DNA of 64,000 nucleotides from Marchantia polymorpha subsp. ruderalis (Eukaryota > Streptophyta > Marchantiopsida > Marchantiales > Marchantiaceae), in assembly GCA_037833965.1 (NCBI GenBank), contig AP031354.1, forward strand, positions 11,076,001-11,140,000, read 5' to 3'. The notes beneath the pieces were generated by a model. That model saw nothing but the letters and a program-made list of their open reading frames with translations. It was not told the DNA's origin and ran no database searches. Each line of letters opens with the position of its first letter. Within the stretch, counting starts at the first letter, position 1. This document shows positions 1 through 64,000 of this stretch, one piece after another. Position numbers and translations under genes: made by a program.

Positions 1-815
1 ACTCCGTCCAGTCCGTCCATTTCTCTCGCCTCTCCGTCGGCGCTCTTGTCGCCGTAACCCCGTCCGGCTGAAGGCGCACTCATCCGTTCCGTCCGTACAG
101 TCCGTACGGTCCGTACGGATTTTACTACTCCGTTGGGTCCTCGCCCGTCCGCGCTGCTGCGCTGGCGCCGAAGGCGCCGTACAATTTCCAACCCCGAAGG
201 CGCATTTCCCGCCGACGCCGAAGCGCATGTGCGTAGGCGAGCTTCGCTCGTCCGCCTGCGCAGAGGTTTTAATCCTTCCCGCCTACGAGTAGGCGACATT
301 CGCAGCGGACATCCCGCCGACGTCAAACCCTATTTCGCCTACGCGTAGGCGGACTGCCTTCGTCCTCGCATAGGACAAACTTTCCTCGCCTACTCGTAGG
401 CGAGAAGCTGCGTGTCTTGCGACCTCCATAACTCCCGGAATCCTCCTCCGTTCGTGGCGTTCTTGGGCTCGTTAGAATCAGCGCGTTGAGTTCTTTTCAA
501 CGAGACCCTAACCAAGTCGAGGCGTTTGGGAATTGACCAGCATCTAAGGATTCTTCTAGCGCCGAAGGCGCAGCGCCGAAGGCGGATTTCGCGCCTTGCA
601 CCGAAGGGGTTATTCCTTTAGAGCCCGCATGTAGGGTGGTGTCCGTCCCCGACGTTGCACCCAACTCCTGGATTCTACGAGTTTTCTCGAGATTCTCTGC
701 GATCTTCCAATTTCACTCTATTTTGCTGCACCGAAGGCTATTTACACTGCTGCCGCGGTACAGTTTTCCAAAAATGTTTTAATTTCCTCAAAAATACCAA
801 AAGTGGGGTACCACA
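1..815 (-). mobile_element. LTR 5' segment, ORF-L retroelement (cut by window edge)
   Basis: Read on the minus strand this begins at 815 with TGTGGTACCCCACTTTTGG, the start shared by all LTRs of this window, and runs off the left edge. It is the non-coding 5' part of the U3 region. It contains several near-palindromes of the type CGCCTATGCGTAGGCG (about 230-400) and one copy of the hairpin module (about 430-545). It lies directly against a copia relic, which suggests insertion into it. The short open frames here are shadows. Confidence 0.8.
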
Positions 816-1330
816 GATGTGCTAGCTTGATTCTCCTTGTTCTTCTTAATCCATGAGTAATAATTCTTCTTGATGTGACCCATCTTGTTGCAATAGAATC
901 ACTTCTTGTCGGCGTTGGAATTGATCTCGAGTTATTGGTATTTGTAGGTGATTTGTCATGATTCTTGGACTTCAATTTCCTTCCATCAATATTCTTGCAC
1001 TACTATTTGCCACGAGCCATGTGATTTATGCCATCACCGAAGTTATTCTTATCTGCTTTCATTTCCAAGTCTTTGGATTTTAGCCCAGATATCACTTCAT
1101 CTAAGGTGATAGATGACCTCCGTACTTGATTGTTGATTTCACCTCCGTGTATTCCTCTGGAAGTAGATTGAGAATGATTACTTTACTCTAATGGCTGAGC
1201 TCTTCCTTGTCGCCGGAATTTGCAAGCTTGATAGTCATCTTCAAAAACTCCTCTAAGTTGGCTTCAAAAGACTTTTACCCTAAAGTACCCCATGGACAAT
1301 ACTGGTCACACATGTTCTAGTATCAACAGA
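816..1330 (-). pseudogene. Ty1/copia gag relic
   Basis: Translating the minus strand in pieces gives recognisable copia gag: a stretch like NLLPEEYTEVKSTIKYGG followed by a DEVISGLKSKDLEMKADK-like segment, then a zinc knuckle of the form C-x2-C-N-K-M-G-H-I-K-K-N (about 855-915) whose first cysteine codon has become TGA. Several stops and frameshifts interrupt it. This order is the standard copia gag core. No protease, integrase or RT from the same element is visible, because the LTR ending at 815 cuts it off. The family assignment rests on these motifs only. Confidence 0.6.
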
Positions 1331-2535
1331 CGATGCAGGTAATGCAACTCTATCGCAGCGATATTGGCGTTGGACGTCTACTTGAGCTCTGTTGTTAATA
1401 TCAAGCTCTCATCAGTACTTCTATCTACCTATAATTTGAGTGCACTGTGCTCTCTTCAATCTCTGAAGTTACTATAATTTCAACTTCATAAGCAGTAATA
1501 GTATGGTGTGTTGGCTTCAATTCTCTATCTCCGGTTTACTTGTAGTTGTTCATGAAGACCAACTTTTCTTCATCGAGGTTGCTCTAATTCATGAACAAAG
1601 TCGAAGCATCGATCGTCATGTGAAACCATTGCAATGAGGAGCAAAAAGTGAAGTTTGAAGTTCCTCTCGCATGATATGTGTATAGTAACAAGTCCTAGAA
1701 TTTTAGCAAGATGTGACCTCGATGGGTAAGACGTATCAAACGAATTCTCATCAAGCAAATTAGGTTCCGATGAAGTACCATCAAGAAAATAACTACTGCA
1801 AACTATCGGTACTTTGATCAGAAATCATACAATAATTTCGGTTATAATAGACATTGAAAATGAGGCTCTTCACATGGGGAAAAGTGAGAGTATGTCACCC
1901 TCTTAGACTTGATAAGTGGTATTAACCACGTACCGGGGCAGCCAAACTTTAAGTAGCTTACCGAATTTTGTTTTAAGACCTGCTGTGATATAACTCCAGG
2001 ATACAAAAACTAAGAACACACAGTTACTATACTATGCCACTTCATCCCAAATCACACTCATTCATAGCTAGAACAAATTGAGCACGTCATCTTCACTTGC
2101 ACTGCAATCATCATACCAATTCCTCAAAGGGGGCCTTCTCTTTCAGTCAGGCTTTAAGATTTTATTGAATGGTGTATCTTGCAGGAACATGGTTACATCA
2201 ATGGTATGGACTCTTCAAAGAGTCGCGATTCATGAAAGCATTCATGGAGAACCATACCATCGCTGTGAAGTTGAAACCTTCTACAAGATAAGTACAATCC
2301 TCAGAGTGGCCGTCAAAGTAAACCGATCTGCGTATCATTCCAATTTCTGTATTCCCTTGCAGAAACTAACATCAGCTGCCTAAATAACAATATCCCCCTC
2401 TAGGCACAAACTCACAGATTATCACTCTATACTGCACAACCATCCTCAAAGAATTTAGAAAACCGTCCAACAAAATTTCCCTGCGTATATCAGGAGTTCA
2501 GATACTCAGCTACTACTTGGTTAAAAGTCTTTGAA
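1331..2535. other. Intergenic, no gene recognised
   Basis: AT-rich sequence between the copia gag relic and the secreted repeat protein. The part next to 1330 may be further degraded copia leader or gag N-terminus, but I could not confirm a motif. Open frames of 62 and 101 codons (1570-1758 minus, 2078-2383 plus) show no recognisable features. The 3' untranslated region of the gene at 2536-5274 should lie here. Confidence 0.5.
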
Positions 2536-5274
2536 TCATATTGCCAAGTATGATATGGACGATATCTTTCCGTTCTGAATCACTTCCTTTCTCAGACTCT
2601 CTGACTGAACATCAGTTTTTGATGCAAGAGGAAAGCTGTAGGTGTCCTCGGCGTCTTTCAGCGTGACGTCCAGCTTTTGAAACTGGATTGTTGCCGACGA
2701 TTTCTGAGTAGGAATTAGAGCAATCAGGTCGAACGCCAACCTGTCGATGACAACTTCCAGACTCACAAGAGCATATCTGATGGGCTCGAAAAACGGAATC
2801 ATCGTGATAATGCCGTGCTTGCCGATCACCACATTCAGCAAGGCCTGGTGGACCTGCACGAATGTAGTCAAGGCGTCGACGACGAGCTGGGCATCAGCGT
2901 CCGGAAGGGGACCTGACGTGACTTGGTCCACCCTCACGATTCCCTCAGAAACCTTCTGAATGATGGTTGCAAATCCGCTGGCGATCACCGCTCCCTGCTG
3001 GGGAGCGTTGAAGATGTTGATCTTCTGGGTCGCAACTCTGAGCTGATCCGACATGTCTGTGACAGTCTTCAGTCCCTCGACGATCTTCTCTGTCGTAGCC
3101 ATGAGAGCAGCATCAGATTCAGCGGATGCCAGCGGGAAGCTGTAGGTGTCCTCGGCGTCTCTCAACGTGACGTCCAGCTTCTGGAACTGAATTGTTGCGG
3201 AGGATTTCTGAGTAGGAATAAGAGCAATCAAGTCGAACGCCAACCTATCGATGACAGCCTCCAGACTCACAAGTGCCATTCTGATGGGCTCGAAGAACGG
3301 AATCATCGTGAGAATGCCGTGCTTGCCAATCACCACATTCAGCAAGGCCTGGTGGACCTGCACGAACGTCGTCAGGGCGTCCACTACGAGTTGTGCATCA
3401 GCATCGGGAAGCGGACCTGAAGTGACTCGGTCCACCCTGACGATTCCCTCAGAGACCTTCTGAATGATGGTTGCAAATCCGCTGGCGATAACCGCTCCTT
3501 GCTGAGGAGCATTGAAGATGTTGATCTTCTGGGTCGCAACTCTGAGCTGATCCGACATATCTGTGACAGTCTTCAGTCCCTCGACAATCTTCTCTGTGGT
3601 GGCGGTGAGAGCAGCATCAGATTCAGCGGATGCCAGCGGGAAGCTGTAGGTCTCCTCGGCGTCTTTCAATGTGACGTCCAGCTTCTGGAACTGAATTGTC
3701 GCCGACGATTTCTGAGTAGGAATTAGAGCAATCAGGTCGAACGCCAACCTGTCGATGACAGCTTCCAGACTCACAAGTGCCATTCTGATAGGCTCGAAGA
3801 ACGGAATCATCGTGAGAATGCCGTGCTTGCCAATCACCACATTCAGCAAGGCCTGGTGGACCTGCACGAACGTCGTGAGAGCGTTGACGACGAGCTGGGC
3901 ATCAGCGTCGGGAAGCGGACCTGAAGTGACTCGGTCCACCCTCACGATTCCCTCAGAAACCTTCTGAATGATGACTGCAAATCCACTGGCGATCACCGCT
4001 CCTTGCTGAGGAGCATTGAAGATGTTGATCTTCTGGGTCGCAACTCTGAGCTGATCCGACATGTCCGTGACAGTCTTCAGTCCCTCGACGATCTTCTCTG
4101 TGGTGGCAGTGAGAGCAGCATCAGATTCAGCGGATGCCAGCGGGAAGCTGTAGGTGTCCTCGGCGTCTTTCAATGTGACGTCCAGCTTCTGGAACTGGAT
4201 TGTTGCCGACGATTTCTGAGTAGGAATAAGCGCAATCAGGTCGAACGCCAACCTGTCGATGACAGCTTCCAGACTCACAAGTGCCATTCTGATAGGCTCG
4301 AAGAACGGAATCATCGTGAGGATGCCGTGCTTGCCAATCACCACATTCAGCAAGGCCTGGTGGACCTGCACGAATGTCGTCAGGGCGTCCACTACGAGCT
4401 GGGCGTCAGCGTCCGGAAGGGGACCTGACGTGACTCGGTCCACTCTGACGATTCCCTCAGACACCTTCTGAATGATGGTTGCAAATCCGCTGGCAATCAC
4501 TGCTCCCTGCTGAGGAGCGTTGAAGATGTTGATCTTCTGGGTCGCTACTCTGAGCTGATCCGACATGTCCGTGACAGTCTTCAGTCCCTCGACGATCTTC
4601 TCTGTGGTGGCCGTGAGAGCAGCATCAGATTCAGCGGATGCCAGTGGGAAGCTGTAGGTGTCCTCGGCGTCTTTCAACGTGACGTCCAGCTTCTGGAACT
4701 GAATTGTTGCGGAGGATTTTTGAGTAGGAATTAGAGCAATCAGGTCGAACGCCAACCTATCGATGACAGCCTCCAGACTCACAAGTGCCATTCTGATAGG
4801 CTCGAAGAACGGAATCATCGTGAGAATGCCGTGCTTGCCGATCACCACATTCAGCAAGGCCTGGTGGACCTGCACGAATGTCGTCAGGGCGTCCACGACG
4901 AGCTGTGCATCAGCGTCTGGAAGGGGACCTGACGTGACTCGGTCCACCCTGACGATTCCCTCAGACACCTTCTGAATGATGACTGCAAATCCGTTGGCGA
5001 TCACTGCTCCCTGCTGAGGAGCGTTGAAGATGTTGATCTTCTGGGTCGCTACTCTGAGCTGATCCGACATATCTGTGACAGTCTTCAGTCCCTCGACGAT
5101 CTTCTCTGTCGTAGCCTTGAGAGCAGCATCAGATTCAGCGGATGCCAGCGGGAAGCTGTAGGTGTCCTCGGCGTCCTTCAACGTGACGTCCAGCTTGGTG
5201 GCTCCCTTGGATGAAGCCTGAGAATGGCGGAATGCCAAGGTCGTGAGGAGCAACATGATGATTACGGCCTTCAT
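2536..5274 (-). CDS. Secreted five-repeat HsbA / cell-wall galactomannoprotein-like protein
   Basis: A 912-codon intronless frame. Residues 1-20 form a signal peptide (MKAVIIMLLLTTLAF core, likely cut after SQA). Residues 27-194, 195-362, 363-530, 531-698 and 699-866 are five almost identical 168-aa units; a 19-residue start of a sixth follows, then a unique 27-residue tail. Each unit is alpha-helical in character, lacks cysteine, and carries ALTTFVQVHQALLNVVIGKH, then a PFFEPIRMALVSLEAVIDRL-type helix and a terminal LIALIPTQ. This pattern matches what I know of the fungal HsbA / galactomannoprotein family (hydrophobic-surface or lipid-binding secreted proteins, normally a single domain of about 170 aa). 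Function is inferred: a secreted or cell-wall surface-binding protein. The ATG at 5274 is chosen because it directly starts the signal peptide. Codon pattern and GC are unlike the AT-rich flanks. A fungal origin by transfer is possible but untested. Confidence 0.65.
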   Translation of the reverse strand: MKAVIIMLLLTTLAFRHSQASSKGATKLDVTLKDAEDTYSFPLASAESDAALKATTEKIVEGLKTVTDMSDQLRVATQKINIFNAPQQGAVIANGFAVIIQKVSEGIVRVDRVTSGPLPDADAQLVVDALTTFVQVHQALLNVVIGKHGILTMIPFFEPIRMALVSLEAVIDRLAFDLIALIPTQKSSATIQFQKLDVTLKDAEDTYSFPLASAESDAALTATTEKIVEGLKTVTDMSDQLRVATQKINIFNAPQQGAVIASGFATIIQKVSEGIVRVDRVTSGPLPDADAQLVVDALTTFVQVHQALLNVVIGKHGILTMIPFFEPIRMALVSLEAVIDRLAFDLIALIPTQKSSATIQFQKLDVTLKDAEDTYSFPLASAESDAALTATTEKIVEGLKTVTDMSDQLRVATQKINIFNAPQQGAVIASGFAVIIQKVSEGIVRVDRVTSGPLPDADAQLVVNALTTFVQVHQALLNVVIGKHGILTMIPFFEPIRMALVSLEAVIDRLAFDLIALIPTQKSSATIQFQKLDVTLKDAEETYSFPLASAESDAALTATTEKIVEGLKTVTDMSDQLRVATQKINIFNAPQQGAVIASGFATIIQKVSEGIVRVDRVTSGPLPDADAQLVVDALTTFVQVHQALLNVVIGKHGILTMIPFFEPIRMALVSLEAVIDRLAFDLIALIPTQKSSATIQFQKLDVTLRDAEDTYSFPLASAESDAALMATTEKIVEGLKTVTDMSDQLRVATQKINIFNAPQQGAVIASGFATIIQKVSEGIVRVDQVTSGPLPDADAQLVVDALTTFVQVHQALLNVVIGKHGIITMIPFFEPIRYALVSLEVVIDRLAFDLIALIPTQKSSATIQFQKLDVTLKDAEDTYSFPLASKTDVQSESLRKEVIQNGKISSISYLAI
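2677..5196 (-). repeat. Five tandem 504-bp coding repeats
   Basis: The units on the minus strand are 5196-4693, 4692-4189, 4188-3685, 3684-3181 and 3180-2677, each exactly 504 bp (168 codons). They differ by scattered, mostly silent changes, with a few amino-acid replacements such as A/T after DAAL and M/Y in the FEPIR helix. The exact period and high identity indicate recent tandem duplication or continuing gene conversion. The partial sixth unit (2676 to about 2620) is more diverged. Confidence 0.93.
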
Positions 5275-5638
5275 CGAGAACGCCCTTTTCAGATGTGTAG
5301 CTGCAAGACAAGATTCACGAATAAAGAGAATCAGACAACATTGGAGCAGCCAAATTCAAGTGTGTGTGATCAGGCAAGAGATCTGAAATCTTCTATCAAA
5401 AAAGACCGCCAACAATTTGGTAGAGTCAATTAAGTCAAACAGATGCTAAATCCTCTAGTGTCAACACTCTAAACTCATTTCTGTCAGTCTAGAGTCTTGT
5501 TGTCGCTCTACATAAAAGCTGTGGAGGTGAACCAGATGGAGGCTGTGGTCTTCACCAGAAGCTGATGAGCTTGCCATCGTCAAGGAATGGGTGAGAGAGA
5601 ACTGGCTTGTTTGAATCCAATGCTCACTTTCATTGCTA

Positions 5639-5660
5639 CTTATACCCACTCGGACACGTG
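5639..5660 (-). promoter_or_regulatory. Candidate promoter: G-box plus TATA-like motif
   Basis: On the minus strand a G-box CACGTG (5655-5660, within CCCACGTGTCC) lies about 10 bp upstream of GGGTATAAGTAGC (TATA core 5639-5645). This would place transcription start near 5610 and give a 5' leader of roughly 330 nt before the ATG at 5274. A 38-codon upstream reading frame (ATG at 5577, stop at 5461) would be inside that leader. An intron in the leader cannot be excluded. Confidence 0.35.
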
Positions 5661-8584
5661 GGAATCTGAGGGTGGTGCATGAGATTCCATGGGAGACTGT
5701 TTGTACCTGTTAAGTAAACTTCAGAGGCCTCACGATTAATAAACGTTGCAATCTTCCAGGTTTCTCTATTCCAGTTAAGAATTATTTGCTACTAGTCATT
5801 CAAGTCTAATTTTGAGAATTCTAGGATTGTCTGCAAGATTTAAATAATTTGTTTTAAATTGGCCTTTGGTTTATCTACAAATTTCCCCAGTTTTAGAAGC
5901 TTCTTCTAAGGCTGGGCTTATAAGACTTCACAATTAAGTATACTGTGTCCAGAAGCTTATTAATGGCACGTAAGTGCAATTCAGAAGAATCATGTCTTAA
6001 ATATGATTCTTTTCATACCCACTTCTAGACCAGTTCTCTCGACATTTGAGAAAAGTATATTTTTCTCACCTGCATGTATTTCCACAAGCCAAGATCTTCG
6101 ATGTGAAGGAAAGCCTGATGTGATGAGTTGTTTTTTCAATGTGAGCTTAGTTAAATTCCTCAAACCTAGTGAAGTAATTGTTTCAACAAATTGGACAATC
6201 GGCTTCTCCAATCCCTTCAGTGACTACCCTTTCCTGTGAATTCGTCGGATGAGATGTCCCCTGCAGTTTTGCAATTCGACATTTCAAACGTAGATTCTCG
6301 TCAATGTATACAGTACCATACCACTACTCCACGATTTAACTTTCAATCATAAGCATGTACGATGATTCTCTTCCAAATTTCGTAGTATTATCGCTCTTCG
6401 TATCCTCTCTCAATCTTCAACTCCTCAGCGTTCCACCCCTATCCTTCAACCTTTTGGACCTTGTGGTGTAACGCCGTGTCTATGCTCTACTGGTGCAATT
6501 TTGGATATATCTACAACTGGAATCACAGTGTTCGCATGTATACCGAACGCTCATGATACTTCCAGTAAATAGTAGATCGCAATAATCAAGTCGTGGGCCA
6601 CATCCTAGCATCACGTTAGACAGTACATCGGCAAAGGTTGTTTCTATATCACGTGTAGATCTCAGGCTCTAAGCTCTCCCGACAAGGTACACTACAGGGT
6701 GAGATGTATGATCCTATCACGTGATTGTCTGTGAACAAAATTAAACAAACCGAACAAAACTGCTCCAGAACTGCTTGGCCTAAGTACAGTGAAGTTGCTC
6801 AACAATTGATGGAAGCACAATAATCAAGAACGGGGCGTGAAGGAATTTTCATCCCAAAACCAACAGAAATCACATGTAACAGACACAAACGAACACAAGA
6901 ATGTGGTGATGAAAGACTAGTTCCCGCAAACTACTCAATGAAGGTAGAGTATGTAACCAATATCAAATGTCCTAGTACTTTTCTTTTCTCACATCTTTAG
7001 ATAATTTCAATCTTGTTTACCCAACAATATAAACCCTTCCTCACATATGATTCTCTCTTGCAATGTGTTTCTCACACTTAGCTTTTCTTCAAGTCCCCTA
7101 CTTATCATGTATTCCTTATAACGGACTTAGACTTAGACTTATAACGGACAAATATTAGAAGGAATCAAAGTCGTCAAACCCTCATACGGTACATAGTATA
7201 TTGACACATCTTAAGGTACAAAAATCTTTAAAGAAAAACGACATGTAGATGGAGTTGATATCTCCCAATCTCCATCTCAGTCTTTAGTTTCCAACTTGAT
7301 CAACTGTACTCAAAATTTGTCCTTATACTTCACTTATTCATTGTTCGATTTTGCTCATTCACTTTGCATCAACTACTAGAAGCTTCAAGCATAACCAAGA
7401 CTTACCCAAAGTTACCACTTTCGTATCACGGTTTGCATGTCGGAACACGATATTGTTCCAAACATTCAATTAACAAGTTTTTCGGCGAAAACCTCACTAA
7501 TAGAGACTCAAATGTCTGTTCCGGAGATCCTATGAAGTAGAAGGAGAAGCATGAGATTCAAGACGTGGTGTTTATCGACAATAAACCCCAAATTACGACC
7601 CATGATCAGAGATTAAAATCTCACAAATGGTACTCCAAAAATTGGATGTAGATGTTGAGGTAGGATCTTGTTAGCTTTTTCTACACCAAGGATCCACAAA
7701 TGTAACAAGTGACAAAATAAAAGTTTACCCCTATATCAGAGGGCGCCGTTAATCTTCTGGTAGGATGTATTCTTGTAGGAATTTCCTAACCTTCCAGCAA
7801 TTGAAGTGACGGAAGAACCAATATGAAAATTACAAAGAAAAACTAAAACAAGATGTGCCGTTCCAAGGTATGTTCAGGGCTGTTAGATCATGACCAATAC
7901 GTTACGCAACAGACCCCCACACACCCCAACCAACAACTACAAAGACATTCAGATCAAGACTCAGAATGAAAATATTACAGTATAGGATAAGTGGAAGCCT
8001 CATGCCATGTCTGGAAGTACCCTGCTCGACTACTATGGAACCTCATCAAAAGATCGAACTGGCATATATCCAAACTTCTCCTACCCGGAGCACTCCACGT
8101 GATACTACCCAATCCTAACTGCGACTATCTCACACACACATTATACATGTAAACAAGATCATGAGGAGATCCTTCCACTACATACTAGAATTCATTTATC
8201 ACAAATCTTCCACTGGATCCCGAGACTTACTATCACAAATTTACAAATTTGGCCCTATTGCACTCACAAAACTAGCAAGAACCCAGGCCTAAGGTTACAC
8301 ATATAAAAAGCAAGTGCTGCAAAAAAGATGCAAGTCTCATAAGAAAACGAAAGGAAATATCCAATACATGATACCCAAGAGCATTTAAAAACTAAAATTT
8401 CCAAATCAAACTGCGATGGCTGTGATCCTTTCGAAAATCCTAGCTGCCACCAAAAATCTCCATATTCCACTTTTCAAGAATTTTGGATTTGACTTCTACT
8501 TGGTCACCGCTTTCTGCCGCCAGGAGCCTGGCATACATATTCTAGCCTAACAGAGACTATCCAAGTATTAGAGAAGTCCTAGAT
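5661..8584. other. AT-rich intergenic DNA, no gene recognised
   Basis: About 2.9 kb without a convincing coding region. The frames at 5990-6239 and 8264-8470 show no motif. A TATAAA near 7028 on the plus strand has no gene behind it. A small direct repeat containing TTATAACGGACTTAGACTT occurs at about 7115-7150. No LTR ends or integrase/RT motifs are visible until 8585. Confidence 0.5.
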
Positions 8585-9605
8585 TGTAATAACCCACCAA
8601 AGGCTAAAACTGCAATATAGTGGTAGAAAGGTCGAACCCATAAGGACAGAGGCAACACACAGAGTACAAAGTGTCACATTTAACAGACTATTGAAGAGTT
8701 TGAATTCTCAGGCGACTGTCACTCCCAGAAATACTGCAAGTGTTCACTCGGAGGTCGCAAAGTGCAGCGTAGTTCACTCAACACACACACACACACACAC
8801 AGAACTGCAACTATAGAAACACATCTCAAAGGTTGGTTAAGACCTCTATTTAAGATTTCAGGGAGAAAGTCTCTCACGGATACACTTCAGCAAATCTGCG
8901 GGTAGTGACTCCCAACTCCGGCTTTTATAACCCTTCCACTAGTTTCTGCTAGCATAGGGAACCCGGATTGGACTTCCTACTTCGGATCGAAGTCACTCAC
9001 ACGCGGTGAACAACACACTCAACTCACAAAACGCGCAGAGAACACAGGTCCAACTGAGAGACTCAAATGAGAAACGATCCAGTAGCACACTATAACAATC
9101 TATTGAAGAGTTTGAATTCTTAGGCACTTGTCATTCCCAGAAATACTACACGGGTTTGCCCCGAGGGCACCTGCTGCAGCGTAATCTGAATTTACAACCA
9201 AGGCTTACTCGAAGTAGCAAAACTTCACTTTGGCATTCAGGGGAAAAATCCCGAAGGAGTACAATCAGGAACAATCACTCGAAGGTGTAAGGGGGAACTG
9301 TTCAGGTATCTAACTCGTAACTGGCTCTGAGCATCGGCAATCACCCGCAGGTGTAGATCCGAACTACTCAAGTCTCTAACCAATGTACTAGCTCTGAACA
9401 TTCGGCCGAAGGCCTTCAGCTACAAAATGCGGAACGCCAAGTTGTAGCTCCTCTTGCGCGGTGACAGAACTAAGGACACAAACACGTAGAGAAAATGAGT
9501 TCTTGATCTGCACTTCCAAAACTGGAAGAATCCCAAGGCAAGACGCCTTGAACTACTTTATACCTTCTAAGTCCTTACTAACACTACACTGCACTACAGT
9601 ACACG
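8585..9605 (-). mobile_element. LTR 3' segment (R-U5 part), minus strand
   Basis: Starts at 8585 with TGTAATAACCCACC, the reverse of the LTR end GGTGGGTTATTACA. It continues through the CA microsatellite (about 8784-8802), the direct-repeat modules, and the TATA/hairpin region (about 9530-9565: CAAGGCGTCTTGCCTTG on the minus strand). At 9606 it is cut by the start of a plus-strand LTR. The U3 half of this copy is missing from the neighbourhood. Confidence 0.85.
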
Positions 9606-12485
9606 TGTGGTAACCCACTTTTGGTATTTATGCGGAATTTAAAACATTTTTGGAAAACTGTACCGCAGCAGCAGTGTAAATAGCGATCGGCACATTTAAA
9701 TATAGTGAAACTGGATGATCTCGTAGAATCTCGTAGAATCTCGTAGAATCCAAGAGTTAAGCGCAATGTCCGGAACAGGCGCCCGCCCTGAACGATCGAC
9801 TCTAAAGGAGTTCTCCTCCGGCGCAAGGCGCATAATTCGCCTTCGGCGCTAGAGGAATCCCTCAGAATCTATGCAATTCCCAAACGCTTTGACTTGATTA
9901 GGGTCTCGTTGGAAAGAGCTTGACGCGCTGGTTCTAACCAGCCCAAGAACGCCCGGAAAGGATCAGGACTCAGGGAGTTGTAATGGTCGAAAGATACGAA
10001 GACTTTCGCCTACGCATAGGCGAAGGAAGTTCGACTACGCATAGGCGAAATAAGTTTGACGTCGGCGGGAAGTCCGCCGAGAATTTCGCCTACGCATAGG
10101 CGGGAGGACTTGCACCTACGCATAGGCCGGACGCATCCCTGGCGCAAGACCTAATGGTGGAGCGGGACCGATCGGTGGAGCAGGACCTAACAGAGGAGCG
10201 GATTAACTATCCGCAGGGTGAAATTCGTGCGCGCGATGCACAATTGCACTCCGCGCAGGTAAATTCCGCATGACCGCCTTCGGCGGTAGACGCCGGCGGC
10301 GAGGAGGTTACAATCGCAGCGGGGCAGGCGGACGATGTGAATTCGGCACGACCGCATTCACCCACCGCCGTGGACATTTTAGCAGAGAGCAGCGAGGCTG
10401 CAGGAGCGCAAGCGGCGGCAGAGCACGCAGACATCTCGCAGCCCCGCACAGGTCAGTCGCCGACGAATTCAATAGCGACCAAAATCCTCAGTTCGGAGGA
10501 TGACAAAGAAGGAGGATCAACGGAATCAGTGTCGGGATCGAAATCCACCGAGGAGGAGGAGCAGGAAATGGAAGGTGCGCCGACGGCGGCGCTCTGTGAG
10601 CAGGTAGTACCTCTGTTGAGGTACCTGGATCGCAAAGTGGAGAAGTACGCGGACCCTTGCCAGCCTGGGTCCTACGTCGAGCTACTGAGGAGGCGAACCC
10701 GCACTAAAGTCCACACCAATAAGTTGTTGAGCCGAGTGGATCAGGAACTTAAGGATCTGCGAGAGAAGCATGAGTGCCTGTGGGGTCAGTACAACCTCAC
10801 TAGGAAGTTGTACAAAGCCTTCGACAAGACGAAGAACGAGAAGCTGGAAGAGTTCGCCAAGCAGAAGGCGAAGCTCGCAGAGGAGCTTGATTCTGAGCAG
10901 GCTCAGAATCGAATTTTGTAAGAGGAGCTCGTGCGACAGACACGGTTGTTAGAGCAGTGTCAGCTCGCACGGCAGGCGGACGAGGAACTAATCCGCATAC
11001 TGCAATCCGAGTGCGGGGAATTGAGAGCGTAGCGTGCGGAGGCCGAATTGCAGTTGGTTGTAGTTGAAGATGATCGCCGGCGGGAGGCAGATCGCACGAA
11101 GGAAGAGATGGCGAGGCGAGTCACCCACTGTCTCAGGGGCTACGCCCACTGGGAAGTGGCGGCGCAGGAGAAACTCACACTGCGCGAGTTAGAGCTTCGT
11201 GCAGCGGGGTTGTTGACAGGTGACAGTCGGAGTCGGCGGCGAGTGGCGAAGAAGTTGGACTCTTTTCTGTCGAGATCGCGGGACACCATGGCCACCCTCG
11301 AGTCGGAGGTTTCTGCGGTGTTGCGGCGATTGGGACTGCGCAGTCGAACTGAGAACTGGCAGGGTAGGGAGTTAGTGCGCGGCAGTCCGTCGCGTAGGAG
11401 GCGAAGCACAGGTTCTGCGGAGTGTAGTGTAGCGTGGTTCCGTGCAGGCGCGTAGCGTAGTGCAGTGTAGTGTTAGTTAGGACTTAGAAGGTATAAAGTA
11501 GTTCAAGGCGTCTTGCCTTGGGATTCTTCCAGTTTCGGAAGTGCAGATCAAGAACTCATTTTCTCTGCGTGTTTGTGTCCTTAGTTCTGTCACCACGCAA
11601 GAGGAGCTACACCTTGGCGGTCCGCATTGTGTAGCTGAAGGCCTTCGGCCGAATGTTTAGAGCTAGTACATTGGTTAGAGACTTGAATAGTTCGGATCTA
11701 CACCTACGGGTGATTGCCGATGCTCAGAGCCAGTGACGAGTTAGATACTTGAATAGTTTCGCCCCTACACCTTCGAGTGTTTGTTCCTGATTGTACTCCT
11801 TCGGGATTTTTCCCCTTAATGCCAAAGTGAAGTTTTGCTACTTCGTGTAAGCCTTGGTTGTAAATTCAGGTCACGCTGCAGCAGGTGCCTTTAGGGCAAC
11901 CCGTGTAGTATTTCTGGGAATGACAAGTGCCTAAGAATTCAAACTCTTCAATAGACTGTTATTGTGTGTTACTGGAACGTTTCTCAGTTGAGTCCCTCCG
12001 TGCGGATCTGTGTTCTCTGCGCGTTTTGTGAGTTGAGCGTGTTGTTCACCGCGTGTGAGTGACTTCGATCCGAAGTAGGAAGTCCAAGCCGGGTTCCCTA
12101 CGCTAGCAGAAAGCTAGTGGAAGGGTTGTAAATGCCAGAGTTGGGAGTCACTACCCGCAGATTCGCTAAGTGTACTCGCGAGAGCCTTTCCCCCCTGAAA
12201 TCTTAAGGTGAGGTCCTAACCGATCTCTGGGTTGTGTTTCTGTAGTTTCAGGTGTGTGTGTGTGTGTGTGTGTGTGTGTTGAGTGAACTACACTGCACTG
12301 TGCGACCTCCGAGTGAGCTCCGAGTGAACACTTGCAGTATTTTTGGGAGTGACAGTCGCCTGAGAATTCAAACTCCTCAATAGTCTGTTAAATGTGACAC
12401 TTTGTACCCTGTGTGTTCCTCTGTCCCTGTGGGTTCGACCTTTCTACCACTATATTGCAGTTTTAGCCTTTAGTGGGTTATTACA
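9606..12485 (+). mobile_element. Solo-type LTR with internal deletion
   Basis: Runs from TGTGGTAACCCAC (9606) to GTGGGTTATTACA (ends 12485), 2880 bp, about half the length of the full LTR at 28443-33821. The N-terminal half of ORF-L is deleted: the 5' non-coding part jumps at about 10120-10132, at a CCTACGCATAGG palindrome, straight into the region coding the ORF-L C-terminal half. TATA box, hairpin, (TG)n tract and the direct repeat are retained. The flanks (ACACG and CCTCT) do not match, so no target duplication is seen. Confidence 0.85.
10133..11455 (+). pseudogene. ORF-L C-terminal half, broken
   Basis: Reads the acidic segment (STEEEEQEMEGAP-like), then LLRYLDRKVEKYADP, then the coiled coil (VDQELKDLREKHECLWGQ...), and finally the conserved C-terminus RRRRSTGSAECSVAWFRAG. 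There are in-frame stops at about 10919 (TCA to TAA) and about 11030 (CAG or CAA to TAG). The N-terminal W-rich domain is absent because of the internal deletion. It is the same protein family as the intact 1041-codon frame at 29690-32815. Confidence 0.8.
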
Positions 12486-14366
12486 CCTCTACTTAAGATT
12501 TCAGGGGGAAAGTCTCTCACGAGTACATTCAGCAAATCTGCAGGTAGTGACTCCCAACTTCGGCTTTTACAACCCTTCCACTAGTTTCTGCTAGTGTAGG
12601 GCACCCGGATTGGACTTCCTACTTCGGTTGTAGTATCTTCGTCAAACCGAAGTCACTCACACGCGGTGAACAACACACTCAACTCACAAAACGCGTAGAG
12701 AATACAGGTCCAAACTGAAAAACTCAATTGAGAAAAGATCCAGTGGCACACCATAATAGTCTATTAACGAGTTTGATTTCTCAGGCACTAGTCATTCCCA
12801 AAAATACTGCAGAGGTTTGCCCCGAGGGCGCCTTCTGCAGCGTGACCTGAATTACAACCAAGTCTTACTCAAAGTAACAAAACTTCACTTTGGTATTCAA
12901 GGGAAACATCCCGAAGGAGTACAATCAAGAACAATCACCCAAAGGTGTAGGGACGAACTGTTCAAGTATCTAACCAGTTACTAGCTTTGAGCATTCAGCA
13001 ATCACCCGCAGGTGTAGATCCAATGTGCTCAAGTATCTAACCAGTAAAATAGCTCTGAACATTCGGCCGAAGGCCTTCGGCTACAAAATGCGGTATCTTC
13101 GTCAAGCTGTAGCGCCTCTTGCGCGGTGACAGAACTAAGTACACAAACACGTAGAGAAAATGAGTTCCTGATCTACACTTCCGAAACTGGAAGAATCCCA
13201 AGGCAAGACGCCTTGAACTACTTTATACCCTCTAAGTACTAACTAACACTACACTACCTGCTATGGTGCGAGCCGCAATAGATACTACACCTAAGGAGTC
13301 GGCGGTTGCCTTCCCCTCTAACTTACAACCTAAATCTAACCCTAACCCTTTATTTGAATCCTAAGCCTATTGTACAGAGCCGCCAGCGTCTTTAACTGCT
13401 TTACATCCAAGATCTGAGGCTGAAAATTTGCAAGCATGCGTGGCGGGCTGAGACCAACGGCTCTATTAAATTTCAGATCCATCCGACCGTCCATTGCAAA
13501 GATATGGGCCCCGCAAGATCTCTTAACCCAGGCCGAAATTCCTTCTCCAAAATCCGAGGTCCGGGGGACCCACATGCCGCTTGAATGCCGTTCCCGCGAT
13601 TATGGGTAACGGCCTGCTCCTCACGTGCGACTTCACGCCCCGCCGTTCTGCCTCCCACGCGCGACTTCACACCTCGCTGTTCTGCTTCCCACAATTGACA
13701 TAATCTCGCCAATTTCCGCCATTGGGAATCTTCTACCACGTGGCGCCGAAGGCGTCTACCGCCAAAGGCCCTTGCCCCGAAGGCGCTTGACCCGAATTCC
13801 GTTGACCCGAAGGCGTTGACCCAAAGTTGCTGACCCGAAGTTGCTTGACCCGAAGGCCCTCCCTATCAGTAACTTCCGACACTCATAACTCATTGATCTA
13901 TTATCCGTTCCAAGCGTTATTGGGCTCGTTAGAACGAGCGTGTCGAGCTCTTTCCAACGAGACCCTAACCAAGTCAAGGAATTAAAATTGAGAAAATTAT
14001 GAGGAATCCATCTTCTGCCGAAGGCACTCTCCCGCATCGCCAAAGGCGTATCCCCGAAGACGTCCGTCGCCGAAGGCGTTGACCCGAAGGCGCCCCATAT
14101 CAGTAACTTCCGACACTCATAACTCAGTGACCTCTCATCCGTTTCACAAGTTCTTGAGCTCGTTAGAACCAGCGCGTCAAGTTCTTTCCAACAAAATACT
14201 AAATAACTCAAGGCGTTACGAATTGAGAAAGTTATGAGTGATATACCGCCAAAGGTGCTCAAAGCGGGTCCTTCAGCATGAACCGCCCGTTCCATCCCAA
14301 ACGTTCGACTGTGGCCTAAGCCCAAAACCCCTTGACTTTCCTCGATACTCTTTTTACTGTGGTTTT
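12486..14366 (-). mobile_element. ORF-less short LTR form, 3' end missing
   Basis: Minus-strand LTR lacking its terminal TGTAATAACC part (begins inside U5 at CCTCTACTTAAG). After the R-U5 and TATA region (to about 13255) the ORF-L region is replaced by about 600 bp of non-coding DNA, including a telomere-like CTAACCCTAACCC tract (about 13335-13350). Two copies of the hairpin module follow (about 13870-14000 and 14105-14240). It is cut at 14367 by the end of another minus-strand LTR. Confidence 0.7.
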
Positions 14367-15007
14367 TGTAATAACCCACTAAAGGCTAAAACTGCAATAT
14401 AGTGGTAGAAAGGTCGAACCCACAGGGACAGAGGAACACACAGGGTACAAAGTGTCACGTTTAACAGACTATTGAGGAGTTTGAATTCTCAGGCGACTGT
14501 CACTCCCAGAAATACTGCAAGTGTCCACTCAGAGCGCACTCGGAGGTCCGCACTAAAGTACTCACTGAGAAACATTCCTGTAACACACCATAACAGTCTA
14601 TTGAAGAGTTTGAATTCTTAGGCACTTGTCATTCCCAGAAATACTACAGGGGTTACCCTGAAGGCAACTGCTGCAGCGTAACCTGAATTTACAACCAAGG
14701 TTTACACGAAGTAGCAAAACTTCACTTTGGCATTCAGGGGAAAAATCCCGAAGGATTACAATCAGGAACAAACACTCGAAGGTGTAGGGGGAAACTATTC
14801 AAGTTTCTAACTAGTCACTGGCTCTAAGCATCGGCAATCACCCGCAGGTGTAGATCCGAACTACTCAAGTCTCTAACCAATGTACTAGCTCTAAACATTC
14901 GGCCGAATACCTTCAGCTACAAAATGCGGATCGCCAAGTTGTAGCTCCTCTTGCGTGGTGACAGAACTAAGTACACAAACACGCAGAGAAAATGAGTTCC
15001 TTATCTG
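14367..15007 (-). mobile_element. LTR 3' fragment
   Basis: Begins with TGTAATAACCCACTAAAGG (14367), runs through an R-U5 region that has lost the segment around the CA repeat, and stops near GAGTTCCTTATCTG (about 15005), where another LTR end begins. It is probably the outer copy into which the 15008-17297 LTR inserted. Confidence 0.7.
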
Positions 15008-17297
15008 GTATAATACCCACTAAAGGCTAAAACTGCAATATAGTGGTAGAAAGGTCGAACCCACAGGGACAGAGGAACACACAGGGTACAAAGTGTCACA
15101 TTTAACAGGCTATTGAGGATTTTGAATTCTCAGGCGACTGTCACTCCCAGAAATACTGCAAGTGTCCACTCGGAGCGCACTCGGAGGTCGCATAGTGCAA
15201 CGTAACACACACACACACACACACACACCTCAAACTACAGAACCACAACCCAGAGATCCGTTAGGACCTCTACTCAAGATTTCAGGGGGAAGGTCTCTCA
15301 AGAGTACACTCAGCGAAGCTGCGGGTAGTGACTCCCAACTCCGGCTTTTACAACACTTCCACTAGCTTGCTGCTAGCGTAGGAAACCCGGTTTGGACTGC
15401 CTACTTCGGATCGAAGTCACTCACACGCGGTGAACAACACTCTCAACTCACAAAACGCGCAGAGAACACAGGTCCGCACTGAAGGACTCACTGAGAAACA
15501 TTCCAGTAACACACCATAACAGTCTATTGAAGAGTTTGAATTCTTAGGCACTTGTCATTCCCAGAAATACTACAGGGGTTACCCTGAAGGCACCTGCTGC
15601 AGCGTAACCTGAATCTACAACCAAGGCTTACACGAAGTAGCAAAACTTCACTTTGGCATTCAGGGGAAAAATCCCGAAGGAGTACAATCAGGAACAAACA
15701 CTCGAAGGTGTAGGGGCGAAACTATTCAAGTATCTAACTAGTCACTGGCTCTAAGCATCGGCAATCACCCGCAGGTGTAGATCCGAACTACTCAAGTCTC
15801 TAACCAATGTACTAGCTCCGAACATTCGGCCGAAGGCCTTCAGCTACAAAATGCGGAACGCCAAGTTGTAGCTCCTCTTGCGTGGTGACAGAACTAAGGA
15901 CACAAACACGCAGAGAAAATGAGTTCGTGATCTGCACTTCCAAAAATGGGAAAGAACCCAAGGCAAGACGCCTTGAACTACTTTATACCTTCTAAGTCCT
16001 AACTAGCACTACACTGCACTATGCCATGGTGCGAGCCGCAACAGATCCTACACCTGAGGAGTCGGCGGCTGCCTTCCCCTCTAACTTACAACCTAAATCT
16101 AACCCTAACCCTAAATCTGAATCCTAAGCCTACTGTATAGAGCCGCCAGCGCCTTTCTATCCAAGATTTGAGGCTGAAAATTTGCAGGCATGCGTGGCCG
16201 GTTGAGATCAACGGCCCCATCAAATTTCAGATCCATCCGGCCGTCCATCGCAAAGATATGGCCCCGCCGTTCTGCGTCCCACACTTGACATAATCCCGCC
16301 AACTCCCGCCATTGGAAATCTTTTGCCACGTGGCATCGAAGGCCCTTGAGCCGAAGGCGCATCTTCCGCCGGCTCCTTTCCTTTCCTGCGCTGCACCGGA
16401 GGTGAGTCTCGCCTATGCGTAGGCGCTCGCCTATGCGCAGAAAGTCTCCCGTCCGCATGGAGTCGTCTATCTATAACAGTCACCCCCGTCACTTATAACT
16501 CACAAATCCTTGCTTCGTTTGAAACGTTCTTGGGCTCGTTGAAACGGGCGCGTCGAGCTCTTTCCAACGAGCCCCTAAACAAGTCAAACCGTTAAGAATT
16601 GAGAATGTTATGACGGTTTTACTCTTCCGCCGAAGGCGTTTGCCTATGCACTCGCAGGCGTCCGCGTCCGCATCGTAAGCCGCCTACTCGCAGGCGTCCG
16701 CGTCCATCCGCGCTGTTGCGCTGGCGCCAAAGGCGCCGTACAAGTTCCAACCCCGAAGGCGGATTTCCCGCCGACGCCGAAGCGCCTACGCGTAGGCAGA
16801 CTTCTCTCGTCCGCGCATAGGACAAACTTTCCTTGCGACCTTGCGACCTCGAAGGCGTCTACCGTCGAAGGCGCATCTTCCGGCGGTTCTTCCGCCGAAG
16901 ACGTACCGCCAAAGTCGCTCTACCGCCGAAGGCCCCCCATCAGTAACTTCCGACACTCATAACTCAGTGACCTCTCATCCGTTTCACACGTTCTTGGGCT
17001 CGTTAGAACCAGCGCGTTCGGCTCTTTCCAACAAGACCCGAAGAAACTCAAGGCGTTACGAATTGAGAAAGTTATGAGTGATTTACCGCCGAAGGTGCTT
17101 GAAGCGGATCCTGCAGCATGAACCGCCTGTTCCGTCCCAAGCGTCCCACTGTGGCCTAAGCCCAAAACCCCTTGACTGTCCTCGATCCTCTTTTTACTCT
17201 GGTTTCGCGTTCCGATTACTATTTACAGCTGCTGCCGCGGTACTTACTATTCAAAAATGTTTTAGTTCCGACAAAAAACAAAAAGTGGGTTACCATA
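15008..17297 (-). mobile_element. ORF-less short LTR, nearly complete
   Basis: Both ends are present but slightly mutated: TATAATACCCAC at about 15008 instead of TGTAATAACCCAC, and GGGTTACCATA at 17297 instead of GGGTTACCACA. About 2.29 kb. It holds a (CA)n tract (about 15211-15230), TATA and hairpin (about 15955-15995), a telomere-like CCCTAACCCTAAA stretch (about 16100-16115), and two hairpin modules (about 16480-16620, 16945-17080). ORF-L is absent. On its 5' side it interrupts the ORF-L of the next copy after the KIEKYAD segment. Confidence 0.8.
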
Positions 17298-19322
17298 GTC
17301 CGCGTACTTCTCTATCTTGCGATCCAGGTACCTCAGCAGAGGTACTACCTGCTCACAGAGCGCCGCCGTCGGCGCGCCTACCATTTCCTCCTCCTCCTCC
17401 TCGGTGGATCCCGATCCCGACACTGATTCCGTGGATCCTCCTTCTTCGTCATCCTCCGAATTGAGGATTTTGGTCGCTATTGAATTCGTCGGCGACAGGC
17501 CTGTGCAGGGCTGCGAGATGTCTGCGTCCTCTTTCGCCGCTGGCGCTCCTGCAGCCTCGCTGCTTCTTGCTAAAATGTCCAAGGCGGTGGGTGAATGCGG
17601 CCGTGCCAAATTCACATCGTCCGCTTGTCCCTGTCCCGCCGCGACTGTAACCTCCTCGCCGCCGGCGTCTACCGCCGAAGGCGATCGTGCGAAATGTACC
17701 TGCGCGGCGTGTACTTGTGCATCGCGCGCACGAATTTCACCCTGCGGATAGTCAATCCGCTCCTCCGTTAAGTCCCGCTCCACCGATCGGTCCTGCTCCA
17801 GCATTAGGTCCTGCGCCAGGGATGCGTCCGGCCTATGCGTAGGCGCAATTGCCGGCGCTTCTTACGCCGAGGGCACAGCGCCGAAGCCATCTTCTGCCAA
17901 AGGCGGTTGAGCCGAAGGCGGCCCGCCCGAGGTCCCTTGGCCCGAAGGTCCTTCCGCCGAAGGCGCACCTTCCGGCGGATTTCCCGCCGAAGGCGCGGCT
18001 CCCGCCGGCTCTCTGTTTGTGACTCGGTGGCCTGAAGGCGCATATCCCAGCGATCTCACCGCCGGAGGGCCTTGCCCCGAAGGCCCTTGAGCCGAAGGCG
18101 GTTCTTCCGCCGGCTCCTTCCCTTTTCTGTGTTGCACCGGGGGTGAGTCCTGGCTATGCATAGGCACTCGCCTATGCGTAGGCGAACTTCCCTCGCCTAT
18201 GCGTAGGCGAAAGTCTTCGTCCGCAAGGGGTCGCCTATCCACAGGGAGTCGCCTATGCGTAGGCGGCACACTCATCCGTGCCGCACGTTGTTGCTCCTGA
18301 TCTGAAGGTCGTCTCACCTCCGCCGAAGGCGTAGGGTGATCCACTGACCCCTCGGCCGTCCGCGCAGTCCTATCCTTCTCCGGGGATGGACTTCCCTTCT
18401 CTGTGGCGATCGTCGCCGTTTCTGCGCTGCTGGCAGGTAACAAAAGCCTGCGCGCCTTCTGCTTCGGCCGACTGCAGATCTCGTGCAGTGGCCGCTTCCG
18501 GGTGAGAGCAGCTGATTCTTGCTGTTGCTCCTTCTCCGGTTCCTCTCTCCATCTCTGCTTCCGCGGCACTCGTGCTGCTATCCTCCCCGCATCCTGTTGA
18601 CCCGGTGGAGTGGAAGTCGGGGAGTCCTCCGCGTCGGTGTCAACTTCGTTATCCCGCACATACCTCCCGGGATGGTCGACTGACAATGGCGGAAATCGAA
18701 CACGCTCGGCCGCGGTTAAGCAATTCATCGACCGATAAAAGTTTATCAAGAAGGGGGAGAGGTGATTGAGCGTTCCTACCCGCTCCTCAAACGCATGCTG
18801 TCGCATCACCCTATGTAGGATACGCGACCAGTGAACTGGATCTCCAGCCAATGTGAGCTCCACGAAGGACACCTGCCACAACGTGATGTACGTAGTGCGG
18901 TGCGGCTGCAAGAGTTGCAGCAGCGCCATCGCTACGGTCCTGCGGAAACGATCTTTGTAGTCCCGGGTCCTGTACCCGTTCTTGGAGGACCTCTCCCGCT
19001 TGAACAATTCCACAAAGGAGGCCTCGTCCGCCTTCGATACCTTGACGCTCTCACTGTCGAACAGGAGGTACCCGTCCTCGCCTGCACACCTTCCCAATGC
19101 TTGTTCCCAATCGCAGACAGTCCATCGATCTACATGCAGACGGAATCCGTGCGTAGGTTGCCGTTCCTCGTCCAGCCATTCGCGCACCATGTCTGCGCAC
19201 ACGTAATTCCATCCCCACAGCAAGAATTTGAGTTTACTCGCAATCAGCCGGTCCTCAAAAGCACGCAACCCATTCTGCAGGAGCTTGAGTGGCACCATCC
19301 GCAGCTTCACCGATGTCGACAT
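17298..19322 (-). pseudogene. ORF-L, one premature stop and truncated C-terminus
   Basis: The start at 19322 (MSTSVKLRMVPLKL) matches the conserved beginning of ORF-L. The N-terminal domain (FLLWGWNYVCADMVREWL, DWEQALGRCAGEDGYLLFDS, RTRDYKDRFRR) is complete. The frame runs 486 codons to a stop at 17862, then continues in the same frame from 17804 into the acidic segment and LLRYLDRKIEKYAD, where the inserted LTR starts. So it carries only one nonsense change plus the insertion. The middle is rich in PSAEGP-type repeats that encode the palindromic DNA. Confidence 0.8.
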
Positions 19323-19976
19323 CGCGTTCTTGAAATTGGTTTGTGCACCTCTTTCTCTTGCTATGTCCGAGCCTCTTGCTCGCGGTTCTGTTTCCTCTGC
19401 AAACTCTAATCTCTCTCAATTCCAAATGTCGCGCACTCAATTCTCTCTGTGGCACCGGATAACTCTCTGCGCGGTGGTGTCTAGAACGTCTCTCAGCTAG
19501 AAGGTGGACGCGCGCAGCTCGCACAAGGAATTGAAATCGCAATTTCAAGAATGGGTTGTCCTCAGCCCGCTCGCAGGGTGTCATGGTCGGCTCCCGGTCG
19601 TGAAAGACGAATCACTTGATGGCTGCGCCGGCTCCGAGGTATAACGGCCTTCTCTCTCACGCGCGGCTTCACGCACTGCCGACGCTCCTTCACTCACACG
19701 CTCGAATTGGCAATTTGAACTCCGCCAGCGTACTACGCCGCTGCCATGGTCGCGCAGCGCCAAAGGCGGATTTCTCGCCGACGCGCTACATTCATCCGTA
19801 CTTCGACTTGGCTAGTCCCGCTCCGCCGAAGGCATTCGTCCGCGCATAGGATAAAAACCAAACTCCCTTATGCGTAGGCGGAATCCCCGGCGGAGTTTGC
19901 GCCGGCGTTGAACTCCATCCGCCTATGCGTAGGCGCTTGCCTATGCGTAGCGAAATCCGTCCGCACACAAGACGTT
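17298..19976 (-). mobile_element. LTR with ORF-L, subfamily with CGCCTATGCGTAGGCG palindromes
   Basis: Minus-strand LTR portion containing most of ORF-L and part of its 5' leader. It is interrupted at its ORF-L 3' part by the short LTR ending at 17297, and at its 5' leader by the family-2 LTR whose end is at 19977. Near-palindromes of the CGCCTATGCGTAGGCG type are concentrated in the middle of the coding region (about 18150-18265) and again in the leader (about 19870-19950). Confidence 0.8.
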
Positions 19977-22900
19977 TGTAATAACCCACCAAAGGCTAAA
20001 ACTGCAGTATGGTGGTAAAAAGGTCAAACCCACAGGGACAGAGGCAACACACCGAGTACAAAGTGTCACGTTTAACAGAATTTTGGAGAGTTTGAATTCT
20101 CAGGCGACTGTCACTCCCAGAAATACTGCAGTGCTCAACTCGGAGGCCACTCGGAGGATGCTCAACTCGGAGGTCACTCGGAGGATGCTCGGAGGATGCA
20201 CAGTGCAGCGTAAGTCACTCAACACACACACCTGAAACTGGAAAAGCACAACTCGGAGGTCGGTCAGGACCTCCGCTTTAGGATTTCAGGGGGAAAGTCT
20301 CTCAAAAGTACACTCAGAGGCTCTGCAGGTAGTGACTCCCACTCCGGCTTTTACAACCCTCCCGCTAGTTTCTGCTAGCGTAGGGAACCCGGATTGGACT
20401 TCCCACTTCGGAACGAAGTCACTCATACGCGGTGGACGTCACCCTCGACTCACACTAAGCGCAGAGAGTACAGGCCCGACTGAGAAACTCAACTGAGACA
20501 CAATCCAATAACACACACACCATAACAGTCTATTGAAGAGTTTGAATTCTTAGGCACTTGTCATTCCCAGAATTACTACAGAGGTGTGCTCTGGGGGTGC
20601 CTTCTGCAGCGTAACCTGAATTGATAACCAAGGTTTACACGAAGTAACAAAACTTCACTTTGGCATTCAGGGGAAACGTCCCGTAGGAGTACAATCAGGA
20701 TAAATCACTCGAAGGAGTAAGGGGGAACTGCTCAAGTATCTAACTCGCAACCGGCTCTGAGCATCGGCAATCACCCGCAGGTGTAGATCCGCACTACTCA
20801 AGTCTCTAACCGGTATACTAGCTCTGAACATTCAGCCGAAGGCCTTCAGCTAGAAAATGCGGTACCTTCACTAAGTTGTAGCTCCTCTACGTGGTGCCAG
20901 GACTAAACGCACAAACACGCCGAGAAAGTGAGTTCCTGATCTGCACTTCCGAAACTGGAAGAATCCCAAGGCAAAACGCCTTGAACTACTTTATACCCTC
21001 TAAGGTCCTAACTAACACTACGCTGCACTACCTGCTACTCTAAACGCCTGCACGGAACCAAGCTACACTACTGCACTCTGCAGATCCGGTACTGCGCCTT
21101 CTGCGCGACGGACTGCCTCGCACTATCTCCCTACCCTGCCACTCTTCCGACCGGCTGCGCAACCCCAGCCGCCGAAGGACCCCGGTTACTTCCGACTCCA
21201 AGTGCGCCATAGTATCGCGCGCACCCGACAATAAGGCTTCTAATTTCCTCGCCACTCGCCGTCGACTCCGACTGTCACCCTCCGTCAACGCCGCCGCCCG
21301 AAGCTCAAACTCCCTGAGCGTGATCTTCTCTTGCGCCGCCACTTTCCAGTGGGTGTATCCTCTGAGACAGTGGGTCACCCGCGTCACCAACTCTTCTCGC
21401 GTCCGGCTGCTGCCTTCCACCTCTGCCAGCTGCATCTCCGCCTCCGCGCGCTGCGCCCTCAATTCCGCGCACTCGGATTGCAAGTTGCGCAACAACTCCT
21501 CATCCGCCTTGCGCGTGCTTTGACCTTCCTCTAATGCGTGCGTCTGGCGCGCAAGCTCCTCTATTAGAATGCGGTTTTGTCTCCGCTCTTCCTGCAATTC
21601 CAACTCAATCTTTGCCCGCATTAGCTCGACATCCTCCTGGGCTTTCGTCGCCGCATCCTTCTGCTATTGTTGCAGGGTTTGTTGTAGCCTCTTCGTGATC
21701 GCCAGGTGCTGTTGGAGGGCAGTATTCCTCATCTCCAATGTTTGGCACCTAGTGGCCCAAATGGCCACCTTGTTCCTCGTCCTGTTCTTGACTAACTCCA
21801 CATAAGACTGCGGTTTTCTGGGATTCGCGTGCTTTGCTGCCTTGCGATCCAAATATCGCAAGAGTGGCACTATCTGCTCGCACAGTACCCCTGTTGGCGT
21901 CCCACGCACAGAGTCCGCTTCCTGTTCTTCCGAACTCGTCTCATCTTCTGTTTCGAGGATTTCAGTCGCCACATAAGCTCTTGGCGACTCCCTGGAACTG
22001 TGGCGCGTGGCAGCTTCCGCCGCGACTGCCGCTCCACTCCCTGCTAATATATCCAAGGCAGTGGGGGATCCCACTGCCTAAGCCTCCGCTCCGGCTTGAT
22101 CTCTTGTTCCCGAAGGGGTCGGCGCCGCGGTCACTCTTGTCGCCTCTGCACCGCCCACTTCTACTGCCTGCTCTTCCGGCGCGATCTGTGCGGAAGGTGT
22201 CTTCGCCGGAGGTGTGTCCGCCGAAGGCGCCCGCACAAGAGTCGCCGGGTCTGTCCGCTTCGCAGTCGGCGAATCTGGCCGACTCTCAGTTGACCGACTC
22301 GCAGTCGACCGACTAGCAGTTGTCCGACTGGCAGTCGGATCCACTCTGCATGTCTTCACTCCGCTTGGCCTCTTTGCTAGAGGCGTTTTCTCAGAAGCGT
22401 CCTCTTCCGAAGACGACTCTCTCAGAGTCGTTGGCTCTGCAGCCAAACTCTTTTCTGCTTCCGCCCTGCTGTCCAGTTCAACACGCTGTTCTCGCCGACC
22501 TGCAGTTGGCCGACCTTCAGTCGGCCGACTCGCAGTCGGCCGACTGAAGGTTCACCTGACTTCTTCCGAAGGCATCCGCGCCTTCTGCGCAGAGGGGTTC
22601 ATCGACCTCCCCTGAACTTGCGCGATTATCTCCTCCTGCGTGGGCAGGACATTCCGCCGGACCGGAGTACGCCCGGTCTCCTCACTGCTAGTCGGCAACA
22701 CCATCTTACGTGCCCTCTGCTTCGGCCGGCTGTGAAGCTCGTGGGTTGGCCGACTACGAGTCGGCGCAGCGGGAGCTTCCGGCTGCCTGTCTTCTGGTCT
22801 CTCATCCCATTTCCGCTTCCAAGGTGCGCGCTCACTTCGATGCTCTTCTTCTGCTCTTGCCGGAGCCGGAGCTGGAGCTGGACTGGCAGGTGCTTTGTCC

Positions 22901-23746
22901 GGATCTGTGTCCACTTCGGCCTCCCGCAAGTATCTACCCGGATTACTCCGGGTTAGCAGCGGAAACCGCGCCCGCTCTGAAGCTGTCAAACATCCCATCG
23001 CTCGAGAGAACACGATCAGGTAAGGCGAAAGATGATTGAGGGACCCTCCTCTCTCTTCTTGCGCATGTTGGCGCGTCACCTTCCACAGGAGCCGTGCCCA
23101 ATGAACCGGAGCTCCTGACAACACTAGCTCCACAAATCCCACTTGCCAACCATGCATGTAGGCGGTCTTGGTCGGCTGCAATATTTGAAGCAATGCAGTC
23201 GCGACATTTCTCCGCAATCGATCTTTGTAATCCCGCGTCCGGAAACCGTTCTTGGGATGCTTGCCAACTTTGAAAAGATCATTGTAGGAGTTCTCTTCCT
23301 CCTTCGACACCTTCACGCTTTCGGCCTCGAAGAGGAGATATCCTTCCTCGCCTACACACCTTCCTAATACCTGCGCCCAGTGACTAATGTCCCACCTCTC
23401 TGGGTGGGGGCGGAATCCGCGCGAGGGCTGGTGTTTCTCCCGCAAATACTCGCGCACCATCTCCGGACACGTTCAATTCCATCCCCATAGGAGGAAATCA
23501 AGCTTCAACCTTGTCAACACATCCTGGAATGCGCGCAGACCGATTTGCGGCACTCTGAGTGGAGACACTCGCAGCTAGAGGGCCTTCGACATACTTCTCG
23601 CTCTCCCTACACACACAGACGTTCTTCCCTCCCGCTCGATCTCTCACAATCGCCGCTGCGCGTCGGCCGCTCAGACACTAACTAAAATCGCTCTCTCCTC
23701 CCTTGCGCGCTCAATTTCTCTACTCTCAAACTCTCTTCGGGGTCCG
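19977..23746 (-). mobile_element. Family-2 LTR, 5' end cut
   Basis: Begins with TGTAATAACCCACC (19977) and resembles the complete solo LTR at 44038-48903. It has R-U5 (to about 20980), TATA and hairpin (CAAGGCGTTTTGCCTTG on the minus strand, about 20970), then the family-2 ORF-L. It is interrupted at 23747 by the start of a plus-strand LTR. The palindromes here are of another type: repeats of CGACTCGCAGTCGGCCGACT-like units at about 22255-22340 and 22500-22550. Confidence 0.8.
21040..23592 (-). pseudogene. Family-2 ORF-L with in-frame stops only
   Basis: From the conserved start (Met at 23592, MSK) to RRRRSTGSAECSSVAWFRAG at 21040 the reading frame is not shifted, but it is broken by stops near 23575 (CAG to TAG), near 23470 (the W of WNW to TGA), at 22552, at 22075-22078 and at about 21662. 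Aligned by eye with the intact 857-codon copy at 44994-47567, the domains are the same: N-terminal W-rich domain, Ser/Thr/Pro/Arg-rich middle, coiled coil, conserved C-terminus. Confidence 0.8.
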
Positions 23747-24011
23747 TGTGGTACCCCACTTTTGGTATTTTTGAGGAAATTAAAACATTTTTGGAAACCT
23801 GTACCGCGGCAGCAGTGTAAATAGCCTTCGGTGCATCAAAACAGAGTGAAATTGGAAGATCGCAGAGATTCTCGAGAGAACTCGTAGAATCCAAGAGTTG
23901 GGTGCAACGTCGGGGACGGACACCACCCTACATACGGGCTCTAAAGGAATAACCCCTTCGGCGCAAGGCGCGAAATCCGCTTTCGACGCTGCGCCTGCGG
24001 CGCTAGAGGAA
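23747..24011 (+). mobile_element. LTR 5' fragment
   Basis: Starts TGTGGTACCCCACTTTTGG at 23747, inside the family-2 LTR (left flank GTCCG). It is broken off after 265 bp at GCTAGAGGAA, where the next LTR begins. The sequence matches the first 260 bp of the leftmost LTR (815 downwards). Confidence 0.8.
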
Positions 24012-26275
24012 TGTGGTACCCCACTTTTGGTAATTTTGAGGAAATTAAAACATTTTTGGAAAACTGTACCCTGGCAGCAATGTAAATAGCCTTCGGTGCA
24101 TCAAAACAGAGTGAATTCGGAAGATCGCGGAGATTCTCGAGGGATCTCGTAGAATCTAGGAGTTGGGTGCAGCAATAAGGACGGGCACCACCCTCCCTGC
24201 GAGCTCTGCAGTTAGGATCCCTACGGCGCAAGGCGCAAAACCCGCCTTCGGAGCTGTGTCCGCGGCGGTAGGGAAATCCTTCATATTTAGGTCAACCCCC
24301 GGACGCCTTTACCTAGCTAGGGTCTCGTTGGAAAGAGCTCGACGCACTGATTCCAACGAGCCCAAGAACGCCAACAGCGGATAAGGACTCCGGGAGTTAT
24401 GAAGGTTGTAAGATACTCAGCTCTTCGCCTGCGCACAGGCGGAGAAGTTTTGTCCTATGCGCGGACGAAGGAAGTTCGCCTGTGCACAGGCGAAATAGGG
24501 TTTGAGGTAGGCGCGAAGTTCGCCTACGCACAGGCGTCCGCCTGTGCACAGGCGCTTCAGCGTCGGCGGGAAATCCGCCTTGGGCCCTAGAAATGCGCCT
24601 TGTGAGGTAGAAATTGTACGGCGCCTTCTGCGCCAGCGCAGCGCCGCGGGCAAGCAAGGAGCCGCCAGAATAGTCAAATCCGTACGGACGGGACGGATGG
24701 ATGCGCTCTTGGACGGACGGAGTTGCGGCGGCGGAAGCGCCGACGAAGAGACAAGGAACGGACAGTCTGGACGGAGACGGCTGACCGCGGTCAACGCCTT
24801 CCGCACCCGCGCGTCGCCACGGACGGAATTCGCCTGCGCACAGGCGAGCGCCTGTGCACAGGAGGATGAAGTTCCGCGCCGGCGGAGAATCCGCCGAGGA
24901 GTTTGCCTGCGCACAGGCGGGAGTTGAACTTTTGTCCGACATGCGGACACACGCGTCGAGGCAGAAGGGGATTGGCTGAGGAGCGGCACGAACGAGTGTA
25001 CCGCGCAAGGCGGAAAACTTGCCTTCGGCCCTGCGCACCCATGTCCGCGGCGTAGTACGCTCGCGGAGTTCAAATCCGCCAATTCGAGCGTGAGAGTTTA
25101 ATCGGCGACGGCGGAGCGTGAAGCCGCGCGTGAGAGCGGAGACCGTTTCAGCGTAGAGCCGGCGCGGCCATCAATTGAGACGTCCTCCACGAGCAAGAGC
25201 CGACCATGACCTTCGACCGGGCGGCGGAGAGCGTCCCATTCTTGAATTCGCGATTCCATTCTCTTGTGCGAGCTGCGCGCGTCCATCTGCTGGCTGCTAA
25301 GCATTCTCGACATCGCCGCACAGAGGATTTCTTGGTGATTGAGGGAGAAGTGAGTGCGCGTGATTTGGAATTGAGGGCGATTAGAGTTTGCCGAGGAAGA
25401 AAGGAGCTCGAGCGGTGCGGAAGTAGAATGAGCGGGCGAGCGAACTCCAGGAACGCAATGACGAGACCGGGCCGATTGCGGATGCTGCCGCTTCGTCTAC
25501 CACAGAACGGGCTGCAAGAAAGCTCGATTTCTTGCTATGGGGATGGAACTACATCTGTGCGGATATGGTGCGCGAGTGGCTAGAGCCACAGGGACCACCC
25601 TCGCGCGGATTGCGTCCGCATGTTGATCGGTGGACAGTCCAAGATTGGGCGCAGGCATTGGGAAGATGTGCCGGCATGCCAGGGCATCTCCTCTTCGATA
25701 GTGAGAGCATCAAGGTGACCAAGCAGGAAGAGGCGCAATTTGTGGAGCTGTTCAAGACCGGGAGGTCTACCAAGAATGGGTACAGGACCCGCGATTACAA
25801 GGATCGATTCCGCCGGACTTTGTCCGCGGCGCTGATGCAATTACTGCAGCCACACCGCGCCTGCTACGTCACATTGTGGCAGGTCTCTTTTGTGGAGTGC
25901 GTCATCGAGGGAACTCCAATTCACTGGGCGAGCATCCTGCACAGGGTGATGCGACAGCACGCTTTTGAGGAGAAGGGGGGAACTCTAAACCATCTCTCTC
26001 CTTTCCTCATCAATTTTTATCGACAGCGGAATTGTTTGACAGCGGCGGAGCTTGAGCGTTTTCCGCCGTTGTCCGTCGACCATCCCGGGAAGTATGTGCG
26101 GGAGAATGAGGTCGACACTGATGTAGAGGAGTCACCGACTTCTACTCCGTCAAGGCGGAGGGACGAAGGGAGGAACACTCCTGCAGCACGAGCGCCGCGG
26201 AAGCGGCGATGGAGAGAGGAGTCCGAAGAGGAGCAGCATCAAGAACCCTCTGCTCCAATTCGACCGCGGCCGCTG
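24012..26275 (+). mobile_element. LTR1: 5' part of an ORF-L LTR, joined to pol
   Basis: Starts with TGTGGTACCCCAC (24012) and follows LTR2 (28443 onwards) for about 2.26 kb, clearly more diverged from LTR2 than LTR2 is from LTR3. It carries CGCCTGTGCACAGGCG palindromes (about 24430-24560, 24830-24930). At 26273-26275 it passes into the RT part of pol; the shared trinucleotide CTG marks the joint. The LTR 3' part, the primer site, gag and half of RT are missing. Confidence 0.85.
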
Positions 26276-28405
26276 GAAATATTCATAGATGACTTCTGTG
26301 TCTTTGGGAAGCGGTCCGAACACCTAAGTCACTTGAAGCAGACCTTCGATAAATGTAGAGAGAGCAGTTTATCACTGCATCCCGAGAAGTGCTTTTTCTT
26401 TATGACTAGTGGGATCTTGTTGGGTCATCGGGTCTCGGCAGACGGCATTGCGGTGGACATCGAGAAGGTCAAGGTTATACTCGAGCTTGAGCCACCCACG
26501 AATCTAAGAGAGCTGCGAGCATTCCTGGGTCATGTGGGCTACTACCGAAGATTCATACACCTGTATGCAATACTGGCGGCGGACCTGACCAAGTTGTTGA
26601 AGAAGGACGAGCCTTATGCTTGGGGTGCGAACCAGCAGTCAGCATTTGAGGCTCTTAAAGCGAAACTCACGACTGCTCCCGTACTAAGGAGTCCAGACTG
26701 GAATCGACCATTCCATGTTTACGTTGACACATCTGCATTCGCCATCGGTGTAGTACTGAGTCAAAAGGATGACAACAAAAAGGACTACCCGATCTACTTC
26801 GCGAGCCGACAGCTGTCTCTAGCAGAGCGGAAGTACACCACGACGGAGAGAGAAGCGTTGGGGATGGTGTACTCCTGTAAAAAGTTCCGTCACTACCTAA
26901 TCTGCTACGAGTTTGTGTTCCATGTGGACCACTACGCATTGCAACACCTAGTCAAGAAAGCCGACCTATCCGGTCGGATCGCCAGGTGGGTGTTGTTACT
27001 ACAAGAGTTCACCTACACAGTCCAGACCAGGAAAGGGGTGCACCACGAAAATGCGGATTACTTGTCCCGATTATGGACCCAGCCGACAGAGGAGGAATTG
27101 GTGGACGATTTTCCAGATGAAGAGTTATTTCAGTTGTCTGCAGGACATGAGTCCCGCTATGCCGACCTGTATCGATATCTGCTAACCCTCCAGTGTCCCG
27201 TAGGCATGGATTTGGAACAGCGAACTGTCTTTATTCATAAGGCAGGCCCGTACCAACTCCAGCAGGGGGTTTTGTTCAAGAAGATGGCAGATGAGCGCTT
27301 ATGCAGATGCCTGGAGGAATCAGAGGTACCAAGAATAGTGAGTGCGATGCATACAGAGGAGGCGGGTGGACACTATGCCACCAGGAACACGGTCACAAAG
27401 ATTCTAAATGCGGGGTATTGGTGGCCGACCATGTTTAAGGATGTTCTCGATTACATCCGCAAGTGCGACAGTTGCCAGAGGACGGGGAGACCGACGCCTA
27501 CAACACGCTGGCCCCTGACTCCCATCATGCCTCTAGCACCTTTCGAGAAGTGGGGCATTGACTTTGTAGGGCCGATACAACCAGTGACTAGAAGTACACG
27601 AAGGCGTTACATTCTGGTAGCAACGGACTACGCCACCAAAATGGTAGAGGCCAGGGCCACCAGAAGGGATGATGCTGCCACAGTGGCAGCCTTCTTGTTT
27701 GAGTCGATCATCACACGCTACGGATGTCCCTTAGAGCTAGTCAGCGACCGGGGCACGCATTTTCTGAATCAGATCATCGAAGATCTGACACGGTATTTCC
27801 ACATCAAGCACCGGAAGACTACTCCATACAATCCCAAGGCAAATGGACTGACGGAGAAGTCCAATGGTCTGCTGTGTAAAATACTACTCAAGGTCACGGT
27901 GAATCACGCTCACGACTGGGATACGAAGCTAGCAGCCGCTCTATGGGCGTACCGGACAGCTGAGAAGATCACGACCAAACAGACACCATACTTTCTGGTG
28001 TATGGGCAACACCCGATACTCCCGATCGAATTTGAAGTACCCACCCAACGAACGTTGGATTTGCAGAGGATGGGCGCAGAGGAGAGTCAGCTCTACAGGT
28101 TACAGGAGGTCACGCTGCTGGATGAGAGGAGACGAGACGCCGAAGATCGCACCAGGAAAATCCAGCTCCGCCGAAAGGAGAGATACGATAAAAAGATCAA
28201 ACCGGTACTCCTGCAGGCGGGTGATTTGGCATTGCTCTACGACAGCAGGCATGCCAGATTCCCAGGCAAACTGCACCTGAGATGGATGGGACCTTACAGG
28301 GTTGTCGAAGTCTTCCCGAATGGATCCATCCAACTTGCGGACCTGGCCGGCGATTTGTTAGGCACCCGAGTGAACGGGTGGCGGTTGAAGAAATACCACA
28401 TGTGA
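25206..28405 (+). pseudogene. ORF-L / pol chimera
   Basis: The ORF-L start (25206) is read for 125 codons; a 25-bp deletion near 25510 (loss of the AFEERLIARK-coding part) shifts the frame. From 25532 a single open frame of 957 codons contains most of the ORF-L N-terminal domain (to the IRPRPL segment), then switches in frame at 26273-26275 to RT from the catalytic FIDD onward, followed by complete RNase H, integrase and GPY/F module. RT lacks its fingers and most of the palm, so it should be inactive. Integrase is complete in sequence. Whether the fusion is expressed is unknown. Confidence 0.75.
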
Positions 28406-28442
28406 GTGTTCGCGTGGGCGCTCACAATTGAGGAGGGGAGCA
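26273..28442 (+). mobile_element. Duplicated pol 3' half and polypurine tract
   Basis: This 2170-bp segment matches 37451-39620 with, as far as I could see, one difference (GATACT at 28016-28021 against GATCCT in the other copy). It ends in the polypurine tract GAGGAGGGGAG (28430-28440) directly before the start of LTR2. It makes an arrangement LTR1-partial pol-LTR2-gag-pol-LTR3, a tandem element sharing its middle LTR. Confidence 0.9.
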
Positions 28443-29689
28443 TGTGGTACCCCACTTTTGGCAATTTTGAGGAAATTAAAACATTTTTGGAAAACTGTAC
28501 CCTGGCAGCATTGTAAATAGCCTTCGGTACATCAAAACGGAGTGAATTCGGATGATCGCGGGGATTCTCGAGGGATCTTGTAGAATCTGGGATTTGGGGT
28601 GCAGCAGTGAGGACAGGCACCACCCTCCCTGCGAGCTCTGCAGTTAGGACCCCTACGACGCAAGGCGCCAAACCCGCCTTCGGAGGTTGCGTCCGCGGCT
28701 GTAGGGAAATCCTCCATAATTAGGTCAACCCTCGGGCGCCTTGACCAAGTTTGGGTCCCGTTGGAAAGAGCTCGACGCACTGATTCCAACGAGTCCAAGA
28801 ACGCTTGGAACGGATGAGGACTTAGGGAGTTATCACTATTGGAAGAAACGGAGGCGGTCGCCTACGGCTGAAAGAGTTCGCCACCGGCGCGAATTCCGCC
28901 TACGCGGAAGGGGGAATCAAGTTTTGTCCTATGCGCGGACGAAGGCGTTCGCCTGTGCACAGGCGAAGTAGGGTTAGGGGAGGCGCGAAGTCCGCCTACG
29001 CACAGGCGACCGCCTGTGCACAGGCGCTTCGGCGTCAGCGGAAAATCCGCCTTGGGCCCTAGAAATGCGCCTTGTGAGGGAGAAAGTGTACGGCGCCTTC
29101 CGCGCCAGCGCAGCGCCGCGTACGGCGGAAGAGCCGCCAGAGTAATCAAATCGGTACGGACCATGCGGACGGGACGGGTGGATGCGCTCTTGGACGGACG
29201 GAGTTGCGGCGGCGGAAGCGCCGACGGAGAGACAAGGAACGGACAGACTGGACGGAGACGGCTGACCACGGTCAACGCCTTCCGCGCCAGCGCGACGCCG
29301 CGCACGGAATTCGCCTGCGCACAGGCGACCGCCTGTGCACAGGAGGATGTTCAAGTTCCGCGCCGGCGGAGCATCCGCCGAGGCTCCTGCCTGCGCACAG
29401 GCAGAAGTTGAACTTTTGTCCGGCATGCGGACACACGCGTCAAGGCAGAGAGGGATTGGCCGAGGGGCGGTACGAACAAGTGTACCGCGCAAGGCGGAAA
29501 ACTCGCCTTCGGCGCTACGCCCCCATGACCGCGGGGTAATACGCTCGCGGAGTTCAAATCCGCCAATTCGAGCGTGAGAGTTTAATCGACGACGGCGGAG
29601 CGTGAAGCCGCGCGTGAGAGCGAAGACCGTTCCAGCGTACAGCCGGCGCGGCCATCAAGTGAGACGTTCTTCACGAGCAAGAGCCGACC

Positions 29690-32600
29690 ATGACCTTCGA
29701 CCGGGCGGCGGAGAACGTCCCATTCTTGAATTCGCAATTCCAATCTCTTGTGCGCGCTGCGCCCATCCATCTGCTGGCTGCTAAACATTCTCGACGTCGT
29801 CGCACAGGAGATTTCTTGTTGATTGAGGGAGAAGTGAATGCGCGTGATTTGGAATTGAGGGCGATTAGAGTTTGCCGAGAGAGAAAGAAGCTCGGGCGGT
29901 GCGGAAGTAGAATGAGCGGGCGAGCGAACCCCAGGAACGCAATGACGAGACCGAGCAGATTGCGGATGGTGCCACTTCGCCTACCACAGAACGGGCTGCG
30001 CGCTTTCGAGGAGCGCTTAATAGCAAGGAAGCTCGATTTCTTGCTATGGGGATGGAACTACATCTGTGCGAATATGGTGCGCGAGTGGCTAGAGCCACAG
30101 GGACCACCCTCGCGCGGATTGCGTCCGCATGTTGATCGGTGGACAGTCCAAGATTGGGCGCAGGCGTTGGGAAGATGTGCTGGCATGCCAGGGCATCTCC
30201 TTTTCGACAGTGAGAGCATCAAGGTGACCAAGCAGGAAGAGGCGCAATTTGTGGAGCTGTTCAAGACCGGGAGGTCTACCAAGAATGGGTACAGGACCCG
30301 TGATTACAAGGATCGATTTCGCCGGACTTTGTCCGCGGCGCTGATGCAATTACTGCAGCCGCACCGCGCCTGCTACATCACATTGTGGCAGGTCTCTTTC
30401 GTGGAGTGCGTCATCGAGGGAACTCCAATTCACTGGGCGAGCATCCTGCACAGGGTGATGCGACAGCACGCGTTTGAGGAGAAGGGGGGAACTCTAAACC
30501 ATCTTTCTCCTTTCCTCATCAATTTTTATCGACAGCGGAATTGTTTGACAGCGGCGGAGCTTGAACATTTTCCGCCATTGTCCATCGACCATCCCGGGAA
30601 GTATGTGCGGGAGAATGAGGTCGACACTGATGCAGAGGAGTCACCGACTTCTACCCCATCAAGACGGAGGGACGAAGGGAGACACACTCCTGCAACACGA
30701 GTGCCGCGGAAGCGGCGATGGAGGGAAGAGTCTGAAGAGGAGCAGCATCAAGAACCCTCTGCTCCCATTCGACCGCGGCCGCTGTGCGAGCCATACAGCC
30801 GGCCGAAGCAGAAGGCACGCAGACTGGTGTTACCAGCCGACAGTGCGGACACGGCGACGATTGCGACGGAGAAAGGAAGTGCGTCGCCAGAGAGGCATGA
30901 GGAAGCGCGGACGACCGCAGGAGCGACGGGCCACGCTGCAACCTCGACGGGAGAGAGGCCGCCTACGGGCCAAGGGCCTCCGGAGTTACCACGTGCGACG
31001 CGGACAGATGTTCCGTTTGCGCACAGACGAGTTTCCGCGGACGGACGAGCCTCCGCGGACAGGCGATCACAAGTGGACGTGGATCTACGCTTACGCGTGG
31101 GAAGGAGCAGTCCGCCTGTGCACAGGCGCTCACCTGTGCACAGGACACCTCCACACGTGCCGCCTGTGCAGAGGCAAGAATCACCCCCGTTCCAACGTAG
31201 GAAGGGGAAGGAGCCGGCGGAAGAACCGCCTACGAGACACCGGCCCTCGGGGCCAGACCCTCCGGCGCACCACGCGCCGCAATTTGCGCCTTCGGCGCCA
31301 GGGCCTTCGAGCCGAGGAGATACGAGCAGGGAGCGTGCGGAGGCCGCACCATCGGCGGGAAGTCCGCCGATAGATGCGCCTTCGGCGGTAGGGCCTATAG
31401 GCCAAGGGACATCGGGCGAGCGGCCCCCGGCCATGTCGCCTTCGGCGATGGATGTCCGCGGCGCTACGCCTGCGGCGGACAAGGCGCCGGCAATTGCGCC
31501 TGCGCACGGGCCGGGCACAGCCCCCACGGACCGATCAAGGGAGCAGCAACAGACGGAGGAGCGGAGTGACTGTCCGCGGGATGGAATTTCGATGCGCGAT
31601 GCGCAATCAAACCCCGCGCAGCCAACCTCCGCTCGATCGCCTTCGGCGGCGGGCGACGGCGGCAGAGAGGACGCGGAAGACAATCAACAAGCGAGCGACG
31701 GGGATGCCGCACGGGTACATTCGCCTTCCGCCTTAGACATTTTGGCGACGAGCAGCGAGGCTGCAGCCGGGCCTTCGCAGGCAGCACACGTCGATGACGT
31801 GCAGCCCCACTCGGGGCAGTCGCCGACGCAATCAATGGCGACTGAAATTCTCCACTCGGATGATGACGACGGAGGCTCCACGGAAGAAATGTCAGGAGCA
31901 GAAGACACCGAGGAGGAGGAGGAGGAAATTGTTGGAGCGCCGGCGGCGGCGCTCTCTGAGCAGGTGATTCCGTTGCTGAGGTACTTGGATCGCAAGGTCG
32001 ATAAATACGCCGACCCACTCCAGCCGGGATCTTACATCGAATTAGTGCGCAGGCGGACTCGCACTAAAGTCCACACCAGCAAGCTATTAGCTAGAGTGGA
32101 CCAGGAGTTGAGGGAATTGAAGGAGAAGCATGCATGCTTGTGGGGTCAGTATAAGCTTAATCAGAAATTCTACAAGCACTCCGAGAAGATGAAGGATGAG
32201 AAACTGGACGAGCTCACCAAGGAGCAGGTGAAGGTCAAGGAAGCACTCATTTCTGAGCAGGCCCAGAATCGGATTTTGTCAGAGGAGCTCGTGCGACAGA
32301 CGCGGTTGTTGGAACAATGTCAGCTCGCACGGCAGGCGGATGAAGAGTTAATCCGCAGGTTACAGTCAGAGTGTGGCGAATTGAGAGCGCAACGTGCTGA
32401 AGCCGAATCGCAATTAGTGATAATTGAAGAGGATCGCAGGAAGGAGGCGGATCACACGAAGGTGGAGACGGCGAGGCGTGTCGCCCACTGTCTCAAGGGC
32501 TACGCCCACTGGGAAGTGAAGGCGCAGGAGAAACTCACACTGCGTGAGTTGGAATTGCGCGCAGCCGGGTTGTTGTCAGGCGACAGTAGGAGTCGGCGGA

Positions 32601-32815
32601 AGGTAGCAAAGAAGCTCGATGCCTTTCTGTCGAAGGCACAGGATACCATGTCCGCCCTCGAAGTGGAGGTGTCCGCGGCGTTGCAGCGTTTGGGACTGCG
32701 CAGAAGAGCGGAAGATTGGCAGGGTAGGGAGTTAGTGCGCGGCAGTCGGCCGCGCAGGAGACGTAGTACAGGTTCCGCGGAGTGTAGTGTAGCGTGGTTC
32801 CGTGCAGGCGTGTAG
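29690..32815 (+). CDS. ORF-L: LTR-encoded accessory protein, intact (5' LTR)
   Basis: A 1041-codon open frame within U3. The likely true start is Met85 (29942, MTRPSRLRMVPL), because the other families begin about 6-12 residues before the VPL motif; residues 1-84 are also partly conserved and may be leader. Residues about 93-313 form a conserved W-rich alpha/beta domain (LDFLLWGWNYICANMVREWL, DWAQALGRCAG, LLFDSES, RTRDYKDRFRR, LWQVSFVE, LNHLSPFLINFYR). The latter part resembles the plant transposon-protein domain found in plant TE frames (weak, by eye). About 314-730 is low complexity (Pro/Arg/Ser/Glu). An acidic run lies at about 741, then LLRYLDRK, a long coiled coil (about 803-930), and the C-terminus RRRRSTGSAECSVAWFRAGV. 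No catalytic motif, signal peptide or membrane segment is seen. Function unknown. On genomic RNA it would be the last gene, inside the 3' LTR. Confidence 0.85.
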   Translation: MTFDRAAENVPFLNSQFQSLVRAAPIHLLAAKHSRRRRTGDFLLIEGEVNARDLELRAIRVCRERKKLGRCGSRMSGRANPRNAMTRPSRLRMVPLRLPQNGLRAFEERLIARKLDFLLWGWNYICANMVREWLEPQGPPSRGLRPHVDRWTVQDWAQALGRCAGMPGHLLFDSESIKVTKQEEAQFVELFKTGRSTKNGYRTRDYKDRFRRTLSAALMQLLQPHRACYITLWQVSFVECVIEGTPIHWASILHRVMRQHAFEEKGGTLNHLSPFLINFYRQRNCLTAAELEHFPPLSIDHPGKYVRENEVDTDAEESPTSTPSRRRDEGRHTPATRVPRKRRWREESEEEQHQEPSAPIRPRPLCEPYSRPKQKARRLVLPADSADTATIATEKGSASPERHEEARTTAGATGHAATSTGERPPTGQGPPELPRATRTDVPFAHRRVSADGRASADRRSQVDVDLRLRVGRSSPPVHRRSPVHRTPPHVPPVQRQESPPFQRRKGKEPAEEPPTRHRPSGPDPPAHHAPQFAPSAPGPSSRGDTSRERAEAAPSAGSPPIDAPSAVGPIGQGTSGERPPAMSPSAMDVRGATPAADKAPAIAPAHGPGTAPTDRSREQQQTEERSDCPRDGISMRDAQSNPAQPTSARSPSAAGDGGREDAEDNQQASDGDAARVHSPSALDILATSSEAAAGPSQAAHVDDVQPHSGQSPTQSMATEILHSDDDDGGSTEEMSGAEDTEEEEEEIVGAPAAALSEQVIPLLRYLDRKVDKYADPLQPGSYIELVRRRTRTKVHTSKLLARVDQELRELKEKHACLWGQYKLNQKFYKHSEKMKDEKLDELTKEQVKVKEALISEQAQNRILSEELVRQTRLLEQCQLARQADEELIRRLQSECGELRAQRAEAESQLVIIEEDRRKEADHTKVETARRVAHCLKGYAHWEVKAQEKLTLRELELRAAGLLSGDSRSRRKVAKKLDAFLSKAQDTMSALEVEVSAALQRLGLRRRAEDWQGRELVRGSRPRRRRSTGSAECSVAWFRAGV

Positions 32816-32851
32816 CGTAGTGCAGTGTAGTGCTAGGTAGGACTTAGAAGG

Positions 32852-32880
32852 TATAAAATAGTTCCAGGCGTTTTGCCTGG
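32852..32880 (+). promoter_or_regulatory. LTR core promoter: TATA box and adjacent hairpin
   Basis: TATAAAA (32852-32858) lies 37 bp after the ORF-L stop and is present in all LTR copies of the window. It is followed by CCAGGCGTTTTGCCTGG (32864-32880), a 6-bp stem with a 5-nt loop. Transcription would be expected to start close to the hairpin, which makes R-U5 about 930 bp and places ORF-L in U3. Other copies carry CAAGGC...GCCTTG, a paired change. Confidence 0.65.
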
Positions 32881-33265
32881 GGTTCTTTCCCATCAGAAGT
32901 ACAGATCAGGAACCCATTTCCTTTGCGTGTTTGTGTCCTTGAGTTTTGTCACCACGCACGAGGAGTTACAACTTAGCGTTCCGCATTTTGTAGCTGAAGG
33001 CCTTCGGCCGAATGTTCAGAGCTAGTACCTTGGTTAGAGACTTGAGTAGTTCGGAACTGCACCTGCGGGTGACTGCCGATGCTCAGAGCCAGTGACTAGT
33101 TAGATACTTGAACAGTTTCGCCCCTACACCTTCGAGTGTTTCTTTCTGATTGTACTCCCTTGGGATTTTTCCCCTGAATGCCAAAGTGAAGTTTTGCTAC
33201 TTCGTGTAAGCCTTGGTTGTAAATTCAGGTTACGCTGTAGCAGGTGCCTTGAGGGTAACCCTTGT

Positions 33266-33724
33266 AGTATTTCTGGGAATGACAAGTGCCTGAGAATTCA
33301 AACTCTTCAATAGACTGTTGTTGTGTTACTGGAATGTTTCTCAGTGAGTCCTTCAGTGCGGACCTGTGTTCTCTGCGCGTTTTGTGAGTTGAGAGTGTTG
33401 TTCACCGCGTCTGAGTGACTTCGATCCGAAGTAGGCAGTCCAAACCGGGTTTCCTACACTAGCAGCAAGCTAGTGGAAGTGTTGTAAAAGCCGGAGTTGG
33501 AAGTCACTACCCGCAGCTTTGCCGAGTGTGCTCGCGAGAGACTTTCCCCCTGAAATCTTGAAGTAGAGGTCCTAACGGATCTCTGGGTTGTGTTTCTGTA
33601 GTTTCAGGTGTGTGTGTGTGTGTTACGCTGCACTGTGCGACCTCCGAGTGCGCTCCGAGTGGACACTTGCAGTATTTCTGGGAGTGACAGTCGCCTGAGA
33701 ATTCAAACTCCTCAATAGTCTGTT
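33266..33724 (+). repeat. Direct repeat of about 55 bp inside R-U5
   Basis: The segments 33266-33320 and 33671-33724 share AGTATTTCTGGGA, then GAGAATTCAAACTC, TCAATAG and CTGTT, spaced about 405 bp apart. The pair recurs in nearly every LTR of the window, on both strands (for example 8690-8750 with 9095-9150). Confidence 0.8.
33607..33624 (+). repeat. (TG)n microsatellite in U5
   Basis: A short TG run after GTAGTTTCAGG. The tract is at the same position in all LTR copies but varies in length; it is longest near 12253-12278 and 62840-62869. It is useful as a landmark of LTR orientation. Confidence 0.9.
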
Positions 33725-33843
33725 AAAACGTGACACTTTGTACCCTGTGTGTTCCTCTGTCCCTGTGGGTTCGACCTTTCTACCACTATATTGCAGTTTT
33801 AGCCTTTAGTGGGTTATTACATAAGAAGCCGACAACTTCTTTT

Positions 33844-33861
33844 TGGCGCCGCTGCCGGGGA
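33844..33861 (+). other. Primer-binding site, tRNA-Asp type
   Basis: TGGCGCCGCTGCCGGGGA lies 22 nt after the LTR end. It is complementary, with one mismatch as I recall the sequence, to the 3' end of plant tRNA-Asp(GUC), a primer commonly used by Athila/Tat elements. The 22-nt gap contains an inverted repeat AAGAAG/CTTCTT. Confidence 0.85.
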
Positions 33862-33907
33862 CAGTTGCGTCAACACCGGGGTTTTTACGAGCAGCCATGC
33901 TCGGTGA

Positions 33908-36742
33908 ATGTCGACTGGGGCTAGCGGGAGCAACCTAAGTGCTAGAGCTGTCCGCAAGTTCCGACGAGATTCAGAGAAGGCCGTGGAAGAGACACGGCGT
34001 CAAAACAAGAAAACACCAAAAAGAGTACCTAAGCCTAGTTCGGCCGACACCCTTGGGGAACCTACCCCCGGCGACTCGGAACCAAACTTGGTGCTTACAG
34101 TTCTACTAGATATTCCTTGCACGGACCCGCCTTGTGAATTAGAAACGACCGCCCGAGAACCGTCGACAGACACACCGATGGCGGACGGACAAGCCAATGT
34201 GTGGCTACCTCAACCGATTACTAAACATTCCTACCCAAAGTACAAAGGGAGTGGGGATGACGACGATGCAGATTCATACATCAAGTTGTTCGAATCGGTG
34301 TCTATTGCCAATCGCGAGATCGCAGACGACGACCGACTAAGGATCTTTCCAAGCCTTCTGCGGAAGAAAGCGAGGAGTTGGTACAATCACGAGAGCATCG
34401 ATCCGACTGGGTTGACAACATGGGCCCAGCTGAAGGAGAAGTTCCTTCGCCGCTTCCGCGAGCTCGGCTACGACAGCCGGGTTTTGACAAAGTTACGAAA
34501 TTTGCAGCGAGAGAAGAAGGAGAGACTGCGTGACTACACTGAGAGATTTCTGGACCTCCTTGACAGAATACCGAAAACAGGACCAGGGTCCCCTTTCTCG
34601 GTACAACAAGCTGTGGATTGGTACGTGACCGGTTTAACTCGGGAGATGGAGACTTTTTGCCGACGCAGCAAGTGCGACACTATTGAGGATGTGATTGCAT
34701 CGGCAGAGGCCTTCGAAACTTCCACTCTCAACCGAAGAGGGAGAGAGAGACGGGAGTCGAAGGAGCGAAAACCGAAGGGAGGGCGAAGACGACGTAGAGG
34801 TACAACTCCGTCATCGGAGGAATCGTCTTCGGACGAGAACCGTTCCTCATCCGAAGAAGAGGAAACCTCATCGTCGGAGGAGGAGAAGAAGAGGAAGAAG
34901 CATGGGGCAGCGAAGAAAAAGGGCACCCGACGAGTGACTACGGACAGAGCGCCGGGAGACATAGCCTCGAAGATGGAGACCCTTGTGAAGGACTTCGCCG
35001 ATCTCAAGGTTCAAGTGGTAGGCGGACATGATCGCCGAAAATCACCCGGGAGAGTGCGAGCGAACTTATGGTGTACTACGTGCGGGGCGGTGGGACATGC
35101 AAACACCGAGTGCCTTACCACCCGTCCGTCATATCCAGTCAACGCAGTAGAGTGGGCACAACCGTACTATGGAGAGCACCCCCAGTACTATGGAGAGGCT
35201 AGCGAAGAGACAGCCTACGCCGTCCAGTCGGTTCCTACCCCTACTGCAGTTTCAGCAATGCAAGTCCCACGATATATTCCGGTGGATCGGGCCACTACAG
35301 TACCCGTGAGGCGGAGAGCACCTCCAGGGACGTTTGACCCACCGCCACCGCGAGCTTGTTATAATTGCGGGGAAGTTGGACACTTCTCACCGCAGTGTCC
35401 CCATCCAAAAAGGCGAAACGATTATGCTCCGACATGTAGTAATTGCAAGAAGACCGGGCATACTGCGCCAGAGTGTGATCAGCCACCAGTCCCTCGGCCA
35501 GCGGTACGATTTGTGAACCCTCCTGCCAAGGAGGACGTCCAAGTTAACCAGGTCGAAGTAGGTTCAGACGGGGATGACGAAGACAAAGAATGGCCGGCTG
35601 AAGAGGTTATGTGCGCACGGGTCGAAACTCGTAGTTCCAAGAAATCGAAGGAGCAAGAGCGTGACACTCGCAAGCACGAACGGAGAACCGACGACCGGAC
35701 GGGAAAAGGGAAGGAGAAGACATCCAGCAAGTCCGACTTGCGACCTGCACGGAAGTCTTCGGCTACGCGAGAGGCACCAGCAGTACGCCCCCAGACAGCA
35801 GTCGAGGACGAGCCAGTACGCTTGCTGAAACGGGACTATGCTCCGGATATCCGCAACGAGGTAACCAACCTGTTGAAGGAAGCGATCCGCACTCAAAAAG
35901 ACCCACAGCGGCCAGACTTGACATCCTCCCTTGGGGCGAAGTTGGCAGCCACCGTGGAACCTCGCAGAGCGTCGCCGCAGACCCCGGCGACCCAACGCGC
36001 CCACTATGACTTGGTCGAAGATCTCGGGAGTCGAAAAGTGAACATCACGTTCAAGCAGCTCTTGGAGGACAATAAGACGTATCGGAGAATGTTGATGCTT
36101 TCGCTACGGCATCCGCGGAAGCCGCGCGCATCCACCTCCTCTCAAGTATATCAAGTGGAAAGCGAAGACCAAGGACCACCAGAGATCGATGTGGAAATAG
36201 CAGGGTGTTGTGTACGCAGGGTGCCAATCGACTCTGGGTCAGGAGTCAACATAATGACGGAGGATACCGCGAGAGCCTTGGGGTTCAGTCAATACGAACC
36301 CTCGAAGCGTGTGTTGAGATTAGCGGATCAGACGCGGAGAATGCCTGCAGGTATGCTGCGTAATGTCAAGACCATCATCGGGGGTGCGGACTTTCGGTTG
36401 ACATATATCATCCTTCAACCGATGATGAAGCAGGGCTATGACGTTCTGCTCGGGCGACCATGGCTATATGGCGCACAAGTCAGATGTGACTGGCGAAGGC
36501 ATCGCCTTAAGTTTCCCCATCCTTCGGAACCGACCAAAACCATTACGGTGCCCTGGAATAGGGTCAGACACGAAGGAGAGACCCCATCGACAAGTGCAGG
36601 TTACACATCGGGCGGGGACAGTGAGTCGACCGCGCGATCGGATTCCAGTGGTACCGAATCCGATTATTTCGTAGGATTCGTTGCCTGCTGTTCGGTGGAA
36701 GAAGAAGAAGAGCCGGAAGCTATTCAGCCGGAAGACGAATAG
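33908..36742 (+). CDS. gag: Gag-protease polyprotein
   Basis: 944 codons. Residues about 100-270 form the retrotransposon gag domain (YPKYKGSGDDDDADSYIKLF, ARSWYNH, TWAQLKEKFLRRF, LRDYTERFLDLLDRIP). A Lys/Arg/Ser/Glu-rich linker follows. Three CCHC zinc knuckles of the form C-x2-C-x3-GH-x4-C start at residues 389, 484 and 510 and bind the genomic RNA in this family. After a charged linker comes a conserved YDLVEDLGSRKVNITFKQLL segment, then the aspartic protease with active site DSGSG (Asp775) and LLGRPWL near its end. The frame ends in UAG at 36740. It forms the virus-like particle and processes the polyprotein. The ATG at 33908 is the first in frame and lies 46 nt after the primer site. Confidence 0.93.
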   Translation: MSTGASGSNLSARAVRKFRRDSEKAVEETRRQNKKTPKRVPKPSSADTLGEPTPGDSEPNLVLTVLLDIPCTDPPCELETTAREPSTDTPMADGQANVWLPQPITKHSYPKYKGSGDDDDADSYIKLFESVSIANREIADDDRLRIFPSLLRKKARSWYNHESIDPTGLTTWAQLKEKFLRRFRELGYDSRVLTKLRNLQREKKERLRDYTERFLDLLDRIPKTGPGSPFSVQQAVDWYVTGLTREMETFCRRSKCDTIEDVIASAEAFETSTLNRRGRERRESKERKPKGGRRRRRGTTPSSEESSSDENRSSSEEEETSSSEEEKKRKKHGAAKKKGTRRVTTDRAPGDIASKMETLVKDFADLKVQVVGGHDRRKSPGRVRANLWCTTCGAVGHANTECLTTRPSYPVNAVEWAQPYYGEHPQYYGEASEETAYAVQSVPTPTAVSAMQVPRYIPVDRATTVPVRRRAPPGTFDPPPPRACYNCGEVGHFSPQCPHPKRRNDYAPTCSNCKKTGHTAPECDQPPVPRPAVRFVNPPAKEDVQVNQVEVGSDGDDEDKEWPAEEVMCARVETRSSKKSKEQERDTRKHERRTDDRTGKGKEKTSSKSDLRPARKSSATREAPAVRPQTAVEDEPVRLLKRDYAPDIRNEVTNLLKEAIRTQKDPQRPDLTSSLGAKLAATVEPRRASPQTPATQRAHYDLVEDLGSRKVNITFKQLLEDNKTYRRMLMLSLRHPRKPRASTSSQVYQVESEDQGPPEIDVEIAGCCVRRVPIDSGSGVNIMTEDTARALGFSQYEPSKRVLRLADQTRRMPAGMLRNVKTIIGGADFRLTYIILQPMMKQGYDVLLGRPWLYGAQVRCDWRRHRLKFPHPSEPTKTITVPWNRVRHEGETPSTSAGYTSGGDSESTARSDSSGTESDYFVGFVACCSVEEEEEPEAIQPEDE

Positions 36743-36748
36743 CAATTA
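36740..36748 (+). promoter_or_regulatory. Leaky stop codon UAG-CAA-UUA (gag-pol readthrough)
   Basis: The gag-pro stop TAG is followed directly by CAA TTA, matching the UAG-CAR-YYA context that gives translational readthrough in tobacco mosaic virus and related plant viruses. The pol frame continues in the same phase without another stop, and no in-frame ATG occurs before about 36938. Readthrough is therefore the simplest way to make Gag-Pol. Confidence 0.8.
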
Positions 36749-39583
36749 ACTGTGGGACTGGGAAGGAGTGAGACGAGTCACACCGAGGGCATTGTCGACC
36801 CTAGTGACTGTCACGAAGTACAACTCAGTCCAGACAAGTGCTTGAAGGTATCAAGCGCAGTGAGAGGAGACGAGCTAAGGAAAGTACAGGCATTCCTTAG
36901 CCATTATGTCGACGTCTTCGCCTGGAAGATCGAAGACATGAAGGGGATACCTGCACGGTATGGGGAACACCGTATCGATTTACTGGACGACTCAGTACCC
37001 ATACGACAGCGCCAGTATCGCCTCAACCCAAAATACTCCTTGCTAGTTAAGGAGGAGATAGATAAGTACTTGAGTGCTGGTATTATTTACCCTGTGCTCA
37101 GCAGTGAGTGGGTGTCGCCGATTGTTATCGTACCCAAGAAGTTGACGGGTAAGATACGAGTGTGTCAGGATTTCCGGAAGTTGAATGCAGCAACACGCAA
37201 GGATCATCACCCGTTACCATTCACGGATGCCATTCTAGACCATGTCGCAGGACATGAATGTTATAGCTTCCTGGATGGGTTCTCAGGTTACAATCAGGTG
37301 TCTATCCGGGAACAGGACAAGGATAAAACTACGTTCACAACCGACTGGGGAACTTACGCATATCACAAGATGCCCTTCGGTCTGTGCAACGCGCCTGCCA
37401 CCTTTCAACGGATGATGACCAATATCTTCCAGGAACAACTGAGGAAGTTCCTGGAAATATTCATAGATGACTTCTGTGTCTTTGGGAAGCGGTCCGAACA
37501 CCTAAGTCACTTGAAGCAGACCTTCGATAAATGTAGAGAGAGCAGTTTATCACTGCATCCCGAGAAGTGCTTTTTCTTTATGACTAGTGGGATCTTGTTG
37601 GGTCATCGGGTCTCGGCAGACGGCATTGCGGTGGACATCGAGAAGGTCAAGGTTATACTCGAGCTTGAGCCACCCACGAATCTAAGAGAGCTGCGAGCAT
37701 TCCTGGGTCATGTGGGCTACTACCGAAGATTCATACACCTGTATGCAATACTGGCGGCGGACCTGACCAAGTTGTTGAAGAAGGACGAGCCTTATGCTTG
37801 GGGTGCGAACCAGCAGTCAGCATTTGAGGCTCTTAAAGCGAAACTCACGACTGCTCCCGTACTAAGGAGTCCAGACTGGAATCGACCATTCCATGTTTAC
37901 GTTGACACATCTGCATTCGCCATCGGTGTAGTACTGAGTCAAAAGGATGACAACAAAAAGGACTACCCGATCTACTTCGCGAGCCGACAGCTGTCTCTAG
38001 CAGAGCGGAAGTACACCACGACGGAGAGAGAAGCGTTGGGGATGGTGTACTCCTGTAAAAAGTTCCGTCACTACCTAATCTGCTACGAGTTTGTGTTCCA
38101 TGTGGACCACTACGCATTGCAACACCTAGTCAAGAAAGCCGACCTATCCGGTCGGATCGCCAGGTGGGTGTTGTTACTACAAGAGTTCACCTACACAGTC
38201 CAGACCAGGAAAGGGGTGCACCACGAAAATGCGGATTACTTGTCCCGATTATGGACCCAGCCGACAGAGGAGGAATTGGTGGACGATTTTCCAGATGAAG
38301 AGTTATTTCAGTTGTCTGCAGGACATGAGTCCCGCTATGCCGACCTGTATCGATATCTGCTAACCCTCCAGTGTCCCGTAGGCATGGATTTGGAACAGCG
38401 AACTGTCTTTATTCATAAGGCAGGCCCGTACCAACTCCAGCAGGGGGTTTTGTTCAAGAAGATGGCAGATGAGCGCTTATGCAGATGCCTGGAGGAATCA
38501 GAGGTACCAAGAATAGTGAGTGCGATGCATACAGAGGAGGCGGGTGGACACTATGCCACCAGGAACACGGTCACAAAGATTCTAAATGCGGGGTATTGGT
38601 GGCCGACCATGTTTAAGGATGTTCTCGATTACATCCGCAAGTGCGACAGTTGCCAGAGGACGGGGAGACCGACGCCTACAACACGCTGGCCCCTGACTCC
38701 CATCATGCCTCTAGCACCTTTCGAGAAGTGGGGCATTGACTTTGTAGGGCCGATACAACCAGTGACTAGAAGTACACGAAGGCGTTACATTCTGGTAGCA
38801 ACGGACTACGCCACCAAAATGGTAGAGGCCAGGGCCACCAGAAGGGATGATGCTGCCACAGTGGCAGCCTTCTTGTTTGAGTCGATCATCACACGCTACG
38901 GATGTCCCTTAGAGCTAGTCAGCGACCGGGGCACGCATTTTCTGAATCAGATCATCGAAGATCTGACACGGTATTTCCACATCAAGCACCGGAAGACTAC
39001 TCCATACAATCCCAAGGCAAATGGACTGACGGAGAAGTCCAATGGTCTGCTGTGTAAAATACTACTCAAGGTCACGGTGAATCACGCTCACGACTGGGAT
39101 ACGAAGCTAGCAGCCGCTCTATGGGCGTACCGGACAGCTGAGAAGATCACGACCAAACAGACACCATACTTTCTGGTGTATGGGCAACACCCGATCCTCC
39201 CGATCGAATTTGAAGTACCCACCCAACGAACGTTGGATTTGCAGAGGATGGGCGCAGAGGAGAGTCAGCTCTACAGGTTACAGGAGGTCACGCTGCTGGA
39301 TGAGAGGAGACGAGACGCCGAAGATCGCACCAGGAAAATCCAGCTCCGCCGAAAGGAGAGATACGATAAAAAGATCAAACCGGTACTCCTGCAGGCGGGT
39401 GATTTGGCATTGCTCTACGACAGCAGGCATGCCAGATTCCCAGGCAAACTGCACCTGAGATGGATGGGACCTTACAGGGTTGTCGAAGTCTTCCCGAATG
39501 GATCCATCCAACTTGCGGACCTGGCCGGCGATTTGTTAGGCACCCGAGTGAACGGGTGGCGGTTGAAGAAATACCACATGTGA
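36743..39583 (+). CDS. pol: Pol: reverse transcriptase, RNase H, integrase
   Basis: 946 codons in the same frame as gag-pro, entered by UAG suppression; it has no own ATG near its start. Counting from GTG at 36752: RT about 70-245 with catalytic FIDD (Asp239, Asp240); connection; RNase H with VDTSAF, TTEREAL, VDHYAL and HHENADYLSR (the four acidic positions); integrase with an HHCC zinc module (HTEEAGGHYATRN, CDSCQRTG), then catalytic Asp663 (GIDFVG), Asp725 (SDRGTHF) and Glu761 with 35 residues between the last two; GPY/F module at about 906 (MGPYRVVEVF). There is no chromodomain and no second archaeal-type RNase H. It performs cDNA synthesis and integration. All key residues are present, so the protein is probably functional. 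Confidence 0.95.
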   Translation, partial: QLTVGLGRSETSHTEGIVDPSDCHEVQLSPDKCLKVSSAVRGDELRKVQAFLSHYVDVFAWKIEDMKGIPARYGEHRIDLLDDSVPIRQRQYRLNPKYSLLVKEEIDKYLSAGIIYPVLSSEWVSPIVIVPKKLTGKIRVCQDFRKLNAATRKDHHPLPFTDAILDHVAGHECYSFLDGFSGYNQVSIREQDKDKTTFTTDWGTYAYHKMPFGLCNAPATFQRMMTNIFQEQLRKFLEIFIDDFCVFGKRSEHLSHLKQTFDKCRESSLSLHPEKCFFFMTSGILLGHRVSADGIAVDIEKVKVILELEPPTNLRELRAFLGHVGYYRRFIHLYAILAADLTKLLKKDEPYAWGANQQSAFEALKAKLTTAPVLRSPDWNRPFHVYVDTSAFAIGVVLSQKDDNKKDYPIYFASRQLSLAERKYTTTEREALGMVYSCKKFRHYLICYEFVFHVDHYALQHLVKKADLSGRIARWVLLLQEFTYTVQTRKGVHHENADYLSRLWTQPTEEELVDDFPDEELFQLSAGHESRYADLYRYLLTLQCPVGMDLEQRTVFIHKAGPYQLQQGVLFKKMADERLCRCLEESEVPRIVSAMHTEEAGGHYATRNTVTKILNAGYWWPTMFKDVLDYIRKCDSCQRTGRPTPTTRWPLTPIMPLAPFEKWGIDFVGPIQPVTRSTRRRYILVATDYATKMVEARATRRDDAATVAAFLFESIITRYGCPLELVSDRGTHFLNQIIEDLTRYFHIKHRKTTPYNPKANGLTEKSNGLLCKILLKVTVNHAHDWDTKLAAALWAYRTAEKITTKQTPYFLVYGQHPILPIEFEVPTQRTLDLQRMGAEESQLYRLQEVTLLDERRRDAEDRTRKIQLRRKERYDKKIKPVLLQAGDLALLYDSRHARFPGKLHLRWMGPYRVVEVFPNGSIQLADLAGDLLGTRVNGWRLKKYHM

Positions 39584-39607
39584 GTGTTCGCGTGGGCGCT
39601 CACAATT

Positions 39608-39618
39608 GAGGAGGGGAG
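39608..39618 (+). other. Polypurine tract
   Basis: GAGGAGGGGAG lies two bases (CA) before the start of the 3' LTR at 39621 and primes plus-strand DNA synthesis in LTR elements. The same sequence is at 28430-28440 before LTR2. Confidence 0.88.
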
Positions 39619-39620
39619 CA

Positions 39621-42600
39621 TGTGGTACCCCACTTTTGGCAATTTTGAGGAAATTAAAACATTTTTGGAAAACTGTACCCTGGCAGCATTGTAAATAGCC
39701 TTCGGTACATCAAAACGGAGTGAATTCGGATGATCGCGGGGATTCTCGAGGGATCTTGTAGAATCTGGGATTTGGGGTGCAGCAGTGAGGACAGGCACCA
39801 CCCTCCCTGCGAGCTCTGCAGTTAGGACCCCTACGACGCAAGGCGCCAAACCCGCCTTCGGAGGTTGCGTCCGCGGCTGTAGGGAAATCCTCCATAATTA
39901 GGTCAACCCTCGGGCGCCTTGACCAAGTTTGGGTCCCGTTGGAAAGAGCTCGACGCACTGATTCCAACGAGTCCAAGAACGCTTGGAATGGATGAGGACT
40001 TAGGGAGTTATCACTATTGGAAGAAACGGAGGCGGTCGCCTACGGCTGAAAGAGTTCGCCACCGGCGCGAATTCCGCCTACGCGGAAGGGGGAATCAAGT
40101 TTTGTCCTATGCGCGGACGAAGGCGTTCGCCTGTGCACAGGCGAAGTAGGGTTAGGGGAGGCGCGAAGTCCGCCTACGCACAGGCGACCGCCTGTGCACA
40201 GGCGCTTCGGCGTCAGCGGAAAATCCGCCTTGGGCCCTAGAAATGCGCCTTGTGAGGGAGAAAGTGTACGGCGCCTTCCGCGCCAGCGCAGCGCCGCGTA
40301 CGGCGGAAGAGCCGCCAGAGTAATCAAATCGGTACGGACCATGCGGACGGGACGGGTGGATGCGCTCTTGGACGGACGGAGTTGCGGCGGCGGAAGCGCC
40401 GACGGAGAGACAAGGAACGGACAGACTGGACGGAGACGGCTGACCACGGTCAACGCCTTCCGCGCCAGCGCGACGCCGCGCACGGAATTCGCCTGCGCAC
40501 AGGCGACCGCCTGTGCACAGGAGGATGTTCAAGTTCCGCGCCGGCGGAGCATCCGCCGAGGCTCCTGCCTGCGCACAGGCAGAAGTTGAACTTTTGTCCG
40601 GCATGCGGACACACGCGTCAAGGCAGAGAGGGATTGGCCGAGGGGCGGTACGAACAAGTGTACCGCGCAAGGCGGAAAACTCGCCTTCGGCGCTACGCCC
40701 CCATGACCGCGGGGTAATACGCTCGCGGAGTTCAAATCCGCCAATTCGAGCGTGAGAGTTTAATCGACGACGGCGGAGCGTGAAGCCGCGCGTGAGAGCG
40801 AAGACCGTTCCAGCGTACAGCCGGCGCGGCCATCAAGTGAGACGTTCTTCACGAGCAAGAGCCGACCATGACCTTCGACCGGGCGGCGGAGAACGTCCCA
40901 TTCTTGAATTCGCAATTCCAATCTCTTGTGCGCGCTGCGCCCATCCATCTGCTGGCTGCTAAACATTCTCGACGTCGTCGCACAGGAGATTTCTTGTTGA
41001 TTGAGGGAGAAGTGAATGCGCGTGATTTGGAATTGAGGGCGATTAGAGTTTGCCGAGAGAGAAAGAAGCTCGGGCGGTGCGGAAGTAGAATGAGCGGGCG
41101 AGCGAACCCCAGGAACGCAATGACGAGACCGAGCAGATTGCGGATGGTGCCACTTCGCCTACCACAGAACGGGCTGCGCGCTTTCGAGGAGCGCTTAATA
41201 GCAAGGAAGCTCGATTTCTTGCTATGGGGATGGAACTACATCTGTGCGAATATGGTGCGCGAGTGGCTAGAGCCACAGGGACCACCCTCGCGCGGATTGC
41301 GTCCGCATGTTGATCGGTGGACAGTCCAAGATTGGGCGCAGGCGTTGGGAAGATGTGCTGGCATGCCAGGGCATCTCCTTTTCGACAGTGAGAGCATCAA
41401 GGTGACCAAGCAGGAAGAGGCGCAATTTGTGGAGCTATTCAAGACCGGGAGGTCTACCAAGAATGGGTACAGGACCCGTGATTACAAGGATCGATTTCGC
41501 CGGACTTTGTCCGCGGCGCTGATGCAATTACTGCAGCCGCACCGCGCCTGCTACATCACATTGTGGCAGGTCTCTTTCGTGGAGTGCGTCATCGAGGGAA
41601 CTCCAATTCACTGGGCGAGCATCCTGCACAGGGTGATGCGACAACACGCGTTTGAGGAGAAGGGGGGAACTCTAAACCATCTTTCTCCTTTCCTCATCAA
41701 TTTTTATCGACAGCGGAATTGTTTGACAGCGGCGGAGCTTGAACATTTTCCGCCATTGTCCATCGACCATCCCGGGAAGTATGTGCGGGAGAATGAGGTC
41801 GACACTGATGCAGAGGAGTCACCGACTTCTACCCCATCAAGACGGAGGGACGAAGGGAGACACACTCCTGCAACACGAGTGCCGCGGAAGCGGCGATGGA
41901 GGGAAGAGTCTGAAGAGGAGCAGCATCAAGAACCCTCTGCTCCCATTCGACTGCGGCCGCTGTGCGAGCCATACAGCCGGCCGAAGCAGAAGGCACGCAG
42001 ACTGGTGTTACCAGCCGACAGTGCGGACACGGCGACGATTGCGACGGAGAAAGGAAGTGCGTCGCCAGAGAGGCATGAGGAAGCGCGGACGACCGCAGGA
42101 GCGACGGGCCACGCTGCAACCTCGACGGGAGAGAGGCCGCCTACGGGCCAAGGGCCTCCGGAGTTACCACGTGCGACGCGGACAGATGTTCCGTTTGCGC
42201 ACAGACGAGTTTCCGCGGACGGACGAGCCTCCGCGGACAGGCGATCACAAGTGGACGTGGATCTACGCTTACGCGTGGGAAGGAGCAGTCCGCCTGTGCA
42301 CAGGCGCTCACCTGTGCACAGGACACCTCCACACGTGCCGCCTGTGCACAGGCAAGAATCACCCCCGTTCCAACGTAGGAAGGGGAAGGAGCCGGCGGAA
42401 GAACCGCCTACGAGACACCGGCCCTCGGGGCCAGACCCTCCGGCGCACCACGCGCCGCAATTTGCGCCTTCGGCGCCAGGGCCTTCGAGCCGAGGAGATA
42501 CGAGCAGGGAGCGTGCGGAGGCCGCACCATCGGCGGGAAGTCCGCCGATAGATGCGCCTTCGGCGGTAGGGCCTATAGGCCAAGGGACATCGGGCGAGCG

Positions 42601-44037
42601 GCCCCCGGCCATGTCGCCTTCGGCGATGGATGTCCGCGGCGCTACGCCTGCGGCGGACAAGGCGCCGGCAATTGCGCCTGCGCACGGGCCGGGCACAGCC
42701 CCCACGGACCGATCAAGGGAGCAGCAACAGACGGAGGAGCGGAGTGACTGTCCGCGGGATGGAATTTCGATGCGCGATGCGCAATCAAACCCCGCGCAGC
42801 CAACCTCCGCTCGATCGCCTTCGGCGGCGGGCGACGGCGGCAGAGAGGACGCGGAAGACAATCAACAAGCGAGCGACGGGGATGCCGCACGGGTACATTC
42901 GCCTTCCGCCTTAGACATTTTGGCGACGAGCAGCGAGGCTGCAGCCGGGCCTTCGCAGGCAGCACACGTCGATGACGTGCAGCCCCACTCGGGGCAGTCG
43001 CCGACGCAATCAATGGCGACTGAAATTCTCCACTCGGATGATGACGACGGAGGCTCCACGGAAGAAATGTCAGGAGCAGAAGACACCGAGGAGGAGGAGG
43101 AGGAAATTGTTGGAGCGCCGGCGGCGGCGCTCTCTGAGCAGGTGATTCCGTTGCTGAGGTACTTGGATCGCAAGGTCGATAAATACGCCGACCCACTCCA
43201 GCCGGGATCTTACATCGAATTAGTGCGCAGGCGGACTCGCACTAAAGTCCACACCAGCAAGCTATTAGCTAGAGTGGACCAGGAGTTGAGGGAATTGAAG
43301 GAGAAGCATGCATGCTTGTGGGGTCAGTATAAGCTTAATCAGAAATTCTACAAGCACTCCGAGAAGATGAAGGATGAGAAACTGGACGAGCTCACCAAGG
43401 AGCAGGTGAAGGTCAAGGAAGCACTCATTTCTGAGCAGGCCCAGAATCGGATTTTGTCAGAGGAGCTCGTGCGACAGACGCGGTTGTTGGAACAATGTCA
43501 GCTCGCACGGCAGGCGGATGAAGAGTTAATCCGCAGGTTACAGTCAAAGTGTGGCGAATTGAGAGCGCAACGTGCTGAAGCCGAATCGCAATTAGTGATA
43601 ATTGAAGAGGATCGCAGGAAGGAGGCGGATCACACGAAGGTGGAGACGGCGAGGCGTGTCGCCCACTGTCTCAAGGGCTACGCCCACTGGGAAGTGAAGG
43701 CGCAGGAGAAACTCACACTGCGTGAGTTGGAATTGCGCGCAGCCGGGTTGTTGTCAGGCGACAGTAGGAGTCGGCGGAAGGTAGCAAAGAAGCTCGATGC
43801 CTTTCTGTCGAAGGCACAGGATACCATGTCCGCCCTCGAAGTGGAGGTGTCCGCGGCGTTGCAGCGTTTGGGACTGCGCAGTAGAGCGGAAGATTGGCAG
43901 GGTAGGGAGTTAGTGCGCGGCAGTCGGCCGCGCAGGAGACGTAGTACAGGTTCCGCGGAGTGTAGTGTAGCGTGGTTCCGTGCAGGCGTGTAGCGTAGTG
44001 CAGTGTAGTGCTAGGTAGGACTTAGAAGGTATAAAAT
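39621..44037 (+). mobile_element. LTR3 (3' LTR), first part
   Basis: Colinear with 28443-32859 of LTR2 without indels (constant offset 11178). The differences seen are single bases, for example at about 40001, 41437, 41643, 41952, 42349, 43546 and 43882. It ends within the TATA box, where the family-2 solo LTR has inserted. Confidence 0.93.
40868..43993 (+). CDS. ORF-L, intact copy in the 3' LTR
   Basis: 1041 codons, the same frame and domains as the copy at 29690-32815, with about four amino-acid differences (P/L in the IRPRPL segment, Q/H near PPVxRQESPP, E/K in the coiled coil at LQSxCGE, R/S at GLRxRAEDW). This copy lies downstream of pol on the genomic RNA and so would be the one carried by a full-length transcript. 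The LTR's own TATA box is downstream of it, so it needs either a U3-internal promoter or expression from the genomic or a spliced RNA. Confidence 0.85.
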   Translation: MTFDRAAENVPFLNSQFQSLVRAAPIHLLAAKHSRRRRTGDFLLIEGEVNARDLELRAIRVCRERKKLGRCGSRMSGRANPRNAMTRPSRLRMVPLRLPQNGLRAFEERLIARKLDFLLWGWNYICANMVREWLEPQGPPSRGLRPHVDRWTVQDWAQALGRCAGMPGHLLFDSESIKVTKQEEAQFVELFKTGRSTKNGYRTRDYKDRFRRTLSAALMQLLQPHRACYITLWQVSFVECVIEGTPIHWASILHRVMRQHAFEEKGGTLNHLSPFLINFYRQRNCLTAAELEHFPPLSIDHPGKYVRENEVDTDAEESPTSTPSRRRDEGRHTPATRVPRKRRWREESEEEQHQEPSAPIRLRPLCEPYSRPKQKARRLVLPADSADTATIATEKGSASPERHEEARTTAGATGHAATSTGERPPTGQGPPELPRATRTDVPFAHRRVSADGRASADRRSQVDVDLRLRVGRSSPPVHRRSPVHRTPPHVPPVHRQESPPFQRRKGKEPAEEPPTRHRPSGPDPPAHHAPQFAPSAPGPSSRGDTSRERAEAAPSAGSPPIDAPSAVGPIGQGTSGERPPAMSPSAMDVRGATPAADKAPAIAPAHGPGTAPTDRSREQQQTEERSDCPRDGISMRDAQSNPAQPTSARSPSAAGDGGREDAEDNQQASDGDAARVHSPSALDILATSSEAAAGPSQAAHVDDVQPHSGQSPTQSMATEILHSDDDDGGSTEEMSGAEDTEEEEEEIVGAPAAALSEQVIPLLRYLDRKVDKYADPLQPGSYIELVRRRTRTKVHTSKLLARVDQELRELKEKHACLWGQYKLNQKFYKHSEKMKDEKLDELTKEQVKVKEALISEQAQNRILSEELVRQTRLLEQCQLARQADEELIRRLQSKCGELRAQRAEAESQLVIIEEDRRKEADHTKVETARRVAHCLKGYAHWEVKAQEKLTLRELELRAAGLLSGDSRSRRKVAKKLDAFLSKAQDTMSALEVEVSAALQRLGLRSRAEDWQGRELVRGSRPRRRRSTGSAECSVAWFRAGV

Positions 44038-47000
44038 TGTAATAACCCACCAAAGGCTAAAACTGCAGTATGGTGGTAAAAAGATCGAACCCACAGGGAC
44101 AGAGGCAACACACAGAGTAAAAGTGTCACGTTTAACAGACTTTTGGTAGAGTTTGAATTCTAGGCGACTGTCACTCCCAGAAATACTGTAGTGCTCGACT
44201 CGGAGGCTCGACTCGGAGGAGGAACTCAACTCGGAGGATGCTCGGAGGATGCACGGTACAGCTTGGTCACTCAACACACACACACACACACCTGAAACTG
44301 GCAAAAAGCACAACTCGGAGGTCGGTCAGGACCTCCGCTTCGGATTTCAGGAGGAAAGTGTCTCGTAAGTTCACTCAGAGGTTCTGCAGGAAGTGCCTTC
44401 CACTCCGGCTTTTACTGCCCTTCCGCCAGGAACTAGCGGGGGTACCCGGACTGGACTTCTCACTTCGGAACGAAGCCTCTACGTACGCCGTGGACGTCAC
44501 CCTCGACTATCACACAAAACGCAGGGAGTGCAGACCCGACTGAGAACTTACTGAAAACACGATCCAGTAACACACACAACCTGAATTACAAACCAAGGTT
44601 TACACGAAGTAATGAAACTTCACATTGGCATTCAGGGGAAACTTCCCGTAGGAGTACAATCAGGATATGTCACTCGAAGGAGTAAGGGGGAACTGTTCAA
44701 GTATCTAACTCGCAGCCGGCTCTGAGTATCAGAAATCACCCGCAGGTGCAGATCCGCACTACTCAAGTCTCTAACCGGGTACTAGCTCTGAACATTCAGC
44801 CGAAGGCCTTCAACTACAACATACGGTAACTTCGCTATGCTGCAGCTTCTCTACGTGGTGCCAGGACCAAAATGCACAAACACGCCAAGAAAGTGAGTTC
44901 CTGATCTGCACTTCCGAAACTGGAAGAGTCCCAAGGCAAAACGCCTTGATCTACTTTATACTCTCAAAAGATCCTAACTAGCACTACGCTATCCTATCTA
45001 CCACTCGCAGTATCTGCGCGAAACCAAACTACTCTACTGCACTCGGCAGATCCGGTGCTGCGCCTCCTGCGCGCCGGACTGCTGCGCTTACTGTCTCTAC
45101 CTTGCCAGTCTTCCGACCGGCTGCGTAACCCCAGGCGTCGGAGCGCTGCAGTGACTTCCGACTGCAAGTGCGCCATAGTGTCGCGCGCACCCGACAAGAA
45201 AGTTTCTAATTTCCTCGCCACTCGCCGCCGACTCCGACTGTCACCTTCCGTCAAGGCCGCCGCCCGAAGCTCGAACTCCCGGAGGGTAACCCTCTCTTGA
45301 GCTGCCACCTCCCAATGGGTGTATCCGTTTAGACAACGAGTCACCCGTGCCGCCAACTCTCCTCGTGCCCTGCAGCTGCTCTCCACCTCTGCCAGCTGCA
45401 TTTCTAAATCCGCACGTTGTGCCCTCAAATCCGAGCACTCGGTTTGCAAGTTGCACAACAACTCCTCATCCTCCTTGCGGGCTCTTTGACTTTCCTCTAA
45501 GGCGCGCGTCTGGCGCGCAAGCTCGGCTGCTAGGACGTCGTTCTGTCTCCGCTCCTCCTGCAGTTCCGACTCGATCTTTGCCCGTATTAGTTCGGCCTCC
45601 GCCTGACTCTTCGTCGCCGCATCCTCCTTCTGCTGCTGCAAGGCTTGGTACAGCTTCTGGGTGACCGCCAGGTGTTGTCTGAGGGCGGTGTTCCTTTCCA
45701 CATATACTTGGCAACTAGAGGCCCACTTTGCCACCTTGATCCTCGTCCTTCGCCTGATAGTCTCCACATAAGACTGCGGTTTTAAGGCACTTCCGTATTT
45801 GGATGTCTTGCGATCCAGATATCGTAGGAGTGGAACTATCTGTTCGCACAGCACCCCTGTTGGCGTTTTCTGCACCGACTCCTCTTCTTGCTCTTCCGAG
45901 CTCGTCTCATCCTCAGTCTCGAGGATTTCAGTCGCCACCGAATCCCTTGGCGACTCCCTGGAACTGTGGCGCGCAGCAGCTTCTGCTGCGACTGCTGCTC
46001 CACTGCCTGCTAAAATATCCAGGGCAGTGGGAGATCCCACTGCTTGAGCCCCTGTTCCGGCTCGATCTTCGGTTTGTGAAGGGGTCGACGCCGCAGTGAC
46101 TTTTGTCACTCTTGCACCGCCCGCTTCTGCTGCCTGTCCTTCCGGCGCAATCTGCGCGGAAGGTGTCCTTGCTGAAGGTGCGTCCGCCGAAGGCGTCCGC
46201 ACACTGGTCGTTGGCCTCATCCGTCTCGCAGTCGGCGAATCCGGCTGACTCTCTGTTGTCCGACTCGCAGTCGGCCGACCAGCAGTTGTCCGACTGGGAG
46301 TCGGATACACCCTGCGCGTCTTGACTCCACTTGGCCTGCTTGTTGGGGGCGTTCTTCCAGAAGTGCCTTCCGCCGAAGACGACCCTCTGAGGATTGTTGG
46401 CTCGTCAGCCAAACTCTCTTCCGCTTCCGGCCTGCTGTCCGGTTCAACGCGCCGTTCAGTTGGCCTTCCTTCCGCTTGTCGACCTTCAGTCATCCGACTC
46501 GCAGTCGGCCGATCGTCAGTCCGTCCATCTCCTCCCGAAGGCCGTGGTGCCTTCTGTGCAGAGGTTTCTGCCGTCTTCCCTAGGACCTGAGCAATTATCT
46601 CTTCCTGTGTGAGATTCCGCCGGGTCGGAGTTCGCCTGGTCTCCTCAGTAACAGTTGGCATTCTGCGTGCCCTCTGTTTTGGTCGACTATGAGGCTCGGG
46701 GGTGGGCCGACCACGAGTCGGCGCAGCTGGTACTTCCGGCTGCCTGTCCTCAGGTCTCTCATCCCACTTCCGCTTGCGCGGAATGCGCTCACTTCGACGT
46801 TCTTCTGCTGCTCTGGCTGGAGCCGGAGCCGGAGGCGTACTGGCAGGTTCCTCGTCCGGATCCGTGTCTACTTCGGCCTCCCTCGAATATCTACCTGGAT
46901 AAGACCGGCTCAGCTGCGGAAACCGAGTTTTCTCAGCATTCGTCAAACATCCCATCGCCCGGTAAAACACGATTAAGTAAGGCGATAGATGATTGAGCGT

Positions 47001-48903
47001 TCCTCCCCTCTCTTCTTGCGCATGTTGGCGCGTCACCTTCCACAGGAGCCGTGCCCAATGCACCGGAGCTCCTGACAACACTAGCTCCACGAACTCTACC
47101 TGCCAACCATGCATGTAAGCGGTCTTGGTCGGCTGCAATATCTGCAGCAATGCTGTCGCGACATTTCTCCGCAATCGATCCTTGTAATCCCGAGTCCGGA
47201 AACCGTTCTTGGGATGTCTAGCCACCTTGAAGAGCTCATTGTAAGAGACTTCTTCCTCCTGGGACACTTTCACGCTGTCGGCCTCGAAGAGGAGATCCCC
47301 TTCCTCGCCGGCACACCTGCCCAACACCTGCGCCCAATTGCAAATTTCCCATCTCTCTGGGTGTGGGCGAAATCCGCGAGAAGGCTTGTGTCTCTCTTGC
47401 AGATACTCGCGCACCATCTCCGGACACGTCCAATTCCACCCCCAGAGGAGAAAATCGAGCTTCAGCCTCGTCGGCCACTCTTGAAATGCGCGTAGACCGA
47501 TCTGCGGCACCCTGAGTGGAGACACTCGCAGTTGGGGAACCTTCGACATTGCGTTGCCTGCACACACAAACGTTCTCCCTTTCGCTCACTCTCTCACAAT
47601 CGCCACTGCGCGTCGGCCACTCAAGCACGGACTGCTCACTCTCTCTGCGCTCGTTCAAGATCGCTACTCCCAATTCTTTCAAGGTCCGCCAAGATCCTTG
47701 TGCAACTCGTCTCCGCACTCTCTACTCTCACTGCAGGTCGCTCCGCCCTTGCGCGTAATCTTGGAACTGGAAATTGTAAAGTCAAGAATGAGAGAATGAG
47801 ACTGGAGCGCAGTCTTTTCTTCTCCGATTTCAAGAACGTCCAACGTTCTTACTGGTTGCAACGTACGCAGCCGGCTATACGGCTTAACGGTTCGCCCTTT
47901 GCATGCGCGAATTCACGTCTCCGCATTGCGCGCATTCGCATGCTTAAACGTTGAATTCTCCCGCCGCCGCCACCTTCCGGACTCGAGTCCGCTGCAGGGT
48001 ATACGTCGGCCCTGTTGTCTTTTCCTAACCCGCCCTTCTCCGGAGGCGTGTCGCCGCTGGTGCGTTCATTATCCGTCGGCGCCTTGCTGGAGGCGCACAT
48101 CCAGCCGGAGCGAATTACGCCGGCGCGCAGTCGTACCGCCTATCTTGTCCTTTATGCCTCGTCCGTTGCTGCCAGCGCATATCCGTCAGCGCAACTCATG
48201 CCAGCGCATCCGGCCGTCAGCGCCACGTCGGAGGCGTACATCCGACCGGCGCTTTCCTTCCATGAACAGCCGCCAAGGGCGCTTCCGACTCTGAGTTGGT
48301 TTCCTCCTGTGAGCGCGCGATTCCGCCGAAGGCGCATCGCCGAGGGCGTACGGGAATCCTTTCCGGCTGTGAACCCTAGCGCGAACGGCGCATGTCCGGC
48401 TACGAGTTTTCCGACGCTCATAACTTCTCCATTCCTGATCCATCTCCGGCGCTCTTGGACTCGTTAGAACGAGCGTCCCGAGCTCTTTCTAATGCAACTT
48501 CAACCAACTGGATCTACCGTGTATCCCGATTGTTATGAAGGTTTTCCCTTTCCGCGCTAGCGGCGCTTCGCCGAAGGCGTACTCATGGTCGGATGCCTTT
48601 AGAGGTCCGGGCCCTTCTCCTGACGTCTTTTAGCAAAACCTCCTCCTGAGGTGTCTGCGCCGGAAGCGTAGCTTCCTTATACGCTAGAGGCGCGTGAGTA
48701 GAGACACCTCAAAAGGAGCTTTTGCCGAAGGCGCCGAAGACGTTGGCGTTGGTACATCCGACTACGTGATTCTTTGTGCCCTCGTGACGATCTCATCAAT
48801 CCACTCTATTTAGCGTACCCTTCTCTAGCTACAAACACTGCTTTGGTACTAGTTTTCTAAAATTGTTTAAATTCTGCAAAAAAACAAAAAGCGTGTTACC
48901 ACA
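44038..48903 (-). mobile_element. Family-2 solo LTR, complete, 4866 bp
   Basis: Minus-strand unit starting TGTGGTAACACGC (at 48903) and ending GGTGGGTTATTACA (at 44038), flanked by AAAAT. It has no gag or pol. It keeps the same plan as LTR2: hairpin module (about 48410-48545), ORF-L, TATA and hairpin (about 44930-44965), (CA)n tract (about 44274-44291), terminal module. One copy of the R-U5 direct repeat appears to be lost by deletion (junction near 44575). It probably formed by recombination between the two LTRs of an inserted element. Confidence 0.9.
44994..47567 (-). CDS. Family-2 ORF-L, intact
   Basis: 857 codons; the start is probably the second Met (MSKVPQLRVSPLRVP), which aligns with other families. 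The N-terminal domain is conserved with the 1041-codon protein (LDFLLWGWNWTCPEMVREYL, NWAQVLGRCAGEEGDLLFEADS, FRTRDYKDRLRRNVATALLQIL, LNHLSPYLIVFYR). The middle is different in sequence but likewise Arg/Ser/Thr/Pro-rich, with repeated TASRTTESQPDSPTARR-type units. Then follow an acidic run (SSEEQEEE), LLRYLDRK, a long coiled coil (QEERRQNDVLAAELARQTRALEE...), and RRRRSTGSAECSRVVWFRA. Function unknown. The frame is open although it sits in a solo LTR, so the insertion must be young. Confidence 0.82.
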   Translation of the reverse strand: MCAGNAMSKVPQLRVSPLRVPQIGLRAFQEWPTRLKLDFLLWGWNWTCPEMVREYLQERHKPSRGFRPHPERWEICNWAQVLGRCAGEEGDLLFEADSVKVSQEEEVSYNELFKVARHPKNGFRTRDYKDRLRRNVATALLQILQPTKTAYMHGWQVEFVELVLSGAPVHWARLLWKVTRQHAQEERGGTLNHLSPYLIVFYRAMGCLTNAEKTRFPQLSRSYPGRYSREAEVDTDPDEEPASTPPAPAPARAAEERRSERIPRKRKWDERPEDRQPEVPAAPTRGRPTPEPHSRPKQRARRMPTVTEETRRTPTRRNLTQEEIIAQVLGKTAETSAQKAPRPSGGDGRTDDRPTASRMTEGRQAEGRPTERRVEPDSRPEAEESLADEPTILRGSSSAEGTSGRTPPTSRPSGVKTRRVYPTPSRTTAGRPTASRTTESQPDSPTARRMRPTTSVRTPSADAPSARTPSAQIAPEGQAAEAGGARVTKVTAASTPSQTEDRAGTGAQAVGSPTALDILAGSGAAVAAEAAARHSSRESPRDSVATEILETEDETSSEEQEEESVQKTPTGVLCEQIVPLLRYLDRKTSKYGSALKPQSYVETIRRRTRIKVAKWASSCQVYVERNTALRQHLAVTQKLYQALQQQKEDAATKSQAEAELIRAKIESELQEERRQNDVLAAELARQTRALEESQRARKEDEELLCNLQTECSDLRAQRADLEMQLAEVESSCRARGELAARVTRCLNGYTHWEVAAQERVTLREFELRAAALTEGDSRSRRRVARKLETFLSGARDTMAHLQSEVTAALRRLGLRSRSEDWQGRDSKRSSPARRRRSTGSAECSRVVWFRADTASGR

Positions 48904-48908
48904 AAAAT

Positions 48909-49644
48909 AGTTCCAGGCGTTTTGCCTGGGGTTCTTTCCCATCAGAAGTACAGATCAGGAACCCATTTCCTTTGCGTGTTTGTGTCCTTGAGTTCTGTCA
49001 CCACGCACGAGGAGTTACAACTTAGCGTTCCGCATTTTGTAGCTGAAGGCCTTCGGCCGAATGTTCAGAGCTAGTACATTGGTTAGAGACTTGAGTAGTT
49101 CGGAACTGCACCTGCGGGTGACTGCCGATGCTCAGAGCCAGTGACTAGTTAGATACTTGAACAGTTTCGCCCCTACACCTTCGAGTGTTTCTTTCTGATT
49201 GTACTCCCTTGGGATTTTTCCCCTGAATGCCAAAGTGAAGTTTTGCTACTTCGTGTAAGCCTTGGTTGTAAATTCAGGTTACGCTGTAGCAGGTGCCTTG
49301 AGGGTAACCCTTGTAGTATTTCTGGGAATGACAAGTGCCTGAGAATTCAAACTCTTCAATAGACTGTTGTTGTGTTACTGGAATGTTTCTCAGTGAGTCC
49401 TTCAGTGCGGACCTGTGTTCTCTGCGCGTTTTGTGAGTTGAGAGTGTTGTTCACCGCGTCTGAGTGACTTCGATCCGAAGTAGGCAGTCCAAACCGGGTT
49501 TCCTACACTAGCAGCAAGCTAGTGGAAGTGTTGTAAAAGCCGGAGTTGGAAGTCACTACCCGCAGCTTTGCCGAGTGTGCTCGCGAGAGACTTTCCCCCT
49601 GAAATCTTGAAGTAGAGGTCCTAACGGATCTCTGGGTTGTGTTT
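48909..49644 (+). mobile_element. LTR3, second part, truncated
   Basis: Continues LTR3 after the solo LTR (equivalent to 32860-33595 of LTR2) with only a few base differences. It stops at GGTTGTGTTT; the last 226 bp, including the (TG)n tract and the TTATTACA end, are missing. Two unmatched bases lead into an inverted LTR. Confidence 0.9.
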
Positions 49645-52505
49645 TCCGCAAATTGCGGCGCGTGGTGCGCCGGAGGGTCTGGCCCCGAGGGCCGGTGTCT
49701 CGTAGGCGGTTCTTCCGCCGGCTCCTTCCCCTTCCTACGTTGGAACGGGGGTGATTCTTGCGTGTGCACAGGCGGCACGTGTGGAGGTGTCCTGTGCACA
49801 GGCGACCTGTGCACAGGCGAGCGCCTGTGCACAGGCGGACTGCTCCTTCCCACGCGTAAGCGTAGATCCACGTCCACTTGTGATCGCCTGTCCGCGGAGG
49901 CTCGTCCGTCCGCGGAGTCTCGTCTGTGCGCAAACGGAACATCTGTCCGCGACGCACGTGGTAACTCCGGAGGCCCTTGGCCCGTAGGCGGCCTCTCTCC
50001 CGTCGAGGTTGCAGCGTGGCCCGTTGCTCCTGCGGTCGTCCGCGCTTCCTCATGCTTCTCTGGCGACGCACTTCCTTTCTCCGTCGCAATCGTCGCCGTG
50101 TCCGCACTGTCGGCTGGTAACACCAGTCTGCGTGCCTTCTGCTTCGGCCGGCTGTATGACTCGTACAGCGGCCGCGGTCGAATGGGAGCAGAGGGTTCTT
50201 GATGCTGCTCCTCTTCGGACTCTTCTCTCCATCGCCGCTTCCGCGGCACTCGTGCTGCAGGAGTGTTTCTCCCTTCGTCCCTCCGCCTTGATGGGGTAGA
50301 AGTCGGTGACTCCTCTGCATCAGTGTCGACCTCATTCTCCCGCACATACTTCCCGGGATGGTCGACGGACAATGGCGGAAAATGCTCAAGCTCCGCCGCT
50401 GTCAAACAATTCCGCTGTCGATAAAAATTGATGAGGAAAGGAGAAAGATGGTTTAGAGTTCCCCCCTTCTCCTCAAAAGCGTGCTGTCGCATCACCCTGT
50501 GCAGGATGCTCGCCCAGTGAATTGGAGTTCCCTCGATGACGCACTCCACAAAAGAGACCTGCCACAATGTGATGTAGCAGGCGCGGTGTGGCTGCAGCAA
50601 TTGCATCAGCGCCGCGGACAAAGTCCGGCGAAATCGATCCTTGTAATCACGGGTCCTGTACCCATTCTTGGTAGACCTCCCGGTCTTGAATAGCTCCACA
50701 AATTGCGCCTCTTCCTGCTTGGTCACCTTGATGCTCTCACTGTCGAAAAGGAGATGCCCTGGCATGCCAGCACATCTTCCCAACGCCTGCGCCCAATCTT
50801 GGACTGTCCACCGATCAACATGCGGACGCAATCCGCGCGAGGGTGGTCCCTGTGGCTCTAGCCACTCGCGCACCATATTCGCACAGATGTAGTTCCATCT
50901 CCATAGCAAGAAATCGAGCTTTCTTGCTATTAAGCGCTCCTCGAAAGCGCGCAGCCCGTTCTGTGGTAGGCGAAGTGGCACCATCCGCAATCTGCCCGGT
51001 CTCGTCATTGCGTTCCTGGGGTTCGCTCGCCCGCTCATTCTACTTCCGCACCGCCCGAGCTCCTTTCTCTCTCGGCAAACTCTAATCGCCCTCAATTCCA
51101 AATCACGCGCATTCACTTCTCCCTCAATCAACAAGAAATCTCCTGTGCAGCGACGTCGAGAATGTTTAGCAGCCAGCAGATGGATGCGCGCAGCGCGCAC
51201 AAGAGATTGGAATCGCGAATTCAAGAATGGGACGTTCTCCGCCGCCCGGTCGAAGGTCATGGTCGGCTCTTGCTCGTGAAGAACGTCTCACTTGATGGCC
51301 GCGCCGAATCTACGCTGGAACGGTCTTCGCTCTCACGCGCGGCTTCACGCTCCGCCGTCGTCGATTAAACTCTCACGCTCGAATTGGCGGATTTGAACTC
51401 CGCGAGCGTATTACCCCGCGGACATGGGGGCGTAGCGCCGAAGGCGAGTTTTCCGCCTTGCGCGGTACACTTGTTCGTACCGCCCCTCGGCCAATCCCCC
51501 TCTGCCTTGACGCGTGTGTCCGCATGTCGGACAAAAGTTCAACTCCTGCCTGTGCGCAGGCAGACTCCTCGGCGGATTCTCCGCCGGCGCGGAACTTCAT
51601 TCTCCTGTGCACAGGCGCTCGCCTGTGCGCAGGCGAATTCCGTGCGCGGCGTAGCGCTGGCGCGGAAGGCGTTGACCGTGGTCAGCCGTCTCCGTCCAGT
51701 CTGTCCGTTCCTTGTCTCTTCGTCGGCGCTTCCGCCGCCGCAACTCCGTCCGTCCAAGAGCGCATCCACCCGTCCCGTCCGCATGGTCCGTACAGATTTG
51801 ATTACTCTGACGGCTCTTCCGCCGTACGCGGCGCTGCGCTGGCGCGGAAGGCGCCGTATACTTTCTACCTCACAAGGCGCATTTCTAGGGCCCAAGGCGG
51901 ATTTTCCGCCGACGCCGAAGCGCCTGTGCACAGGCGAACGCCTGTGCGTAGGCGGACTTCGCGCCTCCCCAAACCCTACTTCGCCTGTGCACAGGCGAAC
52001 GCCTTCGTCCGCGCATAGGACAAAACTTGATTCCCCCTTCCGCGTAGGCGGAATTCCCGCCGGTGGCGAACTCCTTCCGCCGAAGGCGACCGTCTCCGTA
52101 TCTTCCAATAGTGATAGCTCCCTAAGTCCTCATCCGTTCCAAGCGTTCTTGGACTCGTTGGAATCAGTGCGTCGAGCTCTTTCCAACGAGACCCTAACTT
52201 GGTCAAGGCGCCCGAGGGTTGACCTAATTATGGAGGATTTTCCCTACCGCCGCGGACGCAACCTCCGACGGCGGGTTTTGCGCCTTGCGTCGTAGGGGTC
52301 CTAACTGCAGAGCTCGCAGGGAGGGTGGTGCCTGTCCTTACTGCTGCACCCCAAATCCTAGATTCTACAAGATCCCTCGAGAATCCCCGCGATCTTCCGG
52401 ATTCACTCCGTTTTGATGTACCGAAGGCTATTTACAATGCTGCCAGGGTACAGTTTTCCAAAAATGTTTTAATTTCCTCAGAATTGCCAAAAGTGGGGTA
52501 CCACA
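49645..52505 (-). mobile_element. Inverted LTR 5' part (CGCCTGTGCACAGGCG subfamily)
   Basis: On the minus strand it starts TGTGGTACCCCAC at 52505 and runs to the middle of ORF-L (AHHAPQFA-coding region), where it is joined tail-to-tail to the truncated LTR3. It is close to LTR2 in sequence. At the joint there is an inverted repeat CCGCAA/TTGCGG around one base (49646-49658). It inserted into, or recombined with, the LTR that begins at 54553. Confidence 0.85.
49647..51260 (-). pseudogene. ORF-L, N-terminal part, C-terminus lost at a junction
   Basis: Open for 585 codons from 51260 to 49503. The complete N-terminal domain and most of the Pro/Arg-rich middle are intact, without stops. After the AHHAPQFA segment the frame runs through the junction into antisense LTR3 and adds about 45 unrelated residues. 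The acidic segment, coiled coil and C-terminal motif are missing. The conserved start would be the Met of MTRPGRLRMVPL (about 51008). Confidence 0.8.
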
Positions 52506-53362
52506 AAACAATTCCGCTGTCGATAAAAATTAATGAGGAAAGGAGAGAGATGGTTTAGAGTTCCCCCCTTCTCCTCAAAAGCGTGTTGTCGCATCACCTT
52601 GTGCAGGATGCTCGCCTAGTGAATTGGAGTTCCCTCGATGATGCACTCCACAAAAGAGACCTGCCACAATGTGATGTAGCAGGCGCGGTGTGGCTGCAGT
52701 AATTGCAGCAGTGCCGCGGACAAAGTCCGGCGGAATCGATCCTTGTAATCGCGGGTCCTGTACCCATTCTTGGTAGACCTCCCGTTCTTGAACAGGTCCA
52801 CAAATTGCGCCTCTTCCTGCTTGGTCACCTTGACGCTCTCACTGTCGAAGAGGAGGTGCCCTGGCATGCCGGCACATCTCCCCAATGCCTGCGCCCAATC
52901 TTGGACTGTCCACCGATCAACATGCGGACGCAATCCGCGCGAAGGTGGTCCCTGTGGCTCTAGCCACTCGCGCACCATATCCGCACAGATGTAGTTCCAT
53001 CCCCATAGCAAGAAATCGAGCTTTCTTGCTATCAGGCGCTCCTCGAAAGCGCGCAGCCCGTTCTGTGGTAAACGGAGCGGCAGCATCCGCAATCGGCCCG
53101 GTCTCGTCATTGCGTTCTTGGAGTTCGCCCGCTTGCTCATTCTACTTCCGCTCCGCTCGAGCTCCCTTCTCCCTCGGCAAACTCTAATCGCCCTCAATTC
53201 CAAATCACGCGCACTCACTTCTCCCTCAATCACCAAGAGATCCTCTGCGCGGCGATGTCGAGAATGCTTAGTAGCCAGCAGATGGACGCGCGCAGCTCGC
53301 ACTAGAGAATGGAATCGCGAATTCAAGAATGTGACGCTCTCCGTCGCCCGGTCGAAGGTCAT
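52506..53362 (-). pseudogene. ORF-L N-terminal fragment with stop
   Basis: From MTFDRATESV (53362) the frame codes the ORF-L leader and N-terminal domain to EGTPIH, then meets TAG at 52616 in place of the conserved Trp (TGG to TAG). It continues in phase to the NFYRQRNC segment, where the LTR insertion cuts it. Confidence 0.8.
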
Positions 53363-54553
53363 GGTCGGCTCTTGCTCGTGGAGGACGACTCAATTGATGG
53401 CCGCGCCGGCTCTACGCTGAAACGGTCTCCGCTCTCACGCGCGGCTTCACGCTCCGCCGTCGCTGATTAAACTCTCACGCTCAAATTGGCGAATTTGAAC
53501 TCCGCGAGCGTACTACGCCGCGGACATGGGTGCGCAGCGCCGAAGGCGGATTTTCCGCCTTGCGCGGTACACTCGTTCGTACCGCTCCTCAACCAATCCT
53601 CTTCTGCCTCGGCGCGTGTGTCCGCACGTCGGACAAAAGTTCAACTCCCGCCTGCACGCAGGCGGACTCCTCGGCGGATTCTCCGCCGGCACGGAACTTC
53701 ACCCGCCTGTGCACAGGCGAACCCCGTCCGCGTTGATGCGCTGGCGCGGAAGGCGTTGACCGTGGTCAACCGACTCCGTCCAGACTGTCCGTTCCTTGTC
53801 TCTCCGTCGGCGCTCTCGCCGCCGCAACTCCGTCCGTCCAAGAGCGCATCCATCCGTCCCGTCCGTACAGTCCGCACGGTCCGTACAGATTTTACTATTC
53901 TGGCGGCTCCTTGCTTGTCCGTGGCGCTGCGCTGGCACAGAAGGCGCCGTACAATCTACCTCACAAGGCGCATTTCTAGGGCCCAAGGCGGATTTCCCGC
54001 CGACGCCGAAGCGCCTGTGCACAGGCGCACGCCTGTGCGTAGGCGAACTTCGCGCCTACCTCAAACCCTATTTTGCCTGTGCGCAGGCGAACTTCCTTCG
54101 TCCGCGCATAGGACAAAACTTCTCCGCCTGTGCACAGGCGAAGAGCTGAGTATCTTACAACCTTCATAACTCCCGGAGTCCTTATCCGTTGTGGGCGTTC
54201 TCGGGCTCGTTGGATCAGTGCGTCGAGCTCTTTCCAGCGAGACCCTTACTAAGTCAAGGCGTCCGGGGGTTGACCTAAATATGAAGGATTTCCCTACCGC
54301 CGCGGACGCAGCTCCGAAGGCGGGTTTTGCGCCTTGCGCCGTAGGGATCCTAACTGCAGAGCTCGCAGGGAGGGTGGTGCCCTTCCTTACCACTGCACCC
54401 AACTCCTAGATTCTACGAGATTCCTCGAGAATCTCTGCGATCTTCCGAATTCACTCTGTTTTGATGCACCGAAGGCTATTTACATTGCTGCCAGGGTACA
54501 GTTTTCCAAAAATGTTTTAATTTCCTCAAAATTACCAAAAGTGGGGTACCACA
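52506..54553 (-). mobile_element. Inverted LTR 5' part, interrupted
   Basis: Starts TGTGGTACCCCAC at 54553 (minus strand), with the CGCCTGTGCACAGGCG palindromes (about 53650-54140) and hairpin module (about 54160-54290). It is broken in the ORF-L domain after GGAATTGTTT (52506), where the next LTR starts. It is most similar to LTR1 (24012-26275). Confidence 0.85.
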
Positions 54554-56771
54554 TAGCTCCTCTTGCGTGGTGACAGAACTAAGGACACAAACACGCAGAG
54601 AAAATGAGTTCCTGATCTACACTTCCGAAACTGGAAAAATCCCAAGGCAAGACGCCTTGAACTACTTTATACCTTCTAAGTCCTAACTAACACTATACTA
54701 CACTACGCTACGCGCCTGCACGGAACCACGCTACACTAGACTCCGCAGAACCTGTGCTTCGCCTCCTGCGCGACGGACTGCCGCGCACTAACTCTCTACC
54801 CTGCCAGTCTTCCGCTCGACTGCGCAGTCCCAATCGCCGCAACACCGCGGAAACCTCCGACTCAAGGATGGCCATGGTGTCCCGCGATCTCGTCACAAAA
54901 GAGTCCAGCTTCTTCGCCACTCGCCGCCGACTCCGATTGTCACCTGTCAACAACCCCGCTGCACGAAGCTCTAACTCGCACAGTGTCAGTTTCTCCTGCG
55001 CCGCCACTTCTCAGTGGGCGTAGCCCCTGAGACAGTGGGTGACTCGCCTCGCCATCTCTTCCTTCGTGCGATCTGCCTCCCGCCGGCGATCGTCTTCAAC
55101 TACAACCAACTGCAATTCGGCCTCTGCACGCTGCACTCTCAATTTCCCGCACTCGGATTGCAGTCTGCGGATTAATTCCTCGTCCGCCTGCCGTGCGAGC
55201 TGACACTGCTCTAACAACCGTGTTTGTCGCACGAGCTCCCCTGACAAAATTTGATTCTGACCCTGCTCAGAATCCAGCTCCTTTGCGAGCTTCGCCTTCT
55301 CCTTGGCGAACTCTTCCAGCTTCTCGTCCTTCGTCTTGTCGAAGGCTTTGTACAACTTCCTAGTGAGGTTGTACTGACCCCACAGACACTCATGCTTCTC
55401 CCGCAGATCCTTAAGTTCCTGATCCACTCTTCTCAACAACTTGCTGGTGGGGACTTCAGTGCGGTTCGCCTCCGCACTAGCTCGACGTAGGACCCAGGCT
55501 AGCAAGGGTCCGCGTACTTCTCCACTTTGCGATCCAACTACCTCAACAGAGGTACTACCTGTTCACAGAGCGCCGCCGTCGGCGCGCCTATCATTTCCTG
55601 CTCCTCCTCCTCGGTGGATTCCGATCCCGACACGGATTCCGTTGATCCTCCTTCTTCGTCATCCTCCGAATTGAGGATTTTGGTCGCCATTGAATTCGTC
55701 GGCGATTGACCTGTGTGGGGCTGCGAGATGTCTGCGTGCTCTGCCGCCGCTGGCGCTCCTGCAGCCTCGCTGCTCCCTACTAAAAATGTCCAAGACGGTG
55801 GGTGAATGCGGTCGTGCCGAATTCACATCGTCCGCCTACCCAGTTGCGACGGTAATCTCCTCGCCGCCGGCGTCTACCGCCGAAGGCGGTCGTGCGGAAT
55901 GTACCTGCGCGGAGTGCAATTGTGCATCGCGCGCACGAATTTCACCCTGCGGATAGTCAATCCGCTCCTCTGTTAGGTCCCGCTCCACCGATCGGTCTCG
56001 CTCCACCATTAGGTCCTACGCCAGGGATGCATCCGGCCTATGCGTAGGCGCAATTCCAGGCGGCGCTTCCGCCGAGGGCGCAGCGCCGAAGGCGTATACC
56101 GCCGAAGGCGGTTGAGCCGAAGGCGGCCCGCCCGATGTCCCTTGACCCGAAGGCCCTTGTGCCGAAGGCGCACCTTCCGGCGGATTTCCCACCGAAGGCG
56201 CGGCTCCCGCCGGCTCTCTACTCGTAACTCGATGGCCCGAAGGCCCTGGCGCCGAAGGCGCATATTTCGGCGATCTCACCGCCGAAGGGCCTTGCCCCGA
56301 AGGCCCTTGAGCCGAAGGCGGATCTTCCGCCGGCTACTTTACTTTCCTGCGTTGCACCGGGGTGAGTCCTGCCTATGCGTAGGCGAAAGTCTTCGTCCGC
56401 AAGGAGTCACCTATCCACAGGGAGTCGCCTATGCGTAGGCGGCACACTCATCCGTGCCGCACGTTGTTGCTCCTGACCCGAAGGTCGTCTCACCTGCGCC
56501 GAGGACGTGGGGTGGTCCGCTGACCCCTCTGCCGTCCGCGCAGTCCCATCCTTCTCCGAGGATGGACTTTCCTTCTCTCCGGCGATCGTCGCCGTTTTCG
56601 CGCTGCTGGCAGGTAACAAGAGCCTGCGCGCCTTTTGCTTCGGCCGATTGCAGATCTCGTGCAGTGGCCGCTTCCGGGTGAGAGCAGTTGGTTCTTGATG
56701 TTGCTCCTTCTCTGGTTCCTCTCCCCATTTCCGCTTCCGCGGCACTCGTGCTGCTATCCTCCCCACATCCT
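54554..56771 (-). mobile_element. LTR piece (C-terminal ORF-L and TATA region), CGCCTATGCGTAGGCG subfamily
   Basis: Minus-strand LTR lacking both ends. It begins in mid ORF-L at about 56771, covers the ORF-L 3' half, TATA and hairpin (about 54640-54670), and stops in R at GAGGAGCTA (54554), where the LTR at 54553 starts. Palindromes lie at about 56036-56050, 56370-56385 and 56425-56445. Confidence 0.8.
54708..56771 (-). pseudogene. ORF-L C-terminal half, frameshifted
   Basis: Pieces in different frames code the Arg/Ser-rich middle (56790-56407), PSAEGP-type repeats (56279-56016), acidic segment (about 55600), LLRYL, coiled coil (55505-55011), and RRRRSTGSAESSVAWFRAG (to 54708). At least two frameshifts occur, plus a TGG to TGA stop between EVAAQEK and the coiled coil (about 55008). 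Confidence 0.75.
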
Positions 56772-57790
56772 GTGAGCCTAAACTCCCCACCTTTCAGCGT
56801 TTGTAGTCCAGGTGGGGGTTCGAGCTCCCATAATCTAACTTCTTTGATCTCAAATCATGTGGTCAAAATGCATTCAAGACAATGAGATCATGAATACTCG
56901 TTTTTCCACAGACAAATTGTCCAGAACTGACATTAACAACTTGATGTCTACTATTTTCACAAGAGCAGCAGACAAGCTCTTCGTCACATAAAGATCTAAC
57001 CCAACTATGGGTGACATTCTCAATACTACAGCCGCTGTGGCTTATCCTAGAATGAGTGCCACATCTTAGACACCCTGCCTCGGACACAGTCAGGTGACAC
57101 ACCGGCAGCACCAGGTGACACCCTTCCTAACAACAACCCTCACACCTAGGGAACACGATTCTACTCTCAACACTTGCTCGATTCTTCCTCTTAGTGATCA
57201 ACTCAGTCTCCGCCCAGCGATCCTCTTGGCCGTCGCACACACTCTTCCGCTCAGCCCTCCGGCTACACTCTCAGCGACTCCACGCTTTCAACACCCTCGC
57301 CCTGAGGGACCTCACCCTCCTATCAGATTCCACCCACAATTTTGAGTATCAGATTTCAGTCTCACACCCTCAGTTCCCACCTTCGATTTCAGTCCCACTC
57401 CCAATTCCTACTCAGATTTTAGTGTCGATTTCACAGCTTCCACCTTTAGACCCCACCAGATTCCTCTCTCAGATTCCACTCTCCCTTTTCAGTTTCAAAT
57501 TCAGATCCCCACTGTCAGATTTCAGTCTCAGATTTCACTTCACTCTCAGCTCCCATTCTCGGATCTTCCACTCTGATTTCCGCTCCCACTCACAGATTTT
57601 GCACTTTAATCTCAGATCCGACTCTCAGATTTCACTTCAGATACGACTCTCCACCCACGAGAGGTTGCTTCCTCCTACTTCGAACACTCCACACTCCCCT
57701 CTTAATCCTCACTACTTCCCTGCGAAAATCACTCACGTCCACACTCTATTCCTCCTTCCGATCCCACCAGCGTCTCCACACAATGGCACA
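56772..57790. other. Non-LTR segment with pyrimidine-rich tract
   Basis: Sequence unlike the surrounding LTRs. From 57340 to 57660 the plus strand is strongly C/T-rich with repeated CAGATTT(C/T)A and TCTCAGATTTCAC units. The 208-codon frame at 57194-57820 is a composition artefact (Ser/Pro/Phe/His). No gene is recognised. It may be pre-insertion host DNA or part of an ORF-less LTR variant. Confidence 0.45.
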
Positions 57791-59255
57791 CCACACAATC
57801 CCAGCTCGCAGGCCGAATAATCCTCTCCAACGTCCAAGGGCCGAGTCACCCACAGCCCGCGTGAATGCCGTTCCCGCGATGATGGGCAACGGCCTGATTC
57901 CCATGTGCGACTTCATGCCCCGCCGTCCTATTTCCACGCCTGACTTTACGCCGCCGTCACTGCCATACCTGTACAGTCTTTATCTATGACCACGTCAACA
58001 TCCTCCGTCCGAAATCTTCTTCCGCGCACCGCCGAAGGCATCCCCCGCCGAAGACACTCTTCCGCACCTTTGCCTATCTATAACAGTCACCCCGACGCCC
58101 ATAACTCACGAATCCCTGATTCGTTTGTAACGTTCTTGGCCTCGTTGAAACAAGCGTGTTGTGCTCTTTCCAACGAGCCCCTAACTAAGTCAAACCAATA
58201 AGAATTGAGAAAGTTATAACGGTTTTACTCTTCCGCCAAAGGCGTTTGCCTATGCACATGCGTCCTACACGCAACCCGCCTATGCGCAGGCGTCCTACAC
58301 GCAGGCCGCCTACGCGCAGCGCGCCTATGCGCAGGCCGCCTTGGGCCGAAGGTCCCTCTATATGTTAACGCCGAAGGCCTCTCGCCTAACCATAACAGCC
58401 GCTTTCGACGCTCATTACTCAGTGATGACTGATCCGTTTCAAGAGATCTTGATCTCGTTGGAACCAACGCGTCGAGTTCTTTCCAACGACACCCGAATCA
58501 AGTCAAACCGGTAAGAATTGAAAAAGATATGCCGGTTTTACTGCTTCGCCGAAGGCATGCAACCGCCGAAGGCCCTTCTCCCGAAGGCGAACATCTAGGG
58601 CCGAAGGCGGAACGCAGGCCGCCGAACTCCTTCCGCCGAAGGCGAACGTCTATGTATCTTCCAATAGTCATAACTCCCTAAGTTCCCATCCTTTCCTAGC
58701 GTTCTTGGAATCGTTAGAACAAGCGTGTTGAGCCCTTTCCAACAAGACCCTAATCAACGCAAACCGTTAAGAATTGAAACCGTTATCATGGTTTTATTCT
58801 TCCGTCGAAGGCGTGCGCCTATGCGCAGGCCGCCTACGCGCAACCCGCCGAAGGCCCTCCATCTCAGAAACTTCCGCCGCTCCTAACTCGGTGATTCTTT
58901 ATCCGTTTCAAGAGCTCTTGGTCTCGTTGGAACGAGCGTTGCGAGCTCTTTCAAACAAGACCCTAATTGAGTCAAGGCGTCACACATTGAAAACGTTATG
59001 AGAGTTTCACTTCTTCGCCGAAGGCCTTTTATGAAGGGACTTCACCGAAGGCACTTCGACAAAGACCTTGCCCAGAAGGCCCCCTTCCGCACCTTGTGCC
59101 CCCTAACCATCACACCAACTACTAATCTTGCCAAAACTTTCAGAAAACCCCAAGCATAATTTTGCAAGAGCTTAAATCCAAACTTTTAACTCTCATAAGG
59201 GTAAAAAGACATGTGAGCACAGTTTTGTGCTCACACATCGTGTTGACCCGGTGGA
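57791..59255 (-). mobile_element. ORF-less LTR remnant with four hairpin modules
   Basis: The part at 57830-57970 matches the non-coding segment of the ORF-less LTRs (compare 13570-13690: GTGAATGCCGTTCCCGCGAT). It is followed by four successive copies of the hairpin module (about 58080-58215, 58395-58535, 58660-58795, 58880-59010). Neither LTR end is present. The last 200 bp (59040-59255) are unassigned. Confidence 0.55.
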
Positions 59256-60336
59256 GTGGAAGTCTGAGAGCCCTACGCGTCGGTGTCGACTTCGTTATCC
59301 CGCACATACCTCCCGGGATTTTCGACTGTCAATAGCGGAAATCGAATACGCTCGCCGCGGTTAAGCAACCCATCGACCGATAAAAGTTTATCAAGAAGGG
59401 GGAAAGGTAGTTGAGCGTTCCTCCCCGCTCCTCAAACGCATGCTGTCGCATTACCCTATGCAGGATACGCGACCAGTGAACTGGAGCTCCTACCAATGTG
59501 AGCTCCACGAAGGACACTTGCCTCAAAGTGATGTAAGTAGTGCGGTGCGGCTACAAGAGTTGCAGCAGTGCCATCGCTACGGTTCTGCGGAAACGATCTT
59601 TGTAGTCCCGGGTCCTGTACCCGTTCTTGCTGGACATCTCCCGCTTGAACAATTCCACAAAGGAGGCTTCTTCCGCCTTTGACACCTTGACGCTCTCACT
59701 GTCAAATAGGAGGAACCCGTCCTCGCCTGCACACCTTCCCAATGCTTGTCCCCAATCGTGGACAGTCCAACGATCTACGTGCGGACGGAATCCGCGCGTA
59801 GGTTGCTGTATCTCGCTCAGCCATTCGCGCACCATGTCTCCGCACACGTAATTCCATCCCCACAGCAAGAAATCGAGTTTCCTCGCAATCAGCCGGTCCT
59901 GAAAAGCACGCAGCCCATTCTGCGGGAGCTTGAGTGGAACCATCCGCAGCTTAACCGATGTCGACATCGCGTTCTTGAAATTGGATCGCGCACATCTCTC
60001 TCTGCTATGCCCAAGCCTCTTGCCCGCGGTTCTGTTTCCTCTGCAAACTCTAATCTCTTTCAATTCCAAATGTCGCACACTCAATTCTCTCTCTGCCACC
60101 GGGCAAATCTCTGCGCGGTGGTGTCTAGAACGTCTCTCGGCTAGAAGGTGGACGCGCGTAGCTCGCACAAGGAATTGAAATCGCAAATTCAAGAATGGAG
60201 TGTCCTCTGTCCGCTCGCAGGTGTCATGGTCGGCTCTTGGTCGTGAACGTCGAATCACTTGATGGCTACGCCGGCTCCGAGGTATAACGGCCTTCTCTCT
60301 CACGCGCGGCTTCACGCTCCGCCGACGCGCCTTCAC
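59256..60336 (-). pseudogene. ORF-L N-terminal part with stop and frameshift
   Basis: The frame 60336-59551 contains the leader, the conserved start (MSTSVKLRMVPLKLP) and the N-terminal domain to LLQLL, where CAG has become TAG (about 59551). It continues in phase (TLRQVSFVELTLVGAPVHW) to about 59360, then shifts. The rest of the gene is absent. Confidence 0.8.
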
Positions 60337-61423
60337 TCACACGCTCGAATTGGCAATTTGAACTCCGCCATCGCACTACGCCGCGGCCATGGTCGCACAG
60401 CGCCAAAGGCGTATTTCTCGCCGACGCGCTACACTCATCCTTACTTCGACTCGGCTGGTCCCGCTCCGCCGAAGGTGTTCGTCCGCGCACAGGTCCGAAG
60501 CCGAACTCCCTTCTCCGTAGGCGGACTTTCCGCCGGCGTCGAACTCCATCCGCCTATGCGTAGGTCCCTCGCCGTAGGCGCAGCGCCGAAGGTGGCTGTG
60601 CCGAAGGCGTTGACCGCGGTCAACGGACTCTGTCCAGTCTGTCCATCTCTCTCGCCTCTTTGTCGGCGCTCTTGTCTCCGAAGTCCCGACCAGCCGAGAG
60701 CGCACTCGTCTGTTCCGTCCGTACAATCCGTACGGTCCGTACGGATTCGCTACTCCGTTGGGTCCTCACCTAACCGTGATGCGCTGGCGCCGAAGGCGCC
60801 GTACAAGTTCCAATCCCGAAGGCGGATTCCTAGGGCCGAAGGCAGCTTTCCCGCCGAGGGCGAAGTGCCTATGCGTAGGCGAAATCCGTCTGCCTATGCG
60901 TAGGCAAAAGTCTTCCCGCCTATGCGTAGACGGCATTCCTTCCGCGTAGGCAAAATTCTCGGCGGACTTCCCGCCGACGTCCAGCTCATTTCGCCTATGC
61001 GTAGGCGAACTTCCCTCGCCTATGCATAGGCGAAAGTCTTCGTATCTTTTGACCGTCACAACTCCCTGAGTTCTGATCCGTTCCGGGCGTTCTTGGGCTC
61101 GTTAGAACCAGCGCGTCAAGTTCATTCCAACGAAACCCTAACCAAGTCAAGGCGTTTGGGAATTGCATAGATTCTGAGGGATTCCTCTAGCGCCAAAGGC
61201 GGGTTATGCGCCTTGCGCCGAAGGAGAACTCCTTCAGAGTCAATCGTTCAGGGCGGGCGCCTGTTCCGGACATTGCGCCCAACTCCTGGATTCTACGAGA
61301 TTCTACGAGACCATCAAGTTTCACTCTATTTAAATGTACCGATCACTATTTACACTGCTGCTACGGTACATTTTTCCAAAAATGTTTTAAATTCCGCATA
61401 AATACCAAAAGTGGGTTACCACA
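59256..61423 (-). mobile_element. LTR 5' part, CGCCTATGCGTAGGCG subfamily
   Basis: Starts TGTGGTAACCCAC at 61423 (minus strand), with dense near-palindromes at 60860-61035 and the hairpin module at about 61060-61170. It ends within ORF-L after VDTDA (about 59256). It is inserted into, or joined to, the plus-strand LTR at 61424. Confidence 0.8.
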
Positions 61424-62837
61424 TTGTTCTAACGAGCCCAAGAACTCTTGGAACGGATATGAGATCAATGACTTATGAGTGTTGGAAGTTACTGATAGGG
61501 AGCTTTCGGGGCAAGGGCCTTCGGCGGAAGAACCGCCAGAAGATGCGCCTTCGGCTCAAGGGCCTTTGGCGGTAGACGCCTTCGGCGCCACGTGGCAGAA
61601 GATTCCCGATGGCGGAAATTGGCGGGATTATGTCAAGTATGAGAAGTAGAACAGCGGGGCGTGAAGTCGCGCGTGGAAGGCACAACGGCGGGGCGTGAAG
61701 TCGCACGTGAGGAGCAGGCCGTTAGCCATAATCGCGGGAACGGCATTCAAGCGGCATGTGGGTCCCCCGGACCTCGGATTTTGGAGAAGGAATTTCGGCC
61801 TGGGTTCAGAGATCTTGCGGGGCCCATATCTTTGGGATGGACGGTCAGATGGATCTGAAATTTGATGGGGCCATTGGTCTCAGCCGGCCACGCATGCTTG
61901 CAAATTTAAAGCGGTTAAAGAAGCTAGCGGCTCTGTACAGTAGGCTTAGGATTCAAATTAAGGGTTAGGGTTAGATTTAGGTTGTAAGTTAGAAGGGAAG
62001 GCAGCCGCCGACTCCTCAGGTGTAGGATCTGTTGCGGCTCGCACCATAGCAATTAGTGTAGTGTTAGTTAGGACTTAGAAGGTATAAAGTAGTTCAAGGC
62101 GTCTTGCCTTGGGATTTTTCCCAGTTTCGGAAGTGCAGATCAGGAACTCATTTTCTCTGCGTGTTTGTGTCCTTAGTTCTGTCACCACGCCAGAGGAGCT
62201 ACAACTTGGCGATCCGCATTTTGTAGCTGAAGGCCTTTGGCCGAATGTTGAGAGCTAGTATACTGGTTAGAGACTTGAGTATTTCGGATCTACACCTGCG
62301 GGTGATTGCCGATGCTCAGAGCTAGTAACTAGTTAGATACTTGAACAGTTCTCCCTTACACTTTCAAGTGATTGTTCCTGATTGTACTCCTTCGGGATTT
62401 TTCCCCTGAATGCCAAAGTGAAGTTTTGTTACTTTGAGTAAGCCTTGGTTGTAATTCAGGTTACGCTGCAGTAGGTGCCTTCAAGGCAACCCCTGTAGTA
62501 TTTCTGGGAATGACAAGTTCCTAAGAATTCAAACTCTTCAATATACTGTTATGGTGTGCTACTGGATCGTTTCTTAGTTGAATCTCTCAGTTCGGACCTG
62601 TGTTCTCTACGCGTTTTGTGAGTTGAGTGTGTTGTTCACCGCGTGTGAGTGACTTTGATCCGAAGTAAAAAGTCCACTCCGGGTTCCCTATGCTAGCAGA
62701 AACTAGTGGAAGGGTTGTAAAAGCCGGAGTTGTGAGTCACTACCCGCAGATTCGCTGAGTGTATTCGCGAGAGACTTCCCCCCTGAAATCTTAAGTAGAG
62801 GTCATAACCGATCTCTGAGTTGTGTTTCTATAGTTTC

Positions 62838-62870
<33 letters not shown>

Positions 62871-63065
62871 GAGTGAACTGCGCTGCACTATGCGACCTCC
62901 GAGTGAACACTTGCAGTATTTCTGGGAGTGACAGTCGCCTTAGAATTCAAACTCTTCAATAGTCTGTTAAATGTGACACTTTGTACTTTGTGTGTTGCCT
63001 TTGTCCTTGTGGGTTCGACCTTTCTACCACTATATTGCAGTTTTAGCCTTTGGTGGGTTATTACA
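61424..63065 (+). mobile_element. ORF-less LTR, 5' end missing
   Basis: Begins inside a hairpin module (TTGTTCTAACGAGCCC). It passes the non-coding ORF-less segment with a telomere-like TTAGGGTTAG (about 61965-61978), TATA and hairpin (about 62080-62115), R-U5, a long (TG)n tract (62840-62869), and the terminal GTGGGTTATTACA ending at 63065. Confidence 0.8.
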
Positions 63066-64000
63066 CTCCTCGTCATCACTCACGACCTTCCTTCTCTTTG
63101 CCAATCGTCTCTCTGGCTGCTCCTATCTTTGAACCACGTCCACCAGCACTGGTCCTCAAGCGGTGGTGTGTGTTGGAATTGAGGAGGGTTGGTTCTTGTC
63201 TTCAGTTCCTTCACTAAACTCAGCCGTCAGGATTTCCCGCTCTCTCAGAAATCGTTTCTCTTCCTCCCTCGTAAGCAATCCCATTCCTCGATAAAAATTC
63301 ACCAAAAAGGAAGTGATGTGATTGGTCAAAGGTCCCGTCCACCGAGAACCTGCATTCACCCAGACAAGATCGTGAAAGATCCTTGCCCAATATACGCACT
63401 GTCCCTTCAAAATGCGTTCGAAGAATCCTACTTGCCAGGCCGTCACATAAGTCGTGCGCGCCGGCCGTAAGATGTGCATGATCCCTAACGCGATCACTCT
63501 TCTCTTCGGATCTTTGTAATCGACAGTCTTCCATCCATTCCTTCCCTGTCTTCCAGTCTTGAAGAGAGGCCCGTAAGAGAATTCCTCGTCGCGCGTAAGT
63601 CCTACGCTATTCTTCTCAAATAGCAAGTTTCCTTCGCTGCCCGCACCCGTATACTGCCCGACGGTACCAGGATCCCAGTACCGTCGTCCAATGTTCGATA
63701 GTCCACAGCCTGGGATTACCGCGGAGCTCCTCGCCTTCGATCATGCTCTTGTCCATGACTTCCTTGCAGATACTCGCTGAGACGCAATTCCAATTCCACA
63801 AAAGGAATTCAAGCCGTAGTTCTCTCAACTCGTGTTTGAAAGGTCTCAATTCCTCGTAAGGCACCTTCAAGGGAACCAATTTCCTCACCTTCTCACTCTT
63901 CTTGGGCGCCATATCTTCTATCTGCGTTTCGCTAATCGCGGGTTGGCTCGATTGCAATTCCTCTATGTCTCGCTCGTTCTTGCTTGATATCGCAATGTTG
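63066..64000 (-). mobile_element. Third-family LTR or related element carrying a diverged ORF-L
   Basis: Minus-strand sequence into which the LTR ending at 63065 appears to have inserted. It contains a diverged ORF-L start region; the rest lies outside the window or beyond the insertion. No LTR end of its own is visible, so its status as an LTR is inferred from the protein homology. Confidence 0.5.
63156..63957 (-). pseudogene. Diverged ORF-L N-terminal domain (family 3), frameshifted
   Basis: The frame from 63957 (MAPKKSEKVRKLVPLKVP) codes LEFLLWNWNCVSASICKEVM and WTIEHWTTVLG. Then an insertion in an imperfect palindrome (63659-63686) shifts the frame, which resumes as LLFEKNSVGLTRDEE, LFKTGRQGRNGWKTVDYKD, AWQVGFFERILKGQCVYWARI and FLVNFYRGMGLLTREEE. 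Order and spacing match the other ORF-L families, while many residues differ. The second frame ends at 63156 close to the insertion point. Confidence 0.75.

Follow-up and report, generated by a model that had tools for sequence, protein, structure and literature searches.

The window, a 64,000-nucleotide stretch of the genome of Marchantia polymorpha subsp. ruderalis, contains on its forward strand a complete LTR of 5379 bp with TG...CA ends (28443–33821), the gag and pol genes of a retrotransposon, and a second LTR to their right. Inside the LTR lies an open reading frame, ORF-L, first read as a protein of 1041 amino acids (29690–32815, forward strand). The LTR is preceded by the polypurine tract (PPT) GAGGAGGGGAGCA (28430–28442, forward strand), which recurs at 39608–39620, and is followed by the primer binding site (PBS) TGGCGCCGCTGCCGGGGA (33844–33861, forward strand). 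The latter is the exact reverse complement of the 3' tail of tRNA-Asp(GTC) plus CCA; the tail of the host tRNA-Asp occurs 31 times in the genome, and all three of the loci that were fetched are tRNA-Asp genes. The PPT joined to the start of this LTR was counted in 659 exact copies in the genome. Two families of elements are distinguished below: family A, the element with the LTR at 28443–33821, and family B, a second family whose ORF-L is about 50% identical.

The gag gene (33908–36742, forward strand) specifies zinc knuckles and an aspartyl protease, as identified with Pfam, and ends at a UAG followed by CAAUUA. The UAG was present in 600 of the 601 genome matches to the pattern downstream of the gag stop. 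The pol gene (36743–39583, forward strand) is in frame with gag and has Pfam domains for RT, RNase H and integrase. As expected of the Ty3/gypsy type, Pfam places gag, protease, RT, RNase H and integrase in this order in both families, and the element has two TG...CA LTRs, a PBS, a PPT and a short target duplication.

The initial annotation described the LTR unit as flanking gag-pol on the 3' side as well. The unit is indeed there, but it is split. Its left part (39621–44037, forward strand), with ORF-L at 40868–43993, differs from the left LTR in 7 places over 4417 bases; the remainder, the R/U5 part (48904–49644, forward strand), shows 2 differences in 741 bases from 32855–33595 and is cut off at 49644. 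Between them a 4866-bp solo LTR of family B is inserted on the reverse strand (44038–48903), with AAAAT on either side and ends matching those of family B elements that carry target duplications. This nested LTR has an ORF-L of its own on the reverse strand (44994–47567; first ATG at 47549). Directly to the left of 28443 lies a second pol tail (26273–28442, forward strand; 1 difference in 2170 bases from 37451–39620), which belongs to the preceding unit of a tandem array. Within that array the LTR at 28443–33821 is therefore shared, and it does not form the outer 5' end of one stand-alone element; gag-pol does lie between two LTRs bearing ORF-L.

ORF-L and the LTR

Forty-four copies of ORF-L were scored, and the best-scoring 30 (L001–L030) were fetched. 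In all 30, ORF-L lies within the family A LTR unit, with the PPT to its left and the PBS to its right, rather than between PBS and PPT as an internal extra ORF would. The unit is complete in 28 of the 30, with identical ends. Twelve of the fetched copies are solo LTRs flanked by 5-bp target duplications, and in 7 of these 12 ORF-L is free of stops, as anticipated from the suggestion that the gene is left behind in solo LTRs. Family B is organized likewise: ORF-L is found in both LTRs, and the outer ends carry target duplications in each of the five elements checked. The proposal that the unit between PPT and PBS is a real LTR, always with ORF-L inside, was thus borne out by its TG...CA ends, the PPT, the PBS and the solo LTRs with target duplications.

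The LTR has a single TATA[AT]A match on its forward strand (32852–32857), taken as the predicted core promoter; family B has a matching site, with similar letters after it. On this basis U3 is predicted to lie to the left of the box and R/U5 to its right. The ORF-L stop codon precedes the box by 36 bases in family A and 33 bases in family B, and a search of the forward strand of the family A LTR with the same pattern revealed no TATA box upstream of ORF-L. Since ORF-L ends a short way ahead of the LTR's single TATA box, it falls in the predicted U3, which agrees with the position originally assigned to the gene, downstream of pol and before R. In both families ORF-L is upstream of the predicted promoter within the LTR, as in the layout of sag and nef. 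In standard reverse transcription the sequence between PPT and R is copied into both LTRs each cycle. Every cycle would therefore place ORF-L in both LTRs, and recombination between LTRs would retain it in the resulting solo LTR.

Coding constraint and protein features

Constraint was assessed on 14 copies chosen by position, copies on contig C1 being kept out of the sample owing to repeated blocks on that contig. Among the variants shared by the 10 near copies (>93% identity; L043, L044, L052 and L053 left out), 63 are synonymous and 42 non-synonymous in frame (N/S 0.67), versus 19 and 86, respectively, in each shifted forward frame (N/S 4.53; Fisher p 5.7e-10). These counts rule out a chance frame in GC-rich DNA and, as judged from them, ORF-L is a protein gene under strong coding constraint. 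ORF-L is broken or interrupted in 6 of the 14 position-sampled copies. A first pN/pS estimate had been made on L001–L030, with values of 0.15–0.32 for pairs with pS >0.01 and of 1.31 for 11 near-identical pairs, which by themselves show no constraint; it was discarded, since choosing those copies by protein score introduces a bias against amino-acid changes.

Constraint is weak at residues 401–735 and absent at residues 1–84. Because it is not visible before residue 85, the ATG at 29942 is a likelier start than that at 29690, and ORF-L of family B starts at the matching methionine. The frame of 1041 codons reported initially is open and recurs at 40868–43993, but ORF-L probably starts at 29942 and specifies 957 amino acids.

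Between families A and B the amino-acid identity is 50% for ORF-L, 63% for gag and 90% for pol, which makes ORF-L the fastest-changing of the three. Rapid change is common in proteins that are in conflict with the host. Synonymous sites are saturated between the families and no overall dN/dS is therefore given for this pair. Two homologous-protein searches, in which the candidates sharing most words were scored (7992 and 7993), revealed relatives of ORF-L only in Marchantia polymorpha and two further sources. The tree comprises 22 rows of the 30 matching the N-terminal part of ORF-L.

Three short motifs are conserved among the relatives covering them: a basic core, KR(K/R), near residue 341 (23 of 26), KQ(K/R)AR near residue 373 (19 of 23) and PLLRYLDRK near residue 761 (10 of 12). 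The middle of the protein is basic and disordered, with arginine-rich segments, and a long helix is predicted with high confidence at residues 798–961. A long coiled coil is predicted as well. No Pfam domain recurred, 17 Pfam families each matching a single one of 35 relatives; there was no sequence match to ORF-L in PDB and no fold match with Foldseek (best E 2.9). Two AlphaFold models, both N-terminal, were poor (mean pLDDT 51.6 and 46.5).

Proposed role and relation to known systems

We favour, with a probability of roughly 0.6, the reading that this is a genuine Ty3/gypsy-type LTR carrying in its predicted U3 a gene under purifying selection, the product of which is likely a nuclear accessory protein acting in trans. 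The template for translating ORF-L would be either the 3' end of the element's transcript or a short RNA begun inside U3, so that a solo LTR might express the gene by itself. The protein may oligomerise via the predicted coiled coil and enter the nucleus via the conserved basic motifs. There it might counter silencing, which we rank as most likely, or aid the pre-integration complex or RNA export. The motifs and the rate of change are what point to a nuclear role and to counter-silencing.

The long predicted coiled coil and the basic, disordered middle would also suit a cytoplasmic particle or RNA cofactor that aids reverse transcription, the packaging of RNA or the assembly of Gag and plays no part against silencing, and in two families ORF-L has been selected together with gag-pol. 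This alternative is rather unlikely, given that comparison detected no kinship between ORF-L and the Gag of the element and that the conserved basic motifs resemble nuclear signals. It is improbable that ORF-L was captured as a passenger, does nothing for the element and looks intact only through the youth of its copies: the near-identical pairs with their ratio of 1.31, the lack of a known domain and the confinement of relatives to Marchantia would fit, but the mostly synonymous shared variants and the in-frame N/S contradict it, and both the frame and the conserved blocks were kept in two diverged families. For the post-pol sense ORFs of some plant elements an envelope-like or cell-to-cell function has been proposed, and the location of ORF-L after pol in sense orientation would suggest the same. 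Nevertheless, ORF-L lies after the PPT and not before it, and has no transmembrane stretch (highest 19-residue Kyte-Doolittle mean 1.14), so that such a function is very improbable. Short LTRs, with ORF-L there through a separate insertion or the nesting of copies, the outcome named initially as fatal to the proposal and one that the nested locus within a tandem array might invite, can be dismissed in view of 12 solo LTRs duplicated at exactly the proposed ends and five of five family B elements alike.

Additional ORFs are described in several plant LTR retrotransposons (Athila, Bagy2, Grande, RIRE2 and Retand), where, in the available portions of two sources, they are internal, most of them lying between pol and the 3' LTR (PMC7264820; PMC6317226); gene23 of Grande is reported there to be nuclear and to have its own promoter (PMC7264820). 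As far as these portions go, ORF-L resembles them as a fast-evolving extra ORF beside gag-pol with no assigned function, and differs from these internal ORFs in lying past the PPT, in both LTRs, and in being kept in solo LTRs. The OTA superclade of non-chromovirus gypsy elements (Athila, Tat, Ogre) has LTRs of up to ~5 kb and extra ORFs, according to the part of the source available (PMC6317226). By Pfam neither family described here has a chromodomain, and the likeness to OTA elements is one of domain content, LTR size and an extra ORF; the LTRs of the latter are not described as coding in that text (PMC6317226), whereas the LTR here holds ORF-L. No description of an extra ORF inside the LTR of a plant element was found in the portions available of the literature on additional ORFs.

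In both families ORF-L, being in the predicted U3 and downstream of pol, invites comparison with retroviral genes. MMTV sag and lentiviral nef follow pol and are situated in, or reach into, the U3 of the 3' LTR. Unlike them, ORF-L belongs to a plant element without env, and the gene occupies ~2.9 kb of a 5.4 kb LTR. No sequence kinship with sag or nef was detected with Pfam or among PDB sequences; ORF-L would be a counterpart that arose independently, if its function is similar.

An internal extra gene is lost on recombination to a solo LTR, while one placed in U3 is retained; the latter also doubles with each insertion and has DNA in common with the regulatory region of the element. For annotation this is a warning, since constrained coding frames in many LTR copies would probably be masked as non-coding repeat. 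The role of an accessory gene becomes testable, in particular whether it acts in trans from solo LTRs, and M. polymorpha is experimentally convenient for such tests. Tentatively, a liverwort lineage may have moved a trans-acting accessory gene into U3, turning solo LTRs into self-contained genes and giving rise to an independently evolved counterpart of the sag/nef layout, with a nuclear counter-silencing supply that outlasts gag-pol. If so, copies of ORF-L would outnumber those of gag-pol and would supply the protein even once gag-pol has been lost.

Anatomy and copies of the LTR unit

A long direct repeat with an offset of 11178 bases (26273-32859 versus 37451-44037; 99.88% identity) is present in the window. 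The LTR of family A, a Ty3/gypsy-type element, is a 5379-base unit (28443-33821) running from the end of the polypurine tract (PPT; 28442) to before the start of the primer binding site (PBS; 33844), with TGTGGTACCCC as its first and GGGTTATTACA as its last bases. It contains an open frame, ORF-L, first read at 29690-32815 (+ strand). Downstream, Pfam identified gag (33908-36742, + strand), which includes zinc knuckles and an aspartyl protease, and pol (to 39583, + strand), which includes reverse transcriptase, RNase H and integrase. The coordinates in the initial annotation, with PPT and PBS bounding the unit, the frame inside it and gag-pol following, were correct. Twenty-two bases (33822-33843) separate the LTR end from the PBS, the family B counterpart differing at one base; minus-strand DNA would start beyond them, so that an unusually long trimming of the cDNA end would be needed.

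Since pol lies to the left and the PBS to the right of the LTR at 28443, this LTR is common to neighbouring units of a tandem array. Comparison of the pol tail to its left with 37451-39620 gives a single difference over 2170 bases; at 26273 this tail abuts a piece of another LTR. The 957-codon frame at 25532-28405 is a chimera, joined at 26273 by deletion, of part of that other LTR's ORF-L and the pol tail, fused in frame. The initial annotation had placed the same unit on the 3' side of gag-pol; the right LTR is indeed present there, but a solo LTR of a second family, family B, has inserted into its TATA box on the minus strand (44038-48903; AAAAT flanking both sides). This solo LTR carries its own ORF-L (44994-47567). 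Left and right LTRs show 7 differences in 4417 bases and 2 in 741. Elsewhere in the window, a 912-codon frame (2536-5274, - strand) is built from about five tandem copies of a 504-base repeat (93-94% alike); its Pfam matches (C166, HsbA) may reflect composition.

The best 30 of 44 scored ORF-L copies were fetched with 1.5 kb flanks and compared with the 5379-base unit. The unit ran complete from first to last base in 28 of these; it did not in L002, which is the right LTR of the window with its interruption, or in L023. Solo LTRs with target duplications make up 12 of the 30, having no pol before, no PBS after and identical 5-bp flanks; pol and PPT precede 12 and the PBS follows 8, both being found in 4 of these, while L016 and L023 fell outside every class. 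The piece which integrates, and which recombination leaves behind, is the whole unit, as its identification as an LTR had implied. The gene does remain in solo LTRs as predicted: ORF-L is stop-free in 7 of the 12 and has one stop in 5.

A search with the ORF-L of the solo LTR at 44038-48903 scored 53 family B copies, 48 of them stop-free and many paired about 10.66 kb apart. The outer ends of five family B elements (four pairs and one triplet) all showed 5-bp duplications at TGTGG/TTACA. The single internal region fetched has gag, pol and a PBS identical to that of family A. Amino acid identity between the families is 90% for pol, 63% for gag and 50% for ORF-L; because synonymous sites are saturated in whole ORF-L, gag and pol, overall dN/dS between them was omitted.

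Exact-pattern matching, which gives lower bounds, found at least 2928 family A-like LTR starts (659 directly after a PPT) and at least 1529 of family B (322 after a PPT). If each PPT junction represents one two-LTR element, about 1610 of the 2928 are left over. As an upper limit on the number of solo LTRs this is only approximate, because it also counts copies that are truncated and elements whose PPT has changed. LTR-internal units commonly form tandem arrays, with spacings of 11184, 11092 and 10657, as at C3:20852721-20874933 and C4:3412644-3433986. An array on contig C2 (31339456-31390311; L006-L009, L019) has five LTRs spaced 11184 bases with an outer duplication of TGGTG. In this array and in a family B triplet the target duplication occurs solely at the outer ends, which fits array growth by unequal recombination after insertion. 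Three blocks at about 2.2-3.3 Mb on contig C1 of the searched genome (G000), e.g. from 2220676, 2614138 and 2980221, repeat the order of LTR positions at near-equal spacing, a pattern suggestive of large segmental repeats on the contig or in its assembly.

Coding constraint in ORF-L

Constraint was analyzed in 14 LTRs of contigs C2 and C3, picked for their position among the 100 PPT junctions listed first (of 659) and independently of protein score. The frame spans residues 1-1041 in seven copies and 46-1041 in an eighth (L044); in six it is broken or interrupted. Among ten copies with >93% identity, 63 of the variants shared by at least two copies are synonymous and 42 non-synonymous when read in frame; in both shifted forward frames the counts are 19 and 86 (Fisher p 5.7e-10, sites taken as independent). 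For all 14 copies the corresponding figures were 215 and 230 in frame, and 97 and 350, and 102 and 342, in the shifted frames. Single-copy variants gave a ratio of 0.90 in frame, below the 4.00 and 3.25 of the shifted frames. One reverse-strand frame showed a comparable ratio (0.84), as expected from third positions in common with ORF-L.

No constraint is visible over residues 1-84; it is strong over 85-310, 311-400 and 736-1041, and less so over 401-735. Since the family B ORF-L also starts in alignment with Met85, the ATG at 29942 was taken as the likely start, giving a predicted protein of 957 aa. The intact 1041-codon frame proposed initially is open, and constrained from residue 85 on, but translation probably does not begin at 29690.

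Predicted position in U3, possible expression and predicted product

Each LTR contains a single plus-strand TATA[AT]A, at LTR position 4410 (A) and 3944 (B), 36 and 33 bases past the ORF-L stop and followed by similar letters in both; none occurs upstream of ORF-L on this strand in either LTR. ORF-L therefore lies upstream of the predicted promoter, in the predicted U3, as had been proposed, and on full-length RNA would come after all other genes, between PPT and R. In standard reverse transcription plus-strand DNA begins at the PPT and the PPT-to-R stretch is copied into both LTRs, so a gene located there is doubled with every insertion; the duplication foreseen by the initial annotation follows from this anatomy. 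A spliced RNA of the 3' LTR might express ORF-L; alternatively, its RNA might begin at a TATA-less start within U3, which would operate in solo LTRs too.

A tRNA tail whose reverse complement is the PBS occurs 31 times genome-wide; the three loci fetched are all tRNA-Asp(GTC) genes (ARAGORN). Within one frame, a UAG separates gag from pol (36740-36751 in the window); the next two codons are CAA UUA in A and CAA CUA in B, and UAG precedes 600 of 601 exact genome matches to the downstream pattern. Readthrough of the tobacco-mosaic type occurs at UAG CAR YYA, and pol is likely made by putative UAG readthrough.

Among 35 ORF-L relatives Pfam matched 17 families, each in one relative and none recurring; PDB sequences gave no match, and the best fold-search match had an E-value of 2.9. 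AlphaFold models were poor apart from a long helix (residues 798-961). Motifs recurring among the relatives covering each site are a KR(K/R) core near residue 341 (23/26), KQ(K/R)AR near 373 (19/23) and PLLRYLDRK near 761 (10/12). No transmembrane stretch was found in the protein, and kinship with its own element's Gag was rejected, none being detectable. Among the candidates scored, the only named homologues were Marchantia polymorpha proteins, with 4/4 matches of one search and 25/27 of another. In a tree of the N-terminal region, the window's A-type rows grouped with P0021, P0007 and P0017 (M. polymorpha) and B-type rows with P0008 and P0003 (the latter from M. polymorpha); the branches grouping them were starred, except that adding P0007 (81/81). 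Were the host a species other than M. polymorpha, both lineages would be older than the divergence of the two species. The product would most likely be a nuclear accessory protein. Its fast change and nuclear-looking motifs make a counter-silencing role plausible, with help in pre-integration or RNA export next.

Relation to other plant elements

In the review sections consulted, additional ORFs of plant LTR retrotransposons are placed in the internal region (PMC7264820), whereas ORF-L sits inside the LTR. Portions of a survey of 80 plant species describe extra ORFs and LTRs of up to about 5 kb, and Marchantia does not occur in its main text (PMC6317226). Bursts of Ty3/gypsy elements are reported for the liverwort Lunularia (PMC9985172); a further paper concerns wheat (PMC11302176). 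Among the matches listed in a word search of open-licence literature, from which absence in print is unproven, none showed a plant element whose LTR encodes a protein. The arrangement, singled out at the outset as a candidate for something undescribed, is so as far as this search goes; in two families, and on a large scale, an additional plant-retrotransposon ORF that is under selection does lie inside the LTR.
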